Part shown: positions 1-64,000 of the stretch, one piece after another | How the letters are laid out: the number at the start of each line of letters is the position of its first letter | How positions within the stretch are numbered: position 1 is the stretch's first letter | From: Bacteroidota bacterium | Lineage (GTDB): Bacteria; Bacteroidota; Bacteroidia; Flavobacteriales; Weeksellaceae | Length of the DNA stretch: 64,000 nt | Reading direction: 5' to 3' | Assembly: GCA_018266955.1 (NCBI GenBank) | Contig: JAFDZI010000031.1 | Span: 27,071 to 91,070, forward strand | The notes under the pieces: generated by a model | Databases searched by the model: none | Seen by the model: the letters and a program-made list of their open reading frames with translations, nothing else | What the model was told of the DNA's origin: nothing | Position numbers and translations under genes: made by a program

Positions 1-175
1 TAATAAAAATGAAAAATCCCTTTATTAGAAAGAGATTGAAAAGAATAGAAAATTTTAAAATCTGTGGTTCGATCCCTACTATACAGTTATAGTTTTTGCT
101 GTTTAATTTCTATAATATCGAATAAATTTCTAAGAGATTCAAAAATTGTTCTTCATGATAAATATTGAAGATATT

Positions 176-2212
176 TCATATTGCCACTTTTTTTAAAGAA
201 GAATTGTATTTTCCAAAATCAATTCCTTCAAAATCTTTTGCTGCTTTTTCTTCAACATCAATATCCTTAGTATGAAGAATGTGCGACATATAAGTTAGTT
301 TTCTTTTTAAATTCTCTATCAAATCGCACCATTTCATAACTTGGATTTCAATATTCTTATTCTCATTTATAAAATAGAAATATGGATTATCTTGTCCCTT
401 CTGCCTTCCCGTAATATCAAATTGAGCATCATCATTAATATCTGAACTTATCAATAATATTTTGAAACTAATATCTCTGCTTATAGAATTTGATTTTTCA
501 ATTTCACGAGCGTACTTCATTACCTGCCCAAGCTCTTTAGGACTAATTTTTACTTTTGGTGCTTTTAATTCAACAATTAAAACTTCTCTTCTTTTGTGAT
601 CTAAAATTCGTTCATTGTACATAAACAAATCTGTAATAGATTTAATTGGCTTTTCATTGATTTCAGATATATTATCATCCTTTTTTGACGCTTTGTATTC
701 CATGCAATCATTTCTCAATTGTAAGAGATTTTTTTCTAAATTTTTATCTGATAATAGCTTAGTTGTTTCGTTATATTCTTCGCCAAAAATCCATAACATT
801 TTTTCTAAAAATTTATGTAATTCTTTTCGTTCCTTCACATTTTTGGCTATTTCACTATACACCAATTTTTCGACAAAATTCAATTCATCATTTTTCTTAG
901 CTACTTTATCTGAAAATTCTATTATATTTTCTAAATCTGTCTTTTCTAAAAGTTCCGAAAACTTATTTGCCATTTTAGAATTAAGATGAAGAATATTCTT
1001 GAGTATATTATCTAATTCTCCGTTAGATATAGTTCTGTCAATTAAAGGATAAATTATTTCTCTCAATCTATTATCTTGATTCAGTAAATTGTATTTATCC
1101 TCAACTAAAAACGCTAATTTGTCAAATACAACCACTTTTGATTTAGAGCTACTGGTGTTGTTTTTGAATGGATAAAACTCATCATTTTTCAATTTTTCCG
1201 TGAAATTATCAAACTCGGCATTTCTACTTTTATAAAAATCACTTAAATTTTCTTTTATAAATTGCCTAAAGTTTTTCCAATCTTCATCCATGTCATCCAA
1301 ATCTATATTTCTATATAAGTCAGTAGGTAGCGTATTTGATTCTACATATACATACCAACCACCAATTTTTGGACTTAACCAAGAAGCATCAAATTCAAAT
1401 CCATTTGCAATAGTTTGTATTCCAGCATTATTAGTTGTTAAAAAAACTTTTATTTTATCAACTTTTTTAATTTGAATAAAATTAAATAAAACTTTATGTT
1501 CAACACCTTTTAAATCCATAAAAGTATGGATTTTGGGTATTGGTTTATCAATAATAAACTGATTTGGTTCTATCTTTTTCCCATTAATAAAGAAAGTAAT
1601 TTCATTATTAAATATTTTTAAAGGATATTTTTCAAAAATAGCATCAGCAATATTCTGTTTTAAAAACTTATCTATTAATTTCTTTTTGTGTTCTTTGTCA
1701 GTGACAACACTATCATAAAACTCAGTAATACTAACTTGGTAATACGTTTTATGATCTTTACCCTTTAATATTTGTTCTTGAGAATCAATATCAATATCAG
1801 AAACATTTAAGTTTTTTCCAAACATATTAAAATGTAACGGAATAAGGGACTTTGAAAATTCCTTTTGTTTATCAGAATATCCAACGGTTTCAATTATAAC
1901 ATTTTTTCCAAGTTGAAAACAAGCAAAACGCCCAATACCTTTTCCTCCGTCCTTATTTGTTGTTCCAATATCTAATAGCTTTCTATCCAAGTCTGAGGTA
2001 TGTACTCCAATTCCATCATCTTTAATTTTTAAATTTTTAATTAATGTGGGAGTAATTTCAGACTCATGAGCATAATCAATGTCAATCCAAATATTTTTAG
2101 CCTTAGCTTGGATTGAATTATTCATTAATTCGCTAAATGCCGCAAACGTACTAATGTAGTTTGCAAATAATTCATTAATTAGTCTTGAATTGGTTGTTAG
2201 CTTTCTACTCAT
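176..2212 (-). CDS. GHKL ATPase with C-terminal PD-(D/E)XK-like nuclease motif
   Basis: 678 residues. The N-terminus is a GHKL (HSP90/MutL/MORC-type) ATPase: N-box ELMNNSIQA at 28-36, DDGIGV at 65-70 (G1 box) and GGKGIGRF at 89-96 (G2 box). The centre is lysine-rich and helical. The C-terminal part carries REVLIVELKAPK (VELK at about 547-550) followed by KELGQVMKYA, which resembles the E-x-K core and following helix of PD-(D/E)XK nucleases. The likely role is an ATP-gated nuclease or conformational sensor in defence; that is inference. It is the last gene of a minus-strand module behind the ParB/AAA and TOPRIM genes, separated from the latter by a 257-nt spacer with a hairpin, so it may have its own promoter. 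A MORC-like protein without nuclease activity is an alternative. Confidence 0.75.
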   Translation of the reverse strand: MSRKLTTNSRLINELFANYISTFAAFSELMNNSIQAKAKNIWIDIDYAHESEITPTLIKNLKIKDDGIGVHTSDLDRKLLDIGTTNKDGGKGIGRFACFQLGKNVIIETVGYSDKQKEFSKSLIPLHFNMFGKNLNVSDIDIDSQEQILKGKDHKTYYQVSITEFYDSVVTDKEHKKKLIDKFLKQNIADAIFEKYPLKIFNNEITFFINGKKIEPNQFIIDKPIPKIHTFMDLKGVEHKVLFNFIQIKKVDKIKVFLTTNNAGIQTIANGFEFDASWLSPKIGGWYVYVESNTLPTDLYRNIDLDDMDEDWKNFRQFIKENLSDFYKSRNAEFDNFTEKLKNDEFYPFKNNTSSSKSKVVVFDKLAFLVEDKYNLLNQDNRLREIIYPLIDRTISNGELDNILKNILHLNSKMANKFSELLEKTDLENIIEFSDKVAKKNDELNFVEKLVYSEIAKNVKERKELHKFLEKMLWIFGEEYNETTKLLSDKNLEKNLLQLRNDCMEYKASKKDDNISEINEKPIKSITDLFMYNERILDHKRREVLIVELKAPKVKISPKELGQVMKYAREIEKSNSISRDISFKILLISSDINDDAQFDITGRQKGQDNPYFYFINENKNIEIQVMKWCDLIENLKRKLTYMSHILHTKDIDVEEKAAKDFEGIDFGKYNSSLKKVAI

Positions 2213-2433
2213 TTTAATATTTCTAAATGTAGATTTTTTTCAAATATACAAAATAGTAAATGAGAAAATAAAAAATCCTTTTTCTTTAAAAAATCCAACG
2301 AGATAAGATCTTAAATTTCTATTTAGCAAAGGAATTTTTAAATAATTACTAACAGATTCAAAAAATTTAATAAATAATGCCAAAGTACATATAAAAAGAA
2401 ATCGATAAATCTAACTGGCTTTTTATTCGAAGA

Positions 2434-2463
2434 GAAGATTCTGAGGCTTGCCTCAGTATCTTC
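2434..2463 (-). terminator. Hairpin downstream of the TOPRIM-like gene
   Basis: A perfect-stemmed hairpin, with arms GAAGATACTGAGGC and GCCTCAGAATCTTC (one mismatch), begins just after the stop of the TOPRIM-like gene on the minus strand. There is no long T-run, so it may stabilise the 3' end or partly attenuate transcription toward the GHKL gene rather than stop it fully. Confidence 0.5.
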
Positions 2464-2469
2464 TATTAA

Positions 2470-3345
2470 TTATTTTACCACTTTGCTAATAAATTCATAA
2501 ATATTTTGACATGTGATATTGTTAAGTATTTTAACATCGTTCAAATAGTCTGTTTCTCTTATACAAATAGTATTTGATTTCCCTGATTTTTGCAATTGAC
2601 CAACAGTTCCAACCAATGATTTTTTATGTGCGAATTTTATACCATTTACTTTTTTAAGAATAGTATTTGAAGCATCATACGTTAAAACATCTTTAAATAG
2701 ATTTGTTGACGGGTGCATAGTAATAATCTTTTCTGCTACATCAAAAATATCTTCATTATCTTGTTTCATTAGAGGAATAAGAACGTCCTCTAATATTCCT
2801 TTATCCGTATCCTCTTCCTTAAATATAAATGCCCCTAAAGAAATATCTTCACATTGAATTATTTCTAATTCTTTTATAGGTTCATCGAATTCTAATTTAG
2901 TAAATACTTGTTTAAGTTCGTTGGTTACTTGTTCCATTCTTTTTATTGTGCCTATTTCATCAGCATCAAAAAAATATAAAACAGAGATTGTACTATTAGG
3001 TGAAGCTTGTATTGCTTCAGGATCTTGAACATTAAATGTGTTAATTGCTTTTACAAGTGAAATTCTTAAAGCATCTTTTGCATCACCTCCTAATGAATAG
3101 ATTAGTATCAGATTATTATCTTTTTTCAATACTTCAGCAGGTAAAAATCGACTTCTTGCTTCCTGTATTCTTACTTCTGGAATAGATACATTTTTAATAT
3201 CGCTTTGTAAAAAATAGTTTAAGGGATTAGGAAAATCTTTAATAAATTTAGAATATGTTGAAAATCCATTGGATTTAAGAATTCTATAAATAAATGAGGC
3301 ATCATGATCTCCTTCAGTAAGAATATATATAAAATTATTTTCCAT
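2470..3345 (-). CDS. TOPRIM/DUF4435-like protein of a defence module
   Basis: 291 residues. The N-terminus YILTEGDHDASFI has the conserved TOPRIM glutamate (E11) followed by D13, and YFFDADE (D127/D129) supplies the DxD motif, so a TOPRIM-type Mg-binding nuclease fold is likely. The start codon overlaps the stop of the upstream ParB/AAA gene by one base (TAATG), showing translational coupling. An ATPase of the AAA_15/21 class paired with a small TOPRIM protein is the architecture of PARIS (AriA/AriB) and OLD/Gabija-like systems. I infer that this is the effector nuclease held by the neighbouring ATPase. It is shorter than OLD proteins and lacks its own ATPase. The exact family is not certain. 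Confidence 0.7.
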   Translation of the reverse strand: MENNFIYILTEGDHDASFIYRILKSNGFSTYSKFIKDFPNPLNYFLQSDIKNVSIPEVRIQEARSRFLPAEVLKKDNNLILIYSLGGDAKDALRISLVKAINTFNVQDPEAIQASPNSTISVLYFFDADEIGTIKRMEQVTNELKQVFTKLEFDEPIKELEIIQCEDISLGAFIFKEEDTDKGILEDVLIPLMKQDNEDIFDVAEKIITMHPSTNLFKDVLTYDASNTILKKVNGIKFAHKKSLVGTVGQLQKSGKSNTICIRETDYLNDVKILNNITCQNIYEFISKVVK

Positions 3346-5471
3346 TATCGTATATCAAAATTTATAGATTCAATAAGTTGCTCTAATCTTTCTCCGTCAA
3401 TATATTTTGCCTTAATTAATTCATTTTCTTTTACTAAAGCATATGCGGTAAGTTCATTATTTTTATAATTATTTTTTACAAAGGCATCTATACATTCTTT
3501 ACTATGTGTTGAAAGAAATACTTGAACATTAAATTTTTCAGCCAATTGCTGTACGAATTTTGTAAATGGAATTAATAAACTTGTATGTATTGCACTGTCG
3601 ATTTCATCTATACAAATAATTCCATTTTTACTATATACCATTAGAAGAGCTATTTCGAATACTCGTTGCAAACCTTCTCCATATTTAGTAATATCAATAA
3701 CATCATTCATTATGGACGATGTAACAACAAAACGACTTTCCCCGTCACTATTAATCATCTCAATTTTTTCAATAGATGGATCTAAATGTTGTTGTATGAA
3801 TTGAATTACTTCATCAAAGTACTTTTCTTCTACTGCAAAGGCATGAGCTTTTCTCAACAACTCACTATTATATCTGTAAGGACTCGTAAATGTGGCAGTG
3901 CACAAAATAGCTGATTTTGTAAATTTTAATTCCGCTCCTTTATTAGAATATAAATGTAGATTACTTTCAAACTTTGTGGTTTCAATATTTGCTTCTGCTA
4001 TTATTGTTGTGATATATCCTGATTTATCTATATTTTCCTCTGTATTTTCCTTATCAATAAATATTAATGTTTTAGATGTATTAAAAATTGATTCTATTTC
4101 AATATTACTGGTAAAGTTATCATTTATCCAATTTGGATTTAACTCTTTTTCAAATTTACCTCTATATCTTTCTAGCTGTAAAAATGAATTAAGATCATTA
4201 AGTTGACTTGCTAAATAAAAAGCTTCTAAAATGGAAGTTTTGCCCATATTATTTCCTCCTGCAAAAATGTTAACCCTAGAAAGGTTTTTAATACTTATTC
4301 TATTAAGTTTTCTGTATTGATGAATAAAAGTATCTTCAAAATGTTTGTTTATTGCTGGAAAATAATTTAATGTTGATTTATTACCCACAAACAATTTAGC
4401 CTGTGTCATAGGAATTAATCTGTCCAGTTTTGTTTTAAGTTTTTCTATTTCAGAATAATCGTTTTGATTCAAATATTCGCTAAAGTTGAAAGCAACTTGT
4501 ACTTCACTATTAATATTTTGCAAGGCATTTTTTAATCTATTTTCTCCAATAGCTTCACTATAAGAATATCCCTCAGCAATACTTCTACTTTCTTCCATTT
4601 TTCTTAGGGCGGTCGGATCATTAACAAATTCAGCTACCTCTTTTATTTGGCGATATTGAGTAATTATAGGTTCTCTAATGATAATTCTTTCAATGCTTTC
4701 TTCGTTTTCTTCGATTTCTTCAGTTTCGGAGATCCAAGTGAAAAATCTTTCTAAGTTTGGATTGTTTTCGGCTACATAATCTGTATCATTCCAACCAATC
4801 CATTCTCTCATAATAGGGCTACTTATTACAGCATCAAACATATAATACATGTCAGTCTGAAATTGGTCTCCGTAATCACTTTCTTTATACTGCTTTATGA
4901 GAAATAGCGTTCTTCTACTTCTTCTTAATTTAACTTTTGATATACCCAAAGCATTACATACTTCATCTTCTGATTTTGAATGCTGTTCTATTAAATCGTT
5001 TACTAATTGTGCTTCATTTACAGCACTCCATCTTTTTTTTCCACTAATATGATGAAGTCCCATTGTAATTAAATGTTGAACAGGATCTTCATCAATTATT
5101 TCTACCAAGTTAATGCTTTTAAAATCAGATTCTTGTAATTTACCTACGTCACCCCCGTTTTTAAATTCCTCCCATAGATATTTTAATGTTGCGGTTCGTC
5201 TATTGCCTTCCAAAACCAAATATCTATCTCCAATTGGTTTAACTTGTATTTGCTCCATATCTAAAAAGCCATTAGTGGTAAAACTACTAATCAAGTCTCG
5301 AATGTTTTCTTGATTTTTGCCCCAAATGAAATTTAGAGTTCTTTGTTGGATACGAGGATCGGCAACTTGTTCATCAGAGACAAATTTATAATCAGATCTA
5401 TCTATAAATCTATAATTATTGGGATCTAATAATAGCCTATCTACATGACGTTTTATTCTGTTACTTTCCAT
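3345..5471 (-). CDS. ParB-like domain fused to an AAA (SMC/OLD-type) ATPase
   Basis: 708 residues. Residues 1-110 form a ParB/sulfiredoxin-like domain, marked by VLEGNRRTATLKYL with the EGNRR signature at 88-92. Residues 110-380 are a helical linker. The ATPase follows, with Walker A GGNNMGKT at 405-412, Walker B IICIDEID ending at about 624 and an H-loop-like STHS at 654-657. This pattern is typical of AAA_15/AAA_21 ABC-like ATPases in anti-phage systems. The ParB-like domain may bind DNA or act as a nucleotide-dependent nuclease or clamp; which one cannot be told from sequence. It is the first gene of the module and overlaps the TOPRIM gene. A ParB head on a PARIS-like ATPase is unusual. 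Confidence 0.8.
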   Translation of the reverse strand: MESNRIKRHVDRLLLDPNNYRFIDRSDYKFVSDEQVADPRIQQRTLNFIWGKNQENIRDLISSFTTNGFLDMEQIQVKPIGDRYLVLEGNRRTATLKYLWEEFKNGGDVGKLQESDFKSINLVEIIDEDPVQHLITMGLHHISGKKRWSAVNEAQLVNDLIEQHSKSEDEVCNALGISKVKLRRSRRTLFLIKQYKESDYGDQFQTDMYYMFDAVISSPIMREWIGWNDTDYVAENNPNLERFFTWISETEEIEENEESIERIIIREPIITQYRQIKEVAEFVNDPTALRKMEESRSIAEGYSYSEAIGENRLKNALQNINSEVQVAFNFSEYLNQNDYSEIEKLKTKLDRLIPMTQAKLFVGNKSTLNYFPAINKHFEDTFIHQYRKLNRISIKNLSRVNIFAGGNNMGKTSILEAFYLASQLNDLNSFLQLERYRGKFEKELNPNWINDNFTSNIEIESIFNTSKTLIFIDKENTEENIDKSGYITTIIAEANIETTKFESNLHLYSNKGAELKFTKSAILCTATFTSPYRYNSELLRKAHAFAVEEKYFDEVIQFIQQHLDPSIEKIEMINSDGESRFVVTSSIMNDVIDITKYGEGLQRVFEIALLMVYSKNGIICIDEIDSAIHTSLLIPFTKFVQQLAEKFNVQVFLSTHSKECIDAFVKNNYKNNELTAYALVKENELIKAKYIDGERLEQLIESINFDIR

Positions 5472-5604
5472 TTTAGTTGGATGTTATTTTTTACTTGATA
5501 TTTTATAAATACAATTAATTCCAAATTCAATAAGGTAATCGCACAAATTTAATTCAAATTTTGCGTTTATTATATAGCAATAGTTTAAAATACATTTTCA
5601 AATA

Positions 5605-5631
5605 CAAAAAAGCAGGTAAATACTACCTGCT
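5605..5631 (-). terminator. Rho-independent terminator of the recombinase gene
   Basis: On the minus strand an 8-bp perfect stem (AGCAGGTA / TACCTGCT) with a 5-nt loop is followed by a run of T, 28 bases past the recombinase stop. It separates the recombinase from the defence module. Confidence 0.8.
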
Positions 5632-5658
5632 AATATTATTTAGGAAATTTTGAAATAC

Positions 5659-7155
5659 TTACTTAACCCTCAAAAACTTAAGTTTCTTCATCTGTGTAAG
5701 CACCAGCTTAATAGTTTCGTCCAAATGGGAAGTTTTAAAATACTTGGGTGTGTAGATGAGTTTTTCGTTAAAAATAGACTTTATAATCTGTCTTTTTCCC
5801 TCTAGGGTAGCATTCTCATAAAACCCGTTTACATTCTTAAAAATTGAAATTCCCTCTTCGAGATGCTTTTGAAAATCTTTGCCCCTGCTTTTGATCTGCT
5901 CCAGCTCCATTTTTATTTCGCCCATCTGAACATCCGTTTTACGCTTCATCTCGTTATAGGTTTTCACATCAATCACATCATCGAAAAACTTCTGCTCCAC
6001 CGATTCCAGTCGGGATTGCAGTTTCCCCAATTCTCTTTTTAAAGACTGGATATGCACCTCTTTCGTTTCGCCCTCGTCCTGAAAAACTTCTGCCAGGATT
6101 TTTTTGTAAAGCATCTTTATTTGATCCTCTTGTATAGAAAATTCGTCCAACAACTGACCAAACAGCGAATGAACTTCGCCTATCTTATACCGTACCTTGC
6201 AAGGCGGATTACAATGGTAATACCAATAGGAGTTAACTCCGTTATGTCCTTTGGATGCACTTCCCGTTAAAACTCTTCCACAATCAGGACAAAGCAGAAA
6301 TCCACGAAGAGGAAGTTGTTCCACAATATTTTCGGTTGCCCTTCTGGGCTTCGGGCATTTACCAGCCATCACTTTTTGCACTTGCTCGAAAGTATTCGTA
6401 TCGACAATGGCATCGTGCAAACCTTCCACAATCATTTCGGGTTCTTTTTTCCATTCGGAAATATAGATTTTACCAGTGTACATTACATTTTTCAAAAGGT
6501 GTGTAAAACCGTTTTTGCTCATCTTTAATCCTTTATTGTAATATTTTTTTCGAATATCTTCCGTAGAATAAATCCCTTTTGCATATTCAGCAAATACTTT
6601 TTTTACCAAAACGGATAATTCAGGATGGGGAGTGAGTGTAGACTTTCCTTCTTCGTTTCTGATTTTTATATATCCGAAAGGAGCAGCACCGCCCATATAG
6701 CAGCCTTCTTTTAACCCTTTTCTTAATCCTTGTCTTGTTCTGAGACTTATGGAATCGTTCTCAATTTCTGGTAAAGTAAGGCTAATCGCCAATAACATTT
6801 TAGCACTGCTTTGTGTTAAATCTAATGGCTGTTCTGTTGAGTTTATTCCAATTTCCCAGTCCTTAAACTGACGAATAACGCTATAGGCTTGCTCTGTATT
6901 ACGGCTAAATCGATCCCATCGGGTAAACAAAACCGAATCAACAATTTTTTTATTGGCTTTTATATAGGTCATTAGTTTTTTCCATTCGGGACGGTTTTCA
7001 AAATTTTTAGCAGAATAGTCTTCCTCAAAGTGCCTTAATATATTGTATCCTTTCTGATTACAATAATTTTCTAAAGATTCCTTTTGATGCTTTAAAGAAA
7101 AACCTTTATCTGCCTGCTCGTCCGTACTCACACGGGTGTAAATAATCACGTTCAT
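5659..7155 (-). CDS. Large serine recombinase (site-specific integrase)
   Basis: About 498 residues from the ATG that reads MNVIIYTRVSTDEQ. An upstream in-frame ATG exists but this start overlaps the preceding small gene's stop as ATGA. The resolvase domain has YTRVSTDEQADKGFSL with the catalytic serine, FTRWDRFSRN, and the helical block leading to RTRQGLRKGL. A recombinase domain, a zinc ribbon (CPDCGRVLTG, then CNPPC) and a coiled coil near 380-440 follow. This is the standard layout of large serine integrases of integrative elements and phages. It probably moves the surrounding element and does not need a tRNA target. No matching att core could be identified by eye. Confidence 0.9.
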   Translation of the reverse strand: MNVIIYTRVSTDEQADKGFSLKHQKESLENYCNQKGYNILRHFEEDYSAKNFENRPEWKKLMTYIKANKKIVDSVLFTRWDRFSRNTEQAYSVIRQFKDWEIGINSTEQPLDLTQSSAKMLLAISLTLPEIENDSISLRTRQGLRKGLKEGCYMGGAAPFGYIKIRNEEGKSTLTPHPELSVLVKKVFAEYAKGIYSTEDIRKKYYNKGLKMSKNGFTHLLKNVMYTGKIYISEWKKEPEMIVEGLHDAIVDTNTFEQVQKVMAGKCPKPRRATENIVEQLPLRGFLLCPDCGRVLTGSASKGHNGVNSYWYYHCNPPCKVRYKIGEVHSLFGQLLDEFSIQEDQIKMLYKKILAEVFQDEGETKEVHIQSLKRELGKLQSRLESVEQKFFDDVIDVKTYNEMKRKTDVQMGEIKMELEQIKSRGKDFQKHLEEGISIFKNVNGFYENATLEGKRQIIKSIFNEKLIYTPKYFKTSHLDETIKLVLTQMKKLKFLRVK

Positions 7156-7301
7156 TTCTTCTTCATTTTTTGTTGATAACATTCATATTCAATCAACGCC
7201 CAAACCCGTAATTTTTGGGCAATCCTTGCCCATTCCATTTCGGAGTATTTCGGCGTATTGTCTTGATTTTTAGGGGCTTTTGGGTTCGATATTGATTTCA
7301 T
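7152..7301 (-). CDS. Small protein translationally coupled to the recombinase
   Basis: A 49-residue frame beginning MKSISNPKAP and ending QQKMKKK. Its TGA stop overlaps the recombinase ATG (ATGA), a classic coupling arrangement, which argues it is real despite its size. Composition is polar N-terminally with an aromatic helix (EMEWARIAQKLRVWALIEYE). It could be a recombination directionality factor or a leader peptide, but no family is recognised. It also shows that UGA acts as a stop in this part of the element. Confidence 0.6.
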   Translation of the reverse strand: MKSISNPKAPKNQDNTPKYSEMEWARIAQKLRVWALIEYECYQQKMKKK

Positions 7302-7516
7302 GCGAACATAATGGTATTAAGTTGAAAATCAAAGGAAAGAGGGCAGAATCTGGGCTGTAAACCGCCGATTTTATGCAGTTCTTAACAAAAGAAAAGAGTT
7401 GGGTAATTCCTGCTGAAAATTTGAAATTTTATAGCTGTTTTGGAGAATACAGCAGTGCAGAGGAGTGCGAAAGCAGGAAATTAGAAGTTAGTTCTAAACA
7501 AGGTTTAGAAAAAAAA

Positions 7517-8104
7517 TTAAACCTGTCTGGTAAAGATTGTTTTCGCAGATTTTAAATATTCAATGGCGAACTGACGCTGATTCTTCACAAATTCTTTGTG
7601 TACGCTGTAGTATTGGTTTTGCCCCAAAATTTCAATCATCACAAGTTCTTTCTCGAAAATCCAGTCTGATGGGAGCATAGAACATTGAATAGAAGCAACA
7701 ATGGACTCACCAGCAAAAGAAAATCCTGAGCGGTGGGTAATGTGAATGTAGTCATGCCAGCATCGAAACATCAAATTTCCTTTTTCTGAGCCATAAATAT
7801 TGTCGGAACTCGCTCCGTTCCATATAAGGATGGTATTGGTAGAATTAAAATGTTCAACATAAAGTTGTAAAGTCTCCTGTATACTTTTTGCGTCAAAAAA
7901 ATCGTCTTTGTCAGTAAAAACAAACAGAGATTGGTGCAGTTTGAACCATTTTTCAATCCACAAATTTAAACGAGGGCTAAAAGGGACAGAAGACTTTAAT
8001 CTTGAGAAGTTGGAAATTAAATATTCCTTTCTGTGAAAATTCTGTTCCACTGCATCAAGATCTTTTAGGATATCCATATAATTTTTTTGAGATAAATTTT
8101 TCAT
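7517..8104 (-). CDS. Conserved element protein, unknown function
   Basis: 195 residues, no signal peptide or membrane segment. The centre has FRCWHDYIHITHRSGFSF, a WHD-x2-H pattern that resembles metal-binding helices in hypothetical proteins of Bacteroidota conjugative elements, followed by a long helical C-terminus. It lies 76 nt downstream of the VWA-like lipoprotein gene on the same strand, across a hairpin. Function is not known; a metal-dependent hydrolase is only a guess. About 210 bases upstream of the recombinase region and downstream of this gene (7302-7516) hold nothing I can call. Confidence 0.6.
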   Translation of the reverse strand: MKNLSQKNYMDILKDLDAVEQNFHRKEYLISNFSRLKSSVPFSPRLNLWIEKWFKLHQSLFVFTDKDDFFDAKSIQETLQLYVEHFNSTNTILIWNGASSDNIYGSEKGNLMFRCWHDYIHITHRSGFSFAGESIVASIQCSMLPSDWIFEKELVMIEILGQNQYYSVHKEFVKNQRQFAIEYLKSAKTIFTRQV

Positions 8105-8137
8105 GATGTTTGAATTTAAGTTAATTTAGGTTTAAAA

Positions 8138-8165
8138 CAGAGGCAGTATTTTAAACCGCCTCTGT
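8138..8165 (-). terminator. Hairpin after the VWA-like lipoprotein gene
   Basis: Arms ACAGAGGC and GCCTCTGT are perfectly complementary with a 12-nt loop and are followed on the minus strand by TTTTAAA, a plausible terminator between two genes of the same operon. Confidence 0.6.
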
Positions 8166-8180
8166 GAAAGTTGAATTGGA

Positions 8181-8999
8181 TTATAAAGAATTCCACTCAA
8201 TAGGTTTAGAATACCCAAAATTCCCAAACAAGATATTGTAATAATACTGAGGTGTAATGGTTTTCTCTTTGTCAACCGAAGCAGGAATCAGGACGGAAAT
8301 TTGTGTTACCTTACCTAGAGCGGAGTCAGAAAGCCCAAACACCTTTTTCAGCTTTTCAGTATCAATTTGTGCTTTATTCTCCGCATCTTTTTTGTCTTTC
8401 GGGAGATCGGAATCCCAATTAGACAGATTGCTGGACTGCACCATATCACTGATAAAAAGCACTTTAATATTGGAATACTGACCATTGAGTTTCTCAAACT
8501 CCGCCAAAAGCTCAATGATTTCCGTCCGTGAAGACTTTTGTTGCGGCATTTCATCAAACAGCTTTTTACACAGTTTATTAATCATTGCCGATTTTTGCTC
8601 CTCATTTTCGGATTCCATTGCAGACTCCTCAAGCATTTTGGCACTCTTGCTTTGGTAGCCCGAAGAGGCTTTCTCTGTTACTTGCCACTCGATTTTAAAA
8701 TTATTGGTTACCGAATTTGAAGTCGAATTAGAATACAGTAACATTAAATCGAAGTTAGAGCTCATTTCTTTCTCTAAAAATCGAGATACAAACTTCCGTT
8801 CCTGAGCGATTTCTGCCGAAGAAGGATTCAGGGACATTGAAAGATCCTGAACGACAACGATCACAGATTTTTCCTGTTGGGAATTGTTTTCCTGCTTTTT
8901 GTTGCAGGATAAAAGCAGGAGACAAAATACTGCAACTAAAAAATTAGTTTTTGCTAAATCGGTTTTAATTCTGATGAAGAATGGATTGAATTTTTTCAT
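8181..8999 (-). CDS. Lipoprotein with VWA-like (MIDAS-type) domain
   Basis: 272 residues. The N-terminus has a hydrophobic stretch ending in the lipobox LLLSC (cysteine near residue 32), so it is a predicted lipoprotein. VVVQDLSMSLNP gives a DxSxS metal-ion-dependent adhesion-site motif, and VLFISDMVQSS is the later strand of a von Willebrand A-like fold. The Asp residues needed to complete the site are present. It sits downstream of two membrane proteins in the same direction, suggesting an envelope complex encoded by the mobile element. It could be a surface adhesin, a mating-pair stabiliser or an exclusion factor; the sequence does not decide. Confidence 0.65.
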   Translation of the reverse strand: MKKFNPFFIRIKTDLAKTNFLVAVFCLLLLSCNKKQENNSQQEKSVIVVVQDLSMSLNPSSAEIAQERKFVSRFLEKEMSSNFDLMLLYSNSTSNSVTNNFKIEWQVTEKASSGYQSKSAKMLEESAMESENEEQKSAMINKLCKKLFDEMPQQKSSRTEIIELLAEFEKLNGQYSNIKVLFISDMVQSSNLSNWDSDLPKDKKDAENKAQIDTEKLKKVFGLSDSALGKVTQISVLIPASVDKEKTITPQYYYNILFGNFGYSKPIEWNSL

Positions 9000-9023
9000 T
9001 GTGAAAATTTTAAATGTTAAATA

Positions 9024-10853
9024 TTAAGAAGTATGATTTTGATAATTATGCGAAGAGCGGTTTTTACCATTAAGCGGTAAGAAAGTTTCCTCGAAATTTT
9101 TTGACTGTTGGATCGTTGTATGCGGAGACAGGTTATTATCCGTCAAGCGGTGTAGATACTCTAATTCAAAATACAGTCTTATAATACGTTGGCTTTTAGC
9201 ACGGAATAATCCCAGTTCTGTTTTAGTGGTATCAAAATGCTCCTGCAAATGAGTGATGCTTTTGACTGCTATCTCCAGTCTTCTTCTCAGGAAAAGCGAT
9301 GTGCCCAAGATGAATCCGATAGCATTCAATAAACTGGAACATAAAAGCGTAATCGCCATGGTACAACAAATTGTGATGATCTGTAGAAGCGTAGGTTCAT
9401 CATTTGCGACAAATAGTTTGTCTTTTAAGCGTTTCAACTGTTGCTCATGATCTCTCATTTCCTGTGCTGAAGCGGTGGAAGTGTCATCTTGCAGAGCTGC
9501 ATTTTTTGTTGCACTTACATATTCCTTTTTAAGCAAAACATACTTTTGGGTCAGTTGCTCGTTATAGGACATTTCAAGGAATAAGTTAGATACCGAAATA
9601 CAATACAAAAACGAGAGTATGAATACCGTAAACATCAGTCGGTTAACTGCCACTTTCTTTATTCGGAATAATTGACCGTTTCGTTTAAAGTATTTCAAAA
9701 CCGGATTGATAAGCAGTATTGCATTAATCTTAGCGAATAATAGAAATGCTAATCCCATCAGCCAAAACTCCCAACTCTCATGATCTACATGAAAAATAAA
9801 ACTTACCGCAGTAGCCATAATAATGGTTTCAGGAATTACCGCCAGTAAATTGATTCCATTGATGACATAAACCTCCTTTTTTTCTACAGTAGCCAACACC
9901 GAATTTTCTTTTATAGGCGGAATATGAATCGATTGAGATGTGTTGTTTTCAAGCACTATATCCTCTTCAGGCGTTTCTTCTTCATTGTAAATTTCTCCGA
10001 ATCGATACCCAAAAGTCATTTGTTTTTCCAAATGATTTGATAATAAAGTAAATTCCTCAACAGGTTTGGTAAATTCTATTTTGCGAGCGAAATTGGCTAA
10101 CTTATCGGCAATTTTTTCAGTTTTCTTTTGAGCATTTGCCGCATATTTTGGGGTACTTTTTATGTCAAAAGAAGAAGTGGCGTTAGTGTTACTTTCATTA
10201 CCCACACCCATGTTTACATTCAAATCAAATTCAGGGGCATCAGGATAGTGAGGTGCTTCAAATTCTTTCGGTAAGGAACCCAATTCCTCTAAAGCCTTTT
10301 TAGGATTTTCAATACTTAATTCCTTTAATCGTTCGTGTTCTGCGTGTGCTAGATGAATAACCGTCCCTTTCATCTCTACCATTTTTAAATGATCGGTAGC
10401 CTTTAAAGATTCTGATTGTAATTTTTTTAATGCAATATCCGATTGTGTAGCATGAATATCACTTACTAAAAGATCAGAATGATTTTGATGCAGTTGGTGT
10501 AACCTCAATTTTTCTTCATCCAGCTCTTTCTGCTCTACAACTGCCATTATTTCATTGCTTTTATCTTCAAGTAAAACAAAGTTTAAATAGCGTTTAAGAT
10601 CAGTTTTAAAGTTTTTGCATTGAGCCAAGTGTTTGTTTTTAATGACGTTGAGTTCGGAGATAAACCTTGCGATAGAACTATCTTTAAATTCAAAAATTGA
10701 AATTTTTTGAGGGATTTTAGTCAAGGCTAACTTTCGTAAATCTTCTGTTTCCGAATTTATTAACCGCTGAAGGAAATCTTTAGAACGAGCCAGTTCGTCT
10801 CTTTTTCTGAAGGTAGGAAGAAGCGAGGCTAAGAATTGTTTAAACTTTTGCAT
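9024..10853 (-). CDS. Coiled-coil polytopic membrane protein
   Basis: 609 residues. The first 330 residues are charged and helical with several heptad stretches and no signal peptide. Around 335-460 are three to four hydrophobic segments (for example LLAVIPETIIMATAVSFIF and LMFTVFILSFLYCISV), then a coiled coil, then a final pair near 500-530. The C-terminus is again helical and cytoplasmic. It belongs to the minus-strand run 12.2-7.5 kb and is preceded by another membrane protein. No family was recognised. The architecture suits a scaffold or tethering component of an envelope machine carried by the element. Confidence 0.6.
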   Translation of the reverse strand: MQKFKQFLASLLPTFRKRDELARSKDFLQRLINSETEDLRKLALTKIPQKISIFEFKDSSIARFISELNVIKNKHLAQCKNFKTDLKRYLNFVLLEDKSNEIMAVVEQKELDEEKLRLHQLHQNHSDLLVSDIHATQSDIALKKLQSESLKATDHLKMVEMKGTVIHLAHAEHERLKELSIENPKKALEELGSLPKEFEAPHYPDAPEFDLNVNMGVGNESNTNATSSFDIKSTPKYAANAQKKTEKIADKLANFARKIEFTKPVEEFTLLSNHLEKQMTFGYRFGEIYNEEETPEEDIVLENNTSQSIHIPPIKENSVLATVEKKEVYVINGINLLAVIPETIIMATAVSFIFHVDHESWEFWLMGLAFLLFAKINAILLINPVLKYFKRNGQLFRIKKVAVNRLMFTVFILSFLYCISVSNLFLEMSYNEQLTQKYVLLKKEYVSATKNAALQDDTSTASAQEMRDHEQQLKRLKDKLFVANDEPTLLQIITICCTMAITLLCSSLLNAIGFILGTSLFLRRRLEIAVKSITHLQEHFDTTKTELGLFRAKSQRIIRLYFELEYLHRLTDNNLSPHTTIQQSKNFEETFLPLNGKNRSSHNYQNHTS

Positions 10854-10915
10854 GATGTATAATTTTTATGTTAATTTCTAGTGATAATGGATTTTTTGAT
10901 AAGAGGGAGTTGTTT

Positions 10916-11695
10916 TCACAAAATATCCTGTAAACTGTGCTTTAAATGGTTAATTTGATTGAGGAGTTCTTCCGCTTTCTTTTTACGATCTTCGCCAGAT
11001 AGGAAATCTTCTTGGAATACTCCATCAGATTCTACAGCGTTAAAAAGTTGGGTGTATTCCCGTTTTTTAGCTTCCAATTCTGCTACAATCTGTTGTCTGA
11101 GTTCATCGGATTTCATTTCCGGGCTGTTGAATGCATCTTGTTGGATGAGTAAAGACTGTATCAGCAGTGGAATAAGTGAAATAATAAAAACGATGGCTAA
11201 AACACTAAATTGATACTGGCGATAGGCTTTTTGCTCATTGGGTTGAAGAGTTTCCGTAACGGTTTGCATGGCAGAGAAGCGTTCCAAAGGAGAATCTATA
11301 TTCTGTAACAGAACCATTTTTTCCTCTAAAAGGTAAAAACAGAATACATCACAAACGATCAGATAAGCTGAAATGGAATACAGAATAATATAAACCAGAA
11401 TAAACTTTAATTTCCCTTTTTGATGGGTTCCGGATGAGAATAAGAAGTAAGCACGGTTTAGCATGGTATAAATAATGAAAGAGAAAACCCATGTGCCTAC
11501 TAATAAAAATGAATTATTAGAATGGAGGTACACCCAAACTGAAGCAGATGTAGCAAAGAGCAATGAAACTAAAACTGAAGCGGTGGCAAGCATAACCAAA
11601 TGGCGTTGCTGTTTGGAGCTTATAAAAGAGCTATTCTCTTTGCCTGTTATAAATAGAATGATTTCGCTGGGTTGAGAGGTGTTAATTTCTGTCAT
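10916..11695 (-). CDS. Polytopic membrane protein, unknown
   Basis: 259 residues with about four membrane segments: LVMLATASVLVSLLFATSASVW, LVGTWVFSFIIY, FILVYIILYSISAYLIV and FSVLAIVFIISLIPLLI. A cytoplasmic coiled coil (ELRQQIVAELEAKKREY and the C-terminal HLKHSLQDIL) follows. It ends in TGA, one of the genes here that use UGA as an ordinary stop. It is transcribed just ahead of the 609-residue coiled-coil membrane protein with a 62-nt gap, so the two probably form one complex. No homologous family is recognised. Confidence 0.6.
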   Translation of the reverse strand: MTEINTSQPSEIILFITGKENSSFISSKQQRHLVMLATASVLVSLLFATSASVWVYLHSNNSFLLVGTWVFSFIIYTMLNRAYFLFSSGTHQKGKLKFILVYIILYSISAYLIVCDVFCFYLLEEKMVLLQNIDSPLERFSAMQTVTETLQPNEQKAYRQYQFSVLAIVFIISLIPLLIQSLLIQQDAFNSPEMKSDELRQQIVAELEAKKREYTQLFNAVESDGVFQEDFLSGEDRKKKAEELLNQINHLKHSLQDIL

Positions 11696-11733
11696 GATGA
11701 GATATTTTGATTTTTTAGTAATTTTTTAAAGAA

Positions 11734-11778
11734 AGCCTCTTCGGAGTTGGAGAATCCTCATAGAACTAGGAAGAGGCT
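11734..11778 (-). terminator. Long-loop hairpin between membrane-protein genes
   Basis: AGCCTCTT pairs with AAGAGGCT around a loop of about 29 nt. Followed on the minus strand by a T-rich tract, it may be a weak terminator or attenuator after the 129-residue gene. Confidence 0.4.
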
Positions 11779-11817
11779 GTTGCAATTGACCGTTAAGATT
11801 AGGTCGGAAAATTGCGA

Positions 11818-12207
11818 TTAAGAAATAGGTAGATTAAATGTTGTGTTGTTTAGCATATAGCTTACTTGATTTTGGGAAGTTTTTTCACCAAATTTTAATA
11901 ATGCTGTAATAATAATTTCCAAATCATTGGTGGTTATGAGGTAATCTGAATTGTGAATAGTAATTATTAGTATTTCTTCTTGGATAATTTGATAATGTTT
12001 AGACATTGCATAATTTATTACAGTATCGAAAAGACACTCAAAAGTTGCTGGAATTTGGTCAACAACGTAATATTGCCACTTGTCGAAAACGTCTTGATTA
12101 ATAAGTTCTCCGTTCTGATTTCTTGTAGACAAGAATAATGTTACTGGCAAGTTAGTAAGGCAGGTAGCTTTCGTTTTGCTCCAAAATGAGCGAATTAGAT
12201 TTTTCAT
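11818..12207 (-). CDS. Small soluble protein, unknown
   Basis: 129 residues beginning MKNLIRSFWSKTKATC and ending in a TAA stop. No signal peptide, membrane helix or recognised motif. It is the upstream gene of the minus-strand membrane/VWA operon and is likely co-expressed with it, apart from the hairpin behind it. Function unknown. Confidence 0.5.
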   Translation of the reverse strand: MKNLIRSFWSKTKATCLTNLPVTLFLSTRNQNGELINQDVFDKWQYYVVDQIPATFECLFDTVINYAMSKHYQIIQEEILIITIHNSDYLITTNDLEIIITALLKFGEKTSQNQVSYMLNNTTFNLPIS

Positions 12208-12225
12208 ATATTTGGTATTTAAAAT

Positions 12226-12381
12226 TTAATTTGTTGAAGAACAAGCCTCCCATCTTATGGGATTAGGTTTAAAATTGGGAGACTTGTGTAAGCAAATGGC
12301 AACAGTAAAATATTGAACAATAGTTGCGGAAACATGAGCTTGTGAAGTATTATTATTTTTATGTATATTATTTTTTTTCAT
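12226..12381 (-). CDS. Possible 51-residue small protein
   Basis: A short frame from MKKNNIHKNNN to EACSSTN ends 18 nt before the 129-residue gene and runs in the same direction. It has a mildly hydrophobic middle (ATIVQYFTVAICL). A longer frame begins at 12435 but this ATG is more plausible. Coding status rests only on frame length and position, so it may be noise. Confidence 0.3.
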   Translation of the reverse strand: MKKNNIHKNNNTSQAHVSATIVQYFTVAICLHKSPNFKPNPIRWEACSSTN

Positions 12382-12498
12382 TATTTTAATCTCACAGGAC
12401 AAAATTATTTTGTTGCTATGAGTTATGAAATGCAAGATGAAACAAGATGAAACAAGATTAGGGCGAGATGGTAACTAATTGACTTTTAATTAGAAAAA

Positions 12499-15400
12499 AT
12501 GGGATTAGATGAAATAAAGAAAGACGAAATAAGATTGATAATTAAAGAAAAGTATCAATCTGCAAGTAAATGGTCGGAAACTGATTATATTAATTTAGAA
12601 AAAGTTTTTGAAAAAAAACTTAGAAACATCTATTTAGAAGCTCAAAAAATTTACTACGATGTTATAGAAAATATACAAGCTGATGATTTACGTACGGAAA
12701 TAACAGCGTTGAAGAAAACATTAAAAAAGACTTATAATTCAACTAAATACAAGAGTTTTTTTGATGATTTAACTATTGATGGGTTTACACTAACTGACAA
12801 AATTGAAGACTTAAAAGCAGATGATCGCTCTGTCGAAAGTTTTTTAAATAATGGTGATATTAAAGGAAGTACAAAAGATTTTTATGCCGTGTGTATAGGC
12901 AGAAAAGGATGGAAAGATTTTACTTCAGAAATAAATAACAATTTAGAAAATGAATATTTAAATATTCCTGTTTCTTCATTTATTGATGATCCCCGACAAC
13001 TCAAAATAGCTGGAGCTATTATTATAAATCAGCCGTTCATAGAGAGTATTAAAACACTGCACTTTTCAATGGCAGAATTTTATACGGCGATACAATCAGA
13101 AAACGGTCTGTGTCAATTTTATGGAATTGCGAATCATTTAGATATTGAAAGAAGATACTATAGGAAACTTGAGCAGGCAGTTATTACAAGCCTTAATCAA
13201 AAAAGAGAGTATAAAATATGTGGTATTGTTCACGGCACGGGTGGTTCAGGTAAATCAACAGTTTTAAGGCGTCTGTGTGTAGATATTCAAAAAAATGAAA
13301 ATGTCACAGTAGTTTGGATAACCGATGTAATGCAATTTTTCCAGTATAGTATACCAACTATTAAGCAAGATTTAGAAACTAATAATGAAAAAAAGTATTT
13401 AATTGTTATAGAAGATTGGTACAGGATGTTTCATAACGATTCAGAAATTGGTTCTGAACTCCTTAAGCAATTACATAAACATAATAATGTCAGAATAGTT
13501 ATAGGCGACAGAACTACTGTTGGTAAGCCCTATGAATACTATGGGAGTGATTATAACCTTTTGTTATCATCTAATGAGAACAGAGAAATTATAGAACAGA
13601 TAATTAAAAAACATCCCGTTTGGCAGGAGGCTTCGGATAGACTATTTGAAAGTTTAAAGAATGATGAGACTACATTATTTCTACTGCTTTTTATTTTAGC
13701 CCGAATCAGTCAAGAGAATTCAGGGAATACTTCAGATAATCTCTCAGATCCTTTAGTAGTTTTCAAAAATATCATAAAGAGTGATCTAAATTTTATAGCC
13801 AAACAGGAGGAAGAATCATATAAGGGATTGGCGAAAGCACTTTATTACTGGGCTTGCATTTATGTTGAATATAAAGTATTGATTTCTTATGAAACATTTT
13901 TAAAAATCGCAGATCATTATAATGGAAAGAAGACTTCTGAAATAAGAGATTTATTTAGCTTATGGAATGCAGATGAAGATATACTGGACAGATTGAAAAT
14001 TTACGTCAACAAAAGTGAAAATGGGCAAATTCAATTTAATCATGACATTTTAGCTGAAGCTATAAGTAACATAAATATTGATGGATGGAAAAAGTTTGGA
14101 ACTAAAATTAAACTTGATCTATTGGATGTCATTACTGAAAAGGGAGATGATATTTCTGCATCGCAATTTCTATATTTTATGATGTTTAAAGATCAAAATA
14201 TTTTCTTGTTAAATAGAGAGAAAAAAATATTTTATATTGTAAATTTAATTAAAAAAGGCAATAGGCATGCCCTATATCTATCAAGATTACTAGAAATAAT
14301 CAGGACTGAAAAGGAACAAAATCAGTTTGCGGAATTGTTATGGGAAAAAGAAATTTATTCTTCTAGTTTCTGGAGGAATTTTTTGTCTAAAACGTCCAAC
14401 AAAGAATACTGGATAAACAAAATATTTCGTTTTGAAAATGTTGGGAAAGTTGATCCAGCAACAATAAAAGCAACATTTTATTATAAATATAGTGAACCAT
14501 TGTTGAAAAATTATTTGGAACATTTTTTTGAAGAAAACAATTGGAAAAAATATCCAATAAACTTGATTGATATATTTAACTTTTTTCCAGATGAAAATAT
14601 AGTACAATCTATAATTAAGGAAATTTTGTATGATGTAGAATGGAAAAAACGAGAATATTATGTTATCAGTAGGGCTTTGTCTACATGTAATGATGCAATG
14701 TTGTCTCAAAGGTTTTCCGATAATATATTAAAAAATAAAAATTGGCTAGATTATCATCCCTTTCTTATAGCAACAGCCATACGTTATTCATCAATAGAAG
14801 TTCAACAAAACTTCATTAAATCTATTTTTAAGAAAAATTTCGTTGAAATTAATATAGAATTGCTATATGAAAGTTTATATTATTCTGATGATAATTTAAG
14901 GCGAAAATTTGCATTAAAATTTCTGCGTGATATAAATTGGAAAGAGACTAGCCATGTAATTGTTCCATTAGCAATTAAAGAGCTATCGAACAATGAAAAG
15001 CAAAATCTGTTTAAAGGAGTATTAACTTCAAACAATTGGATGAAAATAAATTATACTATAATAGATTTTTGTCTTAAAGATTGTGAAAATGAAATTATAA
15101 AAAATCAATTTTTATTTAAAGTTCTTAATTCTCCTTTTTCAAAGGAAATATTTGAAACCTTTTTTGTGGCATTAACCCATTCAAAAGATGAAATTTTAAA
15201 GAAGGATTGGTGTGATAATTTTCTGATGAAATCAGCTTGTCTAAATGATCATTTACAGCGAGGAATTATTTACAAGTCTCTAGAAATATCTAAAGATAAA
15301 AAAACAGCATTGTATTATTTAAAGGATTGGACGGAGAATGAATTTAGATATAATGTTATGGATAATATGTTTTTAATTTGCCTATCCTGCTTTGAAAATG

Positions 15401-15882
15401 AAATTAATTTACCCGATGAAGTTAAATTAATAATCAAAACAATAATTGATGATTTTAATAATGATTTCGCCAAAGGTACTTTTTTCTATTATAAAGGGTT
15501 AATGAAATTAAGTTTTCACAATGATTTTTATTGGAAAAATGAAGTTCAACACATTATCAGAAAATGGAGAAAATATGACAGGCGCATAATTACTAACCTC
15601 TTATATAGCCATCTTAGGTATTTTGATGTCATTAAACGTTTATGTTTGCATATTCTAATTGGTTATAGAAGAGAAATATGTAAAATCTCTTTTAGTGAAT
15701 ATAGTTCGAAAGAGTATGGAGGTCATGTTAAAATTGCTTTTGGACACCCCGATTTAAGAACGCAAGCTAAACAAATAGCATTTTTAATATTCTCATCACA
15801 GAATATTAAAGCACCTGAATGTATCAAAGAAATTTCCCAACAAATCGTAGAAAACGACATCTATCCCGAATGGAAAATCTAA
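12499..15882 (+). CDS. STAND-type P-loop NTPase, putative defence protein
   Basis: 1127 residues. The N-terminal 240 residues are helical with no recognised enzyme motif. The P-loop is HGTGGSGKST at 245-254, and Walker B is KYLIVIEDW with E305/D306. A winged-helix-like region follows near 450-520, and the rest (520-1127) is a long alpha-helical repeat array rich in W, N and K. This N-effector, NTPase, C-repeat layout is that of STAND sensors such as Avs anti-phage proteins; the similarity is architectural only. It stands alone on the plus strand, opposite to both neighbours, between a mobile-element operon and a toxin-antitoxin pair. AT content is high. The effector domain is unidentified, so the kill mechanism cannot be stated. 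Confidence 0.65.
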   Translation: MGLDEIKKDEIRLIIKEKYQSASKWSETDYINLEKVFEKKLRNIYLEAQKIYYDVIENIQADDLRTEITALKKTLKKTYNSTKYKSFFDDLTIDGFTLTDKIEDLKADDRSVESFLNNGDIKGSTKDFYAVCIGRKGWKDFTSEINNNLENEYLNIPVSSFIDDPRQLKIAGAIIINQPFIESIKTLHFSMAEFYTAIQSENGLCQFYGIANHLDIERRYYRKLEQAVITSLNQKREYKICGIVHGTGGSGKSTVLRRLCVDIQKNENVTVVWITDVMQFFQYSIPTIKQDLETNNEKKYLIVIEDWYRMFHNDSEIGSELLKQLHKHNNVRIVIGDRTTVGKPYEYYGSDYNLLLSSNENREIIEQIIKKHPVWQEASDRLFESLKNDETTLFLLLFILARISQENSGNTSDNLSDPLVVFKNIIKSDLNFIAKQEEESYKGLAKALYYWACIYVEYKVLISYETFLKIADHYNGKKTSEIRDLFSLWNADEDILDRLKIYVNKSENGQIQFNHDILAEAISNINIDGWKKFGTKIKLDLLDVITEKGDDISASQFLYFMMFKDQNIFLLNREKKIFYIVNLIKKGNRHALYLSRLLEIIRTEKEQNQFAELLWEKEIYSSSFWRNFLSKTSNKEYWINKIFRFENVGKVDPATIKATFYYKYSEPLLKNYLEHFFEENNWKKYPINLIDIFNFFPDENIVQSIIKEILYDVEWKKREYYVISRALSTCNDAMLSQRFSDNILKNKNWLDYHPFLIATAIRYSSIEVQQNFIKSIFKKNFVEINIELLYESLYYSDDNLRRKFALKFLRDINWKETSHVIVPLAIKELSNNEKQNLFKGVLTSNNWMKINYTIIDFCLKDCENEIIKNQFLFKVLNSPFSKEIFETFFVALTHSKDEILKKDWCDNFLMKSACLNDHLQRGIIYKSLEISKDKKTALYYLKDWTENEFRYNVMDNMFLICLSCFENEINLPDEVKLIIKTIIDDFNNDFAKGTFFYYKGLMKLSFHNDFYWKNEVQHIIRKWRKYDRRIITNLLYSHLRYFDVIKRLCLHILIGYRREICKISFSEYSSKEYGGHVKIAFGHPDLRTQAKQIAFLIFSSQNIKAPECIKEISQQIVENDIYPEWKI

Positions 15883-16002
15883 CTTCATGAAATTGGGTTG
15901 ACTTTTACAAACAATTCATTATAAATGAGTTATGTTATAAATGTGAATTTATGGCATGGCTATACCGGCAGCCTTCTTGTCGGAAAATAAAACAAAATTA
16001 TA

Positions 16003-16365
16003 ATGAAAATTAAAGTCGAAGTCGAAGACATTGAAGTCAAGAAAATCTTGTCTGATATTATGAATTTGGGAGGTATTCCTATTATAAAGTATCAGCCTGA
16101 AAAAGAATTTGAAGAATTATCTACTGAAGATGTGAAAGAAATTGTTGTAATTGTTCCTTCAGAAAATGAAAGTATTGATGAAAAAGGGAGCAGTTCCATT
16201 AAAATTGGGGATATTGATATTGAAAAGAGCAATGGTACTTGGCTTTCGTGTAAAAGCAAAGAGCAATATATCGCTTTAACTCCTAAAATGTTTAATAATC
16301 TCTTATTTCTTAAACTGTATTCAGAAGGTTACGGAATGATTACTGACGAGGATTTTTCTTCATAA
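16003..16365 (+). CDS. Small acidic protein downstream of the STAND gene
   Basis: 120 residues, very rich in Glu, Asp, Lys and Ile (MKIKVEVEDIEVKKILSDIM). No membrane or signal segment. It starts 120 nt after the STAND stop, and a strong terminator follows it. It may be an accessory or control protein of the NTPase, but this is only proximity. No family recognised. Confidence 0.5.
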   Translation: MKIKVEVEDIEVKKILSDIMNLGGIPIIKYQPEKEFEELSTEDVKEIVVIVPSENESIDEKGSSSIKIGDIDIEKSNGTWLSCKSKEQYIALTPKMFNNLLFLKLYSEGYGMITDEDFSS

Positions 16366-16380
16366 GTAAATCCAAAATTT

Positions 16381-16410
16381 AAATTGATATGGCACTCCAT
16401 ATCAATTTTT
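16381..16410 (+). terminator. Rho-independent terminator
   Basis: A perfect 12-bp stem (AAATTGATATGG / CCATATCAATTT) with a CACT loop and terminal T-run lies just past the 120-residue gene. It closes the STAND transcription unit. The rest of 16411-16711 has short non-conserved frames only, and I see nothing else in it. Confidence 0.85.
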
Positions 16411-16711
16411 CATGAATAAAGATTCCCCAACTGTTCCAAAATTTAGAACAATTATTTCCAAAAAACTATAAAATCACACCATCAACATGAAAAATCCTTT
16501 TACCTTGCACAAGTACGATTGTGCGAAGCTACGAAATATGTTTTCCAGTCTATATTTTCTAAAGATTTTCACAAAATATGCCAAGTTAAATTTCAAGTAG
16601 TTGAAAAATTATATACAGTATTAATGAAAACTTTACTCAAAAAAAATTCCCTTGCAATCCATCAAAATTTGATTATAAATACCATCATTATTTATCTTTT
16701 ACAAACTACAA

Positions 16712-16966
16712 ATGCTCGCAGACCAAATGATTTCGGTAAGTGATTTAAGATACAAAACCAGATCGGTCATTGATTCTCTAAATACCTGAGCCAAATATGT
16801 TTTGCTCAATAACAAACTTGAGGCAGTAATTCTTACACCTACAGAATATGAATATTTTAAACAGTTGCAAAAAGCAGAAGAATGGCGCTTAGATATTGAA
16901 GAGGCTAAGAAAAACAGTCCTGTGTATAATAATGCAGAAGATTTATTGTCTGAACTTTTAGCCTAA
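16712..16966 (+). CDS. Phd/YefM-like antitoxin with one in-frame UGA
   Basis: An 84-codon frame ending in TAA, interrupted by TGA at codon 26 (16787-16789). The reading MISVSDLRYKTRSVIDSLNT-[UGA]-AKYVLLNNK then EAVILTPTEYEYF matches Phd/YefM antitoxins, which bind their own operator and neutralise a RelE/YafQ-type toxin. In that family the residue before AKYV is often glycine. The antitoxin stop and the toxin ATG are adjacent, the usual layout. Under the standard code only 25 residues would be made, removing the toxin-binding half. Under UGA=Gly the protein is complete. It could instead be a pseudogene, but no other lesion is seen. Confidence 0.75.
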
Positions 16967-17230
16967 ATGAAATTTCAAAGGACTTCCAAGTTCAAAAGAC
17001 AGTTTAAAAAATATCATAATCAGCCAAAGGTTTTGGAAAAATTTTCAGAATGTATCTCCCAATTATTATCTTGAAACCTTTCTCCCAAACGAAAAAATCA
17101 TAAACTTCAATGAGCTTTTAAAGATTTTCGGGAACTTCATCTCGCTCCAGATATCCTACTGATCTATTATATAGAAGGTGATATTTGCTTTTTATCACAA
17201 ATCGGAAGTCATTCTGATTTGTTTGGATAA
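16967..17230 (+). CDS. YafQ/RelE-family mRNA interferase toxin with two in-frame UGAs
   Basis: An 87-codon frame ending in TAA with TGA at codons 36 (17072) and 49 (17111). MKFQRTSKFKRQFKKY, then NHKLQ-[UGA]-AFKDFRELHLAPD, LLIYYIEGD and GSHSDLF, follows the YafQ toxin profile. In that family the second TGA site is the near-invariant Gly of the HxLxG...RExH stretch, and the first also fits glycine. The His, Arg and C-terminal His/Phe residues used for ribosome-dependent cleavage are present. The frame starts one base after the antitoxin stop. Under the standard code a dead 35-residue fragment results. Confidence 0.75.
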
Positions 17231-17260
17231 AACCTATGAATTTATGTATATCGAAAAATA

Positions 17261-18022
17261 TCAATCATAATAGGTAATCTTCCTTATACTTTTCGAATAT
17301 TTTTTTCCGTTTTTGAATACCATTTTCTGTATCCAATTTCCAGATGAGTCATAGAAATATTCGTAGGTAAATTCGTTCTCTGATTTTTTTAGACCATTCG
17401 AGAAAAATTCGATGGTAGTGTTATCGTTAAGTTCTGTTTGTGTTAGTATGCTTCCATTTTCATAGTAAGTATAGGTAAATTCATACTTTTTGCTTATTTC
17501 TCCTTTTTTATAGTTGGTTTGCGAAATAACGTTTCCATGGTCGTCATATACAAATTCTGTTACTCGACTTTCTCCGTTCTTTTCTCCGAAATATTTTATA
17601 AGAAGATCATCTTTCAGAACAGCTGTAAAAGATTTGTTGGACTTCTTTCCATCATCCGTAATATCTGTGCTTATAAAAACTGAATCGTTACTGTATCTGA
17701 ATGTCATTATGCTTTCGGTAACGAGTCTGTTTTTATCAAAATTCCGAAACCATACTTTCTCCTGCCTATCCTGTGAATCATACGAAAATGCTGTGCTAGA
17801 TTTTCTGTCTGCACTAATTTCTTCTTTCTTCAAAATTTTCCCTTTCAGACTGAATTCCAATATTGTGGTTTCTCTATTTTTTTTCTTTTTGGCAACGTAG
17901 TTTTCCTCAATTAATTTTACCCTTCCCTGCAAAAGAAAATCTTTCCAATTCTCGGGTTGATTGAGTTGAGCTTGAGAAAAAGCAAAGAATATTAGAAAAG
18001 AGACAGTGAAAAATAATCTCAT
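17261..18022 (-). CDS. Secreted protein with YD-like repeats
   Basis: 253 residues with a clear signal peptide (MRLFFTVSFLIFFAFSQAQ, cleavage after AQA/AQ). The mature part consists of repeated beta units such as FAFSYDSQDRQEKVWF, TEFVYDDHGNVISQTNY and YEYFYDSSGNWIQKMV. These resemble isolated RHS/YD-type repeats, so an exported beta-rich protein is likely. It ends in TGA and converges with the toxin gene. No enzyme motif or T9SS tail is visible. Function unknown. Confidence 0.65.
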   Translation of the reverse strand: MRLFFTVSFLIFFAFSQAQLNQPENWKDFLLQGRVKLIEENYVAKKKKNRETTILEFSLKGKILKKEEISADRKSSTAFSYDSQDRQEKVWFRNFDKNRLVTESIMTFRYSNDSVFISTDITDDGKKSNKSFTAVLKDDLLIKYFGEKNGESRVTEFVYDDHGNVISQTNYKKGEISKKYEFTYTYYENGSILTQTELNDNTTIEFFSNGLKKSENEFTYEYFYDSSGNWIQKMVFKNGKKYSKSIRKITYYD

Positions 18023-18033
18023 AGATGGAGTTT

Positions 18034-18639
18034 TTAATTGTTAAACTTGGAAATTAATTCAATACTTTTTTGTATTTCTTCGGGAGTTAGATAATTTTTT
18101 CTTTTATAATTTTTGTATTCTTCCGAGGCGTTAGAATGATTTAAAACAAAATCTGACCAAGTCTTTAAATAAAGTCCCAAACCTCTTTGTATGGTTAATT
18201 GGTCTATAAATGTTTCGTAAGATCTGATATCTCCTTTGGTTAAATAGGTTCTTCCAATTTTCATTAATTTAAAAAAAGATTTATTTTCGTAATCTAGAAT
18301 ATGAGCGAACTCATGACCAAACAAACCAATTTTTGCATCTAAAGGAACTTCGGAAACGAGAATTCCAAAATTATTTTCAATAGTTGTGTCAACAAATATT
18401 TTATATTTTCTTTTTTTAGAAAATAAAAAACCAATAACAGGTCTTGTTTCCATGGTGGTTTTTGTATTTGCATAGATCACTTCAATATCTATATTTTTTA
18501 GCTCTGGGAAATATTGAAGCGCAATGTAAGCAGCTTCTTTTAAATTGTTAGGGATAATCAGTTTATCATAAGAAGATAATTTTTCTTGACCATAAAAATT
18601 GGTATTGATTAAAAATAATGCGAGCAAAATAATTTTCAT
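18034..18639 (-). CDS. Secreted zinc-metallopeptidase-like protein
   Basis: 201 residues with an N-terminal hydrophobic signal (MKIILLALFLINTNFYGQ). IGLFGHEFAHILDYENKS contains GHEFAH, close to the HExxH zinc motif, with a downstream acidic residue. This makes a zinc-dependent hydrolase plausible, though HEFAH lacks support from a full family match. It overlaps the transporter gene by 4 nt (18636-18639), so the two are coupled. Substrate unknown. Confidence 0.55.
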   Translation of the reverse strand: MKIILLALFLINTNFYGQEKLSSYDKLIIPNNLKEAAYIALQYFPELKNIDIEVIYANTKTTMETRPVIGFLFSKKRKYKIFVDTTIENNFGILVSEVPLDAKIGLFGHEFAHILDYENKSFFKLMKIGRTYLTKGDIRSYETFIDQLTIQRGLGLYLKTWSDFVLNHSNASEEYKNYKRKNYLTPEEIQKSIELISKFNN

Positions 18640-19499
18640 TTAGTTTGTAATTTTGAGATAATGAAACAGAATAATAAGGCTGTCCAAAATGAAAACATCG
18701 CATACACTAAAGATACTTTCCCAAATTGTTCATTATGAAGTAATGTTCCTGAAATAAGAAATGCCATAGTGGTATTGTGAACGGCACTTTCTACAGAAAG
18801 AGAAATCTCATTCTTTACTCCGAGTTTGAACAATTTGGACATTAAAAATCCAGTTGAGAAGCATACTACATTTAAAATTAATGCGAAAGGGAGTATTTCG
18901 AAAATTTCTGTATCGGTTATTCCTGCTTTGCCATTATCTCCAAGAAATTTGAGCAAAAAAACGAATCCTAAAAGAATCATAAGAACAGGTTTTGCATACT
19001 TCCCGATTTTTTCAGCAAGGGATTTATTTTTTGTTCTTAGCAAGATACCAAGAGAAGCTGGTATAGCGGTCAGAACAAAAATTTCTACCATAGTATCTTT
19101 AAAAGGGAGATGAAATTCTGTGCTACTACCATAATAAATATGTAGTGCAAAGTTGACAATTAGTGGTATGGTAAAAATTGTTAAAATAGCATTGATTGTT
19201 GTAAGGATAATGGAAAGAGCGGTATTCCCTTTGAAAAGATAGGTAATAAATCCTGCTGTGGTTCCTCCTGGGCTGGTTGCCAAAATAATCATTCCTATTT
19301 TGATGTAATTAGGGGTATTTATAATACTGCATATTATAAAAGCAATTGATGGTAACAGAATCATTTGCGAAAACAAAGCAACAAGTAATGCCTTAGGCGA
19401 TGACAATACATTAGCTGTATCTTTCCAATTAAGAGAAACGCCAATACCAAACATAATCAACACCAAAACTGAAGCAACAAGTAGGTCAATTATTCCCAT
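18636..19499 (-). CDS. Bile acid:sodium symporter (BASS) family transporter
   Basis: 287 residues with eight to nine hydrophobic segments. The stretch LATSPGGTTAGFITYLFKGN is the BASS family Na+-binding crossover region (SPGGT...N), and the topology matches the family length of about 290-310. It likely imports a small organic acid with sodium. The natural substrate cannot be told. It overlaps the metallopeptidase-like gene downstream and is preceded by a terminator of the gene before it. Confidence 0.85.
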   Translation of the reverse strand: MGIIDLLVASVLVLIMFGIGVSLNWKDTANVLSSPKALLVALFSQMILLPSIAFIICSIINTPNYIKIGMIILATSPGGTTAGFITYLFKGNTALSIILTTINAILTIFTIPLIVNFALHIYYGSSTEFHLPFKDTMVEIFVLTAIPASLGILLRTKNKSLAEKIGKYAKPVLMILLGFVFLLKFLGDNGKAGITDTEIFEILPFALILNVVCFSTGFLMSKLFKLGVKNEISLSVESAVHNTTMAFLISGTLLHNEQFGKVSLVYAMFSFWTALLFCFIISKLQTK

Positions 19500-19511
19500 A
19501 TAACTATGAAT

Positions 19512-19545
19512 AAAAAAAGGATTGATGGAATTTCAATCCTTTTTA
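19512..19545 (-). terminator. Rho-independent terminator
   Basis: A 10-bp stem AAAGGATTGA / TCAATCCTTT with flanking A- and T-runs lies between the secreted 145-residue gene and the BASS transporter start, closing the former. Confidence 0.8.
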
Positions 19546-19561
19546 TAAGATGATTTTAAAT

Positions 19562-19999
19562 TTAAAATGAGCAATCCCTTGAACATCCAGATTTGAATCC
19601 TCCACTATCATTTATTTTTAACCATTCTTTGGCTCCATTGGAATTAATAATGAGTTTACCTTGGATCCAATAATGTGTACCAGTTAATGAACCATACCAA
19701 CCAATAACCATAGGAACGGTAAAAGCTCCAGTGGTTGTATTTTGTCTTACGTTCAAATAATCTACTTGAGAATAGACATTTTTACCACCCCAAGTTGAGC
19801 AGCAATTCATGAGTCGGTTGGCTACCGTGAGCCCCACATCGTCAATATCTTTTTTCAATTGTACTTCCTTGTCGAGATTTACTACAGAGCCTTCGCCACC
19901 GCCAGTTCCTCCTGAAGCGCCTGGAAGTCTTGTTTGTGAATAAAACATTATTGAGACAAGTAAAAATAATACTGATAAAGTTTTTGTTTTGAACATCAT
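19562..19999 (-). CDS. Small secreted protein, unknown
   Basis: 145 residues with a signal peptide (MMFKTKTLSVLFLLVSIMFYSQ) followed by a Gly-rich LPGASGGTGGGEGS linker. The mature domain has several cysteines (NCCSTWG, CSRDCSF). It has no T9SS tail. It is monocistronic between a terminator and the divergent XRE gene. Function unknown. Confidence 0.55.
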   Translation of the reverse strand: MMFKTKTLSVLFLLVSIMFYSQTRLPGASGGTGGGEGSVVNLDKEVQLKKDIDDVGLTVANRLMNCCSTWGGKNVYSQVDYLNVRQNTTTGAFTVPMVIGWYGSLTGTHYWIQGKLIINSNGAKEWLKINDSGGFKSGCSRDCSF

Positions 20000-20078
20000 T
20001 TATATATTTTTAAAATTAGTTTGAAATTTGCATTGTAAAATTATAGGTGCAAATATGGCTACATCTCATTGATTTTAT

Positions 20079-20106
20079 TACCTTTGTGAGGTTATAATAT
20101 ATAACC
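20079..20106 (+). promoter_or_regulatory. Promoter and operator of the XRE gene
   Basis: TACCTTTG at 20079-20086 matches the Bacteroidota -7 consensus TAnnTTTG. Directly behind it GGTTATAATATATAACC (20090-20106) is a perfect palindrome, with a further half site GTTATAA at 20112-20118. A repressor bound here would cover the transcription start, so the XRE gene is probably autoregulated. Confidence 0.6.
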
Positions 20107-20127
20107 AAACCGTTATAATTTATTACT

Positions 20128-20508
20128 ATGATATTGGGAAATAAAGTAAAAAGGATTAGAGAACTAAAAAATTATTCGCAAAAGTACTTGGCAGATAGAA
20201 TGGATATTAGTCAGGCTGCTTATAGTAAGTTGGAGAGTGGGGAAACTAAAATTTCTGATGAAAAGCTCTCTCAGATAGCAGAAATTCTGGAGGTGAAACC
20301 TGAAGACATAAGAGAATTTGACAGCCAAAAATATTTTAATAGTTTTAACAATGTGACGGGTGATAAAAATGGAAGCTTCATTATTGAGATTGAAGATACT
20401 GAACTGATCAAAAAACTTTATGAAGACAAAATCACTTTATTAGAAGAGTTAATGAGTCAACAGAAAAAAGAACTTGAAAAATACAGATCAAAATATGGAG
20501 AGCTTTAA
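20128..20508 (+). CDS. XRE-family transcriptional regulator
   Basis: 126 residues. Residues 1-65 are a Cro/CI-type HTH (KVKRIRELKNYSQKYLADRM, then AYSKLESGETKIS). The C-terminus from 85 is an acidic coiled coil, probably a dimerisation arm. It ends five bases before the stop of the convergent operon below. Its palindrome-containing promoter suggests autoregulation. It may control the neighbouring operon, but those genes have their own XRE protein and a different operator. Confidence 0.85.
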   Translation: MILGNKVKRIRELKNYSQKYLADRMDISQAAYSKLESGETKISDEKLSQIAEILEVKPEDIREFDSQKYFNSFNNVTGDKNGSFIIEIEDTELIKKLYEDKITLLEELMSQQKKELEKYRSKYGEL

Positions 20509-20513
20509 CGGTT

Positions 20514-20909
20514 CTAAAGAGGCTTTATACTTAACTCGCTCTCAGCAACTACATATGCCATACTGAAATTTAAGCTATGTGTGATGGTTATATGCCAAAA
20601 GTTAATTCCTAATTTTTCAGAAATCTTTAAAACATTACCTTGCAGTTGTGCGTATGGTTTACCACTTTCAGATTGTAAAATCTGAACATCGGACAAAGCA
20701 ATCCCATCTTCCATTCCTGTTCCTAGACATTTAAGAATTGCTTCTTTAGCTGCAAATCTCCCACAAAGGAATTTTATTGAATTTGACCATGAGTAAATTT
20801 CTAATTCTTTTTTTGAAAAAATTTTTTTTTGAACAGCGGAGTTTGAATCCCATTTTAATTTTTGTGCCTCTTGATGCTCAACAATATCACACCCTATCCC
20901 TATAATCAT
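20514..20909 (-). CDS. Holo-ACP synthase-like 4'-phosphopantetheinyl transferase
   Basis: 131 residues, the usual AcpS length. MIIGIGCDIVEH carries the metal-binding Asp (D8) and GRFAAKEAILKCLGTGM the second catalytic Glu (E56). The C-terminus ITITHSLNFSMAYVVAE is the AcpS end motif. It transfers phosphopantetheine from CoA to a serine on a carrier protein. It is the last gene of the nucleotide-modification operon, whose first gene encodes an ACP, so it likely primes that dedicated carrier instead of the housekeeping ACP. It abuts the MazG-like gene by a one-base overlap. Confidence 0.9.
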   Translation of the reverse strand: MIIGIGCDIVEHQEAQKLKWDSNSAVQKKIFSKKELEIYSWSNSIKFLCGRFAAKEAILKCLGTGMEDGIALSDVQILQSESGKPYAQLQGNVLKISEKLGINFWHITITHSLNFSMAYVVAESELSIKPL

Positions 20910-21499
20910 TAGTTTAAAGAATATCTTATTTCTCTATTAATTGCATTAAAATGAACAATTCCTCCATTGTTTTTTGTAAGCAGTCTAAAAATTTCATACG
21001 CTTTCAAAATAGCAAATTCCCATTCTTTTGTTGTTCTAATTTTAACCTCGAAATTCTCGGTCATCTCTTTTATAATTCTCAGCGTCGTTCTAGAAACATT
21101 AGAAGTATTTGCAAAGAATTTTTTTCTCTTCGCCTCATTAAAAATAACCATTGAAACAGCTTCTTCAGTAATGATAGCTCTTGCTCCATCTTCAATTCTA
21201 TCCAACAATTCATTGCTTTTTCTTTTTCTTTTCATCATGGCTCTTGCACACGGTGACCAACCTAAAAGTGTTGCAAAGGTATAATGAAAAATATCATGAT
21301 AACGATAAAAATCATTTATATAAGAGTTATCGTTAATCACATCTCCAAGTTGTCTTTCATTGTTGAGAACAACTCTTAATTCATTTTTTACATCATTTCC
21401 AACTTCAGTAAAAGATAAAGAGAATTCCCTTGGAAATTGTTCTTGTGGCATAAATCCTTCATCAAAGAATTGCGTGGAATTAATTTTATTTTGTATCAT
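20909..21499 (-). CDS. MazG-like NTP pyrophosphohydrolase
   Basis: 196 residues, all-alpha. The stretch FYRYHDIFHYTFATLLGWSP, followed by RIEDGARAIITEEAVSM, carries the acidic and histidine residues expected of a MazG-type all-alpha NTP pyrophosphatase. It would convert a (d)NTP to the monophosphate plus pyrophosphate, either feeding a monophosphate to the thymidylate-synthase-like enzyme or removing normal pools. It overlaps the dCTP-deaminase-like gene by 14 nt. The family assignment is from motif spacing and I am moderately sure. Confidence 0.65.
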   Translation of the reverse strand: MIQNKINSTQFFDEGFMPQEQFPREFSLSFTEVGNDVKNELRVVLNNERQLGDVINDNSYINDFYRYHDIFHYTFATLLGWSPCARAMMKRKRKSNELLDRIEDGARAIITEEAVSMVIFNEAKRKKFFANTSNVSRTTLRIIKEMTENFEVKIRTTKEWEFAILKAYEIFRLLTKNNGGIVHFNAINREIRYSLN

Positions 21500-22271
21500 T
21501 TTGTTTGGTGTTTTCTTTTAAAATAGTATTAACTCTTTCTGTAACAATGCTATCTATATTAGATTTTTTAATAATACTGTCAACAGATTTTTCAATTCTT
21601 TTTTCTTTCAAACCAGCATAATATCCATCATTGAATTTGGATGAATCAGTAAATAATTTTAGGAACATCGCAATACCTAAAGTCATAAGTATTCCCAAAG
21701 CCCAAAAAACATTTTTCAGATGAGACTCATTTGTTTTTATTCTTTCAAGCAAAACATTTGGAGAAGCAAGTTTTCCACTTAAAGCACTTATGTTGTCAGC
21801 AGAAATTTCCATTTGACCTTTATGCTTTCCATTGTAAGGATCAGAAGAACTTGTTAAGTTACTAAACCAAATCATAAAATATGGGCTTCCTTTATCCAAG
21901 ATAATCGTAGCAGGGCCTGCATTGTAAACTGAGAAAATAATTTTTCCTTTGAATCCAGGATCAACATGAAATCCGGAAACATTAATTAGTCCTTTTATCT
22001 TTTGACTGAATTTTATAGAAATAAAAGCAATTATATTATCTGGTATTGTTACAAACTCATCTGTAATCAAAAGAGCAAATTGTCCTGGTTTTATTACTAC
22101 TTGAGTATTTTTCTCATCTAATACTTCTTTTTTTCCTTTTTTAGAATCTGTTAGATATGCTTCGCCACCTAATGATAATTCATAAGCAACATTGTTTATT
22201 CTTTTTGAATCGAATTTGTCAATACAATTTGGAAGAATAGTTTCTAGTTCTCTTGTTCCTAAGTATGCCAT
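21486..22271 (-). CDS. dCTP-deaminase/dUTPase-like protein with membrane anchor
   Basis: 261 residues. Residues 1-140 have the dCTP deaminase/dUTPase beta-fold: YELSLGGEAYL, KPGQFALLITDEFVTIP and INVSGFHVDPGFKG (96-109), the last being the family's signature loop. Unlike the soluble enzymes it continues into a linker and a transmembrane helix near 188-208 (FWALGILMTLGIAMFLKLF), then a charged tail. It is thus a tethered nucleotide-binding or deaminating protein. Residues needed for dCTP deamination are not all certain. It sits in the middle of the operon, overlapping the MazG-like gene and 46 nt after the kinase-like gene. Confidence 0.75.
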   Translation of the reverse strand: MAYLGTRELETILPNCIDKFDSKRINNVAYELSLGGEAYLTDSKKGKKEVLDEKNTQVVIKPGQFALLITDEFVTIPDNIIAFISIKFSQKIKGLINVSGFHVDPGFKGKIIFSVYNAGPATIILDKGSPYFMIWFSNLTSSSDPYNGKHKGQMEISADNISALSGKLASPNVLLERIKTNESHLKNVFWALGILMTLGIAMFLKLFTDSSKFNDGYYAGLKEKRIEKSVDSIIKKSNIDSIVTERVNTILKENTKQNDTK

Positions 22272-22317
22272 ATTTCAGTATATCAGTTTGTTAATGACGT
22301 TATAAAATTACAATTTT

Positions 22318-23364
22318 TTATTTATTGAATGTAGTTGTTAATAATTCCTTACCAGTGATAATTCTATCATTAATACCCCATTTCGGCGGAAACCAGTAAT
22401 TGATGGGTTTTGCGTTAGTTTTGTACACTTGTTTTATTCTCACTCTATCACTCGTTCCCTTAATTTCAGGATGCATTACTCTTGCATATTTATCAGTTTC
22501 ACAAAAAAGATTTTGACAATCAATAAGCTGTAGTCTTCTGCCCCAAAGATTTTTAAAAGATAATCCAAGTCTTTCAAATTCTTTTTCTTGCCTATCTGTC
22601 ATTAATTTAATAATTTCCACATTACTAAGACCAGCGGTATCACTAAAACATTTACTAATGCCACCAATAGCACCTGGTCCCGGAACTACAAATTCTGATT
22701 CTGAAAAATCTATAATTGTTGAATAATTAATATCGATTAACAACTGGTAAGCCAAAAAATCCCCTAGTCCGGGAAAGCTTTTGATGAGTTCAAATGCTTG
22801 CTGCATCTTTTTGGCTTCCATAAGTCTTTCAACGGTATTGTTTTCCAATATATATTCAATCAGTTTTAAATGATTTGAATGTTTTCGGATATGACCAAAA
22901 CGAGACTTGCAAGATGGCATTATATAAGCTGCAGAATATATAGTTTTTTTATTTGTAAGAACCTTATTTAATATTTTGTCGTAAAGTTTAAAATCAAAAT
23001 CTTCATATACGAGGTGACCTAGTTCAGAGGTCAGTAATTCCCATGTTTCTATTTTATTAAATAATTTAAAAAGTAATATTCTAAAAAGAATCTCTTTTGG
23101 TTCGGAAGGTAGATCATCATTATAAATTACATTTCTTATAAGATATTGGCTAACTCTATCCGCAGCACGATAGGTATTTGTAAATTTATATTTACTTATG
23201 ACAGGATCTTTAGTCCAAGGGAATTCTTTACCATTGATTCTATTAAAGAACGTTTCTTGTCTCAATACCGCAAATTTCCAATAACTATCATAAACTTCTG
23301 TTACTTTTGCAGGTGCTAAAGGCTTATATATTGTAAAACCAGATGTTTTTTTATCCTTGTTCAT
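22318..23364 (-). CDS. hmdU kinase / aGPT-pyrophosphorylase-like DNA-base hypermodification protein
   Basis: 348 residues. FTNTYRAADRVSQYLIR (61-77), a helix-hairpin-helix FPGLGDFLAYQLLID (197-211), VPGPGAIGG (227-235) and LIDCQNLFCETDKYAR match the HMUDK/alpha-glutamyl-putrescinyl-thymine pyrophosphorylase family. These enzymes act on 5-hydroxymethyl-pyrimidines in phages with hypermodified DNA. The glycosylase-like HhH suggests DNA or nucleotide binding. It overlaps the thymidylate-synthase-like gene by 14 nt, so the two products probably act in sequence: one makes a hydroxymethyl pyrimidine and this one activates or conjugates it. That pairing is well known in phages; here it sits in a bacterial operon with an ACP. 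Confidence 0.75.
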   Translation of the reverse strand: MNKDKKTSGFTIYKPLAPAKVTEVYDSYWKFAVLRQETFFNRINGKEFPWTKDPVISKYKFTNTYRAADRVSQYLIRNVIYNDDLPSEPKEILFRILLFKLFNKIETWELLTSELGHLVYEDFDFKLYDKILNKVLTNKKTIYSAAYIMPSCKSRFGHIRKHSNHLKLIEYILENNTVERLMEAKKMQQAFELIKSFPGLGDFLAYQLLIDINYSTIIDFSESEFVVPGPGAIGGISKCFSDTAGLSNVEIIKLMTDRQEKEFERLGLSFKNLWGRRLQLIDCQNLFCETDKYARVMHPEIKGTSDRVRIKQVYKTNAKPINYWFPPKWGINDRIITGKELLTTTFNK

Positions 23365-24109
23365 TTCCTTCGTCTGGTTTTAATTTATTTAATAATCTTT
23401 TAGCTTCTGTTTTGGTGATTTCCAATTGTTCTACACCTATAAAACAGTTAAATCGTTCGAGCTCCAATCCACTTTCCCTTGCGATGAATTTACCCAGATT
23501 AATTAACCCGAGCCAGTTTCCATAAGCTTTTTGATATAAATACTGTACAGCATAAAAGCTATTAATTATTAAACCACCAGATTCTGATTTATAAAAAGTC
23601 ACATGCTGTAAACACGGAAATCCTTGAAACATTTTATTGGTATGATCTCTTAAAGGGTCAAAAGTGGAGGCTTGCAATTTTGACCTTCTTTTTATAGTCG
23701 AATTTTGCAGAGAAGAAATAATAATTTCAAGTTGGTTCACTTGATGAGACTCTCCATAAGATATCAATCTTTCAAAGTAAGTGCCTTTAGCATTTCTTGT
23801 ATCTAATTTTTTGATTCTTTTTGAACTGCCAATATAAGATTTATACAATTTTTTACGATCATAATCAAAATATTCATAAAGAGAGTTAGGAAAAATTGTT
23901 TCGGAAACAGTTTCAATAGAATTAAAATTATTTCTTTTTAGATTAAGATTCAATTCATTTTTAATAATTTTATTTTCGGTAAAATCGGTAAGTGTTAATA
24001 TTAAAGGGGAGATTTCTTTTCCAGAATAATCTACTACCTTCTCAAAAATTTCGAGCCAAGCTGTTGATAAGTTTAAATTATCTCCTTGTATTAAAGTGGG
24101 AATATTCAT
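23351..24109 (-). CDS. Thymidylate-synthase-like (dUMP hydroxymethylase-like) protein
   Basis: 252 residues. The motif GFPCLQHVTFY (C166) corresponds to the nucleophilic cysteine of thymidylate synthase, GTYFERLISYG (109-119) to the nucleotide-binding strand and NSFYAVQYLYQKAYGNWLGL (183-202) to the N/Y substrate-binding region. It is a divergent TS-fold enzyme, shorter than housekeeping ThyA, likely adding a one-carbon unit to a pyrimidine nucleotide using folate. It overlaps the kinase-like gene. Methyl versus hydroxymethyl product cannot be decided from the sequence. Confidence 0.75.
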   Translation of the reverse strand: MNIPTLIQGDNLNLSTAWLEIFEKVVDYSGKEISPLILTLTDFTENKIIKNELNLNLKRNNFNSIETVSETIFPNSLYEYFDYDRKKLYKSYIGSSKRIKKLDTRNAKGTYFERLISYGESHQVNQLEIIISSLQNSTIKRRSKLQASTFDPLRDHTNKMFQGFPCLQHVTFYKSESGGLIINSFYAVQYLYQKAYGNWLGLINLGKFIARESGLELERFNCFIGVEQLEITKTEAKRLLNKLKPDEGNEQG

Positions 24110-24121
24110 TTGTTGTTTTTA

Positions 24122-24970
24122 TTAGTTTTCAAGATGTCTATAAGTTGCAAATCCAACATAATCTTTAGGCTGTATCCTTACAAAATAACTCATATCTCCA
24201 GATGCTGAGGTTATAGAGGTAATTCCAGTTTTTTTTGCAGAAAATATTGAAGACTTTTTAGTATTTATTTTTTTTTCTAAATAATCTTCATCAACAATAT
24301 AACCTTCAGGTAGAATAAGATAATTGGATATTTCTAAATCAATTGGCATAGGATCGCTTAAGCCATCAATAATCTTAAAATGAGATTTATCTCCCACATT
24401 ACCAAATTCATTTTTAAAAATTTTAGAAGGAGTCACTTTAGACAATTCTATAGATTTAAATTCATTTATTAAACTATAAATTCTACAGTGGGTTACTAAA
24501 GATTGGTAACCCACTCCAAATACAGAACTGATAATATAAAAATCCAAAGGAGATGCAGTTGAGGGATTGATATTACGCTTCAAAAATTCCGACTCGACTC
24601 CAGCAATCGGCATTAATAGGTTTGCGGAAAAGGTATCTACTAATTTTTCATCATCGTCCTTAAATTGATTATTTATGGTATCTTCATTAAGAATATCTAA
24701 TTTAAGTCCATGGTTAAAAACATGATGCCCAAGCTCATGTCCACATGTAAAAACACGTCGAGCAAATGGACGCTTGTTCGAAATTAAAATTCTATTGAAA
24801 TTAGGCTTACTAATATAGAAGCCTTCCATATTTATATCAACAAATTGTACATCAACATCGAGTTTTTCGCAAACATCGTAAATATTTATTGGTTGATACA
24901 AATCGTAACCTAGCTTTAAACGGATTACAGAGGCTTTTTTAATTCCTTGAATGTATAAATTATTCATCAT
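24122..24970 (-). CDS. ImmA/IrrE-family metallopeptidase
   Basis: 282 residues. GHELGHHVFNHG (HELGH core at 78-83) is the zinc-peptidase motif of ImmA/IrrE proteins. The C-terminal half is a separate beta domain that may sense a ligand. Such proteases cut an XRE repressor to switch on mobile-element or defence genes. The gene lies 9 nt after the XRE gene in the same operon, so the repressor just upstream is its probable target. It is the most likely trigger sensor of the system; the inducing signal is not known. Confidence 0.88.
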   Translation of the reverse strand: MMNNLYIQGIKKASVIRLKLGYDLYQPINIYDVCEKLDVDVQFVDINMEGFYISKPNFNRILISNKRPFARRVFTCGHELGHHVFNHGLKLDILNEDTINNQFKDDDEKLVDTFSANLLMPIAGVESEFLKRNINPSTASPLDFYIISSVFGVGYQSLVTHCRIYSLINEFKSIELSKVTPSKIFKNEFGNVGDKSHFKIIDGLSDPMPIDLEISNYLILPEGYIVDEDYLEKKINTKKSSIFSAKKTGITSITSASGDMSYFVRIQPKDYVGFATYRHLEN

Positions 24971-24979
24971 CCCGTTGTT

Positions 24980-25315
24980 TTACTTTTTTGTAAATACTTT
25001 AATGAGGTCAATGAACTTATTCCTATCACCAACATTCATTTTGTTTAGCTCTCTTGCAACCATTCGCAATTCTTCATCTATTTCAATTTCTTCATCATGT
25101 AATATCCAAGATGTACTTACTTTATAGAGCTCGCTAAATTGAATAATTTCTTCAGCACTTACTTTTCGTTTTCCTGATTCTATTTCAGAAATAGCAGGTC
25201 TTTGCAAGTTTAACATTTTTGCTGCATTTTCTTGAGATAAACCAGATAAAATCCTTGCTTCTTTAAGACGATTGGCGATTTTTTCTCTTTCTGAGATTTG
25301 TTCTTTATTTTCCAT
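24980..25315 (-). CDS. XRE repressor of the nucleotide-modification operon
   Basis: 111 residues. A Cro/CI HTH is seen at about 12-70 (RLKEARILSGLSQENAAKML, RPAISEIESGKRKVSAEEII) with an acidic helix and a basic C-terminal KVFTKK. It overlaps the ACP gene by 11 nt and precedes the ImmA/IrrE gene. The two GTAAGA palindromes upstream of the operon are its likely operators. Confidence 0.9.
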   Translation of the reverse strand: MENKEQISEREKIANRLKEARILSGLSQENAAKMLNLQRPAISEIESGKRKVSAEEIIQFSELYKVSTSWILHDEEIEIDEELRMVARELNKMNVGDRNKFIDLIKVFTKK

Positions 25316-25595
25316 TTAGCTGTACGGCTTTTTCTATAAGTTTTTGTGTTGCTTCTTTTATTGTTAATTGCCTATGACTCTTTTTATCATAAAAAATATA
25401 GCAATCCTCAGGTATTTCTAAACCTGTTTTAGCTTCGATAGTAGAAATAGCTACTGAAACCAATACAATGCTTTTGATAAAATTACCAGGACAAAAATCT
25501 GAATTTACTTCTTCATCGATGTTCTGCTTCTGACAGATCATTTTAATAACATCTATAATTTCTGTTTCTATTTCATCTGATTCTTGCGTTTTCAT
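25305..25595 (-). CDS. Acyl carrier protein-like protein
   Basis: 96 residues with a helical fold typical of carrier proteins. NFIKSIVLVSVAISTIEAKTG then LEIPED matches helix II and the loop of ACPs, with KSI (S42) at the place of the DSL serine that takes phosphopantetheine. It is the first gene of the operon that ends with a dedicated phosphopantetheinyl transferase. No ketosynthase or adenylation enzyme is nearby, so it must receive its cargo from an unlinked enzyme or carry a phosphopantetheine-bound group. Assigned from motif and context; the missing canonical Asp before Ser is unusual. Confidence 0.8.
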   Translation of the reverse strand: MKTQESDEIETEIIDVIKMICQKQNIDEEVNSDFCPGNFIKSIVLVSVAISTIEAKTGLEIPEDCYIFYDKKSHRQLTIKEATQKLIEKAVQLNGK

Positions 25596-25598
25596 AAT

Positions 25599-25637
25599 GT
25601 AAGAATTTTTTACAAATATAGTAAGATTTTCTTACAA
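25599..25637 (-). promoter_or_regulatory. Promoter with two operator palindromes for the ACP operon
   Basis: On the minus strand TTTTG and TATATTTG (the latter at 25613-25620) form a Bacteroidota -33/-7 promoter. GTAAGAAAATCTTAC (25621-25635) lies between the two boxes, and TGTAAAAAATTCTTAC (25599-25614) just downstream of -7; the two start 22 bp apart, two helical turns. This is a typical repressor-blocked, autoregulated promoter for the XRE protein. The leader to the ATG is only about 13 nt. Confidence 0.7.
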
Positions 25638-25801
25638 TCAAAATTTTTTCTATTTTTTTTTTCATTATCAAATTAGAGTAAATGTAATTTGAGAGTGTAT
25701 AGCTGTTTAGCTAGAAAATATTATTGTCAATTCAAAATGGTAAGGCAAAAAAATAATTTACAAAAAATCCTCAAAAAGTTGGCTCTTTACCAAAAAGTTT
25801 T

Positions 25802-26653
25802 TTAGTACATATTTACTTTCTCCCCGTCAAACAGCCACCAATCCTCAAAAACATTTTGTTTAATCTCCTCTAAAGATTTAAATAAGAAGTGAAATTTCGC
25901 TTCTGTAAAACGTTCGTCTTCAAGAAGTCTCTTCATCGCCATTTGCTTATACACCTCGAGTTCGAAGATACAGAGAATACGGCTTCCATAATCTAGCCCA
26001 AACATTCTGCTCGGTTGCCCTACTGACAATGCCCTCAAATGATGAAATAAAGACTTATGAACACGACTTGTATCATCTCCGTTATACATTTCAATGGCAT
26101 ACAACTCTTTTCTATTCGGTGTTTGAAGCATACAAAGTGCATCAGCAATCAAATAATCGTTTTCAGAGATTTGAATGAACGATTCCGCTTTGTAACCCTT
26201 CTTCTTTCCCGTAGAAACCTTATCAAAATAGGTCAAGAATAGTAGCATTTCACAATCATCAATTTTAGAAATTCCTTTGTGTAAAGCGATTTGCACATTA
26301 ATCGTGTTCATTCTATGGAAGTAATCCTTTTGATAAAATTGACCTTCATTTTTCGGAAACCTGACAACCTCTTCTCTCAAATAATCTTTAACAATTTCAG
26401 CACCATGAGCTTTTAAAAAATGTACATTTTCGAGTTTCCCTATTGCAGGATGAACTCCGAATGCAATAGAACCCACTAACGGATCTTTCCGAAGTCTGAG
26501 TTCTGCAATTTGCTTGTTGAGATTCGCTCTGTCAGACATAATTCCGAGACCGAGCAACTGCCCTGCTGTTAAATATTTGTAACGAGCCAAAGCTAAAAGG
26601 ATTTTTTCCTGTGAGGGAGAAAGTGTTTGAAAGAATAATCTTTTAGTAACCAT
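25802..26653 (-). CDS. Replication-relaxation family protein
   Basis: 283 residues, no signal or TM. An N-terminal winged-helix-like region (SPSQEKILLALARYKYLTAGQLLGL) and a restriction-endonuclease-like core with Glu/Asp residues (CEMLLFLTYFD, YLIADALCML, YAIEMYNGDD) match the replication-relaxation proteins of conjugative and plasmid elements. It probably nicks or binds DNA at the transfer or replication origin. It lies 65 nt downstream of the VirD4/HerA-like ATPase gene in the same direction, so the two form the element's mobilisation pair. No classical relaxase with HUH or tyrosine motif is seen in the window. Confidence 0.8.
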   Translation of the reverse strand: MVTKRLFFQTLSPSQEKILLALARYKYLTAGQLLGLGIMSDRANLNKQIAELRLRKDPLVGSIAFGVHPAIGKLENVHFLKAHGAEIVKDYLREEVVRFPKNEGQFYQKDYFHRMNTINVQIALHKGISKIDDCEMLLFLTYFDKVSTGKKKGYKAESFIQISENDYLIADALCMLQTPNRKELYAIEMYNGDDTSRVHKSLFHHLRALSVGQPSRMFGLDYGSRILCIFELEVYKQMAMKRLLEDERFTEAKFHFLFKSLEEIKQNVFEDWWLFDGEKVNMY

Positions 26654-26718
26654 TTTTTTTTGAGTTTTAAAAAATTAAAGAATTGGCGAAATGCCATCAT
26701 TTTTATAAGAGGAAAACA

Positions 26719-28629
26719 TTAGAGATGAAACTTAGGCTTAATACTTCCGCTGGACTCTGTGGAATTTTGAGGTACGGATTCAGAATTTTCTTTTGCTGGA
26801 AGAATTGTAGCTTCGGAATCCGATGCCGGATTTACAGTTTCATTAGTTGTATCTGCTGAAGTCGATTTGGCTTTTGAAGGAATCAAAGTTGGCGCATGAA
26901 CTGGATTTGATGTAGGTTCATGCGGCGGATTCTGACTTTTATTTTGAAACTGCGTTTGTGTTTGAATTGGATTTACATTGATGATGTCTCTGTAAATTTC
27001 CGATTCAGACAACAAATAGGCTTTTAGTTTTTTCAGTTCTTCTTTGTTACAAAAGTATCTTTTCTGCTGTCTAATTAGAAAATCGGGACTTTTAATTTTT
27101 ATGGCCGGAAAATGATCGTACTTTAAGTAGAACTCATAAGGTAACAAACTCTGCATTGCTGAATAAGAAACTCCAAAATCCCCTGCCAATTCTTTAAGTG
27201 CAGGCAAGCCGTTGATTCCTGCTAATTTAACAGCTGAGTTATTCAAAACTGAATTCTTTAATGATAATGGGATTTGACCGACACTTTGTGTTCCAACAAT
27301 CAAACGCAATTTGTACTTCCTGGCCTCAGAAAATATGGTTTGAATACTTCCGCTTTCTGTCGTGAAATTGTGAAATTCATCGATAAACAGATAACAGGGC
27401 TTTCTTGAATGTTCGGATTCGAACGCCCTCTGAAATACAATGCTCAGAATGGTTGCGGAAACAAATCTCCCGAGTGCTCTGCTCGTATCTTCTCCCAATT
27501 TTCCTTTGGATAAATTAAACAGGATTATCCTGCCTTCCTGCATTCCTTTCTTTAGGTCGATATTGCTTTTTCCGTTCATCATGTGGTAGAACATCATATT
27601 GTTTTGGAGGTGTTGCAATCTTGTATAGATTGCCAGTTTGGTAGGAGCATATTTTTTACTAAGGAATGCTGTTTCAAAAAACTGGCGGTAGACCTGAAAT
27701 GAAGATTTTTTGCCCAATTCCACCCATTTTGCATTTTGGGTGTCATCCATAAATATTTGCAAGTCGGATAGCCCACATCCTCCTCTTTCAAGCAAAACTG
27801 CTAAACACGGTTTCAGCAGCGCTTCCATTTGAAGCGACATTCCTGCTTCGGGAATTAATTCCGAAAACGCTTTGGCGAATTGCTGGGACATCACATCAAT
27901 TAAAAACGGCTCGGAGACTCTCCGCCAAAATGGGTTGATGCAGGGAATTTTTTCATTTTCCAATTGCGGATCGATGTACCAAACACGGTCGGGCTTTTGA
28001 AGATTGATACGGAATCCTAATAAGCTCTCGGATAGGTCTCCATGAGGATCCAAAAGAATTATTGAGTGTTGCTGTTTCAATTGGGATTGATGCTGAATTT
28101 GGTAAGCAATCGCTTTCATAAATTCCGTCTTTCCGGAACCTGTCCTGCCGCTAATAAAGCAATGCCTGTCTAAAGCGGAAACGGGAAATGGGACAGGCTT
28201 TGGAGCAAAAAATAATGCGTGTAGCGAAGGTAGACAAAGTGAAAGAAGTTTTTGATAGTCGTGTTCATCATCGCTGGTAAAAGAAGATAAAATTTTCGGG
28301 TGTTTCAATAAAAGATTCCAATATTCCAAAGCAGGCGAAACGCATACTGCCCTCTCCAATTTTTCTTTGCTTGTCGCTTTCTTGGTTCTCATTTCTTCAA
28401 ATTTCTTGAAGGTCAGAAATCGTTTTTGAAGTTCTTTGCGGTAATGAATTGAATTTCTATCCAGTCGGGAGAGGTTTTTATCGATTGCTTTTATTCGTTC
28501 TGAAATTAAAGCATCCCGACCCGAAGGATGTCCGGCAAGTAAATAACTTCCTGCAAGTAGATAAGGTTCTTGGTTTCTGATCTTCCATAGAAAGGAAGTT
28601 TTATTCCAGAATTGAATTGTTGAATTCAT
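26719..28629 (-). CDS. TraG/VirD4/HerA-like conjugative DNA-transfer ATPase
   Basis: 636 residues. Walker A GRTGSGKTEF at 161-170, IILLDPHGDLSE and Walker B CYLFIDEFHNF, then an arginine/sensor region near GTQSVGQIP. It lacks the N-terminal membrane helices of TraG and is closer to the cytosolic HerA/VirB4-like transfer ATPases of Bacteroidota elements. The last 110 residues are P/T/S/N-rich and probably disordered. It drives DNA movement during conjugation or mobilisation. It has a short gap to the replication-relaxation gene below, and a 1-kb non-coding block sits above its start. Confidence 0.85.
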   Translation of the reverse strand: MNSTIQFWNKTSFLWKIRNQEPYLLAGSYLLAGHPSGRDALISERIKAIDKNLSRLDRNSIHYRKELQKRFLTFKKFEEMRTKKATSKEKLERAVCVSPALEYWNLLLKHPKILSSFTSDDEHDYQKLLSLCLPSLHALFFAPKPVPFPVSALDRHCFISGRTGSGKTEFMKAIAYQIQHQSQLKQQHSIILLDPHGDLSESLLGFRINLQKPDRVWYIDPQLENEKIPCINPFWRRVSEPFLIDVMSQQFAKAFSELIPEAGMSLQMEALLKPCLAVLLERGGCGLSDLQIFMDDTQNAKWVELGKKSSFQVYRQFFETAFLSKKYAPTKLAIYTRLQHLQNNMMFYHMMNGKSNIDLKKGMQEGRIILFNLSKGKLGEDTSRALGRFVSATILSIVFQRAFESEHSRKPCYLFIDEFHNFTTESGSIQTIFSEARKYKLRLIVGTQSVGQIPLSLKNSVLNNSAVKLAGINGLPALKELAGDFGVSYSAMQSLLPYEFYLKYDHFPAIKIKSPDFLIRQQKRYFCNKEELKKLKAYLLSESEIYRDIINVNPIQTQTQFQNKSQNPPHEPTSNPVHAPTLIPSKAKSTSADTTNETVNPASDSEATILPAKENSESVPQNSTESSGSIKPKFHL

Positions 28630-29672
28630 GATAAAATAATTTTTGTGTTTGAGTTTCAGTTTGAGTTTGAATTTTCAGATTAAATTTTTAAAGAATTCAG
28701 GTTTGAATTTTAAAAAATTGAGTGGTATTGCTTAACAAATTGCCTGACTCGGCAGAAGAAATAAAACAGAATAGAGATGCATTTGTTTTTTTGAATTAAA
28801 ACTTGGCTTAAAAAAGCATGGTTTTGTAACGGAAATAAAGAGAAGAATTCTTGGCTTTTGATTGAATTTCCGAGAATGGGTTGTTAAAATATATCGGAAC
28901 TGTTTCTCACAAAAGTGATGGTGCTACTTATGGATTTTTTATGTAAAGTCAAGTTCTTTCGATTAAGGTTTGTCGAGTGTCTATAAAATGTCAATATACT
29001 TTAGAATACCTTATTGAGAACCTTTTAGACTACCTTTTTAGCAACCTCCAAAGGAAAGCGGAAATCGCCCTGTTTACCGAGCTTTTAACTGCAATTTCTA
29101 TGCCATAATATCTTCCTTTTTCCACTTTCCATTATTACCATCTTCCTATCTATAAAAAGTAAAAATGTAAAGTCAAACTGCATCAACTTCTCTTGCAAGT
29201 CAACCAAAAATCCATACAAGCACCATCGCCGGCAAACATACCAAATCAATTAAAACAAAAATGTAAAGACACAAAAAATCTATCAATGTATCAATCTACC
29301 AATTTAACAAAAACAAAAATTCAAAAAATTAAAATCCTAAAACAAAACGAAAAACAATCAACCAAAAATCACAAACAATGTAAAACAAACTATCAAAAAA
29401 AATCAATTCAAAGTCTATCAAAACACAAAAAATTAACAAAACCTATTCAAAATCAAAACTCAAAAACAGTCAACTGAAAAAATTCTTAACACAAAAAATC
29501 TCTAAACAAAATGAAACAATCCAAAACGACAAACAACCATCAACAAATTAAAACCCCTTATAACAAAGAATGAAAAAATCAACAACGTAACAATCAACGA
29601 GTGACAAAAAAAATTAACAACAATCAAGAAAAACAAAATCTAAAAATTTAAAAATCCTAAAACAAAAACAAA
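28630..29672. other. 1-kb non-coding block with a G-poor, A/C-rich half
   Basis: No supportable gene on either strand. From about 29190 to 29670 the plus strand is strongly A/C-rich with very little G and T (many AAAAC/CAAAA units), so an RNA from it would be unstructured. It ends just before the plus-strand small-gene run. It may be a long leader or an initiation/transfer region; 29193-29477 is an open frame but its protein is only low-complexity K/Q/N/T and I do not call it. Confidence 0.5.
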
Positions 29673-29906
29673 ATGGAAAACAAAATCAACAAAACCGTCA
29701 ATCTAGACTTGACGACTATCGACAGTAACATCTTCGCCATTTTTGGAGCGTTCTCCAGACAGGCAAGACGTGAGAAGTGGACGCAACAAGAAATTGATGC
29801 CGTCCTCGAAGAAGCCAAAAGCGGAGATTATGATCATGCGATTGCTACCATCTGCGAGTATTGTGACCCTGAAGACGATTCTAACTCTGAAAACGAAGAA
29901 GACTAA
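29673..29906 (+). CDS. Small acidic element protein, unknown
   Basis: 77 residues (MENKINKTVNLDLTTID...), ending in an acidic DPEDDSNSENEED tail. No signal or TM. It overlaps the next gene's ATG by one base, so it heads the plus-strand small-gene operon. Function unknown; likely a small regulatory or conjugation-accessory protein. Confidence 0.6.
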   Translation: MENKINKTVNLDLTTIDSNIFAIFGAFSRQARREKWTQQEIDAVLEEAKSGDYDHAIATICEYCDPEDDSNSENEED

Positions 29907-30511
29907 TGGGAACAAGAAATTTAACCGTGGTGGTACAAAACCAAGAAGTGAAAGTTGCTCAATATGGGCAGTATGACGGATTCCCCGATTCCCTTGGAGT
30001 AAAATTATTAAAATTCTTTAGCAATCCTGAGAACACCGAAAAATTAAAAGAAATCCTTCCGAAAGTACGTCTTTGGAATGAAAAAGACCAAAAGCTACAG
30101 GACGAATTTCTGGAATCAATCGGTTGTACCAACGGAATACTCAACGACAAGCAAAAGGAACAATTCAAAATGAAGTATCCTTTTCGCTATCGTGAACGCT
30201 ACGGAAAATTAACCGAAGGGCAAATCTTGGAAATATTGCTGGAGTTTCATCATCTTGATGAAATCGCAACCATCGATGCTTACGATTTTGCTTCCGACAG
30301 TCTGTTCTGTGAATGGGCGTATGTGATTGACTACGATAAAAATGCTTTTGAAGTGTACAAAGGTCTCAACACCTCGGGAATTTCAGAAGAAGACCGCTTC
30401 TTTCCGCTTTATGACGGAGAAAACGATTATTATCCTGTCAAAATCATTGCCTCATTTCCTTTGGATCAACTTCCCGATGAAAACGAATTTCTTTTTCAAT
30501 GCTCAACGTAG
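29906..30511 (+). CDS. Conserved element protein of unknown function
   Basis: 201 residues, beginning MGTRNLTVVVQNQEVKVAQYGQYDGFP, a recurrent start of hypothetical proteins in plasmids and phages. The rest is mixed alpha/beta with no enzyme motif seen. Coupled to the 77-residue gene. Ends in TAG. Function unknown. Confidence 0.65.
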   Translation: MGTRNLTVVVQNQEVKVAQYGQYDGFPDSLGVKLLKFFSNPENTEKLKEILPKVRLWNEKDQKLQDEFLESIGCTNGILNDKQKEQFKMKYPFRYRERYGKLTEGQILEILLEFHHLDEIATIDAYDFASDSLFCEWAYVIDYDKNAFEVYKGLNTSGISEEDRFFPLYDGENDYYPVKIIASFPLDQLPDENEFLFQCST

Positions 30512-30590
30512 TAAGCAATATGCGGTAGGCTTTAAGCTCTCAATTTTAATGTCTGCTATCTAGTGTCTAACCTCTAAAATCTAAAAAACA

Positions 30591-31175
30591 ATGAACAAAA
30601 ACAAAAACCGCCTACTGGTAATGTGCTTTATGAAAATGCTTCAGCAAAGAATCGAAAGAGACAAAGTGGAAACCCTAAGTCCTATATTCGGTAACATCTT
30701 AAGTAAAGAAGAGCTTCAAAACATTTTGAAGTGGCTGTACTTGGATAAAGTGCCTGAACACTACGATTTGAAAACGATGGACAGTCAGGATTTGCTTGAA
30801 GCCATCGGAGATGACATTCATATCCTTTCGTATTCCATAGAAAAATGGAAAAAGGAACTGGAAGAGAAAATCACGCCACAGAAAGTCTATGAGGTACTTT
30901 GCCAGCTCCAACTCGAAACCCATTATCTGATGACCAAAATTTTGGCAGATTGGGACGAGTACGACCACAGCAACTTCAAGGCACTCTGCCGAAAGGCGGG
31001 AACTCCTCAACCCTTATTTGCTGTATTTGAATCTTCTGTACTAGAAGAGGACAAATATATTTCTGTTCCTCTTTCTAAATATTATGCTACCGAGTGGGAA
31101 GCAACATCTAAAAAATCACTTCTCATTTCGGAAGAACAGTTTGAGGAACATCAGCTCCAGATCCTAAGCCTGTAA
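30591..31175 (+). CDS. Element protein, paralogue of the 32.4-kb gene
   Basis: 194 residues. The part VPEHYDLKTMDSQDLLEAIGDD then IHILSYSIEKW aligns with VPSEFNLVEMENNELLQLIGDD then FKIISYVMSRW in the gene at 32407, so the two are paralogues arising by duplication within the cluster. No known motif. Soluble. Function unknown. Confidence 0.6.
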   Translation: MNKNKNRLLVMCFMKMLQQRIERDKVETLSPIFGNILSKEELQNILKWLYLDKVPEHYDLKTMDSQDLLEAIGDDIHILSYSIEKWKKELEEKITPQKVYEVLCQLQLETHYLMTKILADWDEYDHSNFKALCRKAGTPQPLFAVFESSVLEEDKYISVPLSKYYATEWEATSKKSLLISEEQFEEHQLQILSL

Positions 31176-31205
31176 TCTTTTATCCAATTATTTTATAAAA
31201 CAAAA

Positions 31206-31640
31206 ATGAAACAATCAATCTTAGAATTTTATTCTAATCTGGACAAAGCCAGAGACAGAGCTTTATGGCTGGAGTTTGAGTACAGAAATATTCCCAAGCA
31301 TTTTATGGTATTTGATGGGCCTGAAAACAATTTCGCCGTTGCCGATTTAGAAACGGCAGAAGAAATGGAAATGACGCATCATTACTACTCTCTTCCTGAA
31401 AATTATCAACATCTTTCTTACGGAGATTTGAAAGGAATTTCGGGCGACCCAGAGATGTTAGGACACTGGGAAAATATCCTTGGAAAGTTCTCGGTAATGG
31501 AAGGCGAATTACTTCGCTTTATCCTGAAATATCAGGTTCCTCTAGATAAAATTATTCGTTACGAACTTGGGTGTAGAGGATTTGACCATAACAATCAATG
31601 GATTGGATTTAATGAATCTGAAAAACTATGGCAACAATAA
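31206..31640 (+). CDS. Small soluble protein, unknown
   Basis: 144 residues (MKQSILEFYSNLDKARDRAL...). Acidic and tryptophan-containing, with no signal or TM. Such small acidic proteins on conjugative elements are sometimes anti-restriction DNA mimics, but nothing specific supports that here. It overlaps the start region of the next small gene. Confidence 0.55.
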   Translation: MKQSILEFYSNLDKARDRALWLEFEYRNIPKHFMVFDGPENNFAVADLETAEEMEMTHHYYSLPENYQHLSYGDLKGISGDPEMLGHWENILGKFSVMEGELLRFILKYQVPLDKIIRYELGCRGFDHNNQWIGFNESEKLWQQ

Positions 31641-31645
31641 ATAGT

Positions 31646-31873
31646 ATGGATACAGAAAACAATAAGACAACTCTGGAGGAAGTCTATGTGATTGCTCTTG
31701 CCGAAAATGACGGGGAATTTGATTGGGTTTATATTCTTCCAAAACCCTATTATCTTACCGAAACAGAAGCCTTGGAAATCAGAAATTCATTAATCGAAAA
31801 TGAAGAATTTATTACCGAAAGTAACTGTATCGTAAAAAAACTATACAGAGTAAAACCCATACAAGAAGAATAA
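31646..31873 (+). CDS. Small protein, paralogue of the 32.1-kb gene
   Basis: 75 residues from MDTENNKTT (an upstream ATG at 31628 is less likely). The core WVYILPKPYYLTETEALEIR...LIENEEFITESN resembles the neighbouring 32101 protein, indicating an in-cluster duplication. Function unknown. Confidence 0.55.
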   Translation: MDTENNKTTLEEVYVIALAENDGEFDWVYILPKPYYLTETEALEIRNSLIENEEFITESNCIVKKLYRVKPIQEE

Positions 31874-31891
31874 GAAACAATCAAAAACAAA

Positions 31892-32104
31892 ATGGAAAAC
31901 AAAAAATGGGTAAAGCAAGTGATGATTATTGATGATAAACTGCATCAAAGCTATCTGCAAACTTTTGTGGAAGAACCATTGAACTTTGAGGAGTTCGTCA
32001 ATTTTGAATTGGGAAACCTCTTTGATGAAGACAGGAAGATTGAACAGATTATCCCGAATGAAAATGCCACTCAATTTGTCATCATTTATTCTATAAAGCT
32101 ATGA
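31892..32104 (+). CDS. Small acidic protein, unknown
   Basis: 70 residues (MENKKWVKQVMIIDDKLHQ...). The frame ends TGA-TGA-TAA, overlapping the next ATG (ATGATG). If UGA were read as Gly here, two glycines would be added before TAA, so this ending is compatible with either code. Function unknown. Confidence 0.5.
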   Translation: MENKKWVKQVMIIDDKLHQSYLQTFVEEPLNFEEFVNFELGNLFDEDRKIEQIIPNENATQFVIIYSIKL

Positions 32105-32322
32105 TGATAAAAGGAAACTATGTGTTTATTTATGTTCACTTTGTCATTCTCCAAAAGGCTCCTCAATTGGGAATGGATTACATTGTATGTCATCCCAAAC
32201 CTTTTTATCAGACCTATAGAATGGCAAGAAACATCAGAAGAACACTCATTGAAAACGGAAGTCTTTCCGAAGAAAACTCAAAAATTGGTGGATTTCAAAT
32301 CCTTGCGATTAACCTTAATTGA
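32101..32322 (+). CDS. Small protein, paralogue of the 31.6-kb gene
   Basis: 73 residues. HPKPFYQTYRMARNIRRTLIENGSLSEENS matches the pattern of the 31646 protein. It ends in TGA; with UGA=Gly it would run eight codons further to TAG. Function unknown. Confidence 0.5.
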   Translation: MMIKGNYVFIYVHFVILQKAPQLGMDYIVCHPKPFYQTYRMARNIRRTLIENGSLSEENSKIGGFQILAINLN

Positions 32323-32406
32323 ATTGCGTTAAGCCTTAAGCAATAGGCTTTAAGCTCTATTGTCTAATATCTAACCTCTTAAGTCTAACCTCTAATATCT
32401 AAATTT
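32323..32406 (+). repeat. TCTAA-type intergenic repeat
   Basis: The 84-bp gap is made of short units of the form TCTAAYMTCTAA, five in a row, after GGCTTTAAGCTCT. The same elements recur at about 30525-30590, before the paralogous gene, so gene and leader were duplicated together. Confidence 0.5.
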
Positions 32407-33009
32407 ATGAACGAAAACAGAACGGCACTCTTGAAAATATTCTCAGCAGTGCTAAAGGACAGAGTAAAATCTGAACCTCAGTATCAATCCATCAGTACGG
32501 AAATGGTCAAACATTTTTCCCGAAAAGAATTGATTGAAATCATTACCCACAACTTCGAGGGCGAAGTTCCATCGGAATTTAACCTCGTGGAAATGGAAAA
32601 TAATGAACTTTTGCAATTGATTGGAGATGATTTCAAAATCATTTCTTATGTGATGAGCCGTTGGAGCAAGGAAGTTTCACTACTTCCAACCCTCCAAGAA
32701 TGGATGCATTCTAAAGTTCATTCATCTCCTGAAAAGGAAATAGAAGAAAACTTGGAATCAAATTCATCAGAAACTTCATCAGAAAATTTGGAGAATCCTC
32801 CAACAAATGAAATGATTTCTGAACATCCAGATTCTACTTCTGAAAATTCTGATAAAACCAATTCGGAATCTCCTAAACCTTCGGATGTATCATCTGAAGT
32901 TAAAAAATTTGAAGAGAAACTGAATTTCAATCCTGATTCTAAACCTGCTTCAGAAAAACCGCATTTCGGTAGGAAGCAGGAGGACAAGAAAACTGAAAAA
33001 AGCAAGTAA
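32407..33009 (+). CDS. Element protein with Ser/Glu-rich disordered tail
   Basis: 200 residues. The first 100 match the 30591 paralogue; the C-terminal half is a low-complexity S/E/P/K-rich tail (NSSETSSENLENPP). Soluble. Likely two-domain after fusion to a disordered tail. Function unknown. Confidence 0.6.
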   Translation: MNENRTALLKIFSAVLKDRVKSEPQYQSISTEMVKHFSRKELIEIITHNFEGEVPSEFNLVEMENNELLQLIGDDFKIISYVMSRWSKEVSLLPTLQEWMHSKVHSSPEKEIEENLESNSSETSSENLENPPTNEMISEHPDSTSENSDKTNSESPKPSDVSSEVKKFEEKLNFNPDSKPASEKPHFGRKQEDKKTEKSK

Positions 33010-33219
33010 CGCCTTTGGTATTCAAAGGCTGGGAATGGTTTCCGTTCCAACAATGAACTCATGGAAATAGCCCAAGTTTTTTACTCGGGCTATTTTATTT
33101 TCTTAAGCAACACTCCCCTGCAATAGATACATTTACTTTATTTACAAAAAGTGAAAATGAGCCATTCCTCTGAAAATAAAATAATTACCAAAAACAAAAC
33201 TCCCCTGCTCAAAGCAAAA

Positions 33220-34011
33220 ATGAAAACCCCGATTACGTATTACGGTGGGAAACAGAATTTAGTAAAAGAACTTCTTTGATTAATTCCTCCTCATAAAATC
33301 TATGTAGAACCTTATTTTTGAGGCGGAGCACTGTTTCGGGCTAAAGAGCCTTCTTCTTCTGAAATTATCAATGACACCAACATGAATGTGGTTAATTTCT
33401 ACGAAGTTTTGAAGAAAAACTACAAAGCACTGCACGAAAAAATCGAAGCCACTCTTCACAGTAGGGAAACTTACAAAAAAGCGCTTTTCATTTACGAAAC
33501 TCCCCGGCTTTTTGCGGACAATCCTGTAATAAGAGCACGAGCTTTCTATGTATCCTGCAATCAATGATTTTGCAGTCGTGTTGGGAGTTGGTGATATGAT
33601 AAGGGAAAAAGATGTGCTTCGGTTTTTCAGAATAAAATAGAAAACTTTAAAGAAGAAATGAGCATTCGTCTTTCTTACACGCAAATCGAACAAAACTCGG
33701 CTCATCTTGTCATTCAGTCGAGGGATCATGAACATGCCTTCTTTTACTGTGATCCTCCTTATATCGGGACGAATCAATGACATTATGGAGGTTATTACGA
33801 AGACGATTTCATCAGAGACCTCACGGTATTATCACAAATCAAGTGAAAGTTTTTATTGAGCAATTTTCCATCTAAAATACTCGATAGGTTTGTAAAGGAG
33901 CATCAATGGTATGTAAAAACCTTTGACCAACCTTTGTCAGCCTCTCACAACAGCAAGAAGAACTTAAACAAAAGAAAAACGGAAGTGTTGGTGGCGAATT
34001 ATCCGATATAA
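33220..34011 (+). CDS. Dam-like D12-class N6-adenine methyltransferase with six in-frame UGAs
   Basis: A 264-codon single frame ending in TAA. TPITYYGGKQNLV is the D12 methylase start, EPYF-[UGA]-GGALF motif I, CDPPYIG (178-181) the catalytic DPPY, and HNSKKNLNKRKTEVLVANYP the usual end. TGA lies at codons 20, 34, 116, 125, 187 and 209 (33277, 33319, 33565, 33592, 33778, 33844). At 34 (EPFF-G-GGA), 125 (GSW-G-YD), 187 (Q/C-G-HY) and 209 (I-G-KFLL) the family has glycine; the others tolerate it. Trp is still TGG (SW just before codon 125), so UGA is not Trp. Other Gly codons are GGA, GGT, GGC and GGG. Under the standard code the longest usable piece is about 60 residues and no methylase is made. 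Confidence 0.88.
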
Positions 34012-34022
34012 TACCCCAACAG

Positions 34023-34083
34023 AGCCCCCAAACCCCCAAAGGGGGCTTATTGAATATTTTCCCCTTTTGGGGGACAGGGGGCT
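34023..34083. repeat. C/G-rich imperfect palindrome
   Basis: AGCCCCC and CCCCCAAAGGGGGCT units on one side and CCCCTTTTGGGGG and GGGGGCT on the other make a roughly 60-bp palindromic element between the two methylase regions. Its high GC is out of line with the AT-rich surroundings. It looks like a dispersed REP/MITE-type repeat of Bacteroidota. Confidence 0.6.
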
Positions 34084-34107
34084 TTTACATTAAAAAACAA
34101 AAATGAA

Positions 34108-34254
34108 ATGAACACCTCAAAACCAAAATACAACAATCAAAGAAAAAATGTCGTGATGCGTAAGATCAAACCAAGAATGAAACAGAGAGTTTTCAAAAAC
34201 GAAGAAATCCCCATCCATAAAATCAGAAAAGATTACGAAAAATTTAAAGTATGA
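34108..34254 (+). CDS. Small basic protein ahead of the cytosine methylase
   Basis: 48 residues (MNTSKPKYNNQRKNVVMRKIK...), strongly basic. The frame meets TGA at 34252; with UGA=Gly it would run through two TGAs to TAA at 34288 (60 residues) and overlap the methylase start. The basic N-terminal region could bind nucleic acid. Coding status is moderate; function unknown. Confidence 0.45.
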   Translation: MNTSKPKYNNQRKNVVMRKIKPRMKQRVFKNEEIPIHKIRKDYEKFKV

Positions 34255-34268
34255 CCGAAGCTTAAAGC

Positions 34269-35275
34269 ATGATTACCCTCCTCCAAATAATCTAAAAGTA
34301 TTCTGAGCCTTTGTTGGTGGTGGCGGTTCTACAATGGGATACAAACTCGCAGGATTTCAACATTTGGGTGGTGTAGAAATAGATGGCAGAATGGCAAAAA
34401 TTTACCAAACCAACCATTCCCCTGAACATTTTTATCATGAAGACATCAGAGATTTTAACCAAAGAACTGATTTACCAAAAGAACTCTACGAATTAGATAT
34501 TTTGGATGGCTCTCCTCCTTGCAGTGCCTTCTCGATGTCCTGAAAACGTGAGGAATACCGGGGAAGAGAAAAAGTATTTAAAGAATGACAGAAAAAACAA
34601 ATTTTGGATGAACTTGTGTTTATATTCTGTGATATGGTAGAAAAGCTTATGCCCAAAGTTGTTGTAATGGAAAATGTTCCGGGACTCGTTGCCGGAAGAG
34701 CAAAAAAATATGCCATTGAAGTCTATGAGAGACTTAATTTGCTATGATATCAAGTCCAAATCTTCAGACTCAATTCAGCTACAATGGGTGTTCCCCAAGC
34801 TCGTGAACGTATTTTCTTTATTGCAAGAAAAAAGAGCTTGGAGCTCCCCCAATTAATTTTGGACTTCAATGAATCCCCTGTATATTTTGGAACAATTGCC
34901 GACAGAAATTCTACCACCCATCCTCCGCTCCGACCTTCCATTGAAAAAAGACGACCGTTTGTAGAATACGGAGATCAGAATTTAAAGTTTGCCGATGCAA
35001 AATACAGAAATTTAAATACCTTCAATGCGTTCTTCAGTACCTATATTTTGTACGATGATATTGTTGCTCCTACATTGACTTCAAGTGGAGCATGAGTATA
35101 TTACCCCGAAAAACGCAATCTTAATGATACCGAATATATTCGTATGAGTAGTTTTCCAAACGATTTTGATTTTTGCAACATATCAACCCGTTATGTTTGC
35201 GGAATGAGCGTTCCTCCATTGATGACCGCTAGAATTGCAAATGAAATAAGAAAACAATGGTTTTCAATAATTTAG
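34269..35275 (+). CDS. Dcm-like C5-cytosine methyltransferase with five in-frame UGAs and a start-proximal frameshift
   Basis: About 335 codons to a TAG. FVGGGGSTMGYKLAG (SAM site), LDGSPPCSAFSMS (catalytic PC), VVMENVPGL (ENV) and VPQARERIFFIARK are the cytosine-methylase motifs, and CGMSVPPLMTARIA the end. TGA stands at 34304, 34541, 34586, 34745 and 35093, all in the same frame. At FSMS-[UGA]-KRE, FKE-[UGA]-QKK, NLL-[UGA]-YQVQ and SSGA-[UGA]-V the family has glycine; at the first site it has Ser/Gly. The ATG at 34269 begins MIT but is one base out of phase with the motif frame, as if one nucleotide had been lost from ACCCTNCCTCC. This is the only other lesion in the TGA-containing set and may mean decay or a sequencing error. 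Confidence 0.85.
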
Positions 35276-35760
35276 CAATCTGAAATGTACCAATGTTTAA
35301 TTGAAATACATATTCAAAAAATTGTTAAACTGTTACATTATTCGATTGTTACATTAATTCATACTCCTCTCCTCTACAACATTAACAAGGCTTTTCACAG
35401 CCTTTATAAAGATTACATTCACCGAAAAATAAGATAAATAATTGTTTTTCTGAAACAATCAACAAGGTGGTTGTCAAAGGTTGATACACTCCTCTGCCAA
35501 ACCTTAACAAGGCATTGTCAAAGTCTGCCACAACTTTATCAATCCCATGACAAACCTTCTACAATGAATGTCAAGGCATTGTTAAAGTAAATCACTTGAA
35601 AAAGCCTTTTCGATGCTTATAAATCCGTAAGGAATTAAAAAGGGATGTTATAACCTTTAACAATCCCCTGACAAATGTTTGAAGAAGTTTTGTAAAACCT
35701 ATGACAAAGATTTAATCATCTATTGTCAAACGTAGAGCAAAGTAACTAAAAACAAGCATT
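35276..35760. repeat. Non-coding repeat region with TTGTCAAAG-type motifs
   Basis: Between the Dcm-like and HTH genes a 485-bp block has no gene but at least eight copies of TTGTCAAAG/CTTTGACAA-like units in both orientations, and longer ones such as AACAAGGCATTGTCAAAG and CAAGGCATTGTTAAAG. They are spaced irregularly from about 35380 to 35740. This layout suits a partition or transfer site or a control region for the downstream HTH protein and Rep. Confidence 0.6.
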
Positions 35761-35835
35761 CAATTGATTGTATTCTGTATGATAACCAAAAGTTATCGTG
35801 AAAAAAGCGAGTATTTATCCTATAAAAATAATTCT

Positions 35836-36357
35836 ATGGAAATTTCAAAATCAGAGGCAGAAAGACTGCTGGGTGTAAGTTCCACCACCTTGTATAATCG
35901 GGCAAACAAAATGAATATCAAATTCATCAATAAAGTAGACTCCAAAGGAAAGAGCAGTTACCTTGCCCAATCCGATTTGGAGAAAATGGCAGAAGCAATG
36001 GGTAAGACATTGAAAACCGAATCCGCCCCTGAAAAAGAAAATCCGAAAACGGAAAGCAGAGGAGCAGAGGAGTGAGAAGCCCAAGAATTTGTACAGGAAA
36101 AATTTATGCTTCAACTCAAAATCAAGGAACAGGAAGAGGAGATCAAGTCCAACAACCAAATCATTGAATTTTATAAAGAAAATAATTCGCAATTGCTGAT
36201 GAACCAACAGGAAGCTAAAAATCAAATCACTACTATGTACTGAGAAATGCTTGGAATTTCGAAAAAAGCCACGACCTACTATATTATCTCTATTGCCGTA
36301 TCGGTTGTGTTACTCCTGTTTGTTGTTCTTGTTGCCACAGGAAACCTGAAATTTTAA
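35836..36357 (+). CDS. HTH, coiled-coil and membrane-anchored protein with two in-frame UGAs
   Basis: A 174-codon frame to TAA, with TGA at codons 80 (36073) and 136 (36241). ISKSEAERLLGVSSTTLYNRAN is an excisionase/MerR-like helix-turn-helix. After the first TGA (RGAEE-[UGA]-EAQEF) comes an acidic coiled coil and, after the second (TTMY-[UGA]-EMLGIS), a hydrophobic TM helix (IISIAVSVVLLLFVVLVATG). Both halves together make one sensible protein, and Gly is tolerable at both positions. The N-terminal region is rich in K/E. A longer upstream start exists (35764). It could tether the repeat region or the Rep origin to the membrane, or act in copy control. Confidence 0.8.
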
Positions 36358-36372
36358 AGCAGAGGAGTCTGC

Positions 36373-36510
36373 AACCCTGAAAATGTAGCCGTTGATAACA
36401 TTACAAATGATAGATTTGGATGGTAAAATGATAAAAACCAAGCAAAAAAGCCAATTTTAAAATATAGAACAGTTCTAATAAAATCCACCCTAAAAATGTA
36501 GCCGTTCATA
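36373..36510. repeat. Inverted iteron-like copies
   Basis: ACCCTGAAAATGTAGCCGTT near 36373 and ACCCTAAAAATGTAGCCGTT near 36487 are near-identical direct repeats. Their complement (TTTTCAGGGT) matches the iteron core in the array downstream, so they are oppositely oriented iteron-like sites. Confidence 0.5.
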
Positions 36511-36724
36511 GCTAAAAGCCATAAACAGAAAGCTATGAGCTGATAAAAAAAACCTTTTCCCATAATTGCTTTTAGACTTTCCCCTATAAAAACAAACCTA
36601 AAAATTATACAACAAAAGTTTTATTTATCCCTGTTATAAGATGTTATATATTTTAAGTTCTTATATTGTTTATAGCCCGAAAGTTTGTTTATGACAAAGG
36701 ATTTACGAAGCATTTGGTATCAAA

Positions 36725-36805
36725 TTCAGGGTTAAGCATACCAAAAACAGGGTAAAGTATAACCGACTTGGGGCGAAGTATACCATTTTCAGGGTGGAAA
36801 GGCTA
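36725..36805. repeat. Iteron array at the replication origin
   Basis: Four copies of a CAGGGTAAAGTATACC-type iteron start at 36727, 36748, 36769 and 36790, 21 bp apart, two helical turns. Additional partial copies are near 36834 and 36862. Direct repeats in the same face of the helix upstream of a Rep gene (36985) are the hallmark of iteron-controlled plasmid origins. An AT-rich stretch lies on either side. Confidence 0.75.
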
Positions 36806-36984
36806 CTAAAACAAGGGATATTGGCTACTTATTTGGGGCATATCATCAAATATAAAAAATTCAGGGTGCAAGACAAACAAGCGAAAGAAGTAGGAAACAC
36901 GATCAGATAATGAAAATTAAAAATATTTTTGAAATATACCATTGAAGTCATACCGTAGCTTGTGAATGTAGCTTTTAAAGATAA

Positions 36985-38274
36985 ATGAAAGAACAAAGAC
37001 TAAAAAACAATAGTCGTCAACTTTATACCGTATATCCACACATGATCCACCAACTTACCGTCAAAAAGTCCCACGAACTGGTCACTGCAAGATATTCTTT
37101 TAATTTGATGGAAATGAGACTGTTTACCTTAATCATCAGTATGATCCAGGACAAGGATGAGGATTTTAAAACTTACAATATTCCGATTAAAAACATTATT
37201 CAAACTTTCGGGATTAAAAACAAGAATATTTATGCTGAGATTAATTCGTTGACCACTTCGATGCTTAAGAAAATCATTACAATTCCCGTAAAAGAGGAAG
37301 GTAAAAACAAAGAAATCAAAACGGCTCTAGTTTCATCATTCAAATATTCCGTTGACGGAAGAGGAGTCTTGGAAGCAAGTTTTCACCCTGTACTCAAACC
37401 GTATTTGTTGCAATTAAAATCTAAATTTCTATTGTACGATCTTAAAAATATTCTTAAAATTTCTTCCGGACACAGTATCCGTTTTTATGAACTTTTAAAG
37501 AGCTACGAATGAATTGGGAAAAGAGTTTTTGAAGTTCAAGAGCTGAAAGAAATTCTATGTGTGGAAGACAAATATGCAAAATATGCCAACTTCAAAAAGA
37601 GGGTTTTGCTTAAGGCACAGGAAGATATCGAAAAACATACGGACATCCGTTTTACCTTTGAAGAAATTTCCGAATTTTCCAGAAGTGTGGAAAAGTTGGT
37701 TTTCACGATACATAAAAACAAAAAAACGGTCATTGAAAGTAATAATACCGATTATTCTACAAAAAATAAGAGTAAAGATGCTCACGTAAATAAATGGCAC
37801 TATGAGATCAAGTCTTTCGGAGTTTCGCAGACTGTTTTGGAAAATCAAATTTTGGGAGAATTCGAAGAAGAGTTTATCAAACAGACTTTAAAATTCTGCA
37901 AAGATTATTTCAAAACCAACTACGTAAAACAGAAAAGTGGATTTTTCCTCAAAGCCTTGCAAAACGAATATTATAAACAAGAAATTGAAAGTCTCTCGAA
38001 AAAAAACCAAAAGAAAAAAAATATTGGACAGCAAGAATCCAAACAAACCGAGCTGGAAAAACAAAAAAATCTTGCGAAAAAGCAGAGAGCAGAGGAGTTA
38101 AGAGCGCAGTTTTTAACGCCCGAACTGATTGAAGAAATTATTCAGGAGCAGAAAGAATCCAATATTTTCATGTACAATATAATCAATAAATCGTATCAGC
38201 AAGGGATTATCAATCCTTTTCTGGAAGGGTTGATTGATAAAAAATTGTTGGAGGAGTTTGGGGGTAATCAATAA
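36985..38274 (+). CDS. Rep_3/RepB-type replication initiator with one in-frame UGA
   Basis: A 430-codon frame ending in TAA, interrupted by TGA at codon 176 (37510). HELVTARYSFNLMEMRLFTLIIS, then ISSGHSIRFYELLKSYE-[UGA]-IGKRVFEV, then FKKRVLLKAQEDIE, is the winged-helix initiator profile; the TGA site is a turn between the two winged helices where glycine is common. The C-terminal tail is K/E/Q-rich. It lies about 200 bp after the iterons it should bind. Under the standard code only the first winged helix (175 residues) is produced and replication would fail; under UGA=Gly it is full length. Confidence 0.85.
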
Positions 38275-38512
38275 AAGGCTGATGGATATAAAGATCTTAA
38301 GTTCAAATTTGGTTTTTCAATGTCTATTCAATTAATCTTCAGTTGTTTAATGTATCTTACTATGTAATATATTAAAAAAGCAATGTGTTTAATAGATATT
38401 TTCCTATAATAAAAATATTTGGTATAAAAAACAGGAATTTTCCTGTTTATTTCCTTTAAATAAATTCCATATATTTGGAAAATTTCCAAAATTAATCATA
38501 AAATAGGCTATT

Positions 38513-39883
38513 ATGATGATAAAATTATTTTTCAGAACAATTATTTTTATTTTTATTCTTATTTTTAATTACAATAATGCACAGTTAGTTGGCTCAAATA
38601 TGCAAGTTTGGGAAAAAGCACCAGTGAGTTATGTAAATGACTCTACAAAATGTAGGAATAATAAACTACTAAATTTCAATTGTGATATCAAAGATAAAAT
38701 ACCTGTAACTATTATTAAATATCATAAAACAAAATCGCATTCTTTGGTAGCGGTTCACACATCTGGCGATAATGAATGGATATGGAAGAATCAGGAAAAT
38801 AAAGTAAATCTTGCTAATAACAAATATCAAAAAGTAAAAGTTAACCAAACAGTAGGTATGAATAAACGCCCTAGTCTTTATTCTTTTGTAAGCCCCCCAG
38901 TTCAAAATGACAGTTTAACGGTGGACAGTTTAAAAATTAAATTTGAGGACAAAAATCTATACGAAATTATTTTTACCCCAAAGAAAATTCGCCCGTCAGA
39001 ATTAAGAAAAATACAATCATATCTATCAATTAAGTATGGCATATCATTAGAAGAAGGAAAATATTACAATAGTTCTAATGATATTATTTGGGATCCAGGA
39101 AAACACAAGAACTTTAAATATCGACCAACAGGAATAGGTAGAGATGATGGGAATGAGCTTTATCAAAAACAATCTAGCAATCAACAGGATAAATTTTTAA
39201 TTATTGGTAAAAATCAAATTAAGCGGTTGAATTTTTTAAATACGGCAACATTAAACAATAAAGCATTTGTGATATGGTCGGATGATAATAAGGACATGGC
39301 TTTTGAAAACGATGGAAATTACGATGTACTAAAAAGAAATTGGGAAATCAATTTTATAGGACAAATTGAGAAAAATAACTATAAAATACGCATTGATAAA
39401 ACAGTTATGAATCCCCAATTAATTCCTGTATCTTATTGGATTTTTCTTAAAAAATCCGATGGAAGTATACAAAAAATCCAAGGTGTTGAAAACAATAACA
39501 AAATAGTTTTCAACGACATTATTTTTGATACGGATGAAAATAATTCTACAACGTTCACTTTTGCTAAAAAGTCTCTTGAAGGTATTGAAAAAATTAATTT
39601 AGATTCCAAAAATATTGGAGCCAACGCATCAGTAGCCAATGCACAGGAGATTATACTTTATCCAAATCCAGTGAAAATGAACGAATCATTTACTATTGAA
39701 TTCCCAGCTTCCAAGGGGATGGAAATATCTATTTATGATGGCGGAGGAAGGCTTCTGAAAAGAGAATTTATAGATTCTAATGCAACTCAATATAAAAATC
39801 ATCTTGTTGTACAAGGAACATATATCATCATTTTGAACCAAAACGGTCAAAAAATTAAAACCTTCAAGCTCATCGTCCAATAA
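38513..39883 (+). CDS. T9SS type A sorting-domain secreted protein
   Basis: 456 residues with a signal peptide (IKLFFRTIIFIFILIFNYNNAQ) and a C-terminal Por sorting domain: EIILYPNPVKMNESFTIEF, ISIYDGGGRLLKREF and the ending QGTYIIILNQNGQKIKTFKLIV. Exported via the type IX system to the cell surface or medium. The middle has no known catalytic motif. It lies just upstream of the Rhs-like locus, on the same strand, and may be a partner or surface carrier. The 238-bp gap before it holds no gene; AT-rich. Confidence 0.8.
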   Translation: MMIKLFFRTIIFIFILIFNYNNAQLVGSNMQVWEKAPVSYVNDSTKCRNNKLLNFNCDIKDKIPVTIIKYHKTKSHSLVAVHTSGDNEWIWKNQENKVNLANNKYQKVKVNQTVGMNKRPSLYSFVSPPVQNDSLTVDSLKIKFEDKNLYEIIFTPKKIRPSELRKIQSYLSIKYGISLEEGKYYNSSNDIIWDPGKHKNFKYRPTGIGRDDGNELYQKQSSNQQDKFLIIGKNQIKRLNFLNTATLNNKAFVIWSDDNKDMAFENDGNYDVLKRNWEINFIGQIEKNNYKIRIDKTVMNPQLIPVSYWIFLKKSDGSIQKIQGVENNNKIVFNDIIFDTDENNSTTFTFAKKSLEGIEKINLDSKNIGANASVANAQEIILYPNPVKMNESFTIEFPASKGMEISIYDGGGRLLKREFIDSNATQYKNHLVVQGTYIIILNQNGQKIKTFKLIVQ

Positions 39884-39901
39884 AAAACACATCATTATCA
39901 T

Positions 39902-40642
39902 ATGAAATCCGATTATTCAAAATTGTCTGCCCAAAGTAGAAAGACTACTCTTATTATACTTTTGTTTGTTTTTTATTGTAGTTTTGCTGCGATTTCAAAA
40001 GAACAAATCTATAAAGTCCATCAATTTAAAAAAGAATTGTTGGGGCAGGATCAAGAGAAAAATTTCCCTTCCGAAAAAAATACATATGATGTATTGTTTT
40101 CCGATGGGTTACACTCAATCCACGGATCCGCGAGAGAAACTTCACTTCTAACTCCTCATGCTTTAAATAATAATGAAGGTTTTACACTTAATAATTCTTC
40201 ACCTTTAAAAGATTTAATTACCGAAAGTAGTAACACCAATAAAAGATTAGGTGCAAACGAGGATGTGTTCGATGCTTTAGAAAAACAAGGACAGATAGGT
40301 GTATTTTCTGAAGACGAAGAAGATAAAATTTCTGATAATTTTTTCACAATTAATATTCCAAAACAATCAGAACCAATAGCTGCGGCATATCTCACCTATG
40401 ATTTGTTTGGATTATCGGGTCATGAGTCAGTACCAAGATCCATCAACCAAAATCCAGCTGTGGGAGGTAATTTGATAGAAGCAAAATACGCTTGGAGCAA
40501 CCAAAAGGAAAGTATTAATTTGAGTCTTCTCAAAGAAGGGAAAAACACAATTTTGTTCACTCCACCTTCTGCAGGAATTAAATACAAGGTGAAAAATGTA
40601 AAAGTCGTTTTTGAACGTATTCCTTCTTTAATTACCTCTTAA
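39902..40642 (+). pseudogene. N-terminal fragment of a SpvB/Rhs-type toxin
   Basis: 246 residues, with an N-terminal membrane/signal segment (TLIILLFVFYCSFAA) and an exported beta-rich part ending VKNVKVVFERIPSLITS. Long Rhs/TcdB proteins of Flavobacteria have a region of this kind at their N-terminus followed by a SpvB part. Here the frame stops at 40640 and the next frame (+1) continues with FTIDYEFSKPSYNDPNPR, the typical text found further on. So an internal deletion plus frameshift has split the gene. Confidence 0.6.
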
Positions 40643-40700
40643 TCAATTTACAATAGATTATGAATTTAGTAAACCTAGCTATAATGATCCAAACCCTAGA

Positions 40701-43700
40701 TTGGTCATGAAAGAAGTTAGAATCATAAATCCAGATGTAAGTTCAACAAATTATTTGGTTTCAGATTCTTCAAAAGATATTGTGAAGAAATATAGATACG
40801 AAAATTCAAAATATGATAGAAGAGAAAGAGAATACTTTGGTTTCAATAAGGTAATTTCAGAAGAAATGGAAGGGAATTCTGTATATCGATCAGCTATTCA
40901 AACCTTTTATAATAATAGTTATTTCTTGAATGGAATTCTTAAAAAGTCTGAGACTTTTGCTGGAACAAATAATTTATTATCAGTTTCTGAAAATATCTAT
41001 AAATTATATAAATTTAAAAACAACAATACCCAAATTGACTTGACAACTCCACTTTCTGAATCTTTCGATACAGGAGGCAAGGAAGGTAGAAAGATGGCAA
41101 TTGTACTATTGCAAAACACCAATTCAACGATGTTGGATAATGGAGGACAGATTCAGCTATCGACTCAGGTAACCTATAACGACAAAGGACAATTAATTAA
41201 ATATCAATATACAAGTCCTTCAACATCTTACAATTCCATAATAAGTTACCATACTAATCTTAATAATAATATCTCTAGTGTTCCTAAAACAATTGATGTG
41301 TATAGTGGAAATACCACTGCAAATGTATTGCGCCATAGAGAAACACAAGTCTCTAATCTCAATACAGGAGATGTGTCAAAAGTTATTGTTAAACTTAACT
41401 CTGTTGAAAATGCTGAAACTGATATCACTTATGATATTTATGGAAATGTAACAACAGTTACTTATCCTCATAACGAAACAGGTCAGCGATATAAACTTAC
41501 CTACACCTACGATTCACAACTATCCAAATATGTAACACAGGTTACTGATGTTTTTGGCATAACTTCTTCTTCAATATTTGACCCAATGTTTGATGCTGTT
41601 ACAGAAGCTAAAGACGTTTCAGGAAATAAAATGAAATATGTGTATGATGCTAAAGGGAGATTGAAATCGATACTAGGACCAAAAGAAGTAGGAATTTCTC
41701 CATATACTGTTGAGTATAATTATTTATACCTCCCACATAGCCAATCGCAAAGTAATCCAAGATACTTGTTTGGAGCGGTAACTAAAAATTTCGATCCTCA
41801 AAACCCTTCTAATCCAATTGAGACCATCAGTTTTTCTGACGCATTAGGAAGAATAGTGCAGGTTAAAAAAGATATAGATTTAGATGGAGTGGAGAAAATG
41901 TCTGTGTCTGGGCAAACAATTTATGATGTACATGGTAGAGCTATAAAACAATACCATCCTTTATATGAAGATAAAGACAACGTTCAGGCATATAATGGTC
42001 TTTTTAATTCATCATTGTCAAATTATTCTACTACTTCAGTATATGATGTTAAAGATAGACCAATTACGGTAACGGATGAAGATGGCAATGACACGAATTC
42101 TACATATTCTATAGAAAATAATCTTCTGAAGACAGTAGTTACACAAATGCAAAATTCTTCTGTACAACTAAAAAATGAGATACTTGCTAATGCTGAAGGA
42201 AAAACCATAAAAAGTAGAAACTATTTGGGAGGTCAGGCTCTAGAATCAGTTTTTGCCTATAATCAAATCGGGGAACTTAGAACAGTTACTGATCCAGAGG
42301 GAATTATTACCCAATATAGTTATGATTTAGCAGGAAGAAGAACCAGACAAAGACATGCAGATCACGGAGATACCACCTATGAATACAGTAAGGCGGGACA
42401 ATTAATTCGTTTGTCTACTGCCAATCTGCAAAATGACCCCAATATACAGACACACCACATTCAATACAATTATGAATTCAATCGTTTGGCTGGAATACAG
42501 ATGCCGAATTTACCAAACGGAAATCCTAACCCTTCAAATGTCAAATATAAATATGGAGCTGCCAATACAGGTAACCAAACTGGAAGACTTATTAATAAAA
42601 CAGATAATTCTGGGGTAACAAAATATACTTACGGAAATATGGGCGAAATGGTCTTGGAAGATAAAACCATTTATGGAGTCAATATACCTACTGTTAACTC
42701 TAAAACCGCTTTTGAATATGATAGCTGGAACAGAATAAGAAAGATAACCTATCCCGATGGAGAAAAGGTTAATTATAGCTATGATCTAGGAGGTAATCTG
42801 AAAAATATGGTTGGAGCTAGTCCTTACATTGAAAATATTGTTTATGATCAATATGAGCAAAGAACAGATGTTTACTTTGGAAATGGAATCCATTCTAAAT
42901 TTAGCTATACTCCTACCAATAGAAGACTACAGAGTCATGTGATGAACCATTCCAACAGCGGAAACTTGTTAAATAATAATTATTCATTTGATTTTGTAGG
43001 AAATATCACCAATATTGTGAATGATGCTGTACAATCTCCTAATGAAATGGGAGGAGCTTACAACTTCAATTATGGATACGACCAGCTCAATAGGTTAATT
43101 GCTGCTTCTGGCGAGTTTGGAATTGATAGAAAGACGGGAACATACCAAAGTTCTTCTTATGATATATCCAATTCAGAATTTGCATTGGATATGAGTTATA
43201 CCCCTTCTGGAGGAATTGATTTTAAAAATCAAAATCATCTACAAAACCAACAAACAAATCCACAAAATACCTATAGCAACAGGTATAATTATATAGGAGG
43301 AACCCATAAGTTGGAAATGATAGAAAACCAGAGCGCAGGTACTACAGAGGAGTTTAAATACGATGAAAACGGGAATGTTATCATGCATTTGAATCTTACT
43401 GATGGAGAGAAAAATATGTTCTGGGACGAGCAAGACCGTATGAAAGCCTTTTATAGCAACGAAACAGGAACTTTCCATTACTATACCTATGACGATAAAG
43501 GCGAAAGAATTATAAAATATAACTTAAAAGAAGGAGCACAACTTTTCCAAAATGGAGCATTGGTCGATGGACAGATGGAAATGATTGGTTATAAACTCTA
43601 CCCAAATGCGTATTGGACACTGAGTAGCGATGGCACCAGAACCAAACATTATTTTGCAGGAAACCAAAGGGTAGCCAGCCGAGTATTGGTAGAGGATCCC

Positions 43701-44897
43701 TTCATGAAACAATCTGCAGCAAAAACTACCGATACTAGAGAAGAAACTTCAATCCCTAATCCAGAAGAAGACCTAAAAGTATATTTGCGGAAAGCAGGAT
43801 TAGCCGATAGCAAGATAGCAGCAGAATTTAGCAAAGCGACAAGCACTATATCGGGATTGTATTACCTGCATGGCGATCATTTGGGTACAGCAACCTATGT
43901 TACCGATAGCAATGGCGAAACTACCCAGTTTTTCTTAAACTTACCATTTGGGGAAACCATGGCGGAGCAAAACTTGCCTGGTGAATACTACAATCCTTAT
44001 CAGTTTAATGCCAAAGAATTGGATGTAGAAACAGGATTATACTACTATGGAGCAAGGTACTACAATCCTAGATTAAGTATTTGGTATGGCGTGGATCCGC
44101 TCGCAGTCTATAATCCCGTAATGGAAACGGAGTTCTACGGAGATGGGCAACATAATGGAGGGGTGTACAACTCCGGGAACCTGAATCCGTATATTTATTG
44201 CTATCAAAGCCCTGTTATCTATATTGATCCGAATGGAAAACAATCATATTTTAGTGGTCCACATAAATTTGGAAATTCTACTTTTTCAGTTTGGCAGATT
44301 AATGTAAATAATAGAGTTGTTTCTTATAACCAAAGGAGTGGTAGGTATGAAGAAAGAAATGTGGGAACTCATACAGAATACAGAATGAGATCTTCAGATT
44401 CTAAATTAAATAGATATATGGGAAATGAAACATCTTATTCTATCAAAGATAAAAATGGAAAATGGAAACAAATTTCTTCACAAAGTACAGGTCGTTCCGA
44501 TGTTTCTGGCGTGGTTGGTAAACAATACAATCCTGTAGATATTGATAGAATAGAAACGACGAGGAAAGCAGGAAAAATGATGGGTGATGCAGGAGATGCT
44601 ATTTCTACAACAGGAGTTGTTACTGGAGGAGCAACATCGATAGTGGGAGGAGGAATTAGTGCAATAGGCACAGCAATGGAAATGACTGCTGATTATCAGG
44701 AAGGTAAATATGATGCAATGAAAACAAAGGGAGTAGTTAATATGAATAGCGAGATACTTGGAGTTGCTGGTGATGCGGCAATAGATGGTACTGTGAAAAA
44801 TCCAGTCGCAAATAAAGCAGCAAAAGTACTATTTCAGCAGACAGTCAAGAAAGGAGGTAATTATGTAAATGATAAGGCAGATAAAAAAAATAAATAA
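40701..44897 (+). CDS. Rhs/YD-repeat toxin protein, N-terminally broken
   Basis: 1398 residues. The frame remains open to about 40645 upstream, so the true gene started earlier; the TTG at 40701 is only nominal. YDRREREYFGF and many YD repeats (for example YTYDSQLSKYVTQVTD, YSYDLAGRRTRQRH, YTYDDKGERIIKY) build the Rhs shell, and YYYGARYYNPRLSIWYGVDPLA and NPYIYCYQSPVIYIDPNGK mark the core end. The C-terminal 230 residues are the variable toxin part, with a Gly-rich hydrophobic hairpin (TTGVVTGGATSIVGGGISAIG) that could insert into membranes. A signal peptide is missing in this frame, so secretion now depends on the detached N-terminal piece or is lost. Confidence 0.85.
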   Translation: MVMKEVRIINPDVSSTNYLVSDSSKDIVKKYRYENSKYDRREREYFGFNKVISEEMEGNSVYRSAIQTFYNNSYFLNGILKKSETFAGTNNLLSVSENIYKLYKFKNNNTQIDLTTPLSESFDTGGKEGRKMAIVLLQNTNSTMLDNGGQIQLSTQVTYNDKGQLIKYQYTSPSTSYNSIISYHTNLNNNISSVPKTIDVYSGNTTANVLRHRETQVSNLNTGDVSKVIVKLNSVENAETDITYDIYGNVTTVTYPHNETGQRYKLTYTYDSQLSKYVTQVTDVFGITSSSIFDPMFDAVTEAKDVSGNKMKYVYDAKGRLKSILGPKEVGISPYTVEYNYLYLPHSQSQSNPRYLFGAVTKNFDPQNPSNPIETISFSDALGRIVQVKKDIDLDGVEKMSVSGQTIYDVHGRAIKQYHPLYEDKDNVQAYNGLFNSSLSNYSTTSVYDVKDRPITVTDEDGNDTNSTYSIENNLLKTVVTQMQNSSVQLKNEILANAEGKTIKSRNYLGGQALESVFAYNQIGELRTVTDPEGIITQYSYDLAGRRTRQRHADHGDTTYEYSKAGQLIRLSTANLQNDPNIQTHHIQYNYEFNRLAGIQMPNLPNGNPNPSNVKYKYGAANTGNQTGRLINKTDNSGVTKYTYGNMGEMVLEDKTIYGVNIPTVNSKTAFEYDSWNRIRKITYPDGEKVNYSYDLGGNLKNMVGASPYIENIVYDQYEQRTDVYFGNGIHSKFSYTPTNRRLQSHVMNHSNSGNLLNNNYSFDFVGNITNIVNDAVQSPNEMGGAYNFNYGYDQLNRLIAASGEFGIDRKTGTYQSSSYDISNSEFALDMSYTPSGGIDFKNQNHLQNQQTNPQNTYSNRYNYIGGTHKLEMIENQSAGTTEEFKYDENGNVIMHLNLTDGEKNMFWDEQDRMKAFYSNETGTFHYYTYDDKGERIIKYNLKEGAQLFQNGALVDGQMEMIGYKLYPNAYWTLSSDGTRTKHYFAGNQRVASRVLVEDPFMKQSAAKTTDTREETSIPNPEEDLKVYLRKAGLADSKIAAEFSKATSTISGLYYLHGDHLGTATYVTDSNGETTQFFLNLPFGETMAEQNLPGEYYNPYQFNAKELDVETGLYYYGARYYNPRLSIWYGVDPLAVYNPVMETEFYGDGQHNGGVYNSGNLNPYIYCYQSPVIYIDPNGKQSYFSGPHKFGNSTFSVWQINVNNRVVSYNQRSGRYEERNVGTHTEYRMRSSDSKLNRYMGNETSYSIKDKNGKWKQISSQSTGRSDVSGVVGKQYNPVDIDRIETTRKAGKMMGDAGDAISTTGVVTGGATSIVGGGISAIGTAMEMTADYQEGKYDAMKTKGVVNMNSEILGVAGDAAIDGTVKNPVANKAAKVLFQQTVKKGGNYVNDKADKKNK

Positions 44898-44900
44898 ATT

Positions 44901-45164
44901 ATGAGTTTTAGTTTGATTTTTGAATATATATGTGTACAAGGATCTATTGTTGTTATTGCTTTTTTTGCATATAAAAGATTAAAGCTTCTTTGGAAAAAAG
45001 ACGAGGCAAATAATGGGTATGGAATAGGATCTTCATTTGGAGTTATACTAGCTGCAATAGGGCTTTCTTTTTGTGCATTTTATGCTAATTTTATAGAACA
45101 TGTTTCGTTTGTAGAATTTATTATTAATCTTTTCTCCGACAATCCCGATGTCGCGGATTTGTAA
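44901..45164 (+). CDS. Small membrane protein, probable immunity protein for the Rhs toxin
   Basis: 87 residues with two hydrophobic segments (IVVIAFFAYKRL and GVILAAIGLSFCAFYANF). It starts 3 nt after the Rhs stop, the standard place for an immunity gene, and a membrane location matches the membrane-active look of the toxin part. The end overlaps a GGATTTGTAATCC palindrome. Assigned by context only. Confidence 0.55.
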   Translation: MSFSLIFEYICVQGSIVVIAFFAYKRLKLLWKKDEANNGYGIGSSFGVILAAIGLSFCAFYANFIEHVSFVEFIINLFSDNPDVADL

Positions 45165-45181
45165 TCCGTGACCAGTAAGAA

Positions 45182-46099
45182 ATGTTGGTGGAGCAGAGCA
45201 ATAATGAGTACAATAATCCGTTCAAGTACAACGGCAAGGAACTGGACGAGGCAACACGGCTGTACTATTACGGGGCGAGATATTATGATCCGAAAACGAG
45301 TATTTGGTTATCTGTAGATCCACTAGCAGTCTACAATCCTGTAATGGAAACAGAGTTCTACGGAGATGGGCAACATAACGGTGGAGTCTACAACTCTGGA
45401 AATCTTAATCCTTATATCTATACCTATCAGAATCCGATTAAATATATTGATCCAAACGGAAAGCAGACTGTAGCTCCTGGGACATATAACACAGCTTTTG
45501 TATATTATGTTTCTGGGGATGTTGGTCATACTTCTGTTGGATACTATGGTAAATATGACACGAATCCGGGTGTATTATACGCCCCATTATCAGGAAATGC
45601 AGCGAATAGACAATCAAGAAAAGGCTCTGACGGAAATTGGTATAGCGGAGTTAGTGAGGCTTTAACCATAAAATCATATTTAGATAGCGGAGATAAAGTA
45701 GAGCGTTATCATTATAAATTAAGAGATGAAGCTATGGAATCCCTAGCATTAAGTATTGAGTCAGATCTCATTAATCCAGGAAATACATTTGACCAACAAT
45801 ATTGTACACTACAAGCTTCACAGGCGATAAGAATGTCATACGAAGGCATTAAGGGAGTGGATCCAAATAAAGCTGCTGAAAAAATAATTCCTTATCGCTT
45901 TCCTAGTGACTTATCTAATAGTGAAGTTCTTAAAACAGGTAGTATTAAATATGATGTATTTACTAAAGAAAAAGACAAATATTATATGACGACTCATTCT
46001 TGGGATCCAAGGAATGTTGGAAAAGATTGGTTTCAGAAAAATATATTAGGAATGGATGGCTGGTCTTCTACTAAAAAAGAAATAAAATTTAGCAAATGA
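45182..46099 (+). CDS. Orphan Rhs C-terminal toxin cassette
   Basis: 305 residues. The first 95 repeat the Rhs core end (LYYYGARYYDPKTSIWLSVDP, ETEFYGDGQHNGGVYNSGN, ending YIDPNGKQ), almost identical to the gene upstream. The remainder is a different toxin domain with GHTSVGYYG and QYCTLQASQAIRM, carrying His and Cys as in papain-fold or amidase polymorphic toxins. It has no signal or own start region, so it is a silent replacement cassette that can recombine onto the main Rhs gene. Ends in TGA, overlapping the next ATG by 4 nt. Confidence 0.75.
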   Translation: MLVEQSNNEYNNPFKYNGKELDEATRLYYYGARYYDPKTSIWLSVDPLAVYNPVMETEFYGDGQHNGGVYNSGNLNPYIYTYQNPIKYIDPNGKQTVAPGTYNTAFVYYVSGDVGHTSVGYYGKYDTNPGVLYAPLSGNAANRQSRKGSDGNWYSGVSEALTIKSYLDSGDKVERYHYKLRDEAMESLALSIESDLINPGNTFDQQYCTLQASQAIRMSYEGIKGVDPNKAAEKIIPYRFPSDLSNSEVLKTGSIKYDVFTKEKDKYYMTTHSWDPRNVGKDWFQKNILGMDGWSSTKKEIKFSK

Positions 46100-46452
46100 A
46101 AAAGATAATCAGAATATCATTTTTCATTATTTTGATTTCGATTTTTGTTATCACATTTTTTCAGATAAAAGTTGAAAAATATCGTTTAGATCTTATTGAG
46201 AAATACGATTTTACATATTTGAAAAAAGATCGTATTAGATATACTCCATTTGTTTTTTTTCTTTATAAATCAAAAATTTGTAAACAAAATAAATGTTATT
46301 TTAAGAATATAAATCTGCCATATGTTAACTATGAATTGAAAAATAACATTTCAAGAGAGCCTTATGCAGAGTATTATCAACTATATAATATTGAATACAA
46401 TGCTTATTTGATGTATTGTTACTATAATATTGATCAATTGAATTGTAAATAG
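46096..46452 (+). CDS. Probable immunity protein of the orphan cassette
   Basis: 118 residues with one N-terminal membrane helix (IIRISFFIILISIFVITFF). ATGA overlap with the orphan toxin shows tight coupling. Cysteine- and tyrosine-rich mature part (SKICKQNKCYFKNI). Immunity function by context. Confidence 0.55.
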   Translation: MKKIIRISFFIILISIFVITFFQIKVEKYRLDLIEKYDFTYLKKDRIRYTPFVFFLYKSKICKQNKCYFKNINLPYVNYELKNNISREPYAEYYQLYNIEYNAYLMYCYYNIDQLNCK

Positions 46453-46454
46453 AA

Positions 46455-46631
46455 CGGCTCCCTCCCACGAACAGAAGTTTCAACAAAAAACATCTGTGAA
46501 AGAGGAAAGTCTTTGTAGAAGGCTTAGAGAATATGAGTTACCCCGGCTCCCTCCCACGAACAGAAGTTTGGATAAAAAACATCTGTGAATGAGGAAAGTC
46601 TTTATTAGAGGGTTATGAGAATGTAAGTTGC
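46455..46631. repeat. Tandem duplication of an 89-bp unit
   Basis: Two copies of a unit beginning CGGCTCCCTCCCACGAACAG and containing a short ACAGA...TCTGT hairpin, at 46455 and 46544. Conservation is highest in the first 45 bases. Non-coding; the G/C-rich heads contrast with the AT-rich surroundings. Possibly tandem small RNA genes or remnants of array expansion downstream of the Rhs cassette. Confidence 0.6.
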
Positions 46632-46632
46632 T

Positions 46633-46672
46633 TACCATCAGTATGTACGAATATTCGTGCATACTGATGGTA
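46633..46672. repeat. 40-bp palindrome near the transposase
   Basis: TACCATCAGTATG pairs with CATACTGATGGTA around ACGAATATTCGT, with one mismatch. The core ACGAAWATTCGT recurs in a second palindrome at 48192-48207 on the other side of the transposase, so both may be ends or target sites of the insertion sequence. Confidence 0.6.
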
Positions 46673-46830
46673 TTATAAAATAGAATTCCACAATTGCATA
46701 AAAAGCGAAATTTTAGTATTTTTGTTTAGTTCAAAAAGCAAAAAAGTTCTTTGACTTTAATGTTAAAATGGAAGTTTAAGAAAAAGGATATAAGAATAAT
46801 CCTTGAGACTGTATTTATCTTCTGAAAACC

Positions 46831-48138
46831 TTAAGCCACCTTACAACAAGATGTACGATTAGCTTCTAATCGTTCTTTGTTGATGCGCTCTAAAGTAGGT
46901 TTTATATTCGCTAATTCAGGATTTAAATGAATCTCATCAGGCGTATACATTTGGTGTTGATAATGAGGTCGTACTGAATTATAATCTTTGACAAAATAGT
47001 CAATCACTTTGTGAAACTCGTGAGAATGAATTTCACCTTGGCTTCTGAGAAACTTCTTAAGAGTTTTGAAATATCCTTCAATCATTGAATTGGAAAAGTG
47101 AACATCTTTTAGTGCAATTTTCTTGTGGATTTTCACTTGACAATGGCGAATGAAATTTCGGATTCGAAAGTTATTGTTTTCAGAACCACCATTGACAATC
47201 AAATCTAATTCTTTTGGAGAAAGAATAGGACTGAATTGTAAGAGAATGGCTTCTTTCAAACTGATTAACCTAGTTTTTGCTGTTTTATCTCTGAACACTG
47301 TATAAGCAATAATTTTCCTTGAGAAATTATCCAAAACAGAGTGTACATAAAATTTGACATTATCGGAAGTTACAAACTCAGTAACATCTGCATGCCAAAT
47401 CTCATTGGGACGAGAAGCTTTTACAGAACCTTTCTTGCATTGTTTTCTTCTGGACTTTCGTTTTGAGGTAACACCTAATCGGACACAATATCGATACCAC
47501 GAAGTTTTGGACATTGAAATATGGTTTTTCTTGACGGCATATCCCCAAACTGAAGTGATGCTCCAAGAAGAAAATCGCTTTCGAGACATGAGGCTTTTCA
47601 ATGTATTCATTTCTTTCTGAGAAATCTGATGTGGAAAACGTTTGTTGCAATATCCGATGATAGACAATGAGCATCTAAAAAGTCGATTACTTTTCCAAAT
47701 ATTGAATTGATGTGGAGTAATCAAAAGAAACTTGCAAACTAAATCACGATTAAATTCCACAGGAAGATTAGAAACGAGATCGATTACCGATTCTCTATTC
47801 TGAAGAATGATTTTTTCAAAATTCTTTTTACCGATGAATTCGAGAATGGTGATATACAATCTACAAAATGCATAAAAAGCAATAGTCATCTTTTTAAGTC
47901 TTTCATCAAGAATTAATTTTACCTTTTCCAAATCATTTTCTACTTGTGAGGCAAATTCATTACCAACAAATTTTTCAGGATGTAGCTCTTTCCAGTTTTG
48001 AGTGGTTGAACGAGGAATCATTTTAGTAAAAGAATCTGGCAAAACTTGAGTTTCAATTCCCAGTGCATAGGAAGTTTTAATAGTTGAATGATACCTGTTG
48101 TATTCGTTCATTCTACAAAAATAACGAACAAAATCCAT
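46831..48138 (-). CDS. DDE (rve/integrase-core) transposase
   Basis: 435 residues. An N-terminal HTH region, then the RNase-H-like core: PNEIWHADVTEF (first Asp), KELDLIVNGGSENNN (place of the second Asp) and SNSMIEGYFKTLK (Glu), then the tail VRPHYQHQMYTPDEI. Family IS3/IS481-like in organisation. At the second site Asn stands where DGGSEN is usual (codon AAT instead of GAT), which would inactivate it. Flanking palindromes are noted separately; clear terminal inverted repeats were not confirmed. Confidence 0.85.
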   Translation of the reverse strand: MDFVRYFCRMNEYNRYHSTIKTSYALGIETQVLPDSFTKMIPRSTTQNWKELHPEKFVGNEFASQVENDLEKVKLILDERLKKMTIAFYAFCRLYITILEFIGKKNFEKIILQNRESVIDLVSNLPVEFNRDLVCKFLLITPHQFNIWKSNRLFRCSLSIIGYCNKRFPHQISQKEMNTLKSLMSRKRFSSWSITSVWGYAVKKNHISMSKTSWYRYCVRLGVTSKRKSRRKQCKKGSVKASRPNEIWHADVTEFVTSDNVKFYVHSVLDNFSRKIIAYTVFRDKTAKTRLISLKEAILLQFSPILSPKELDLIVNGGSENNNFRIRNFIRHCQVKIHKKIALKDVHFSNSMIEGYFKTLKKFLRSQGEIHSHEFHKVIDYFVKDYNSVRPHYQHQMYTPDEIHLNPELANIKPTLERINKERLEANRTSCCKVA

Positions 48139-48191
48139 TTTTAAACATCAAAAAAAGTCAAAAAAGCCTTATAAATAAGCAAAAATACTAG

Positions 48192-48207
48192 TGACGAAAA
48201 TTCGTCA
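48192..48207. repeat. Palindrome TGACGAAAATTCGTCA
   Basis: Perfect 16-bp palindrome, extendable by CTAG/GCTA flanks, 54 bp upstream of the transposase start. Shares the ACGAAWATTCGT core with the 46633 palindrome. Confidence 0.5.
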
Positions 48208-48228
48208 GCTAATCATAAACAAACAAAT

Positions 48229-48316
48229 GGTTCGAGACCCATAAAGGGTTGTAAATCAAAGTAAAACTTTGATAATCAGCGACAAGCGGTTCGAGGTGTG
48301 ACCTGCCATCCACCCT
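48229..48316 (+). other. T-arm-like fragments of tRNA or ncRNA genes
   Basis: GGTTCGAGACCCAT at 48229 and GCGGTTCGAGGTGTGACCTG, then CCATCCACC, at 48286 look like tRNA 3' halves but neither folds into a full cloverleaf. They are followed by a terminator. They may be a scar of integration at a tRNA locus or an uncharacterised ncRNA. Low confidence. Confidence 0.25.
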
Positions 48317-48352
48317 AAAAGCATCCAAATTTTGGATGCTTTTTCTTTTTTT
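48317..48352 (+). terminator. Rho-independent terminator
   Basis: A 12-bp stem AAAGCATCCAAA / TTTGGATGCTTT with long T-run. It follows the T-arm-like fragments, which suggests that a plus-strand RNA was transcribed there. Confidence 0.85.
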
Positions 48353-48433
48353 TATACTACTGAATGGATTGGAGAGGATTAAGGGGGATCAAATGTTTTA
48401 AAAAATTAAAAGGTTTAAATTTTTGTGTATTTT

Positions 48434-49186
48434 TTAATCAATATTTTTTTCAATTAGATTACTCCTAACAGAAGGAAAATCTGTAAGATTTACATTTTTG
48501 GGAAGATATGAGATTTGTTCTTGTCTAAAGTCTTCTAAGGCTTTATTCTCAAATGCAAATACTTTTTTATAATCATAAATTTTGTCTTTATTCTTTTCAT
48601 AAAGTGTAATATATTTCTCAGGAATAGATAGATTTGTATTTTTTACTATACTTGTAGCTTCAAACAAGAAGGCACCGTCGTCAACATCGGCTTTTAATAT
48701 TAATCCTGGCAAACCACCTAACTTCCATGGACCAATTGGAACGGGGATATCTAAAGTGTACCATACGGCATATTTTCTACCTCTAAAATCTGCTGTTGCC
48801 AATTTACATTTATACCCGAGTATCGTTTTGTTTTCTTTAGAAGATTGCGTATTCCATTTTATGTTTACTTCGTCTTTGTAAAGTGCTGATCCTTTTTTAA
48901 TGAAGTTGGTTATACCAAAATATTCATTAGAGAAAATATTGCTTTTCTTAATATTTACTACAAATTTATCACTTTCCACAAATTCTTTGTCTGCTAATAA
49001 TTCTTTATAATTTGCATAAAGTTTAAGATAAGATTGAATGTTGTATGAAGAAATATCATTATAGATTAAAAAAGAAATATTAGTTTGGCCTTCGGCTTGT
49101 CTAAACTCTTCATATCTAACAATTGTGTTTTGTGCAAAATAAAAACTTGAAAAAGATAAAAGAATAGTTAAAATAAAAGTTCTCAT
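48434..49186 (-). CDS. GLPGLI family secreted protein
   Basis: 250 residues with a signal peptide (MRTFILTILLSFSSFYFAQ). The motif PWKLGGLPGLILKAD gives the family name; the YAVWYTLDIPVPIGPW stretch also fits. Exported, conserved in Flavobacteria, function unknown. The first gene of the chromosomal part right of the transposase. Confidence 0.85.
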   Translation of the reverse strand: MRTFILTILLSFSSFYFAQNTIVRYEEFRQAEGQTNISFLIYNDISSYNIQSYLKLYANYKELLADKEFVESDKFVVNIKKSNIFSNEYFGITNFIKKGSALYKDEVNIKWNTQSSKENKTILGYKCKLATADFRGRKYAVWYTLDIPVPIGPWKLGGLPGLILKADVDDGAFLFEATSIVKNTNLSIPEKYITLYEKNKDKIYDYKKVFAFENKALEDFRQEQISYLPKNVNLTDFPSVRSNLIEKNID

Positions 49187-49315
49187 AATTTTGTTTATAA
49201 AGGTAATATTTCTAGCGCTTCACTGAATTGATTTAAAGGTCCAGCTTGACAAGGTGATTTTAAATAAAAAACGCCAACTTTTAACAGTTGACGGAAGTAT
49301 TGTGGCGTTCAGAAA

Positions 49316-49651
49316 TTAAATTTCTTCTTCGCTTTCTATCGTATAAGATTTGGGTTTGAAATCTTTTTCATGTTTTTCCGAAATTACATCTTCGCCTTTT
49401 TGGGTAATGATAAAGTCTGTAGATTCGTTGAAGAGATCCATAAATGCTTTAAAATCTTCTTTATATAAATAAATTTTATGCTTTTCAAAGCTTGCCTCGC
49501 CATTTTCACTGAAGTTTTTCTTGCTTTCGGTAATGGTTAGGTAATAATCTCCTGCTTTTGTTTCTCGTACATCAAAGAAATAAGTTCTTCTTCCTGCTTT
49601 CAAGACTTTCGTGAAAATTTCATTCTCGCGTCTTTCCTTATATTCACTCAT
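49316..49651 (-). CDS. DUF3276 PUR-alpha-like nucleic-acid binding protein
   Basis: 111 residues. GRRTYFFDVRETKAGDYYLTITESKK and KIYLYKEDFKAFMDLFNE are the PUR repeat of the Bacteroidota DUF3276 proteins, which bind single-stranded DNA or RNA. Monocistronic, with a small gap to the ABC exporter gene. High confidence in the family. Confidence 0.85.
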   Translation of the reverse strand: MSEYKERRENEIFTKVLKAGRRTYFFDVRETKAGDYYLTITESKKNFSENGEASFEKHKIYLYKEDFKAFMDLFNESTDFIITQKGEDVISEKHEKDFKPKSYTIESEEEI

Positions 49652-49757
49652 CGTTATTGGTTTTAATTATACTCAATAAACAAATATATAAGAATTATCC
49701 GAACTGAAAAATATTTTAATAAAATTAATTAAAATCTATTGAATTATTTTATATAGT

Positions 49758-51404
49758 TTACTGAATTTTACTGAGATTCAGAATTTTATCTGCGTATTTA
49801 ATGCTGGATTTACGGTGAGAAATGATGATGGATGTTCTGTTTTCTATTTCCTGCTTTATATTTTGAAGGATATTTTCTTCCGTTTCTGTATCCAAGGCAG
49901 ATAGTGCGTCATCAAACAATAATATTTGTGGTTCTTTTATTAATGCTCTTGCAATGCAAATTCTTTGTTTTTGCCCACCAGAAAGCATTACTCCTCTTTC
50001 GCCAACTTTGGTCTCGTATTGTTCTTTAAAATGGACGATGTTTTTATGTACATCTGCTTTCTTTGCAAATTCAACTATCTTTTCTTTCTTCGGTTCATCC
50101 ATTGCAAATCCTATATTGTTTGCGATGGTATCCGAAAATAAATAACTCTCCTGCGGAATATAACCCAAGTGTTTTCTGTAGTTGAATACATTATGTTCTT
50201 TTAAATCTTTACCATCCACAAGAATTTGCCCTTCGGTTGGGTCTATTAACCGACACAAGAGTAAAGCAACTGTTGTTTTCCCACTTCCTGTTTTGCCTAT
50301 AATGGCTAAGTTTTCACCGGCTTCTAAAGTGAAGCTCAAATTTTTTATTGCAGTAATTCCCGTGTTGGGATAAGTGTAAGAAACATTTTTAAATTCAATT
50401 CGCCCTTTAATTGGGTATTCTTCTGTATTGTGATTTGCGATTTCGGATTTCTTGTCCAAAAATTCGTTTATTCTTTGCATTGCAGCTTCCGCTCTTTGGT
50501 TAACCGATGTTACCCAGCCTACCATAGAAAAAGGCCAAATGAGAATATTGATGTACATAAAAAAATCGACTATGGCACCTACTTTTAGTTCTCCAGCAAT
50601 ATATTTTTCGCCTCCAATAAATAATATGGCAACATTGAGTAGGCCAATAACAAACAAGATAATGGTATAAAAATAGGCTTCTACTCCGGCAAGGTCCATG
50701 GCTTTTTTTTGATAATCGCCAACTTTTTCTTGGTAATGTTTTTCTAAATATTGTTCTTTGGCAAAAAATTTAATTACCCTTATGCCAGAAAAACTGTCTT
50801 GTACAAAAGTAGATATTGCAGCTTGGCTTTTTTGAACAATTTTTGATTTCCGGTTGATGATAGAACTAACTTTATAAATAGCATAAGACAAAATAGGCAG
50901 TGGAATAAGCGTCCAAAGCATCATAGAAACATCGGTTTTTGTCATGTATATTGCGGTAATAATTACCAGAACAGCTAGGTTGACAACATACATTACACCA
51001 GGTCCCAGGTACATTCTTACGGCAACAACATCCTCGCTCAATCGGTTCATAAGATCTCCTATCGTTGTGTTTTTATATTCATTTAGGGAGAGATTTTGAT
51101 ACTGTTGGTAAATTTTATTTTTTAATTCGTATTCAATTCTCCTAGAACTCACAATAATGGTTTGTCGCATCATGAAGGTGAAAAAACCCGTAAGGAGGGA
51201 CGAAAATATAATAATTGCCACATTAATGAGCACTGTATTGTTGATGCCTCCCGTAAGGTTGCTGGTGAGTTCATCTACAGATTGACCAATATATTGAACT
51301 TTAAAAATATTAAAAAAATTGCTGGCAACAATAAATAAGAAACCCCAGAACAGCATCATTCTGTGTTTCCAAAAATAAGGGTTTAGCGTTTTTAATGCAT
51401 TCAT
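49758..51404 (-). CDS. ABC exporter (fused TM and ATPase)
   Basis: About 548 residues from MNALKTLNPYFW, chosen because AGGAGA lies 11 nt upstream; a longer start at 51509 adds an unlikely 35 residues. Six TM helices in the first 320 residues, then GKTGSGKTTVALLL (Walker A), LSGGQKQRICIARAL (signature) and ILLFDDALSALD (Walker B) with a D-loop, and ISHRKSS (H-switch). A homodimeric MsbA/lipid- or drug-type exporter; the substrate is not evident. Divergent from nusB. Confidence 0.9.
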   Translation of the reverse strand: MNALKTLNPYFWKHRMMLFWGFLFIVASNFFNIFKVQYIGQSVDELTSNLTGGINNTVLINVAIIIFSSLLTGFFTFMMRQTIIVSSRRIEYELKNKIYQQYQNLSLNEYKNTTIGDLMNRLSEDVVAVRMYLGPGVMYVVNLAVLVIITAIYMTKTDVSMMLWTLIPLPILSYAIYKVSSIINRKSKIVQKSQAAISTFVQDSFSGIRVIKFFAKEQYLEKHYQEKVGDYQKKAMDLAGVEAYFYTIILFVIGLLNVAILFIGGEKYIAGELKVGAIVDFFMYINILIWPFSMVGWVTSVNQRAEAAMQRINEFLDKKSEIANHNTEEYPIKGRIEFKNVSYTYPNTGITAIKNLSFTLEAGENLAIIGKTGSGKTTVALLLCRLIDPTEGQILVDGKDLKEHNVFNYRKHLGYIPQESYLFSDTIANNIGFAMDEPKKEKIVEFAKKADVHKNIVHFKEQYETKVGERGVMLSGGQKQRICIARALIKEPQILLFDDALSALDTETEENILQNIKQEIENRTSIIISHRKSSIKYADKILNLSKIQ

Positions 51405-51609
51405 ATAATGTAATTCTCCTTTCTCTATTACAAACAATTGCCTGTAATAGCAACAGACTAATTTTGCAAAAATAAGAATATTCCTACCACTTACTATGGT
51501 GGTGGTCATAATTTTTATCCATCATTCATTTTCATAACTTTGGATTTTAGTAAGTCATAGTATAGTTTTTCTGACAGGGTTTTACATTATTTATTTTCAA
51601 AAAAAGTAC

Positions 51610-51617
51610 TATCTTTG
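51610..51617 (+). promoter_or_regulatory. -7 box of the nusB promoter
   Basis: TATCTTTG matches TAnnTTTG and lies 22 bp before the nusB start. Confidence 0.6.
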
Positions 51618-51638
51618 CAGCCATAAAAAGCTCTTTGA

Positions 51639-52544
51639 ATGTTAGGAAGAAGACAAATTCGCGAAAAAGTGGTGGAAACTCTTTATTCATACCACCAAAA
51701 TCCAATTAAATTTGATGTTCTGGAAAAACAAATGTTTTCTGGAATAGACAAAATTTACCATTTGTATATTTATCAACTCAACTTTTTGGTTGCTCTGAAG
51801 GATTTAGCCGAAAGACAAATCGAGATTGGTAAAAATAAATTTATAAAAACCGACCAAGAGCTCAATCCTAATCAAAAATTTATCCGAAACCAAGCCTTAA
51901 TCCAGATTGAGGAAAATGTGGAAAGACGAAGCTTTACTTCTAAATACAAAGAACTAAAGTGGGACTTGCATGACGAATTATTGGTGAAAACTTTCCAAAG
52001 AATGACTGCCGGGAAAAGATACCAAGATTTTATGAAAGAAGACGAAATTAACTTCTTCGAAGATCAAAAATTTCTGGGTAAATTATTCCTTCGTTATGTG
52101 GCAGAAAATGAAGACTTTCATGCCCGATTAGAAGACAAAGAAATAGGCTGGGCAGACGATTTCCATATCGCCAACTCCATGGTGCAAAAAACCATTGGAT
52201 TTCTGAAAGAATATGACATTCCTCACACCCTAATCCGAATGATAAAAGATGATGAAGACCGCTCATTTGCTCAAAAACTACTCAAAGAAACCCTTAATAA
52301 TTGGGAAGCACTGGAGAGTAAATTGGTGGATCGTTTACAAAATTGGGATGTAGAAAGAATCTCACTGATGGATAAAATTATCCTACTTACAGCCTTCTCC
52401 GAGTTGGACTCATTCCCATTTACTCCCTCTAGGGTCATCATCAATGAATACATTGAAATAGCCAAAGTTTTTGCAACCGAAAAATCCAATATCTTTGTAA
52501 ATGGTATTTTGGATAAATACATCAAAGACAATAATAGAAATTAA
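51639..52544 (+). CDS. nusB: Transcription antitermination factor NusB
   Basis: 301 residues, the long Bacteroidota form. MLGRRQIREKVVETLYSY is the NusB N-terminus and KIILLTAFSELDSFPFTPSRVIINEYIEIAKVF the conserved C-terminal helix pair. It joins NusE in antitermination of rRNA transcription. First gene of a cluster with a DUF1573 protein and yajC, an arrangement common in Flavobacteria. Confidence 0.9.
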   Translation: MLGRRQIREKVVETLYSYHQNPIKFDVLEKQMFSGIDKIYHLYIYQLNFLVALKDLAERQIEIGKNKFIKTDQELNPNQKFIRNQALIQIEENVERRSFTSKYKELKWDLHDELLVKTFQRMTAGKRYQDFMKEDEINFFEDQKFLGKLFLRYVAENEDFHARLEDKEIGWADDFHIANSMVQKTIGFLKEYDIPHTLIRMIKDDEDRSFAQKLLKETLNNWEALESKLVDRLQNWDVERISLMDKIILLTAFSELDSFPFTPSRVIINEYIEIAKVFATEKSNIFVNGILDKYIKDNNRN

Positions 52545-52688
52545 TTATTCTCTGAAACATCATTCAATAATTATTATCTTACAGATTCTTATTTAAGTAT
52601 AAAAGTGCCTTAACCATTTGTTTTACAAATTAAAAACAATGAAAAAAGTCGTTTGTATTTGATCATTAAAAAAAATATAAAGAAATAT

Positions 52689-53228
52689 ATGAAAAAGAAA
52701 ATTTTAGCAAGTATTCTTGGGTTATCCTTAGTATTAATCGCATGTAAAGAAGAAAATAAAGGGGCTGCTTTAGAAGAAAATTCAACGGAACAAACAGCTG
52801 ATCAACCTGCGGAGCAGTTAGCTTTGAAACCCGAACTTGCGAATAAAATAGGAACGGAAGAAATGCCTTCGTATAAACCGGAAGACCTAGCAAAAGATGT
52901 AAAAGACAAGCCAATTACCAACTTAGTGCTTTCCGAAAGTAATTTCAATTTTGGAAAAATCACCAAAGGGCAAGTGGTAGAACATACCTACGAAGTAACC
53001 AATACCGGTGAAAATCCATTGATTATTGCTCATGTAAGACCAGGATGTGGTTGTACCGCTCCTGATTTTACCAAAGAACCAATTTTGCCAGGGAAAAAAG
53101 GAAAGATAACCCTAAAATTCGATTCTGCCAATTTCGATGGAATGGTGCAGAAACAAGCAGAAGTTTATGCTAATGTTAATGCAGTTCCCATTATGCTTAC
53201 CTTCACTGCCGATATTCAACCTAAATAA
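52689..53228 (+). CDS. DUF1573 lipoprotein
   Basis: 179 residues from MKKKILASILG; the earlier ATG adds a non-signal tail. Lipobox LVLIAC (cysteine near 20). The DUF1573 domain FNFGKITKGQVVEHTYEVTN then VRPGCGCTAPDFTKEPI with the CGC motif follows. Likely periplasmic Ig-like lipoprotein. Spacing to yajC is 9 nt. Confidence 0.85.
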   Translation: MKKKILASILGLSLVLIACKEENKGAALEENSTEQTADQPAEQLALKPELANKIGTEEMPSYKPEDLAKDVKDKPITNLVLSESNFNFGKITKGQVVEHTYEVTNTGENPLIIAHVRPGCGCTAPDFTKEPILPGKKGKITLKFDSANFDGMVQKQAEVYANVNAVPIMLTFTADIQPK

Positions 53229-53237
53229 AAAATCAAT

Positions 53238-53549
53238 ATGATCACCTTATTACAAGCACCAGGCGGTAGCAATACCACAATGATTCTTATGATGGTCGTA
53301 ATGTTCGTAGGATTTTATTTCCTGATGATCAGACCTCAAGTTAAAAAACAAAACCAAGAAAAGAAGTTTCAAGAAAGTCTAAAAGTAGGACAAAGAGTGG
53401 TTACCACTTCCGGAATGCATGCCAGAATAGCCCAAATCTTAGAAGATGGCATCGTACTAGAAACCCTTTCGGGGAAACTAAAATTCGAAAAATCCGCCAT
53501 TTCCAGAGATTACACACAAACACGCTTCCCAGAAACAAAAGAATCTTAA
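53238..53549 (+). CDS. yajC: Preprotein translocase subunit YajC
   Basis: 103 residues: one N-terminal TM helix (TTMILMMVVMFVGFYFLMI) and RPQVKKQNQEKKFQESLKVGQRVVTTSGMH, the YajC signature. Auxiliary SecDF-YajC component. Followed by a good terminator. Confidence 0.92.
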   Translation: MITLLQAPGGSNTTMILMMVVMFVGFYFLMIRPQVKKQNQEKKFQESLKVGQRVVTTSGMHARIAQILEDGIVLETLSGKLKFEKSAISRDYTQTRFPETKES

Positions 53550-53558
53550 ATACCAATG

Positions 53559-53586
53559 AAACCATCCTAATCGATGGTTTTTTTTA
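53559..53586 (+). terminator. Terminator after yajC
   Basis: AAACCATC/GATGGTTT stem with CTAATC loop and eight T residues. Confidence 0.85.
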
Positions 53587-53589
53587 TTT

Positions 53590-53700
53590 GGGAATGCCCC
53601 TCGCCAATGCTTTTCCAACCCCTCGGGTCGGGCTATACATTTCAATCTTTTGTTCGTTCCTCACAAAAGGATTTCCATTACTATCCCTCATTCAACCTAA
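53590..53700. repeat. Dispersed Bacteroidota intergenic repeat, degenerate
   Basis: CCAACCCCTCGGGTCGGGCT then TTTTG...ACAAAAGGATT...CTATCCCTC resembles the common dispersed repeat of flavobacterial genomes. Recognised from memory of such elements; not verified. The rest of the 340-bp gap has no gene. Confidence 0.45.
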
Positions 53701-53837
53701 AAGAAGGTATAAAGCCAAACAACAAGTTTTAAAAAATCAACCTATTAATTCATCGATTGTAAGAGGATATGAATAGTGTTGGCTATATTACATTAGCTAA
53801 CTTTTATTCCTCTTTGTCAATGCACATTCTTCCACAA

Positions 53838-53869
53838 TAAAAAAAGCAGTCGTACAAAACAACTGCTTC
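53838..53869 (-). terminator. Terminator of the T9SS-B gene
   Basis: Stem AAGCAGT/ACTGCTT with poly-T on the minus strand, 24 bases past the stop of the 683-residue gene. Confidence 0.7.
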
Positions 53870-53892
53870 TTATTATTTTTCAGGATTGATAT

Positions 53893-55944
53893 TTAATCTC
53901 TGTTTTTCACCAAGATCCATCCAGAAAATTTCACTGGTGTTTTATTGGTGTCATTTTCTTTCCATGTCATTACATACCAGTAGGTACCTGTGGAGAGTTT
54001 TCTGCCTCCTAGTTTACCATCCCATTTGTAATTGTTATTTTGATTGGCTTGGTGTATAATTCCTCCATATCTGTCATAAACAGTAAAGGTTAAGTCGCCC
54101 TTCATAGCCAATGCAGAATAGTCAATAACATCATTCACTCCATCATCATTAGGGGTAATAAGGTTCACAAGATTAGGAACTGTAATTTCAGTAATCAGCG
54201 GTTCACAGTTGTTTTCATCTTTTACATACACTTTTACCATACCTCTAGGTACGCCAGTAAAGGTATTAGAATCTTGCCAAACAATATTGTCAATAGAGTA
54301 TTTGTACGGTGCTTTCCCTCCATATACGGTTACTGTGAAGGTGCCGTTGCCTATTTCTATATTTGTAATGGTTGGTGTTTTTACTGGGGTTATTTTTACT
54401 TTTTGTAGGGTTTCGCATCCGTCTTTCGTCAATCGTACCCAATAATCGCCCACTCCCACATTGGTAATGCTTGGGGTTGTGGCTCCAGTGCTCCATTCAT
54501 AAGCTAAGTATCCTGGGCCAGCATCCAAAGTAGTTGTTTTTTCAGTACATATTTCTTGGTCTTTCAATAAAGGCGAAGGTGCAGGTGCTTCTACTTTCAA
54601 AGTAATTTTTGCAATGTTGTAGCAACCTTGTGCTGTTGTTAGTTTTACAAATACAAATCCACTAGGTGCGTTGTACACGGTTGGATTAAGAATTTCGTTT
54701 GTGCCATTTACAGCATCGGTTGGTGATGGGTAGTATTTTTTTATAATACCAGGTGTTCCGGTTACATTGGCTTGAGCCAAATTAAAAATACCATTGGTAG
54801 GTTGTGCTTCCAAGTGACATTGTTTTAATTCTTGATCTGTTTTTACAGCCAAAGGATGGAATTTCAAAGTAATTTTCGCAATACTTGTACAGCCAAACGG
54901 GCTTGTTGCTAATACATAAGCTGTTCCTTCTGCTGAAGTATAAACAAAAGGATTGGCTATTTCGTTACCAGCAGTCAAATCTGCCATGGAGGCAAAATAT
55001 TTTTTGGTCACCGTAGGATCGGCAATTACATTGGCATTGGTAAGATTGTAAACTGCTACCCCTGAGTCGTTATTGCTACACTCGGTAAGTATAACATCTT
55101 GGGTTTGTATTGCTTTTTGTATGAATTTAACTGTCCCAAATTGCTTGCATTTAGATAAAATACTGTTCGGATTATTCGGGTCAGTATAATAAATAGCATA
55201 GATGTAGGTGGCAGTAGTGTTTACATTAACTGTACCAATAATAGGATTGTTTCCAGAAAGTGCATCATTGTTGGTTAAATGGTAACTAACATTAAAATTC
55301 GGATTACCATTAACGATACCCGCAGTTAAAGTACTGAAATCAAAAGTTGCTGGATCTGTACAAATAATTACTTCACCGTTTTGGTTTTGTCCTGGTGCTA
55401 TAAAAGGATTGGGTTGTAATTGTTGGTTGAATGGGTTGGAAAGAGTTGCTGTACCGCCCCAAGTGAGTACAAAACCATTGTTGTTGGCAGTGAAGTTATC
55501 TACAATTAAATAGTAAGTTTCCCCTGGAAGTACATCCAAGTATCTACAATATCCGGTACCACCTGCAGGGTCGGTTAGGTTGGTAGCGGTAAGGCTTAAA
55601 CCTGTGTTTTGTGGAGGTGGTGCGTCATAAGAACAACGGATAGGAGCACCTAGGTTGTTGCAATTTTTGTTAGGCCCATATACCGCCCAGTCGTAATCGG
55701 CGTTTCCATTCGGGACGATTTCAAAAGTTAAAGTACCCGCAGTGGCGGCAGTAAAGGTGTACCAAACAGAAAAATGCTCGTTGGATGAAAGACAACCGCC
55801 TAAGTTTTCTAAAACAGAGCCCGGCCCTGTTGGTGTATATGAAATTTGCGAATTACCACAAGCAGGTAGCGCAGTGCCACAATCGGACTGTGCCCAAGCA
55901 AATTGTGATAATGATAATAATAGAGTAAATAGAATTTTTTTCAT
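53893..55944 (-). CDS. T9SS type B (gliding-motility C-terminal domain) secreted protein
   Basis: 683 residues with a signal peptide (MKKILFTLLLSLSQFAWAQ). Several Ig-like/PKD-like modules follow with repeated spaced text (for example KTDQELKQCHLEAQPTNGIF and NGNPNFNVSYHLTN). The C-terminus LITPNDDGVNDVIDYS, TFTVYDRYGGII and WDGKLGGRKLSTGTYWYV is the gliding-motility (type B) sorting domain. A large surface adhesin or matrix protein secreted by the T9SS. Monocistronic. Confidence 0.88.
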   Translation of the reverse strand: MKKILFTLLLSLSQFAWAQSDCGTALPACGNSQISYTPTGPGSVLENLGGCLSSNEHFSVWYTFTAATAGTLTFEIVPNGNADYDWAVYGPNKNCNNLGAPIRCSYDAPPPQNTGLSLTATNLTDPAGGTGYCRYLDVLPGETYYLIVDNFTANNNGFVLTWGGTATLSNPFNQQLQPNPFIAPGQNQNGEVIICTDPATFDFSTLTAGIVNGNPNFNVSYHLTNNDALSGNNPIIGTVNVNTTATYIYAIYYTDPNNPNSILSKCKQFGTVKFIQKAIQTQDVILTECSNNDSGVAVYNLTNANVIADPTVTKKYFASMADLTAGNEIANPFVYTSAEGTAYVLATSPFGCTSIAKITLKFHPLAVKTDQELKQCHLEAQPTNGIFNLAQANVTGTPGIIKKYYPSPTDAVNGTNEILNPTVYNAPSGFVFVKLTTAQGCYNIAKITLKVEAPAPSPLLKDQEICTEKTTTLDAGPGYLAYEWSTGATTPSITNVGVGDYWVRLTKDGCETLQKVKITPVKTPTITNIEIGNGTFTVTVYGGKAPYKYSIDNIVWQDSNTFTGVPRGMVKVYVKDENNCEPLITEITVPNLVNLITPNDDGVNDVIDYSALAMKGDLTFTVYDRYGGIIHQANQNNNYKWDGKLGGRKLSTGTYWYVMTWKENDTNKTPVKFSGWILVKNRD

Positions 55945-56152
55945 GTCCTAAAAATAACAACAAATCTATGAATAATTGTTATTTTCTACAAGCCTTTTTT
56001 TAGTTTGTGTAATTTATTAATAAACTGATAGTATTGTGTTTATAATTATTGCTGATTGTGATAAATGTATTAATTATTTTAAAAAAATGTGTTTAATCGA
56101 TTGTTTTTGTTTTGATTAATATGAATTATTTATTGCCAATGGAGAAGTGGTG

Positions 56153-57388
56153 TTAATATTCCATTTTTCTAAGTTTTGGAAATCGAATACCGATAAATGT
56201 AACTACGGCTATTGTCATAAGCCCACCAAAAACCACGGAACGAACCACGCCCAGTAATTTTGCGGCCAATCCGCTTTCGAATTGTCCCATTTCATTGCTG
56301 CTCATAATGAAAATTGAATTCGCACTTAGTACCCTTCCACGGATGTTGTCCGGTGTTTTTAATTGAACGATTGTTCCTCGGATAACAACCGAAATACCAT
56401 CAAACATTCCACTTAACATCAAAAATAAAAAAGACAACCAATACCAGGTAGATAGTCCAAATCCAATGATGCACAAACCAAATCCTGTTACTACACCTAA
56501 TAATATTTTTCCTTGGTTTTTCTTTAATGGGAAAAATGATAGACTGATAATAACACAGGCTGCGCCTATGTCTGAAGCGGCGTTTAGTATGCCAAATCCC
56601 TCAGCACCCACTTTTAATATGTCGCTGGCAAATACAGGAATCATCGCTACGGCACCGCCAAATAAAACGGCAAACATGTCCAGGCACAAAGCACCTAAAA
56701 TTTCTTTGGTTCTGTAAATGTATGAAATGCCGGTTTTTATACTGGCAAAGACTTCAGGTCTTTCGTGTGTGTAAGTAGAAAATTGAGGATTTAGTTTCCA
56801 AAAAAATAAAGAGGCAGTAAGGATAAGTCCTACAATGATGACTAAAGTCCAGCTAATGCCCATCCAAGCAATTAGGAAACCACCCAAAGCATGTCCCAGT
56901 ACCGAAGAGCTAAGGAATGTAGCTTGGTTAAGGGTGACGGCTCCAGCAAGTTTTTCCTTACCTACAATTTTGGGAATCATGGAAGGAACTATGGGGCCTA
57001 AAAATGCCCTTGCGATACCGGTGAAAAAAATAACACCATAAATATAATAGGTAATCTGATGCCCTGTGAAATGAAATTTATGACTGAAGAAAGCCGGAAT
57101 CATCAAAAGGCTAATGAGGACGAAATAAGCATAGGTGCAGATGAGCAATAGCTTTTTCTTTTCATTCATATCGATTACATGTCCAGCGTACAAAGCGCAA
57201 CTTACTGCTGGTATTACTTCCGAAAGTCCGATAAGTCCTATGGAGAATGGGTCTTTGGTTAGTTGATATACCCACCAACCAAGAAGGGTGGCCAGCATTC
57301 TGAATGCCAAAATAATAAGGAATCTCCCGAAGAGTAAATTTCTGAATTCGACAATTTTTAAAGTGGATAGTGGAGCTGATGGAGACAT
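56153..57388 (-). CDS. MFS transporter (DHA3/enterobactin-exporter-like)
   Basis: 411 residues, 12 hydrophobic helices. GWWVYQLTKDPFSIGLIGLSEVIPA and AGHVIDMNEKKKLL carry the MFS motif near loop 2-3, and LSGMFDGISVVIRGTIVQLKTP with RGRVLSANSIFI are DHA3-type features. Drug or siderophore efflux; substrate not shown. Monocistronic. Confidence 0.85.
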   Translation of the reverse strand: MSPSAPLSTLKIVEFRNLLFGRFLIILAFRMLATLLGWWVYQLTKDPFSIGLIGLSEVIPAVSCALYAGHVIDMNEKKKLLLICTYAYFVLISLLMIPAFFSHKFHFTGHQITYYIYGVIFFTGIARAFLGPIVPSMIPKIVGKEKLAGAVTLNQATFLSSSVLGHALGGFLIAWMGISWTLVIIVGLILTASLFFWKLNPQFSTYTHERPEVFASIKTGISYIYRTKEILGALCLDMFAVLFGGAVAMIPVFASDILKVGAEGFGILNAASDIGAACVIISLSFFPLKKNQGKILLGVVTGFGLCIIGFGLSTWYWLSFLFLMLSGMFDGISVVIRGTIVQLKTPDNIRGRVLSANSIFIMSSNEMGQFESGLAAKLLGVVRSVVFGGLMTIAVVTFIGIRFPKLRKMEY

Positions 57389-57503
57389 GGAGCAAAATTA
57401 ATGTAAAAGTTTAATGATGACCAAATAGAAAGATTGAATCTTTATTATATGTATTGGGATTCAAGCCGAAAGAATGATAATCTTCCCATAAGAAAAAACT
57501 TAG

Positions 57504-57511
57504 TATTTTTG
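57504..57511 (+). promoter_or_regulatory. -7 box immediately upstream of the SMR start
   Basis: TATTTTTG ends 4 bases before the ATG, so the transcript would have almost no leader. Confidence 0.4.
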
Positions 57512-57515
57512 CCTC

Positions 57516-57854
57516 ATGAATTGGATATTGATTGTTATTGCAGGTTTGTTCGAAACTGGGTTTGCTATTTGCTTGGGTAAAGCGCAGGAATCTCAAGGGA
57601 AAGAAAGTCTTTATTGGTGGCTAGGATTTGTTGCAAGTCTTTCGTTGTCTATGTTTTTAATGTATAAGGCAATATCAGGGCAAAATGCAATTCCCATCGG
57701 TACAGCGTATGCTGTTTGGACGGGAATTGGTGCTGTTGGAGGCGTTGTCGCCGGTATATTATTGTTTAAAGAGCCAGTGGCTTTTTGGAGAATGTTTTTT
57801 GTTTGTACCCTTATTGCATCAGTAATAGGATTGAAGGCAGTAAGTGAGCATTAA
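57516..57854 (+). CDS. SMR family multidrug/guanidinium exporter (Gdx/SugE-like)
   Basis: 112 residues, four TM helices. IAGLFETGFAICLGKAQ has the membrane Glu of SMR proteins and IPIGTAYAVWTGIGAVGG the usual TM3 motif. The AIC...GKAQ variation is closer to Gdx than to EmrE. Probably exports guanidinium or quaternary compounds. Confidence 0.85.
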   Translation: MNWILIVIAGLFETGFAICLGKAQESQGKESLYWWLGFVASLSLSMFLMYKAISGQNAIPIGTAYAVWTGIGAVGGVVAGILLFKEPVAFWRMFFVCTLIASVIGLKAVSEH

Positions 57855-58214
57855 TTAACGACTTGCGCTAATGCCAATCAAGGCGGCGGCGGCTACTCCA
57901 ATTGCGGTACCTACCGTAGTTACTGTGGCTTTGGTGTTGTCTCGAACGGCTGTAACATTCCCTTTTGCTAAAGAAATCTGAATACTGTCTTTTTTGCCAG
58001 TAAATCCAACGATGCTGTCATTTTTAATTTTATGAAAAACCATTTTTTGCTTCAATTTGCTATCTCTTAAAGAGAAGGAATATGATTTGCCACTTTGTAG
58101 TTGCGAATAATCATTTTTACTTAAATCTTCAGAGTATTTGGTTGTTGCACAAGAAGTGATTAAAAATAATCCGGCGAATAGGGTTGATTTCAAAAAGTAT
58201 TGTTTTTTCATTTT
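57855..58214 (-). CDS. Small lipoprotein, unknown
   Basis: 119 residues from MKKQYFLKS. Lipobox FLITSC; a Gly/Ala-rich C-terminal hydrophobic stretch (VTTVGTAIGVAAAALIGIS). Converges directly on the SMR gene. Function unknown. Confidence 0.65.
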   Translation of the reverse strand, partial: KMKKQYFLKSTLFAGLFLITSCATTKYSEDLSKNDYSQLQSGKSYSFSLRDSKLKQKMVFHKIKNDSIVGFTGKKDSIQISLAKGNVTAVRDNTKATVTTVGTAIGVAAAALIGISASR

Positions 58215-58266
58215 ATAATATTTACTCTTCAAATGTATTATTTTTTTGAATACTATCCTAATTTAC

Positions 58267-59772
58267 TTAGATAATCTTGTATTCTTTTAAGAAATCAGCG
58301 ATTTTTCTATCGTTGGCCAATCGTGGTATCTTATTTTGTCCCCCTAGCTTACCTTCGGATTTGGCATAATTTTGAAATGCATTTTTGGATAAGCAAGTTA
58401 TTTTTATTGCTTGTAAAATATTGCCGGTGACTAAATCATCATAATAGGTGTTTCTTTTTCTCATTTCTTTATCCAGTTGAAGTCTGAAGATGTTTAAATT
58501 TTCAGGTTCTTGCTCAAATTCTATCAGCCATTCATGGTAGGGTAATTCTTGGTTGATTGGATTGACTTGTGGTGCCAGGTGAAATTCGGTTATTTGCGCT
58601 GGAAATTGTTCAACTGTAGCCTTCAGGGCTGCTTCAACTTCACCTGCGATAACATGCTCTCCAAAAGCTGAAGTGTAATGCTGTGTTCTTCCTGTAACGA
58701 TTATTCTATGAGGCTGTAGAGAAATAAATCGTACTACATCACCAATAGAATAAGCCCATAGACCGGAATCGGTGGTTAGGATTAAAGCATAATCTTTATT
58801 TAATTCAACCTCTTTCAAAGTAAGTCTTTGGGCGTCTGGTTGTCCAAAATTTTCCAAAGGGATAAACTCATAAAAAATTCCATGATGGGTGAGTAATAAA
58901 AGTCCTTCTTGGGTGTAATCATCTTGAAAGGCGAAGAAGCCTTCGCTGGCCGGAAAAGTTTGGATGATGTCCACTGTTCCTCCCAATAATTCTTCCATTT
59001 TTTTTCGGTAGGGCTCGTAATTAACACCACCAGTGACCAAAAGTTGCAAGTGGGGAAAAAGCTCTTTTATTTTTTTACCATTTTTTTCAATGAGTTTTTC
59101 AAAGTACATAATGAGCCAAGGTGGGATACCTGAGATTAGCGTCATGTTTTCTTTTTCCGTTTCTAGAACAATCTGGTCAACTTTCATTTCCCAATCTTCT
59201 ATACAATTGGTTTCGAAGGTAGGCAATCTGTTTTTCTGTAAATATTGTGGGATATGATGGGCAACAATGCCAGAAAGTCTTCCCGTTTTTATGCCAGCAA
59301 TATCTTCTAAAGCAGGGCTTCCTTGCAAGAAAATCATTTTACCGTTCACAAAATCCGCATTATTTTTCTGAGCAATATAATGGAATAGTGCGCTTTGTGC
59401 TGCCTTTACTTGGTGTTGTATTCCCTCTTTGGATAATGGGATGTACTTCGTTCCCGATGTGGTGCCTGAAGTTTTGGCAAAATATTCCGGTTTTTCTGGG
59501 TACAAAATATTTCGGTCTCCATGTTTTATTTTTTCAATATAAGGTCTTAATCCCTCATAATCAACAATTGGGACTAATTTTTGAAAGTCTTGAATATTTT
59601 GTATTCCTCCAAATTGATGGCTCAGTCCAAAAAGGGTTTTCTCCGATTTTTTAACCAATTCAAGCAGAAGTTTCTCTTGAAATTCGGCTCCATTTTTTTT
59701 GAAATCTTCACAAGTTTGCACATGTTTTTTTGCCCAGCTTTTGGCAATACTTTTTTTGATAAGTCCTAGCAT
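58267..59772 (-). CDS. GH3 auxin-responsive promoter family protein
   Basis: 501 residues from MLGLIKKSIAKSW. AKTSGTTSGTKYIPLSKEG is the adenylate-forming ATP loop, LQLLVTGGVNYEPYRKKMEELL and VVRFISLQPHRIIVTGRTQH fit GH3-like acyl-adenylate enzymes of Bacteroidota. Would link a carboxylate to an amino group or thiol; substrate unknown. This is the only adenylate-former in the window and lies 33 kb from the ACP operon, so a link is not suggested. Confidence 0.85.
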   Translation of the reverse strand: MLGLIKKSIAKSWAKKHVQTCEDFKKNGAEFQEKLLLELVKKSEKTLFGLSHQFGGIQNIQDFQKLVPIVDYEGLRPYIEKIKHGDRNILYPEKPEYFAKTSGTTSGTKYIPLSKEGIQHQVKAAQSALFHYIAQKNNADFVNGKMIFLQGSPALEDIAGIKTGRLSGIVAHHIPQYLQKNRLPTFETNCIEDWEMKVDQIVLETEKENMTLISGIPPWLIMYFEKLIEKNGKKIKELFPHLQLLVTGGVNYEPYRKKMEELLGGTVDIIQTFPASEGFFAFQDDYTQEGLLLLTHHGIFYEFIPLENFGQPDAQRLTLKEVELNKDYALILTTDSGLWAYSIGDVVRFISLQPHRIIVTGRTQHYTSAFGEHVIAGEVEAALKATVEQFPAQITEFHLAPQVNPINQELPYHEWLIEFEQEPENLNIFRLQLDKEMRKRNTYYDDLVTGNILQAIKITCLSKNAFQNYAKSEGKLGGQNKIPRLANDRKIADFLKEYKII

Positions 59773-59839
59773 AGAGCAAAAATACAAAAGCCTATAGAAT
59801 TTTCTACAGACTTTTGTGAAAAATGAAAAGTTATGAAAT

Positions 59840-60157
59840 TTATTTTTTGTTCTCTTTGAATCTCTTATCTGGTGTACCGTCTTTTTTAAGGTGTTTGTTT
59901 TCTTTGTATCGTTTGTCCACCGTGCCGTCTTTTTTTAGTTTAACTCCAGGTTTTTGGATAGATTCTTTTGCTTTTTCTGTTTCTTTTACGGCATGCTTTT
60001 CTACCTTTTTAGCTTCGTGTTCTGTTTTTTTAGCTTCTTTTTCCACTTTCATAGCTTTAGCAGGTGGAGTTGTGGTTGCTTTGGCAGGAAGTGTGTGTTG
60101 TGCAGTTGCAAGTCCTAGGCCTAGTACGATGGACATTGCGGTAAGTAATTTTTTCAT
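59840..60157 (-). CDS. Small secreted K/E-rich repeat protein
   Basis: 105 residues with a signal peptide (MKKLLTAMSIVLGLGLATAQ). The middle is A/K/E-rich helix (KKTEHEAKKVEKHAVKETEK) and the end has two copies of KKDGTxDKRxKENK. Common in Flavobacteria as a small periplasmic protein; role unknown. Confidence 0.65.
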   Translation of the reverse strand: MKKLLTAMSIVLGLGLATAQHTLPAKATTTPPAKAMKVEKEAKKTEHEAKKVEKHAVKETEKAKESIQKPGVKLKKDGTVDKRYKENKHLKKDGTPDKRFKENKK

Positions 60158-60343
60158 TGTGATTATTTTAATTAATTTGATGAAGTAAAACTATCAAATA
60201 TCATGCAATGTACAATGTAGTTTCATAAGTTTTAACCGAAGTTTATTAATCATTAAAAAAAAATTAATGAATAGGGTGGGATTCATCGGAGGTTGAGAGG
60301 ATTTTTTAGGTTGATGCTGCAATATAAGTTATTTACAAATTCT

Positions 60344-60351
60344 TACCTTTG
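60344..60351 (+). promoter_or_regulatory. -7 box of the mfd promoter
   Basis: TACCTTTG matches TAnnTTTG, 65 bp upstream of the mfd start. Confidence 0.5.
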
Positions 60352-60416
60352 CCTTCCATTTACGATTTCGAGAAACGCTCGGAATCGTTTTACTCGTTAT
60401 TGATAATCCTAAAATT

Positions 60417-63400
60417 ATGTCTCTGAAAACGATACAACAATCTTTGATTCCCGAGCTTTTGAAGAAAAATTATGCTAAAGAATTATTTCATCATACTCAG
60501 AATCATCAGCATCTACTGGTAACGGGAGCCGCTGGGTCTTTTCCTTCTATTTTTGTAGCAGAGTTTTTTCTTAGCCAACAACAGAACATTGTTTTTATCG
60601 CGGATGACAAAGAAGCTGCTTTTTATCTCACTACCGAATTGGAAGAAATGCTGGGCAAAGATAAAGTGCTTTATTTTCCTGAATCTTTGTTGCAACCTTA
60701 CCAAATAGAAAAAACGCAAAATGCTAATATTGTCCTTAGAACCGAGGTGCTCAACAGGATAAATTCTGGTAAGAATCCCAAAATAATAGTTACCCACGCA
60801 GCAGCTTTATCGGAAAAGGTGATGAAAAAGGAAGACTTTAAAGCCATTTCGCATAGCATTAAAGTTGGCGATCAGTTGGATTTTGATTTCACCGAAGAAT
60901 TGCTCCATCAGTTTAATTTTTCTTTTGTCGATTTTGTTTCACAACCAGGCGAGTTTTCTGTAAGAGGAGGTATTGTAGATGTTTTTTCTTATGCCAACGA
61001 AAAGCCTTACCGTATTTCATTTTTTGGCAATGAGGTGGAAAGCATCAAGGAATTTGATATAGAAACTCAATTGTCCACCGGTAAGGTAGCTGGATTTCAA
61101 TTGGTGTCTAATATGAATTTTGCCATTTCCGGAACCAAGGTTTCCTTGTTGGAATTATTGGATAAAAATACCGTAGTAATGGCTAAAAATCTGAATGTTA
61201 GTTTCAAAAAAATAAAAGATTTTTTCGCTAAAGCGGAAGAGAATTATTCGCAACTCAACAAGGATATTCAACACAGTAGTCCCGAAGAATTATTTGTTTC
61301 AGAATTTGTGTTTGCCAATGTACTTTCTGTTTTTAAAACAATAGATTTCAGTTCCCAAGGCATTTCGGGATTAAAGCCTTTCGAGTATCATTTGCAACAA
61401 AGCCCACAACCTTCATTTCATAAGAATTTCGAATTGTTGTTGGAAGATATTATCGAGAAAAGAAATGCAGGTTATGAAGTGTGGATTTCATTTTCATCAG
61501 AAAAACAAAAAGATCGTTTAGAATCTATATTAAGTGAAATTTCTAAAGAAGACATGGCTCAATTTTGGGAAAAAGATTTTGTGTCCGAACTTCATGAAGG
61601 ATTTGTTGATCCACAAAATTTAATTAGCATTTATACGGATCATCAGATTTTTGACCGATACCAACGCTATAAAACCAAAACGGCTTTTGCTAAATCAGAA
61701 CATATCACCTTAAAGGATTTGATGTCGCTGAAAGTTGGCGATTACATTACCCATATCGACCATGGTATTGGGAAATTCATGGGGTTGGTAAAGGTAACTA
61801 ATGATGGTAAAGTTCAAGAATGTTTTAAACTCAATTATAAAAACGGAGATCTCTTGTATGTCAGTATTCATGCATTGCACAAAATATCCAAATACAATGG
61901 CCCCGAAGGAAAAGAAATTCAACTTTCCAAATTGGGATCGCCTACTTGGAAAGCTTTAAAACAAAAAACCAAAGCCCGAGTAAAACAGTTGGCGTTTGAT
62001 TTGATAAAATTGTACGCCAAAAGAAAGACCACCCAAGGGTTTTCCTATACTCCAGATACTTATTTGCAAAACGAATTGGAGGCGAGTTTTCAGTATGAAG
62101 ATACACCCGACCAAGAAAAAGCAACTGCTGATGTGAAAAAAGATATGGAGGCCGATACAGTAATGGATCGTTTAATCTGTGGCGATGTTGGTTTTGGTAA
62201 AACAGAAGTAGCCATTCGTGCCGCTTTTAAAGCAGCTACCGATGGTAAACAAGTCGCAATATTGGTGCCTACAACCATTTTGGCTTTCCAACATTACCGT
62301 AGTTTTATGTCTAGATTAAAAGATTTTCCGGTTACTGTTTCTTATCTCAATCGCTTTAGAACTGCCAAGCAAAAAAGCGAAACTTTGGAAGGATTAAAAA
62401 ATGGAAAAATCGACATAGTTATTGGGACGCACCAATTGGCTTCGGAAAAGGTGAAATTTAAAGATTTAGGCCTTTTGATTATTGATGAGGAACATAAGTT
62501 TGGTGTCTCAGTCAAGGATAAATTAAAAACCATGAAAGCTAATGTAGATACCCTTACCCTAACGGCTACTCCTATTCCGCGTACTTTGCAATTTTCTTTG
62601 ATGGCTGCACGAGATTTGTCTGTGATAAAAACACCACCACCCAACCGGCAACCCGTGGAAACCCAAAGTATTGGCTTTGATGAAGAAATTCTGAGAGATG
62701 CCATTTCCTACGAATTGCAAAGAGATGGGCAAGTGTATTTCATTAACAATAGAATAGAAAATTTAAAAGATATAGCCGGTATTATTCAACGATTGGTGCC
62801 CGATGCTAGGGTAATTACCGGACATGGGCAACTAGAAGGCAAGGAATTGGAGGCCAGAGTGCTCGATTTTATGGACGGCAAATACGATGTTTTAGTTTCT
62901 ACTACCATTGTAGAAAGTGGAGTAGATGTTCCTAATGCCAATACGATTTTCATTAATGACGCTCAAAAATTTGGCATGGCAGATTTGCATCAGATGCGTG
63001 GCAGGGTAGGACGAAGCAACCGTAAGGCTTTTTGTTACTTGATTACACCTCCGTATGATATGATAACCTCCGATGCCAGGAAAAGATTAGAAGCAATAGA
63101 ACAGTTTTCGGATTTAGGGTCGGGTTTTCAAATCGCGATGAAGGATTTAGAAATAAGAGGAGCAGGAGATTTATTGGGCGCAGAGCAAAGTGGTTTTATT
63201 AATGAAATGGGCTTCGAGGCCTACCAGAAAATAATGCAGGAAGCTTTGGAGGAATTGCAAAATGACCCTGAATTTGATAATTTATTCGAAAATGAGGAAG
63301 GAAGGAAGAAACTCTTCCGTTCGCATAAAGAAGTTAATATCGATACGGATTTTGAGCTTATGTTGCCCGACGCTTATGTGAGTTCTATTGAAGAGCGATT

Positions 63401-63776
63401 GTCTTTATACCAAAAATTAGCTGAAATAAGCAGTCAAGAAGAATTAGTTCAATTTGAAAGCGAGTTGATCGACCGTTTTGGAACATTACCAGAAGAAGCG
63501 GTTAATTTATTAAAATCTGTAGAGCTTAAATGGTGGTCTGCAGCAATTGGTTTTGAAAAAATAGCCATGAAAAATGGAGTGTTTCTTGGGTATTTTCCGG
63601 ATAATCCTCAGGATAAATTTTATCAAAGTGAAAAATTCAGACATATTTTGAATTACTTAACACAAAATCCTCAAGAGGCTGTGTTGAAAGAAAAAAACAA
63701 TCAATTGATGATGCGAAAAGAAAAAGTACAAAATATATTGGATGTCAATGCTTTACTGATGCGTATTTTGCGATAA
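60417..63776 (+). CDS. mfd: Transcription-repair coupling factor Mfd
   Basis: 1119 residues, full length. A UvrB-like N-terminus (GAAGSFPSIFVAEFFL), the RNA-polymerase-interacting domain (VGDYITHIDHGIGKFMGL), then helicase motifs GDVGFGKTEVAIRA (I), ILVPTTILA, DEEHKFGV (II), LTLTATPIPRT (III) and GRVGRSNRKAFCYL (VI). It removes stalled RNA polymerase and recruits UvrA. There are no in-frame TGAs, so the host chromosome reads UGA normally. Confidence 0.95.
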   Translation: MSLKTIQQSLIPELLKKNYAKELFHHTQNHQHLLVTGAAGSFPSIFVAEFFLSQQQNIVFIADDKEAAFYLTTELEEMLGKDKVLYFPESLLQPYQIEKTQNANIVLRTEVLNRINSGKNPKIIVTHAAALSEKVMKKEDFKAISHSIKVGDQLDFDFTEELLHQFNFSFVDFVSQPGEFSVRGGIVDVFSYANEKPYRISFFGNEVESIKEFDIETQLSTGKVAGFQLVSNMNFAISGTKVSLLELLDKNTVVMAKNLNVSFKKIKDFFAKAEENYSQLNKDIQHSSPEELFVSEFVFANVLSVFKTIDFSSQGISGLKPFEYHLQQSPQPSFHKNFELLLEDIIEKRNAGYEVWISFSSEKQKDRLESILSEISKEDMAQFWEKDFVSELHEGFVDPQNLISIYTDHQIFDRYQRYKTKTAFAKSEHITLKDLMSLKVGDYITHIDHGIGKFMGLVKVTNDGKVQECFKLNYKNGDLLYVSIHALHKISKYNGPEGKEIQLSKLGSPTWKALKQKTKARVKQLAFDLIKLYAKRKTTQGFSYTPDTYLQNELEASFQYEDTPDQEKATADVKKDMEADTVMDRLICGDVGFGKTEVAIRAAFKAATDGKQVAILVPTTILAFQHYRSFMSRLKDFPVTVSYLNRFRTAKQKSETLEGLKNGKIDIVIGTHQLASEKVKFKDLGLLIIDEEHKFGVSVKDKLKTMKANVDTLTLTATPIPRTLQFSLMAARDLSVIKTPPPNRQPVETQSIGFDEEILRDAISYELQRDGQVYFINNRIENLKDIAGIIQRLVPDARVITGHGQLEGKELEARVLDFMDGKYDVLVSTTIVESGVDVPNANTIFINDAQKFGMADLHQMRGRVGRSNRKAFCYLITPPYDMITSDARKRLEAIEQFSDLGSGFQIAMKDLEIRGAGDLLGAEQSGFINEMGFEAYQKIMQEALEELQNDPEFDNLFENEEGRKKLFRSHKEVNIDTDFELMLPDAYVSSIEERLSLYQKLAEISSQEELVQFESELIDRFGTLPEEAVNLLKSVELKWWSAAIGFEKIAMKNGVFLGYFPDNPQDKFYQSEKFRHILNYLTQNPQEAVLKEKNNQLMMRKEKVQNILDVNALLMRILR

Positions 63777-63855
63777 TTTATGATTTTGGTTATTAAAAAG
63801 TTGTATAGGAGATAAGTTTTTTTGATTAATTTTGTACTTAACAAAACAAAACACG

Positions 63856-64000
63856 ATGAAAAAAGCACAAATATTATTGGTGTTCTTCTTGGTATGTGGG
63901 TGCAAACAAGAAGATGCTAAAAAAGTGGAATCCGAAAGTTTGACACAAACAATAGAAAATGTTTCGACGGTATCTAAAATTCCCCTACTCGAGAACGAAG
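63856..64000 (+). CDS. Lipoprotein, cut by the window end
   Basis: The visible 48 residues have a signal with lipobox FLVCGC, then a polar linker. Partial; family unknown. A TAATTTTG -7 box lies just upstream. Confidence 0.6.
   Translation, partial: MKKAQILLVFFLVCGCKQEDAKKVESESLTQTIENVSTVSKIPLLENE

What the first reader, a model, noticed from the sequence alone, without database searches (positions are those of the whole stretch)
33220..38274. In-frame TGA codons read as glycine in four adjacent mobile-element genes
Seen: the Dam-like, Dcm-like, HTH/TM and Rep genes hold 14 in-frame TGA codons (6, 5, 2 and 1) and no in-frame TAA or TAG, and each remains a single frame through conserved motifs to TAA or TAG (the Dcm-like gene apart from its start). 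Known: at least eight sites are glycine in the families, for example EPYF-x-GGALF, GSW-x-YD, the residue before HY, IK-x-KFLL, FSMS-x-KRE, KE-x-QKK and L-x-YQVQ. Trp remains TGG. GGA codons still occur beside the TGAs, and the TGA contexts share no motif. Inference: these genes were written or maintained under UGA=Gly, as in code 25 of Absconditabacteria/Gracilibacteria, but with flavobacterial-type genes. Random decay would also give TAA/TAG, especially GAA to TAA, and would not choose glycine sites. I saw no tRNA with a UCA anticodon in the window.
Basis: partly seen in the sequence, partly recalled or inferred. Interest (0 to 1): 0.95.

Follow-up and report, generated by a model that had tools for sequence, protein, structure and literature searches.

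The report
Mobile DNA written in two codes
A mobile DNA element in chromosomes of the Chryseobacterium family keeps one set of its genes in the ordinary genetic code and another set in the altered code known from Absconditabacteria, tiny bacteria that live on other bacteria, so it likely shuttles between these two very different kinds of cell.

Summary
Dam, Dcm, HTH/TM and Rep run through 14 in-frame TGAs (17 with a Dcm N-terminal extension). Dam is interrupted only by TGA in 13 elements of Flavobacteriales, this one included, at differing sites; dN/dS past the TGAs is 0.03-0.18. A codon-by-codon reading of 21 recoded Dam and Dcm copies finds 3 of 62 codons changed: TGA=Gly (105/115), CGA=Trp (35/35), CGG=Trp (30/30). 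That is the code published for Absconditabacteria (PMC8629427). Seven small gene families beside them are standard: 0 TGA against 414 GGN codons, and CGA/CGG mostly at Arg-type sites. In 296 family genomes a gene of this standard block has 9 strong loci, all 9 beside a recoded Dam. The window's genome has an intact RF2 gene; none of its 36 tRNAs, nor of 55 in a relative with a 2-contig genome, has anticodon UCA. CGA/CGG=Trp would corrupt a flavobacterial proteome, so the recoded half must be read in another cell. Most likely this is a natural shuttle element of Flavobacteriales and Absconditabacteria, each reading its own half. No Absconditabacteria genome could be examined here.

The parts
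33157..34011 (+). Dam-like N6-adenine methyltransferase (core from 33220), recoded: 6 TGA (33277, 33319, 33565, 33592, 33778, 33844), CGG at 33337 and 33505, CGA at 33538
   Evidence: Gly/Trp sites
34103..35275 (+). Dcm-like C5-cytosine methyltransferase, recoded: core TGA at 34304, 34541, 34586, 34745, 35093; N-terminal TGA at 34109, 34154, 34178; CGA at 34256, 34931, 34952; CGG at 34559. Core from 34235, where the homologues' start ATG is ACG
35836..36357 (+). HTH_17-like protein with a C-terminal transmembrane stretch (by eye), recoded: TGA at 36073 and 36241
   Evidence: its few CGA/CGG codons are not informative
36985..38274 (+). Rep3-family replication initiator, recoded: TGA at 37510; no CGA/CGG in this copy
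29673..33009 (+). Block of seven small standard-coded genes (29673-29906, 29906-30511, 30591-31175, 31206-31640, 31628-31873, 31892-32104, 32407-33009), function unknown
   Evidence: 0 TGA / 414 GGN in 76 gene copies; CGA/CGG as Arg; dN/dS; no Pfam family over its cut-off
26719..28629 (-). TraD/VirD4-like coupling ATPase, standard code here, recoded in six sister elements
25802..26653 (-). Conserved transfer-region protein of unknown family, standard code here, TGA-bearing in the same six sister elements
   Evidence: CGA/CGG evidence in this family is inconclusive
5659..7182 (-). Large serine recombinase, standard code; left end of the colinearity with the element of G587 (copy a)

Best explanation
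The four genes are part of a mobile element written in two genetic codes, a block of seven small genes in the standard code and a module with UGA as glycine (and, in Dam and Dcm, CGA and CGG as tryptophan), and the element likely shuttles between Flavobacteriales and Absconditabacteria, each of which would read its own half. Shown by sequence: the meaning of the codons, the constant linkage of the two gene sets, purifying selection on both, and residence in flavobacterial chromosomes. Inferred: in a flavobacterial cell the element sits in the chromosome through a standard-coded recombinase and expresses only the standard block, while recoded genes stop at their first UGA. Inferred: in an Absconditabacteria cell, whose tRNAs read UGA as Gly and CGA/CGG as Trp, the module makes the replication initiator (or, in sister elements, a recoded serine recombinase), the DNA methyltransferases and in some elements the coupling ATPase, so that the element is kept, marked and passed on there. 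It would be a natural shuttle vector whose maintenance genes for each host are written in that host's code.
For: Code: 3 of 62 codons changed, TGA=Gly 105/115, CGA=Trp 35/35, CGG=Trp 30/30 in 13 Dams and 8 Dcms, the set given for Absconditabacteria in PMC8629427 (passages). Control within one family: the coupling ATPase has CGA/CGG opposite Trp 60, Phe 35, Leu 26, Tyr 11, Arg 1 of 147 in recoded copies, and opposite Arg 24, His 13, Lys 9, Trp 0 of 63 in standard copies. Standard block: 0 TGA/414 GGN; its 39 CGA/CGG codons face Arg 17, Lys 5, Glu 5, Trp 1. Linkage: 9 of 9 strong loci of the block's 194-aa gene, in 7 of 296 genomes, lie beside a recoded Dam (with 38, 41, 44, 61, 76). Selection: recoded genes 0.027-0.184 (18 of 22 values), standard block 0.063-0.203 (14 of 16). 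No decoder in the carrier: intact RF2, no UCA among 36 and 55 tRNAs, 0 of 395 genomes with a UCA tRNA of the pattern used, which does find 12 other anticodons in G525. Recoded Dams form one clade, 100/100.
Against: Attachment sites were not found. The Trp meaning of CGA/CGG is weak or untestable for HTH/TM, Rep of this window and the 283-aa transfer protein. Standard-coded recombinases near the elements may partly be chance, since each genome has 9-20 matches. The outgroup of the recoded recombinase shows Trp at Gly columns but little Arg at Trp columns (P0268 and P0269: 1 each).
Confidence: 0.72

Rival explanations
1. One-way traffic: elements of Absconditabacteria land in Flavobacteriales chromosomes again and again, where the recoded genes are mute passengers; nothing goes back.
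For: The recoded genes cannot be read in the carrier. No copy in an Absconditabacteria genome was seen here.
Against: The same seven-gene standard block, with CGA/CGG as Arg and under purifying selection, sits beside the recoded genes in 9 of 9 loci; random landing would not bring the same standard-coded block each time.
Confidence: 0.2
2. The recoded genes are translated inside the flavobacterial cell by an unknown decoder, as a code lock opened by a helper phage or plasmid that brings suppressor tRNAs.
For: Known for stop codons in phages (recalled; cited in PMC10746230, discussion read). Of 98 viral contigs with a UCA-tRNA pattern 80 were held, 23 UCA tRNAs were called, and 1 (L340, 5 of 7 acceptor pairs) meets the Gly identity rule of PMC8629427.
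Against: Two sense codons change as well; reading CGA/CGG as Trp would put Trp at Arg sites of host proteins. No UCA tRNA in the elements or in the tRNA sets read.
Confidence: 0.05
3. Pseudogenes, contamination or misassembly.
For: Interrupted frames in a 59-contig draft genome.
Against: Same architecture in isolates and on a 3.46 Mb contig of a 2-contig genome; only TGA interrupts 13 Dams; strong purifying selection and a coherent change of three codons.
Confidence: 0.01

Closest known systems
Absconditabacteria genetic code: table 25 plus CGA/CGG=Trp (PMC8629427, passages seen)
   Same: UGA=Gly, CGA=Trp, CGG=Trp; CGT, CGC, AGA, AGG stay Arg
   Different: There it is the code of a whole cell; here it is confined to part of the genes of an element in standard-code Flavobacteriales
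Code-25 phage RSA-ATP1 of an Absconditicoccaceae epibiont (PMC13059738, passages seen)
   Same: Mobile DNA with in-frame UGA read as Gly
   Different: The phage is recoded for one host and carries tRNA-Gly(TCA); this element carries a standard-coded set too and no such tRNA was found
Phages predicted to infect both Absconditabacteria/Gracilibacteria and standard-code bacteria (PMC10746230, abstract and discussion seen)
   Same: Proposed host range across the code border
   Different: They avoid the difference by not using in-frame TGA; this element carries separate genes in each code
Integrative conjugative or mobilizable elements of Bacteroidota (recalled)
   Same: Recombinase, coupling ATPase, chromosomal residence, cargo
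   Different: Key maintenance genes cannot be read in the cell that carries them
Agrobacterium T-DNA (recalled, as an analogy)
   Same: One DNA with genes meant for two kinds of cell
   Different: There the split lies in expression signals, not in the meaning of codons; no kinship is claimed

Membership tests
Absconditabacteria genetic code | UGA = Gly | tested here: met
   105 of 115 at columns >=80% conserved; 184 of 313 non-TGA cells facing a TGA are GGN across six gene families
Absconditabacteria genetic code | CGA and CGG = Trp, other Arg codons unchanged | tested here: met
   CGA 35/35, CGG 30/30 at Trp; CGT 48/49, CGC 17/17, AGA 53/61, AGG 35/37 at Arg
Absconditabacteria genetic code | tRNA-Gly(UCA) in the cell that reads the genes | tested here: not met
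   Tested only in the flavobacterial carriers: none. The proposed second host was not available
Integrative conjugative or mobilizable element | Site-specific recombinase | tested here: met
   Standard serine recombinase 5659-7182; recoded ones in G049 and G115
Integrative conjugative or mobilizable element | Coupling ATPase and relaxase | tested here: inconclusive
   Coupling ATPase met (TrwB_AAD_bind); no relaxase family among the proteins scanned
Integrative conjugative or mobilizable element | Integrated between attachment sites | tested here: inconclusive
   On chromosomal contigs; att repeats not found
Stop-recoded phage with its own suppressor tRNA | Suppressor tRNA on the element | tested here: not met
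Mycoplasma-type code (UGA=Trp) | UGA at Trp sites | tested here: not met
   No TGA at a conserved Trp column of Dam or Dcm

The most novel reading that the evidence does not exclude
A natural bilingual shuttle element: one DNA molecule whose standard-coded genes work in a Flavobacteriales cell and whose Absconditabacteria-coded replication, integration, methylation and (in some elements) transfer genes work in an epibiont of another phylum; in its boldest form it is T-DNA-like, the epibiont delivering genes written in its host's code into that host.
Probability: 0.65. Interest if true: 0.97.

Novelty: categorically new. Interest (0 to 1): 0.95.

Why it matters
A different genetic code is usually thought of as a barrier to gene exchange. 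Here a mobile element seems to get round it by carrying two gene sets in two codes, and the code itself names the second host. It would be evidence, readable from sequence alone, that Absconditabacteria live with Flavobacteriales, and it would put DNA of these uncultured bacteria's mobile elements into culturable isolates (C. limigenitum SUR2, C. defluvii S00151). It also means that annotation pipelines have broken such modules into pseudogenes or table-4 proteins, so the class can now be searched for on purpose.

Tried and rejected
Viral collection: Dam and Dcm queries gave relatives without in-frame TGA in the aligned core (13 of 16 loci read), a Rep query gave none, a TGA-specific Dam motif gave 11 hits that are chance by eye, a recombinase profile gave 2 relatives of 25-27% identity, not read further. 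Plasmids and phages: DNA searches found only distant methylase or rep matches; protein searches found no Dam at 60% identity or more, 20 of 222 records listed, and 4 weak recombinase records.

Decoder in the carrying cell: Rfam at E<=5 on window 5000-40000 (4 implausible hits), ARAGORN on the element regions, my own cloverleaf scan (scattered chance hits), an anticodon/T-arm pattern in G000 and in 11 genomes (7-32 hits per genome against 4-17 for the backward control; all 11 hits of G000 and 25 of the other loci were run through ARAGORN, no tRNA called; the other hits were not examined), and a D-arm/anticodon pattern (0 of 395). Host tRNA-Gly genes shown have ordinary 5-bp anticodon stems. Dropped for that reason and because three codons change: a protein of the standard block that switches decoding.

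Conserved noncoding stretches (29100-29278; spacers of the standard block) showed nothing tRNA-like. Attachment sites not found. Literature: ten searches (listings with starts of abstracts) showed no report of UGA=Gly genes in Bacteroidota or of an element with two codes. Passages read: PMC13092985, PMC8629427, PMC13059738; abstract and discussion of PMC10746230. PMC9197471 was not held.
Full report
What is in the window. Under table 25 the Dam-like, Dcm-like, HTH/TM and Rep genes are single frames with 6, 5 (8 with the N-terminal extension), 2 and 1 in-frame TGA. With X at every TGA, Pfam still recognises MethyltransfD12, DNA_methylase, HTH_17 (below its cut-off) and Rep3_N/Rep3_C. The window lies on a 91 kb contig of a 2.45 Mb draft genome.

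First clue. Among the 120 best-listed Dam and 120 best-listed Dcm homologues most carry Gly at the TGA columns, but 23 Dams and 16 Dcms carry two or more Trp at conserved Gly columns. The closest Dam, 95% identical, has Trp at all six sites. Gene callers that choose table 4 (UGA=Trp) would produce this (inference), so recoded relatives seem common in metagenomes.

DNA of relatives. In 395 genomes of the order, Dam found two more copies with only TGA inside (8 and 6 TGA; 64 and 60% identity), while matches at 55% identity or less had no stops. In 296 genomes of the family, Rep found five more loci at 52-91% identity with 1-4 TGA; one also scored a TAA, which lies before query residue 20, its frame being open from there. 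A 67-residue fragment of 78% identity in G267 has no stop, and Reps of 24-32% identity have no TGA. One Aquimarina copy has a single TGA, at a Gly site, and was left aside; two others carry TAA or TAG. Over six gene families and eight elements, cells that face a TGA and are not TGA themselves hold GGN in 184 of 313 cases, then Ser 21, Ala 14, Glu 14 (N-terminal extensions not removed). dN/dS after the first shared TGA is 0.027-0.184 in 18 of 22 values, four being saturated. The genes are read through somewhere and selected for.

The code. For 13 recoded Dams and 8 recoded Dcms each codon was scored against the consensus of 93 and 104 standard-coded homologues at columns at least 80% conserved. 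Of 62 codons, 59 have their standard meaning; TGA is Gly (105/115), CGA Trp (35/35), CGG Trp (30/30). At 60% conservation CGA is Trp in 40 of 41 cases and CGG in 32 of 32. For the window's copy alone: TGA Gly 9 of 10 (once a Pro column), CGA Trp 2 of 2, CGG Trp 3 of 3. Codetta (PMC8629427, passages seen) infers UGA=Gly with CGA and CGG=Trp for Absconditabacteria, and CGG=Trp for some Gracilibacteria.

Two codes in one element. The block 29673-33009, found in the same elements, holds no TGA beside 414 GGN codons in 76 gene copies. Of its 39 CGA/CGG codons 17 face Arg in the other elements, 5 Lys, 5 Glu and 1 Trp; of 100 in Dam, Dcm, Rep and the recoded recombinase 66 face Trp, 27 lie in columns that are CGA/CGG throughout, none faces Arg. 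The coupling ATPase is an internal control: TGA-bearing in six elements and TGA-free in seven, with CGA/CGG opposite Trp and other hydrophobic residues in the first group (Arg 1 of 147) and opposite Arg, His and Lys in the second (Trp 0 of 63). The 283-aa transfer protein, TGA-bearing in the same six, gives no clear CGA/CGG signal, nor does HTH/TM. The standard block is under purifying selection too (0.063-0.203 in 14 of 16 values, two saturated). Its 194-aa gene has nine strong loci in 7 of 296 family genomes, all nine beside a recoded Dam (G599:C34 is L190 by position).

Architecture. Two types occur: with recoded Rep and HTH/TM and a standard coupling ATPase (this window, G525, G599:C17, two in G587, G515:C11, L189), or with a recoded recombinase-like gene and a recoded coupling ATPase (G049, G115, L185, L186, L190, L191). 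A standard-coded recombinase lies within about 40 kb of the recoded rep or recombinase in 8 of the 9 family loci; for G599:C17 none was seen, its contig ending 22 kb past rep. As a genome holds 9-20 recombinase matches, some of these pairings may be chance. From the serine recombinase at 5659 to Rep the window is colinear with G587 copy a.

Who reads it. RF2 is intact. All 36 tRNA matches of the window's genome and all 55 of G525 were read; none has anticodon UCA. A UCA-tRNA pattern found 0 in 395 genomes, while with other anticodons it matches 12 kinds in G525, so it is only partly sensitive. A cell that uses CGA/CGG as Arg could hardly read them as Trp (inference). So the recoded genes must be selected in another cell, and their code names Absconditabacteria. 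The 13 recoded Dams form one clade (100/100) among Bacteroidota Dams, mostly of Flavobacteriales (76 rows, midpoint root), so this methyltransferase was probably taken from there and then rewritten. The recoded recombinase has its next relatives (29-38% identity), with Trp at 5-10 Gly columns, partly on contigs of up to 178 and 338 kb; these may be code-25 chromosomes (inference), though Arg at Trp columns is rare in them.

Verdict. A mobile element of Flavobacteriales with two gene sets in two codes is shown by sequence. That it lives in both kinds of cell is inferred; I put it at about 0.7. In the papers searched I found code-25 phages of these epibionts (PMC13059738, passages) and phages thought to infect both cell types by avoiding the difference (PMC10746230, abstract and discussion), and no element of this kind in ten searches.

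Noticed in passing
window 20514-24970: Cargo of the element: 5-hmdU DNA kinase domain (22321-23364), dCTP deaminase-like protein (21489-22271), IrrE-type peptidase with an HTH partner: perhaps a base-hypermodification or defence island.
   Followed up: partly
G000:C2:59909-59986 (L014:109-187): tRNA-like gene called as anticodon UUA (tRNA-Stop) by ARAGORN, 41.5 bits in Rfam, mismatches in the acceptor stem; probably a tRNA pseudogene.
   Followed up: partly
G267:C10:108051-108251: Isolated C-terminal Rep fragment (67 residues, 78% identity) without the rest of the element: a likely relic of a lost element.
   Followed up: no
G515:C24:2795-3268 and G599:C47:7410-7883: Further serine recombinase matches with 6 and 5 in-frame TGA, each near standard-coded recombinases: probably more elements of this kind.
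   Followed up: no
G115 (L079:4267-5445), G599, G049: A family of about 390 aa with 3-5 in-frame TGA, in three elements away from the main module; function unknown.
   Followed up: partly
viral contig L340 (IMGVR_UViG_3300028588_000819): Viral UCA tRNA that meets the Gly identity rule (G1:C72, C2:G71, G3:C70, U73) but with only 5 of 7 acceptor pairs.
   Followed up: no
window 38513-46099: RHS/YD-repeat-type proteins directly right of the element, outside the homology shared with other elements.
   Followed up: no
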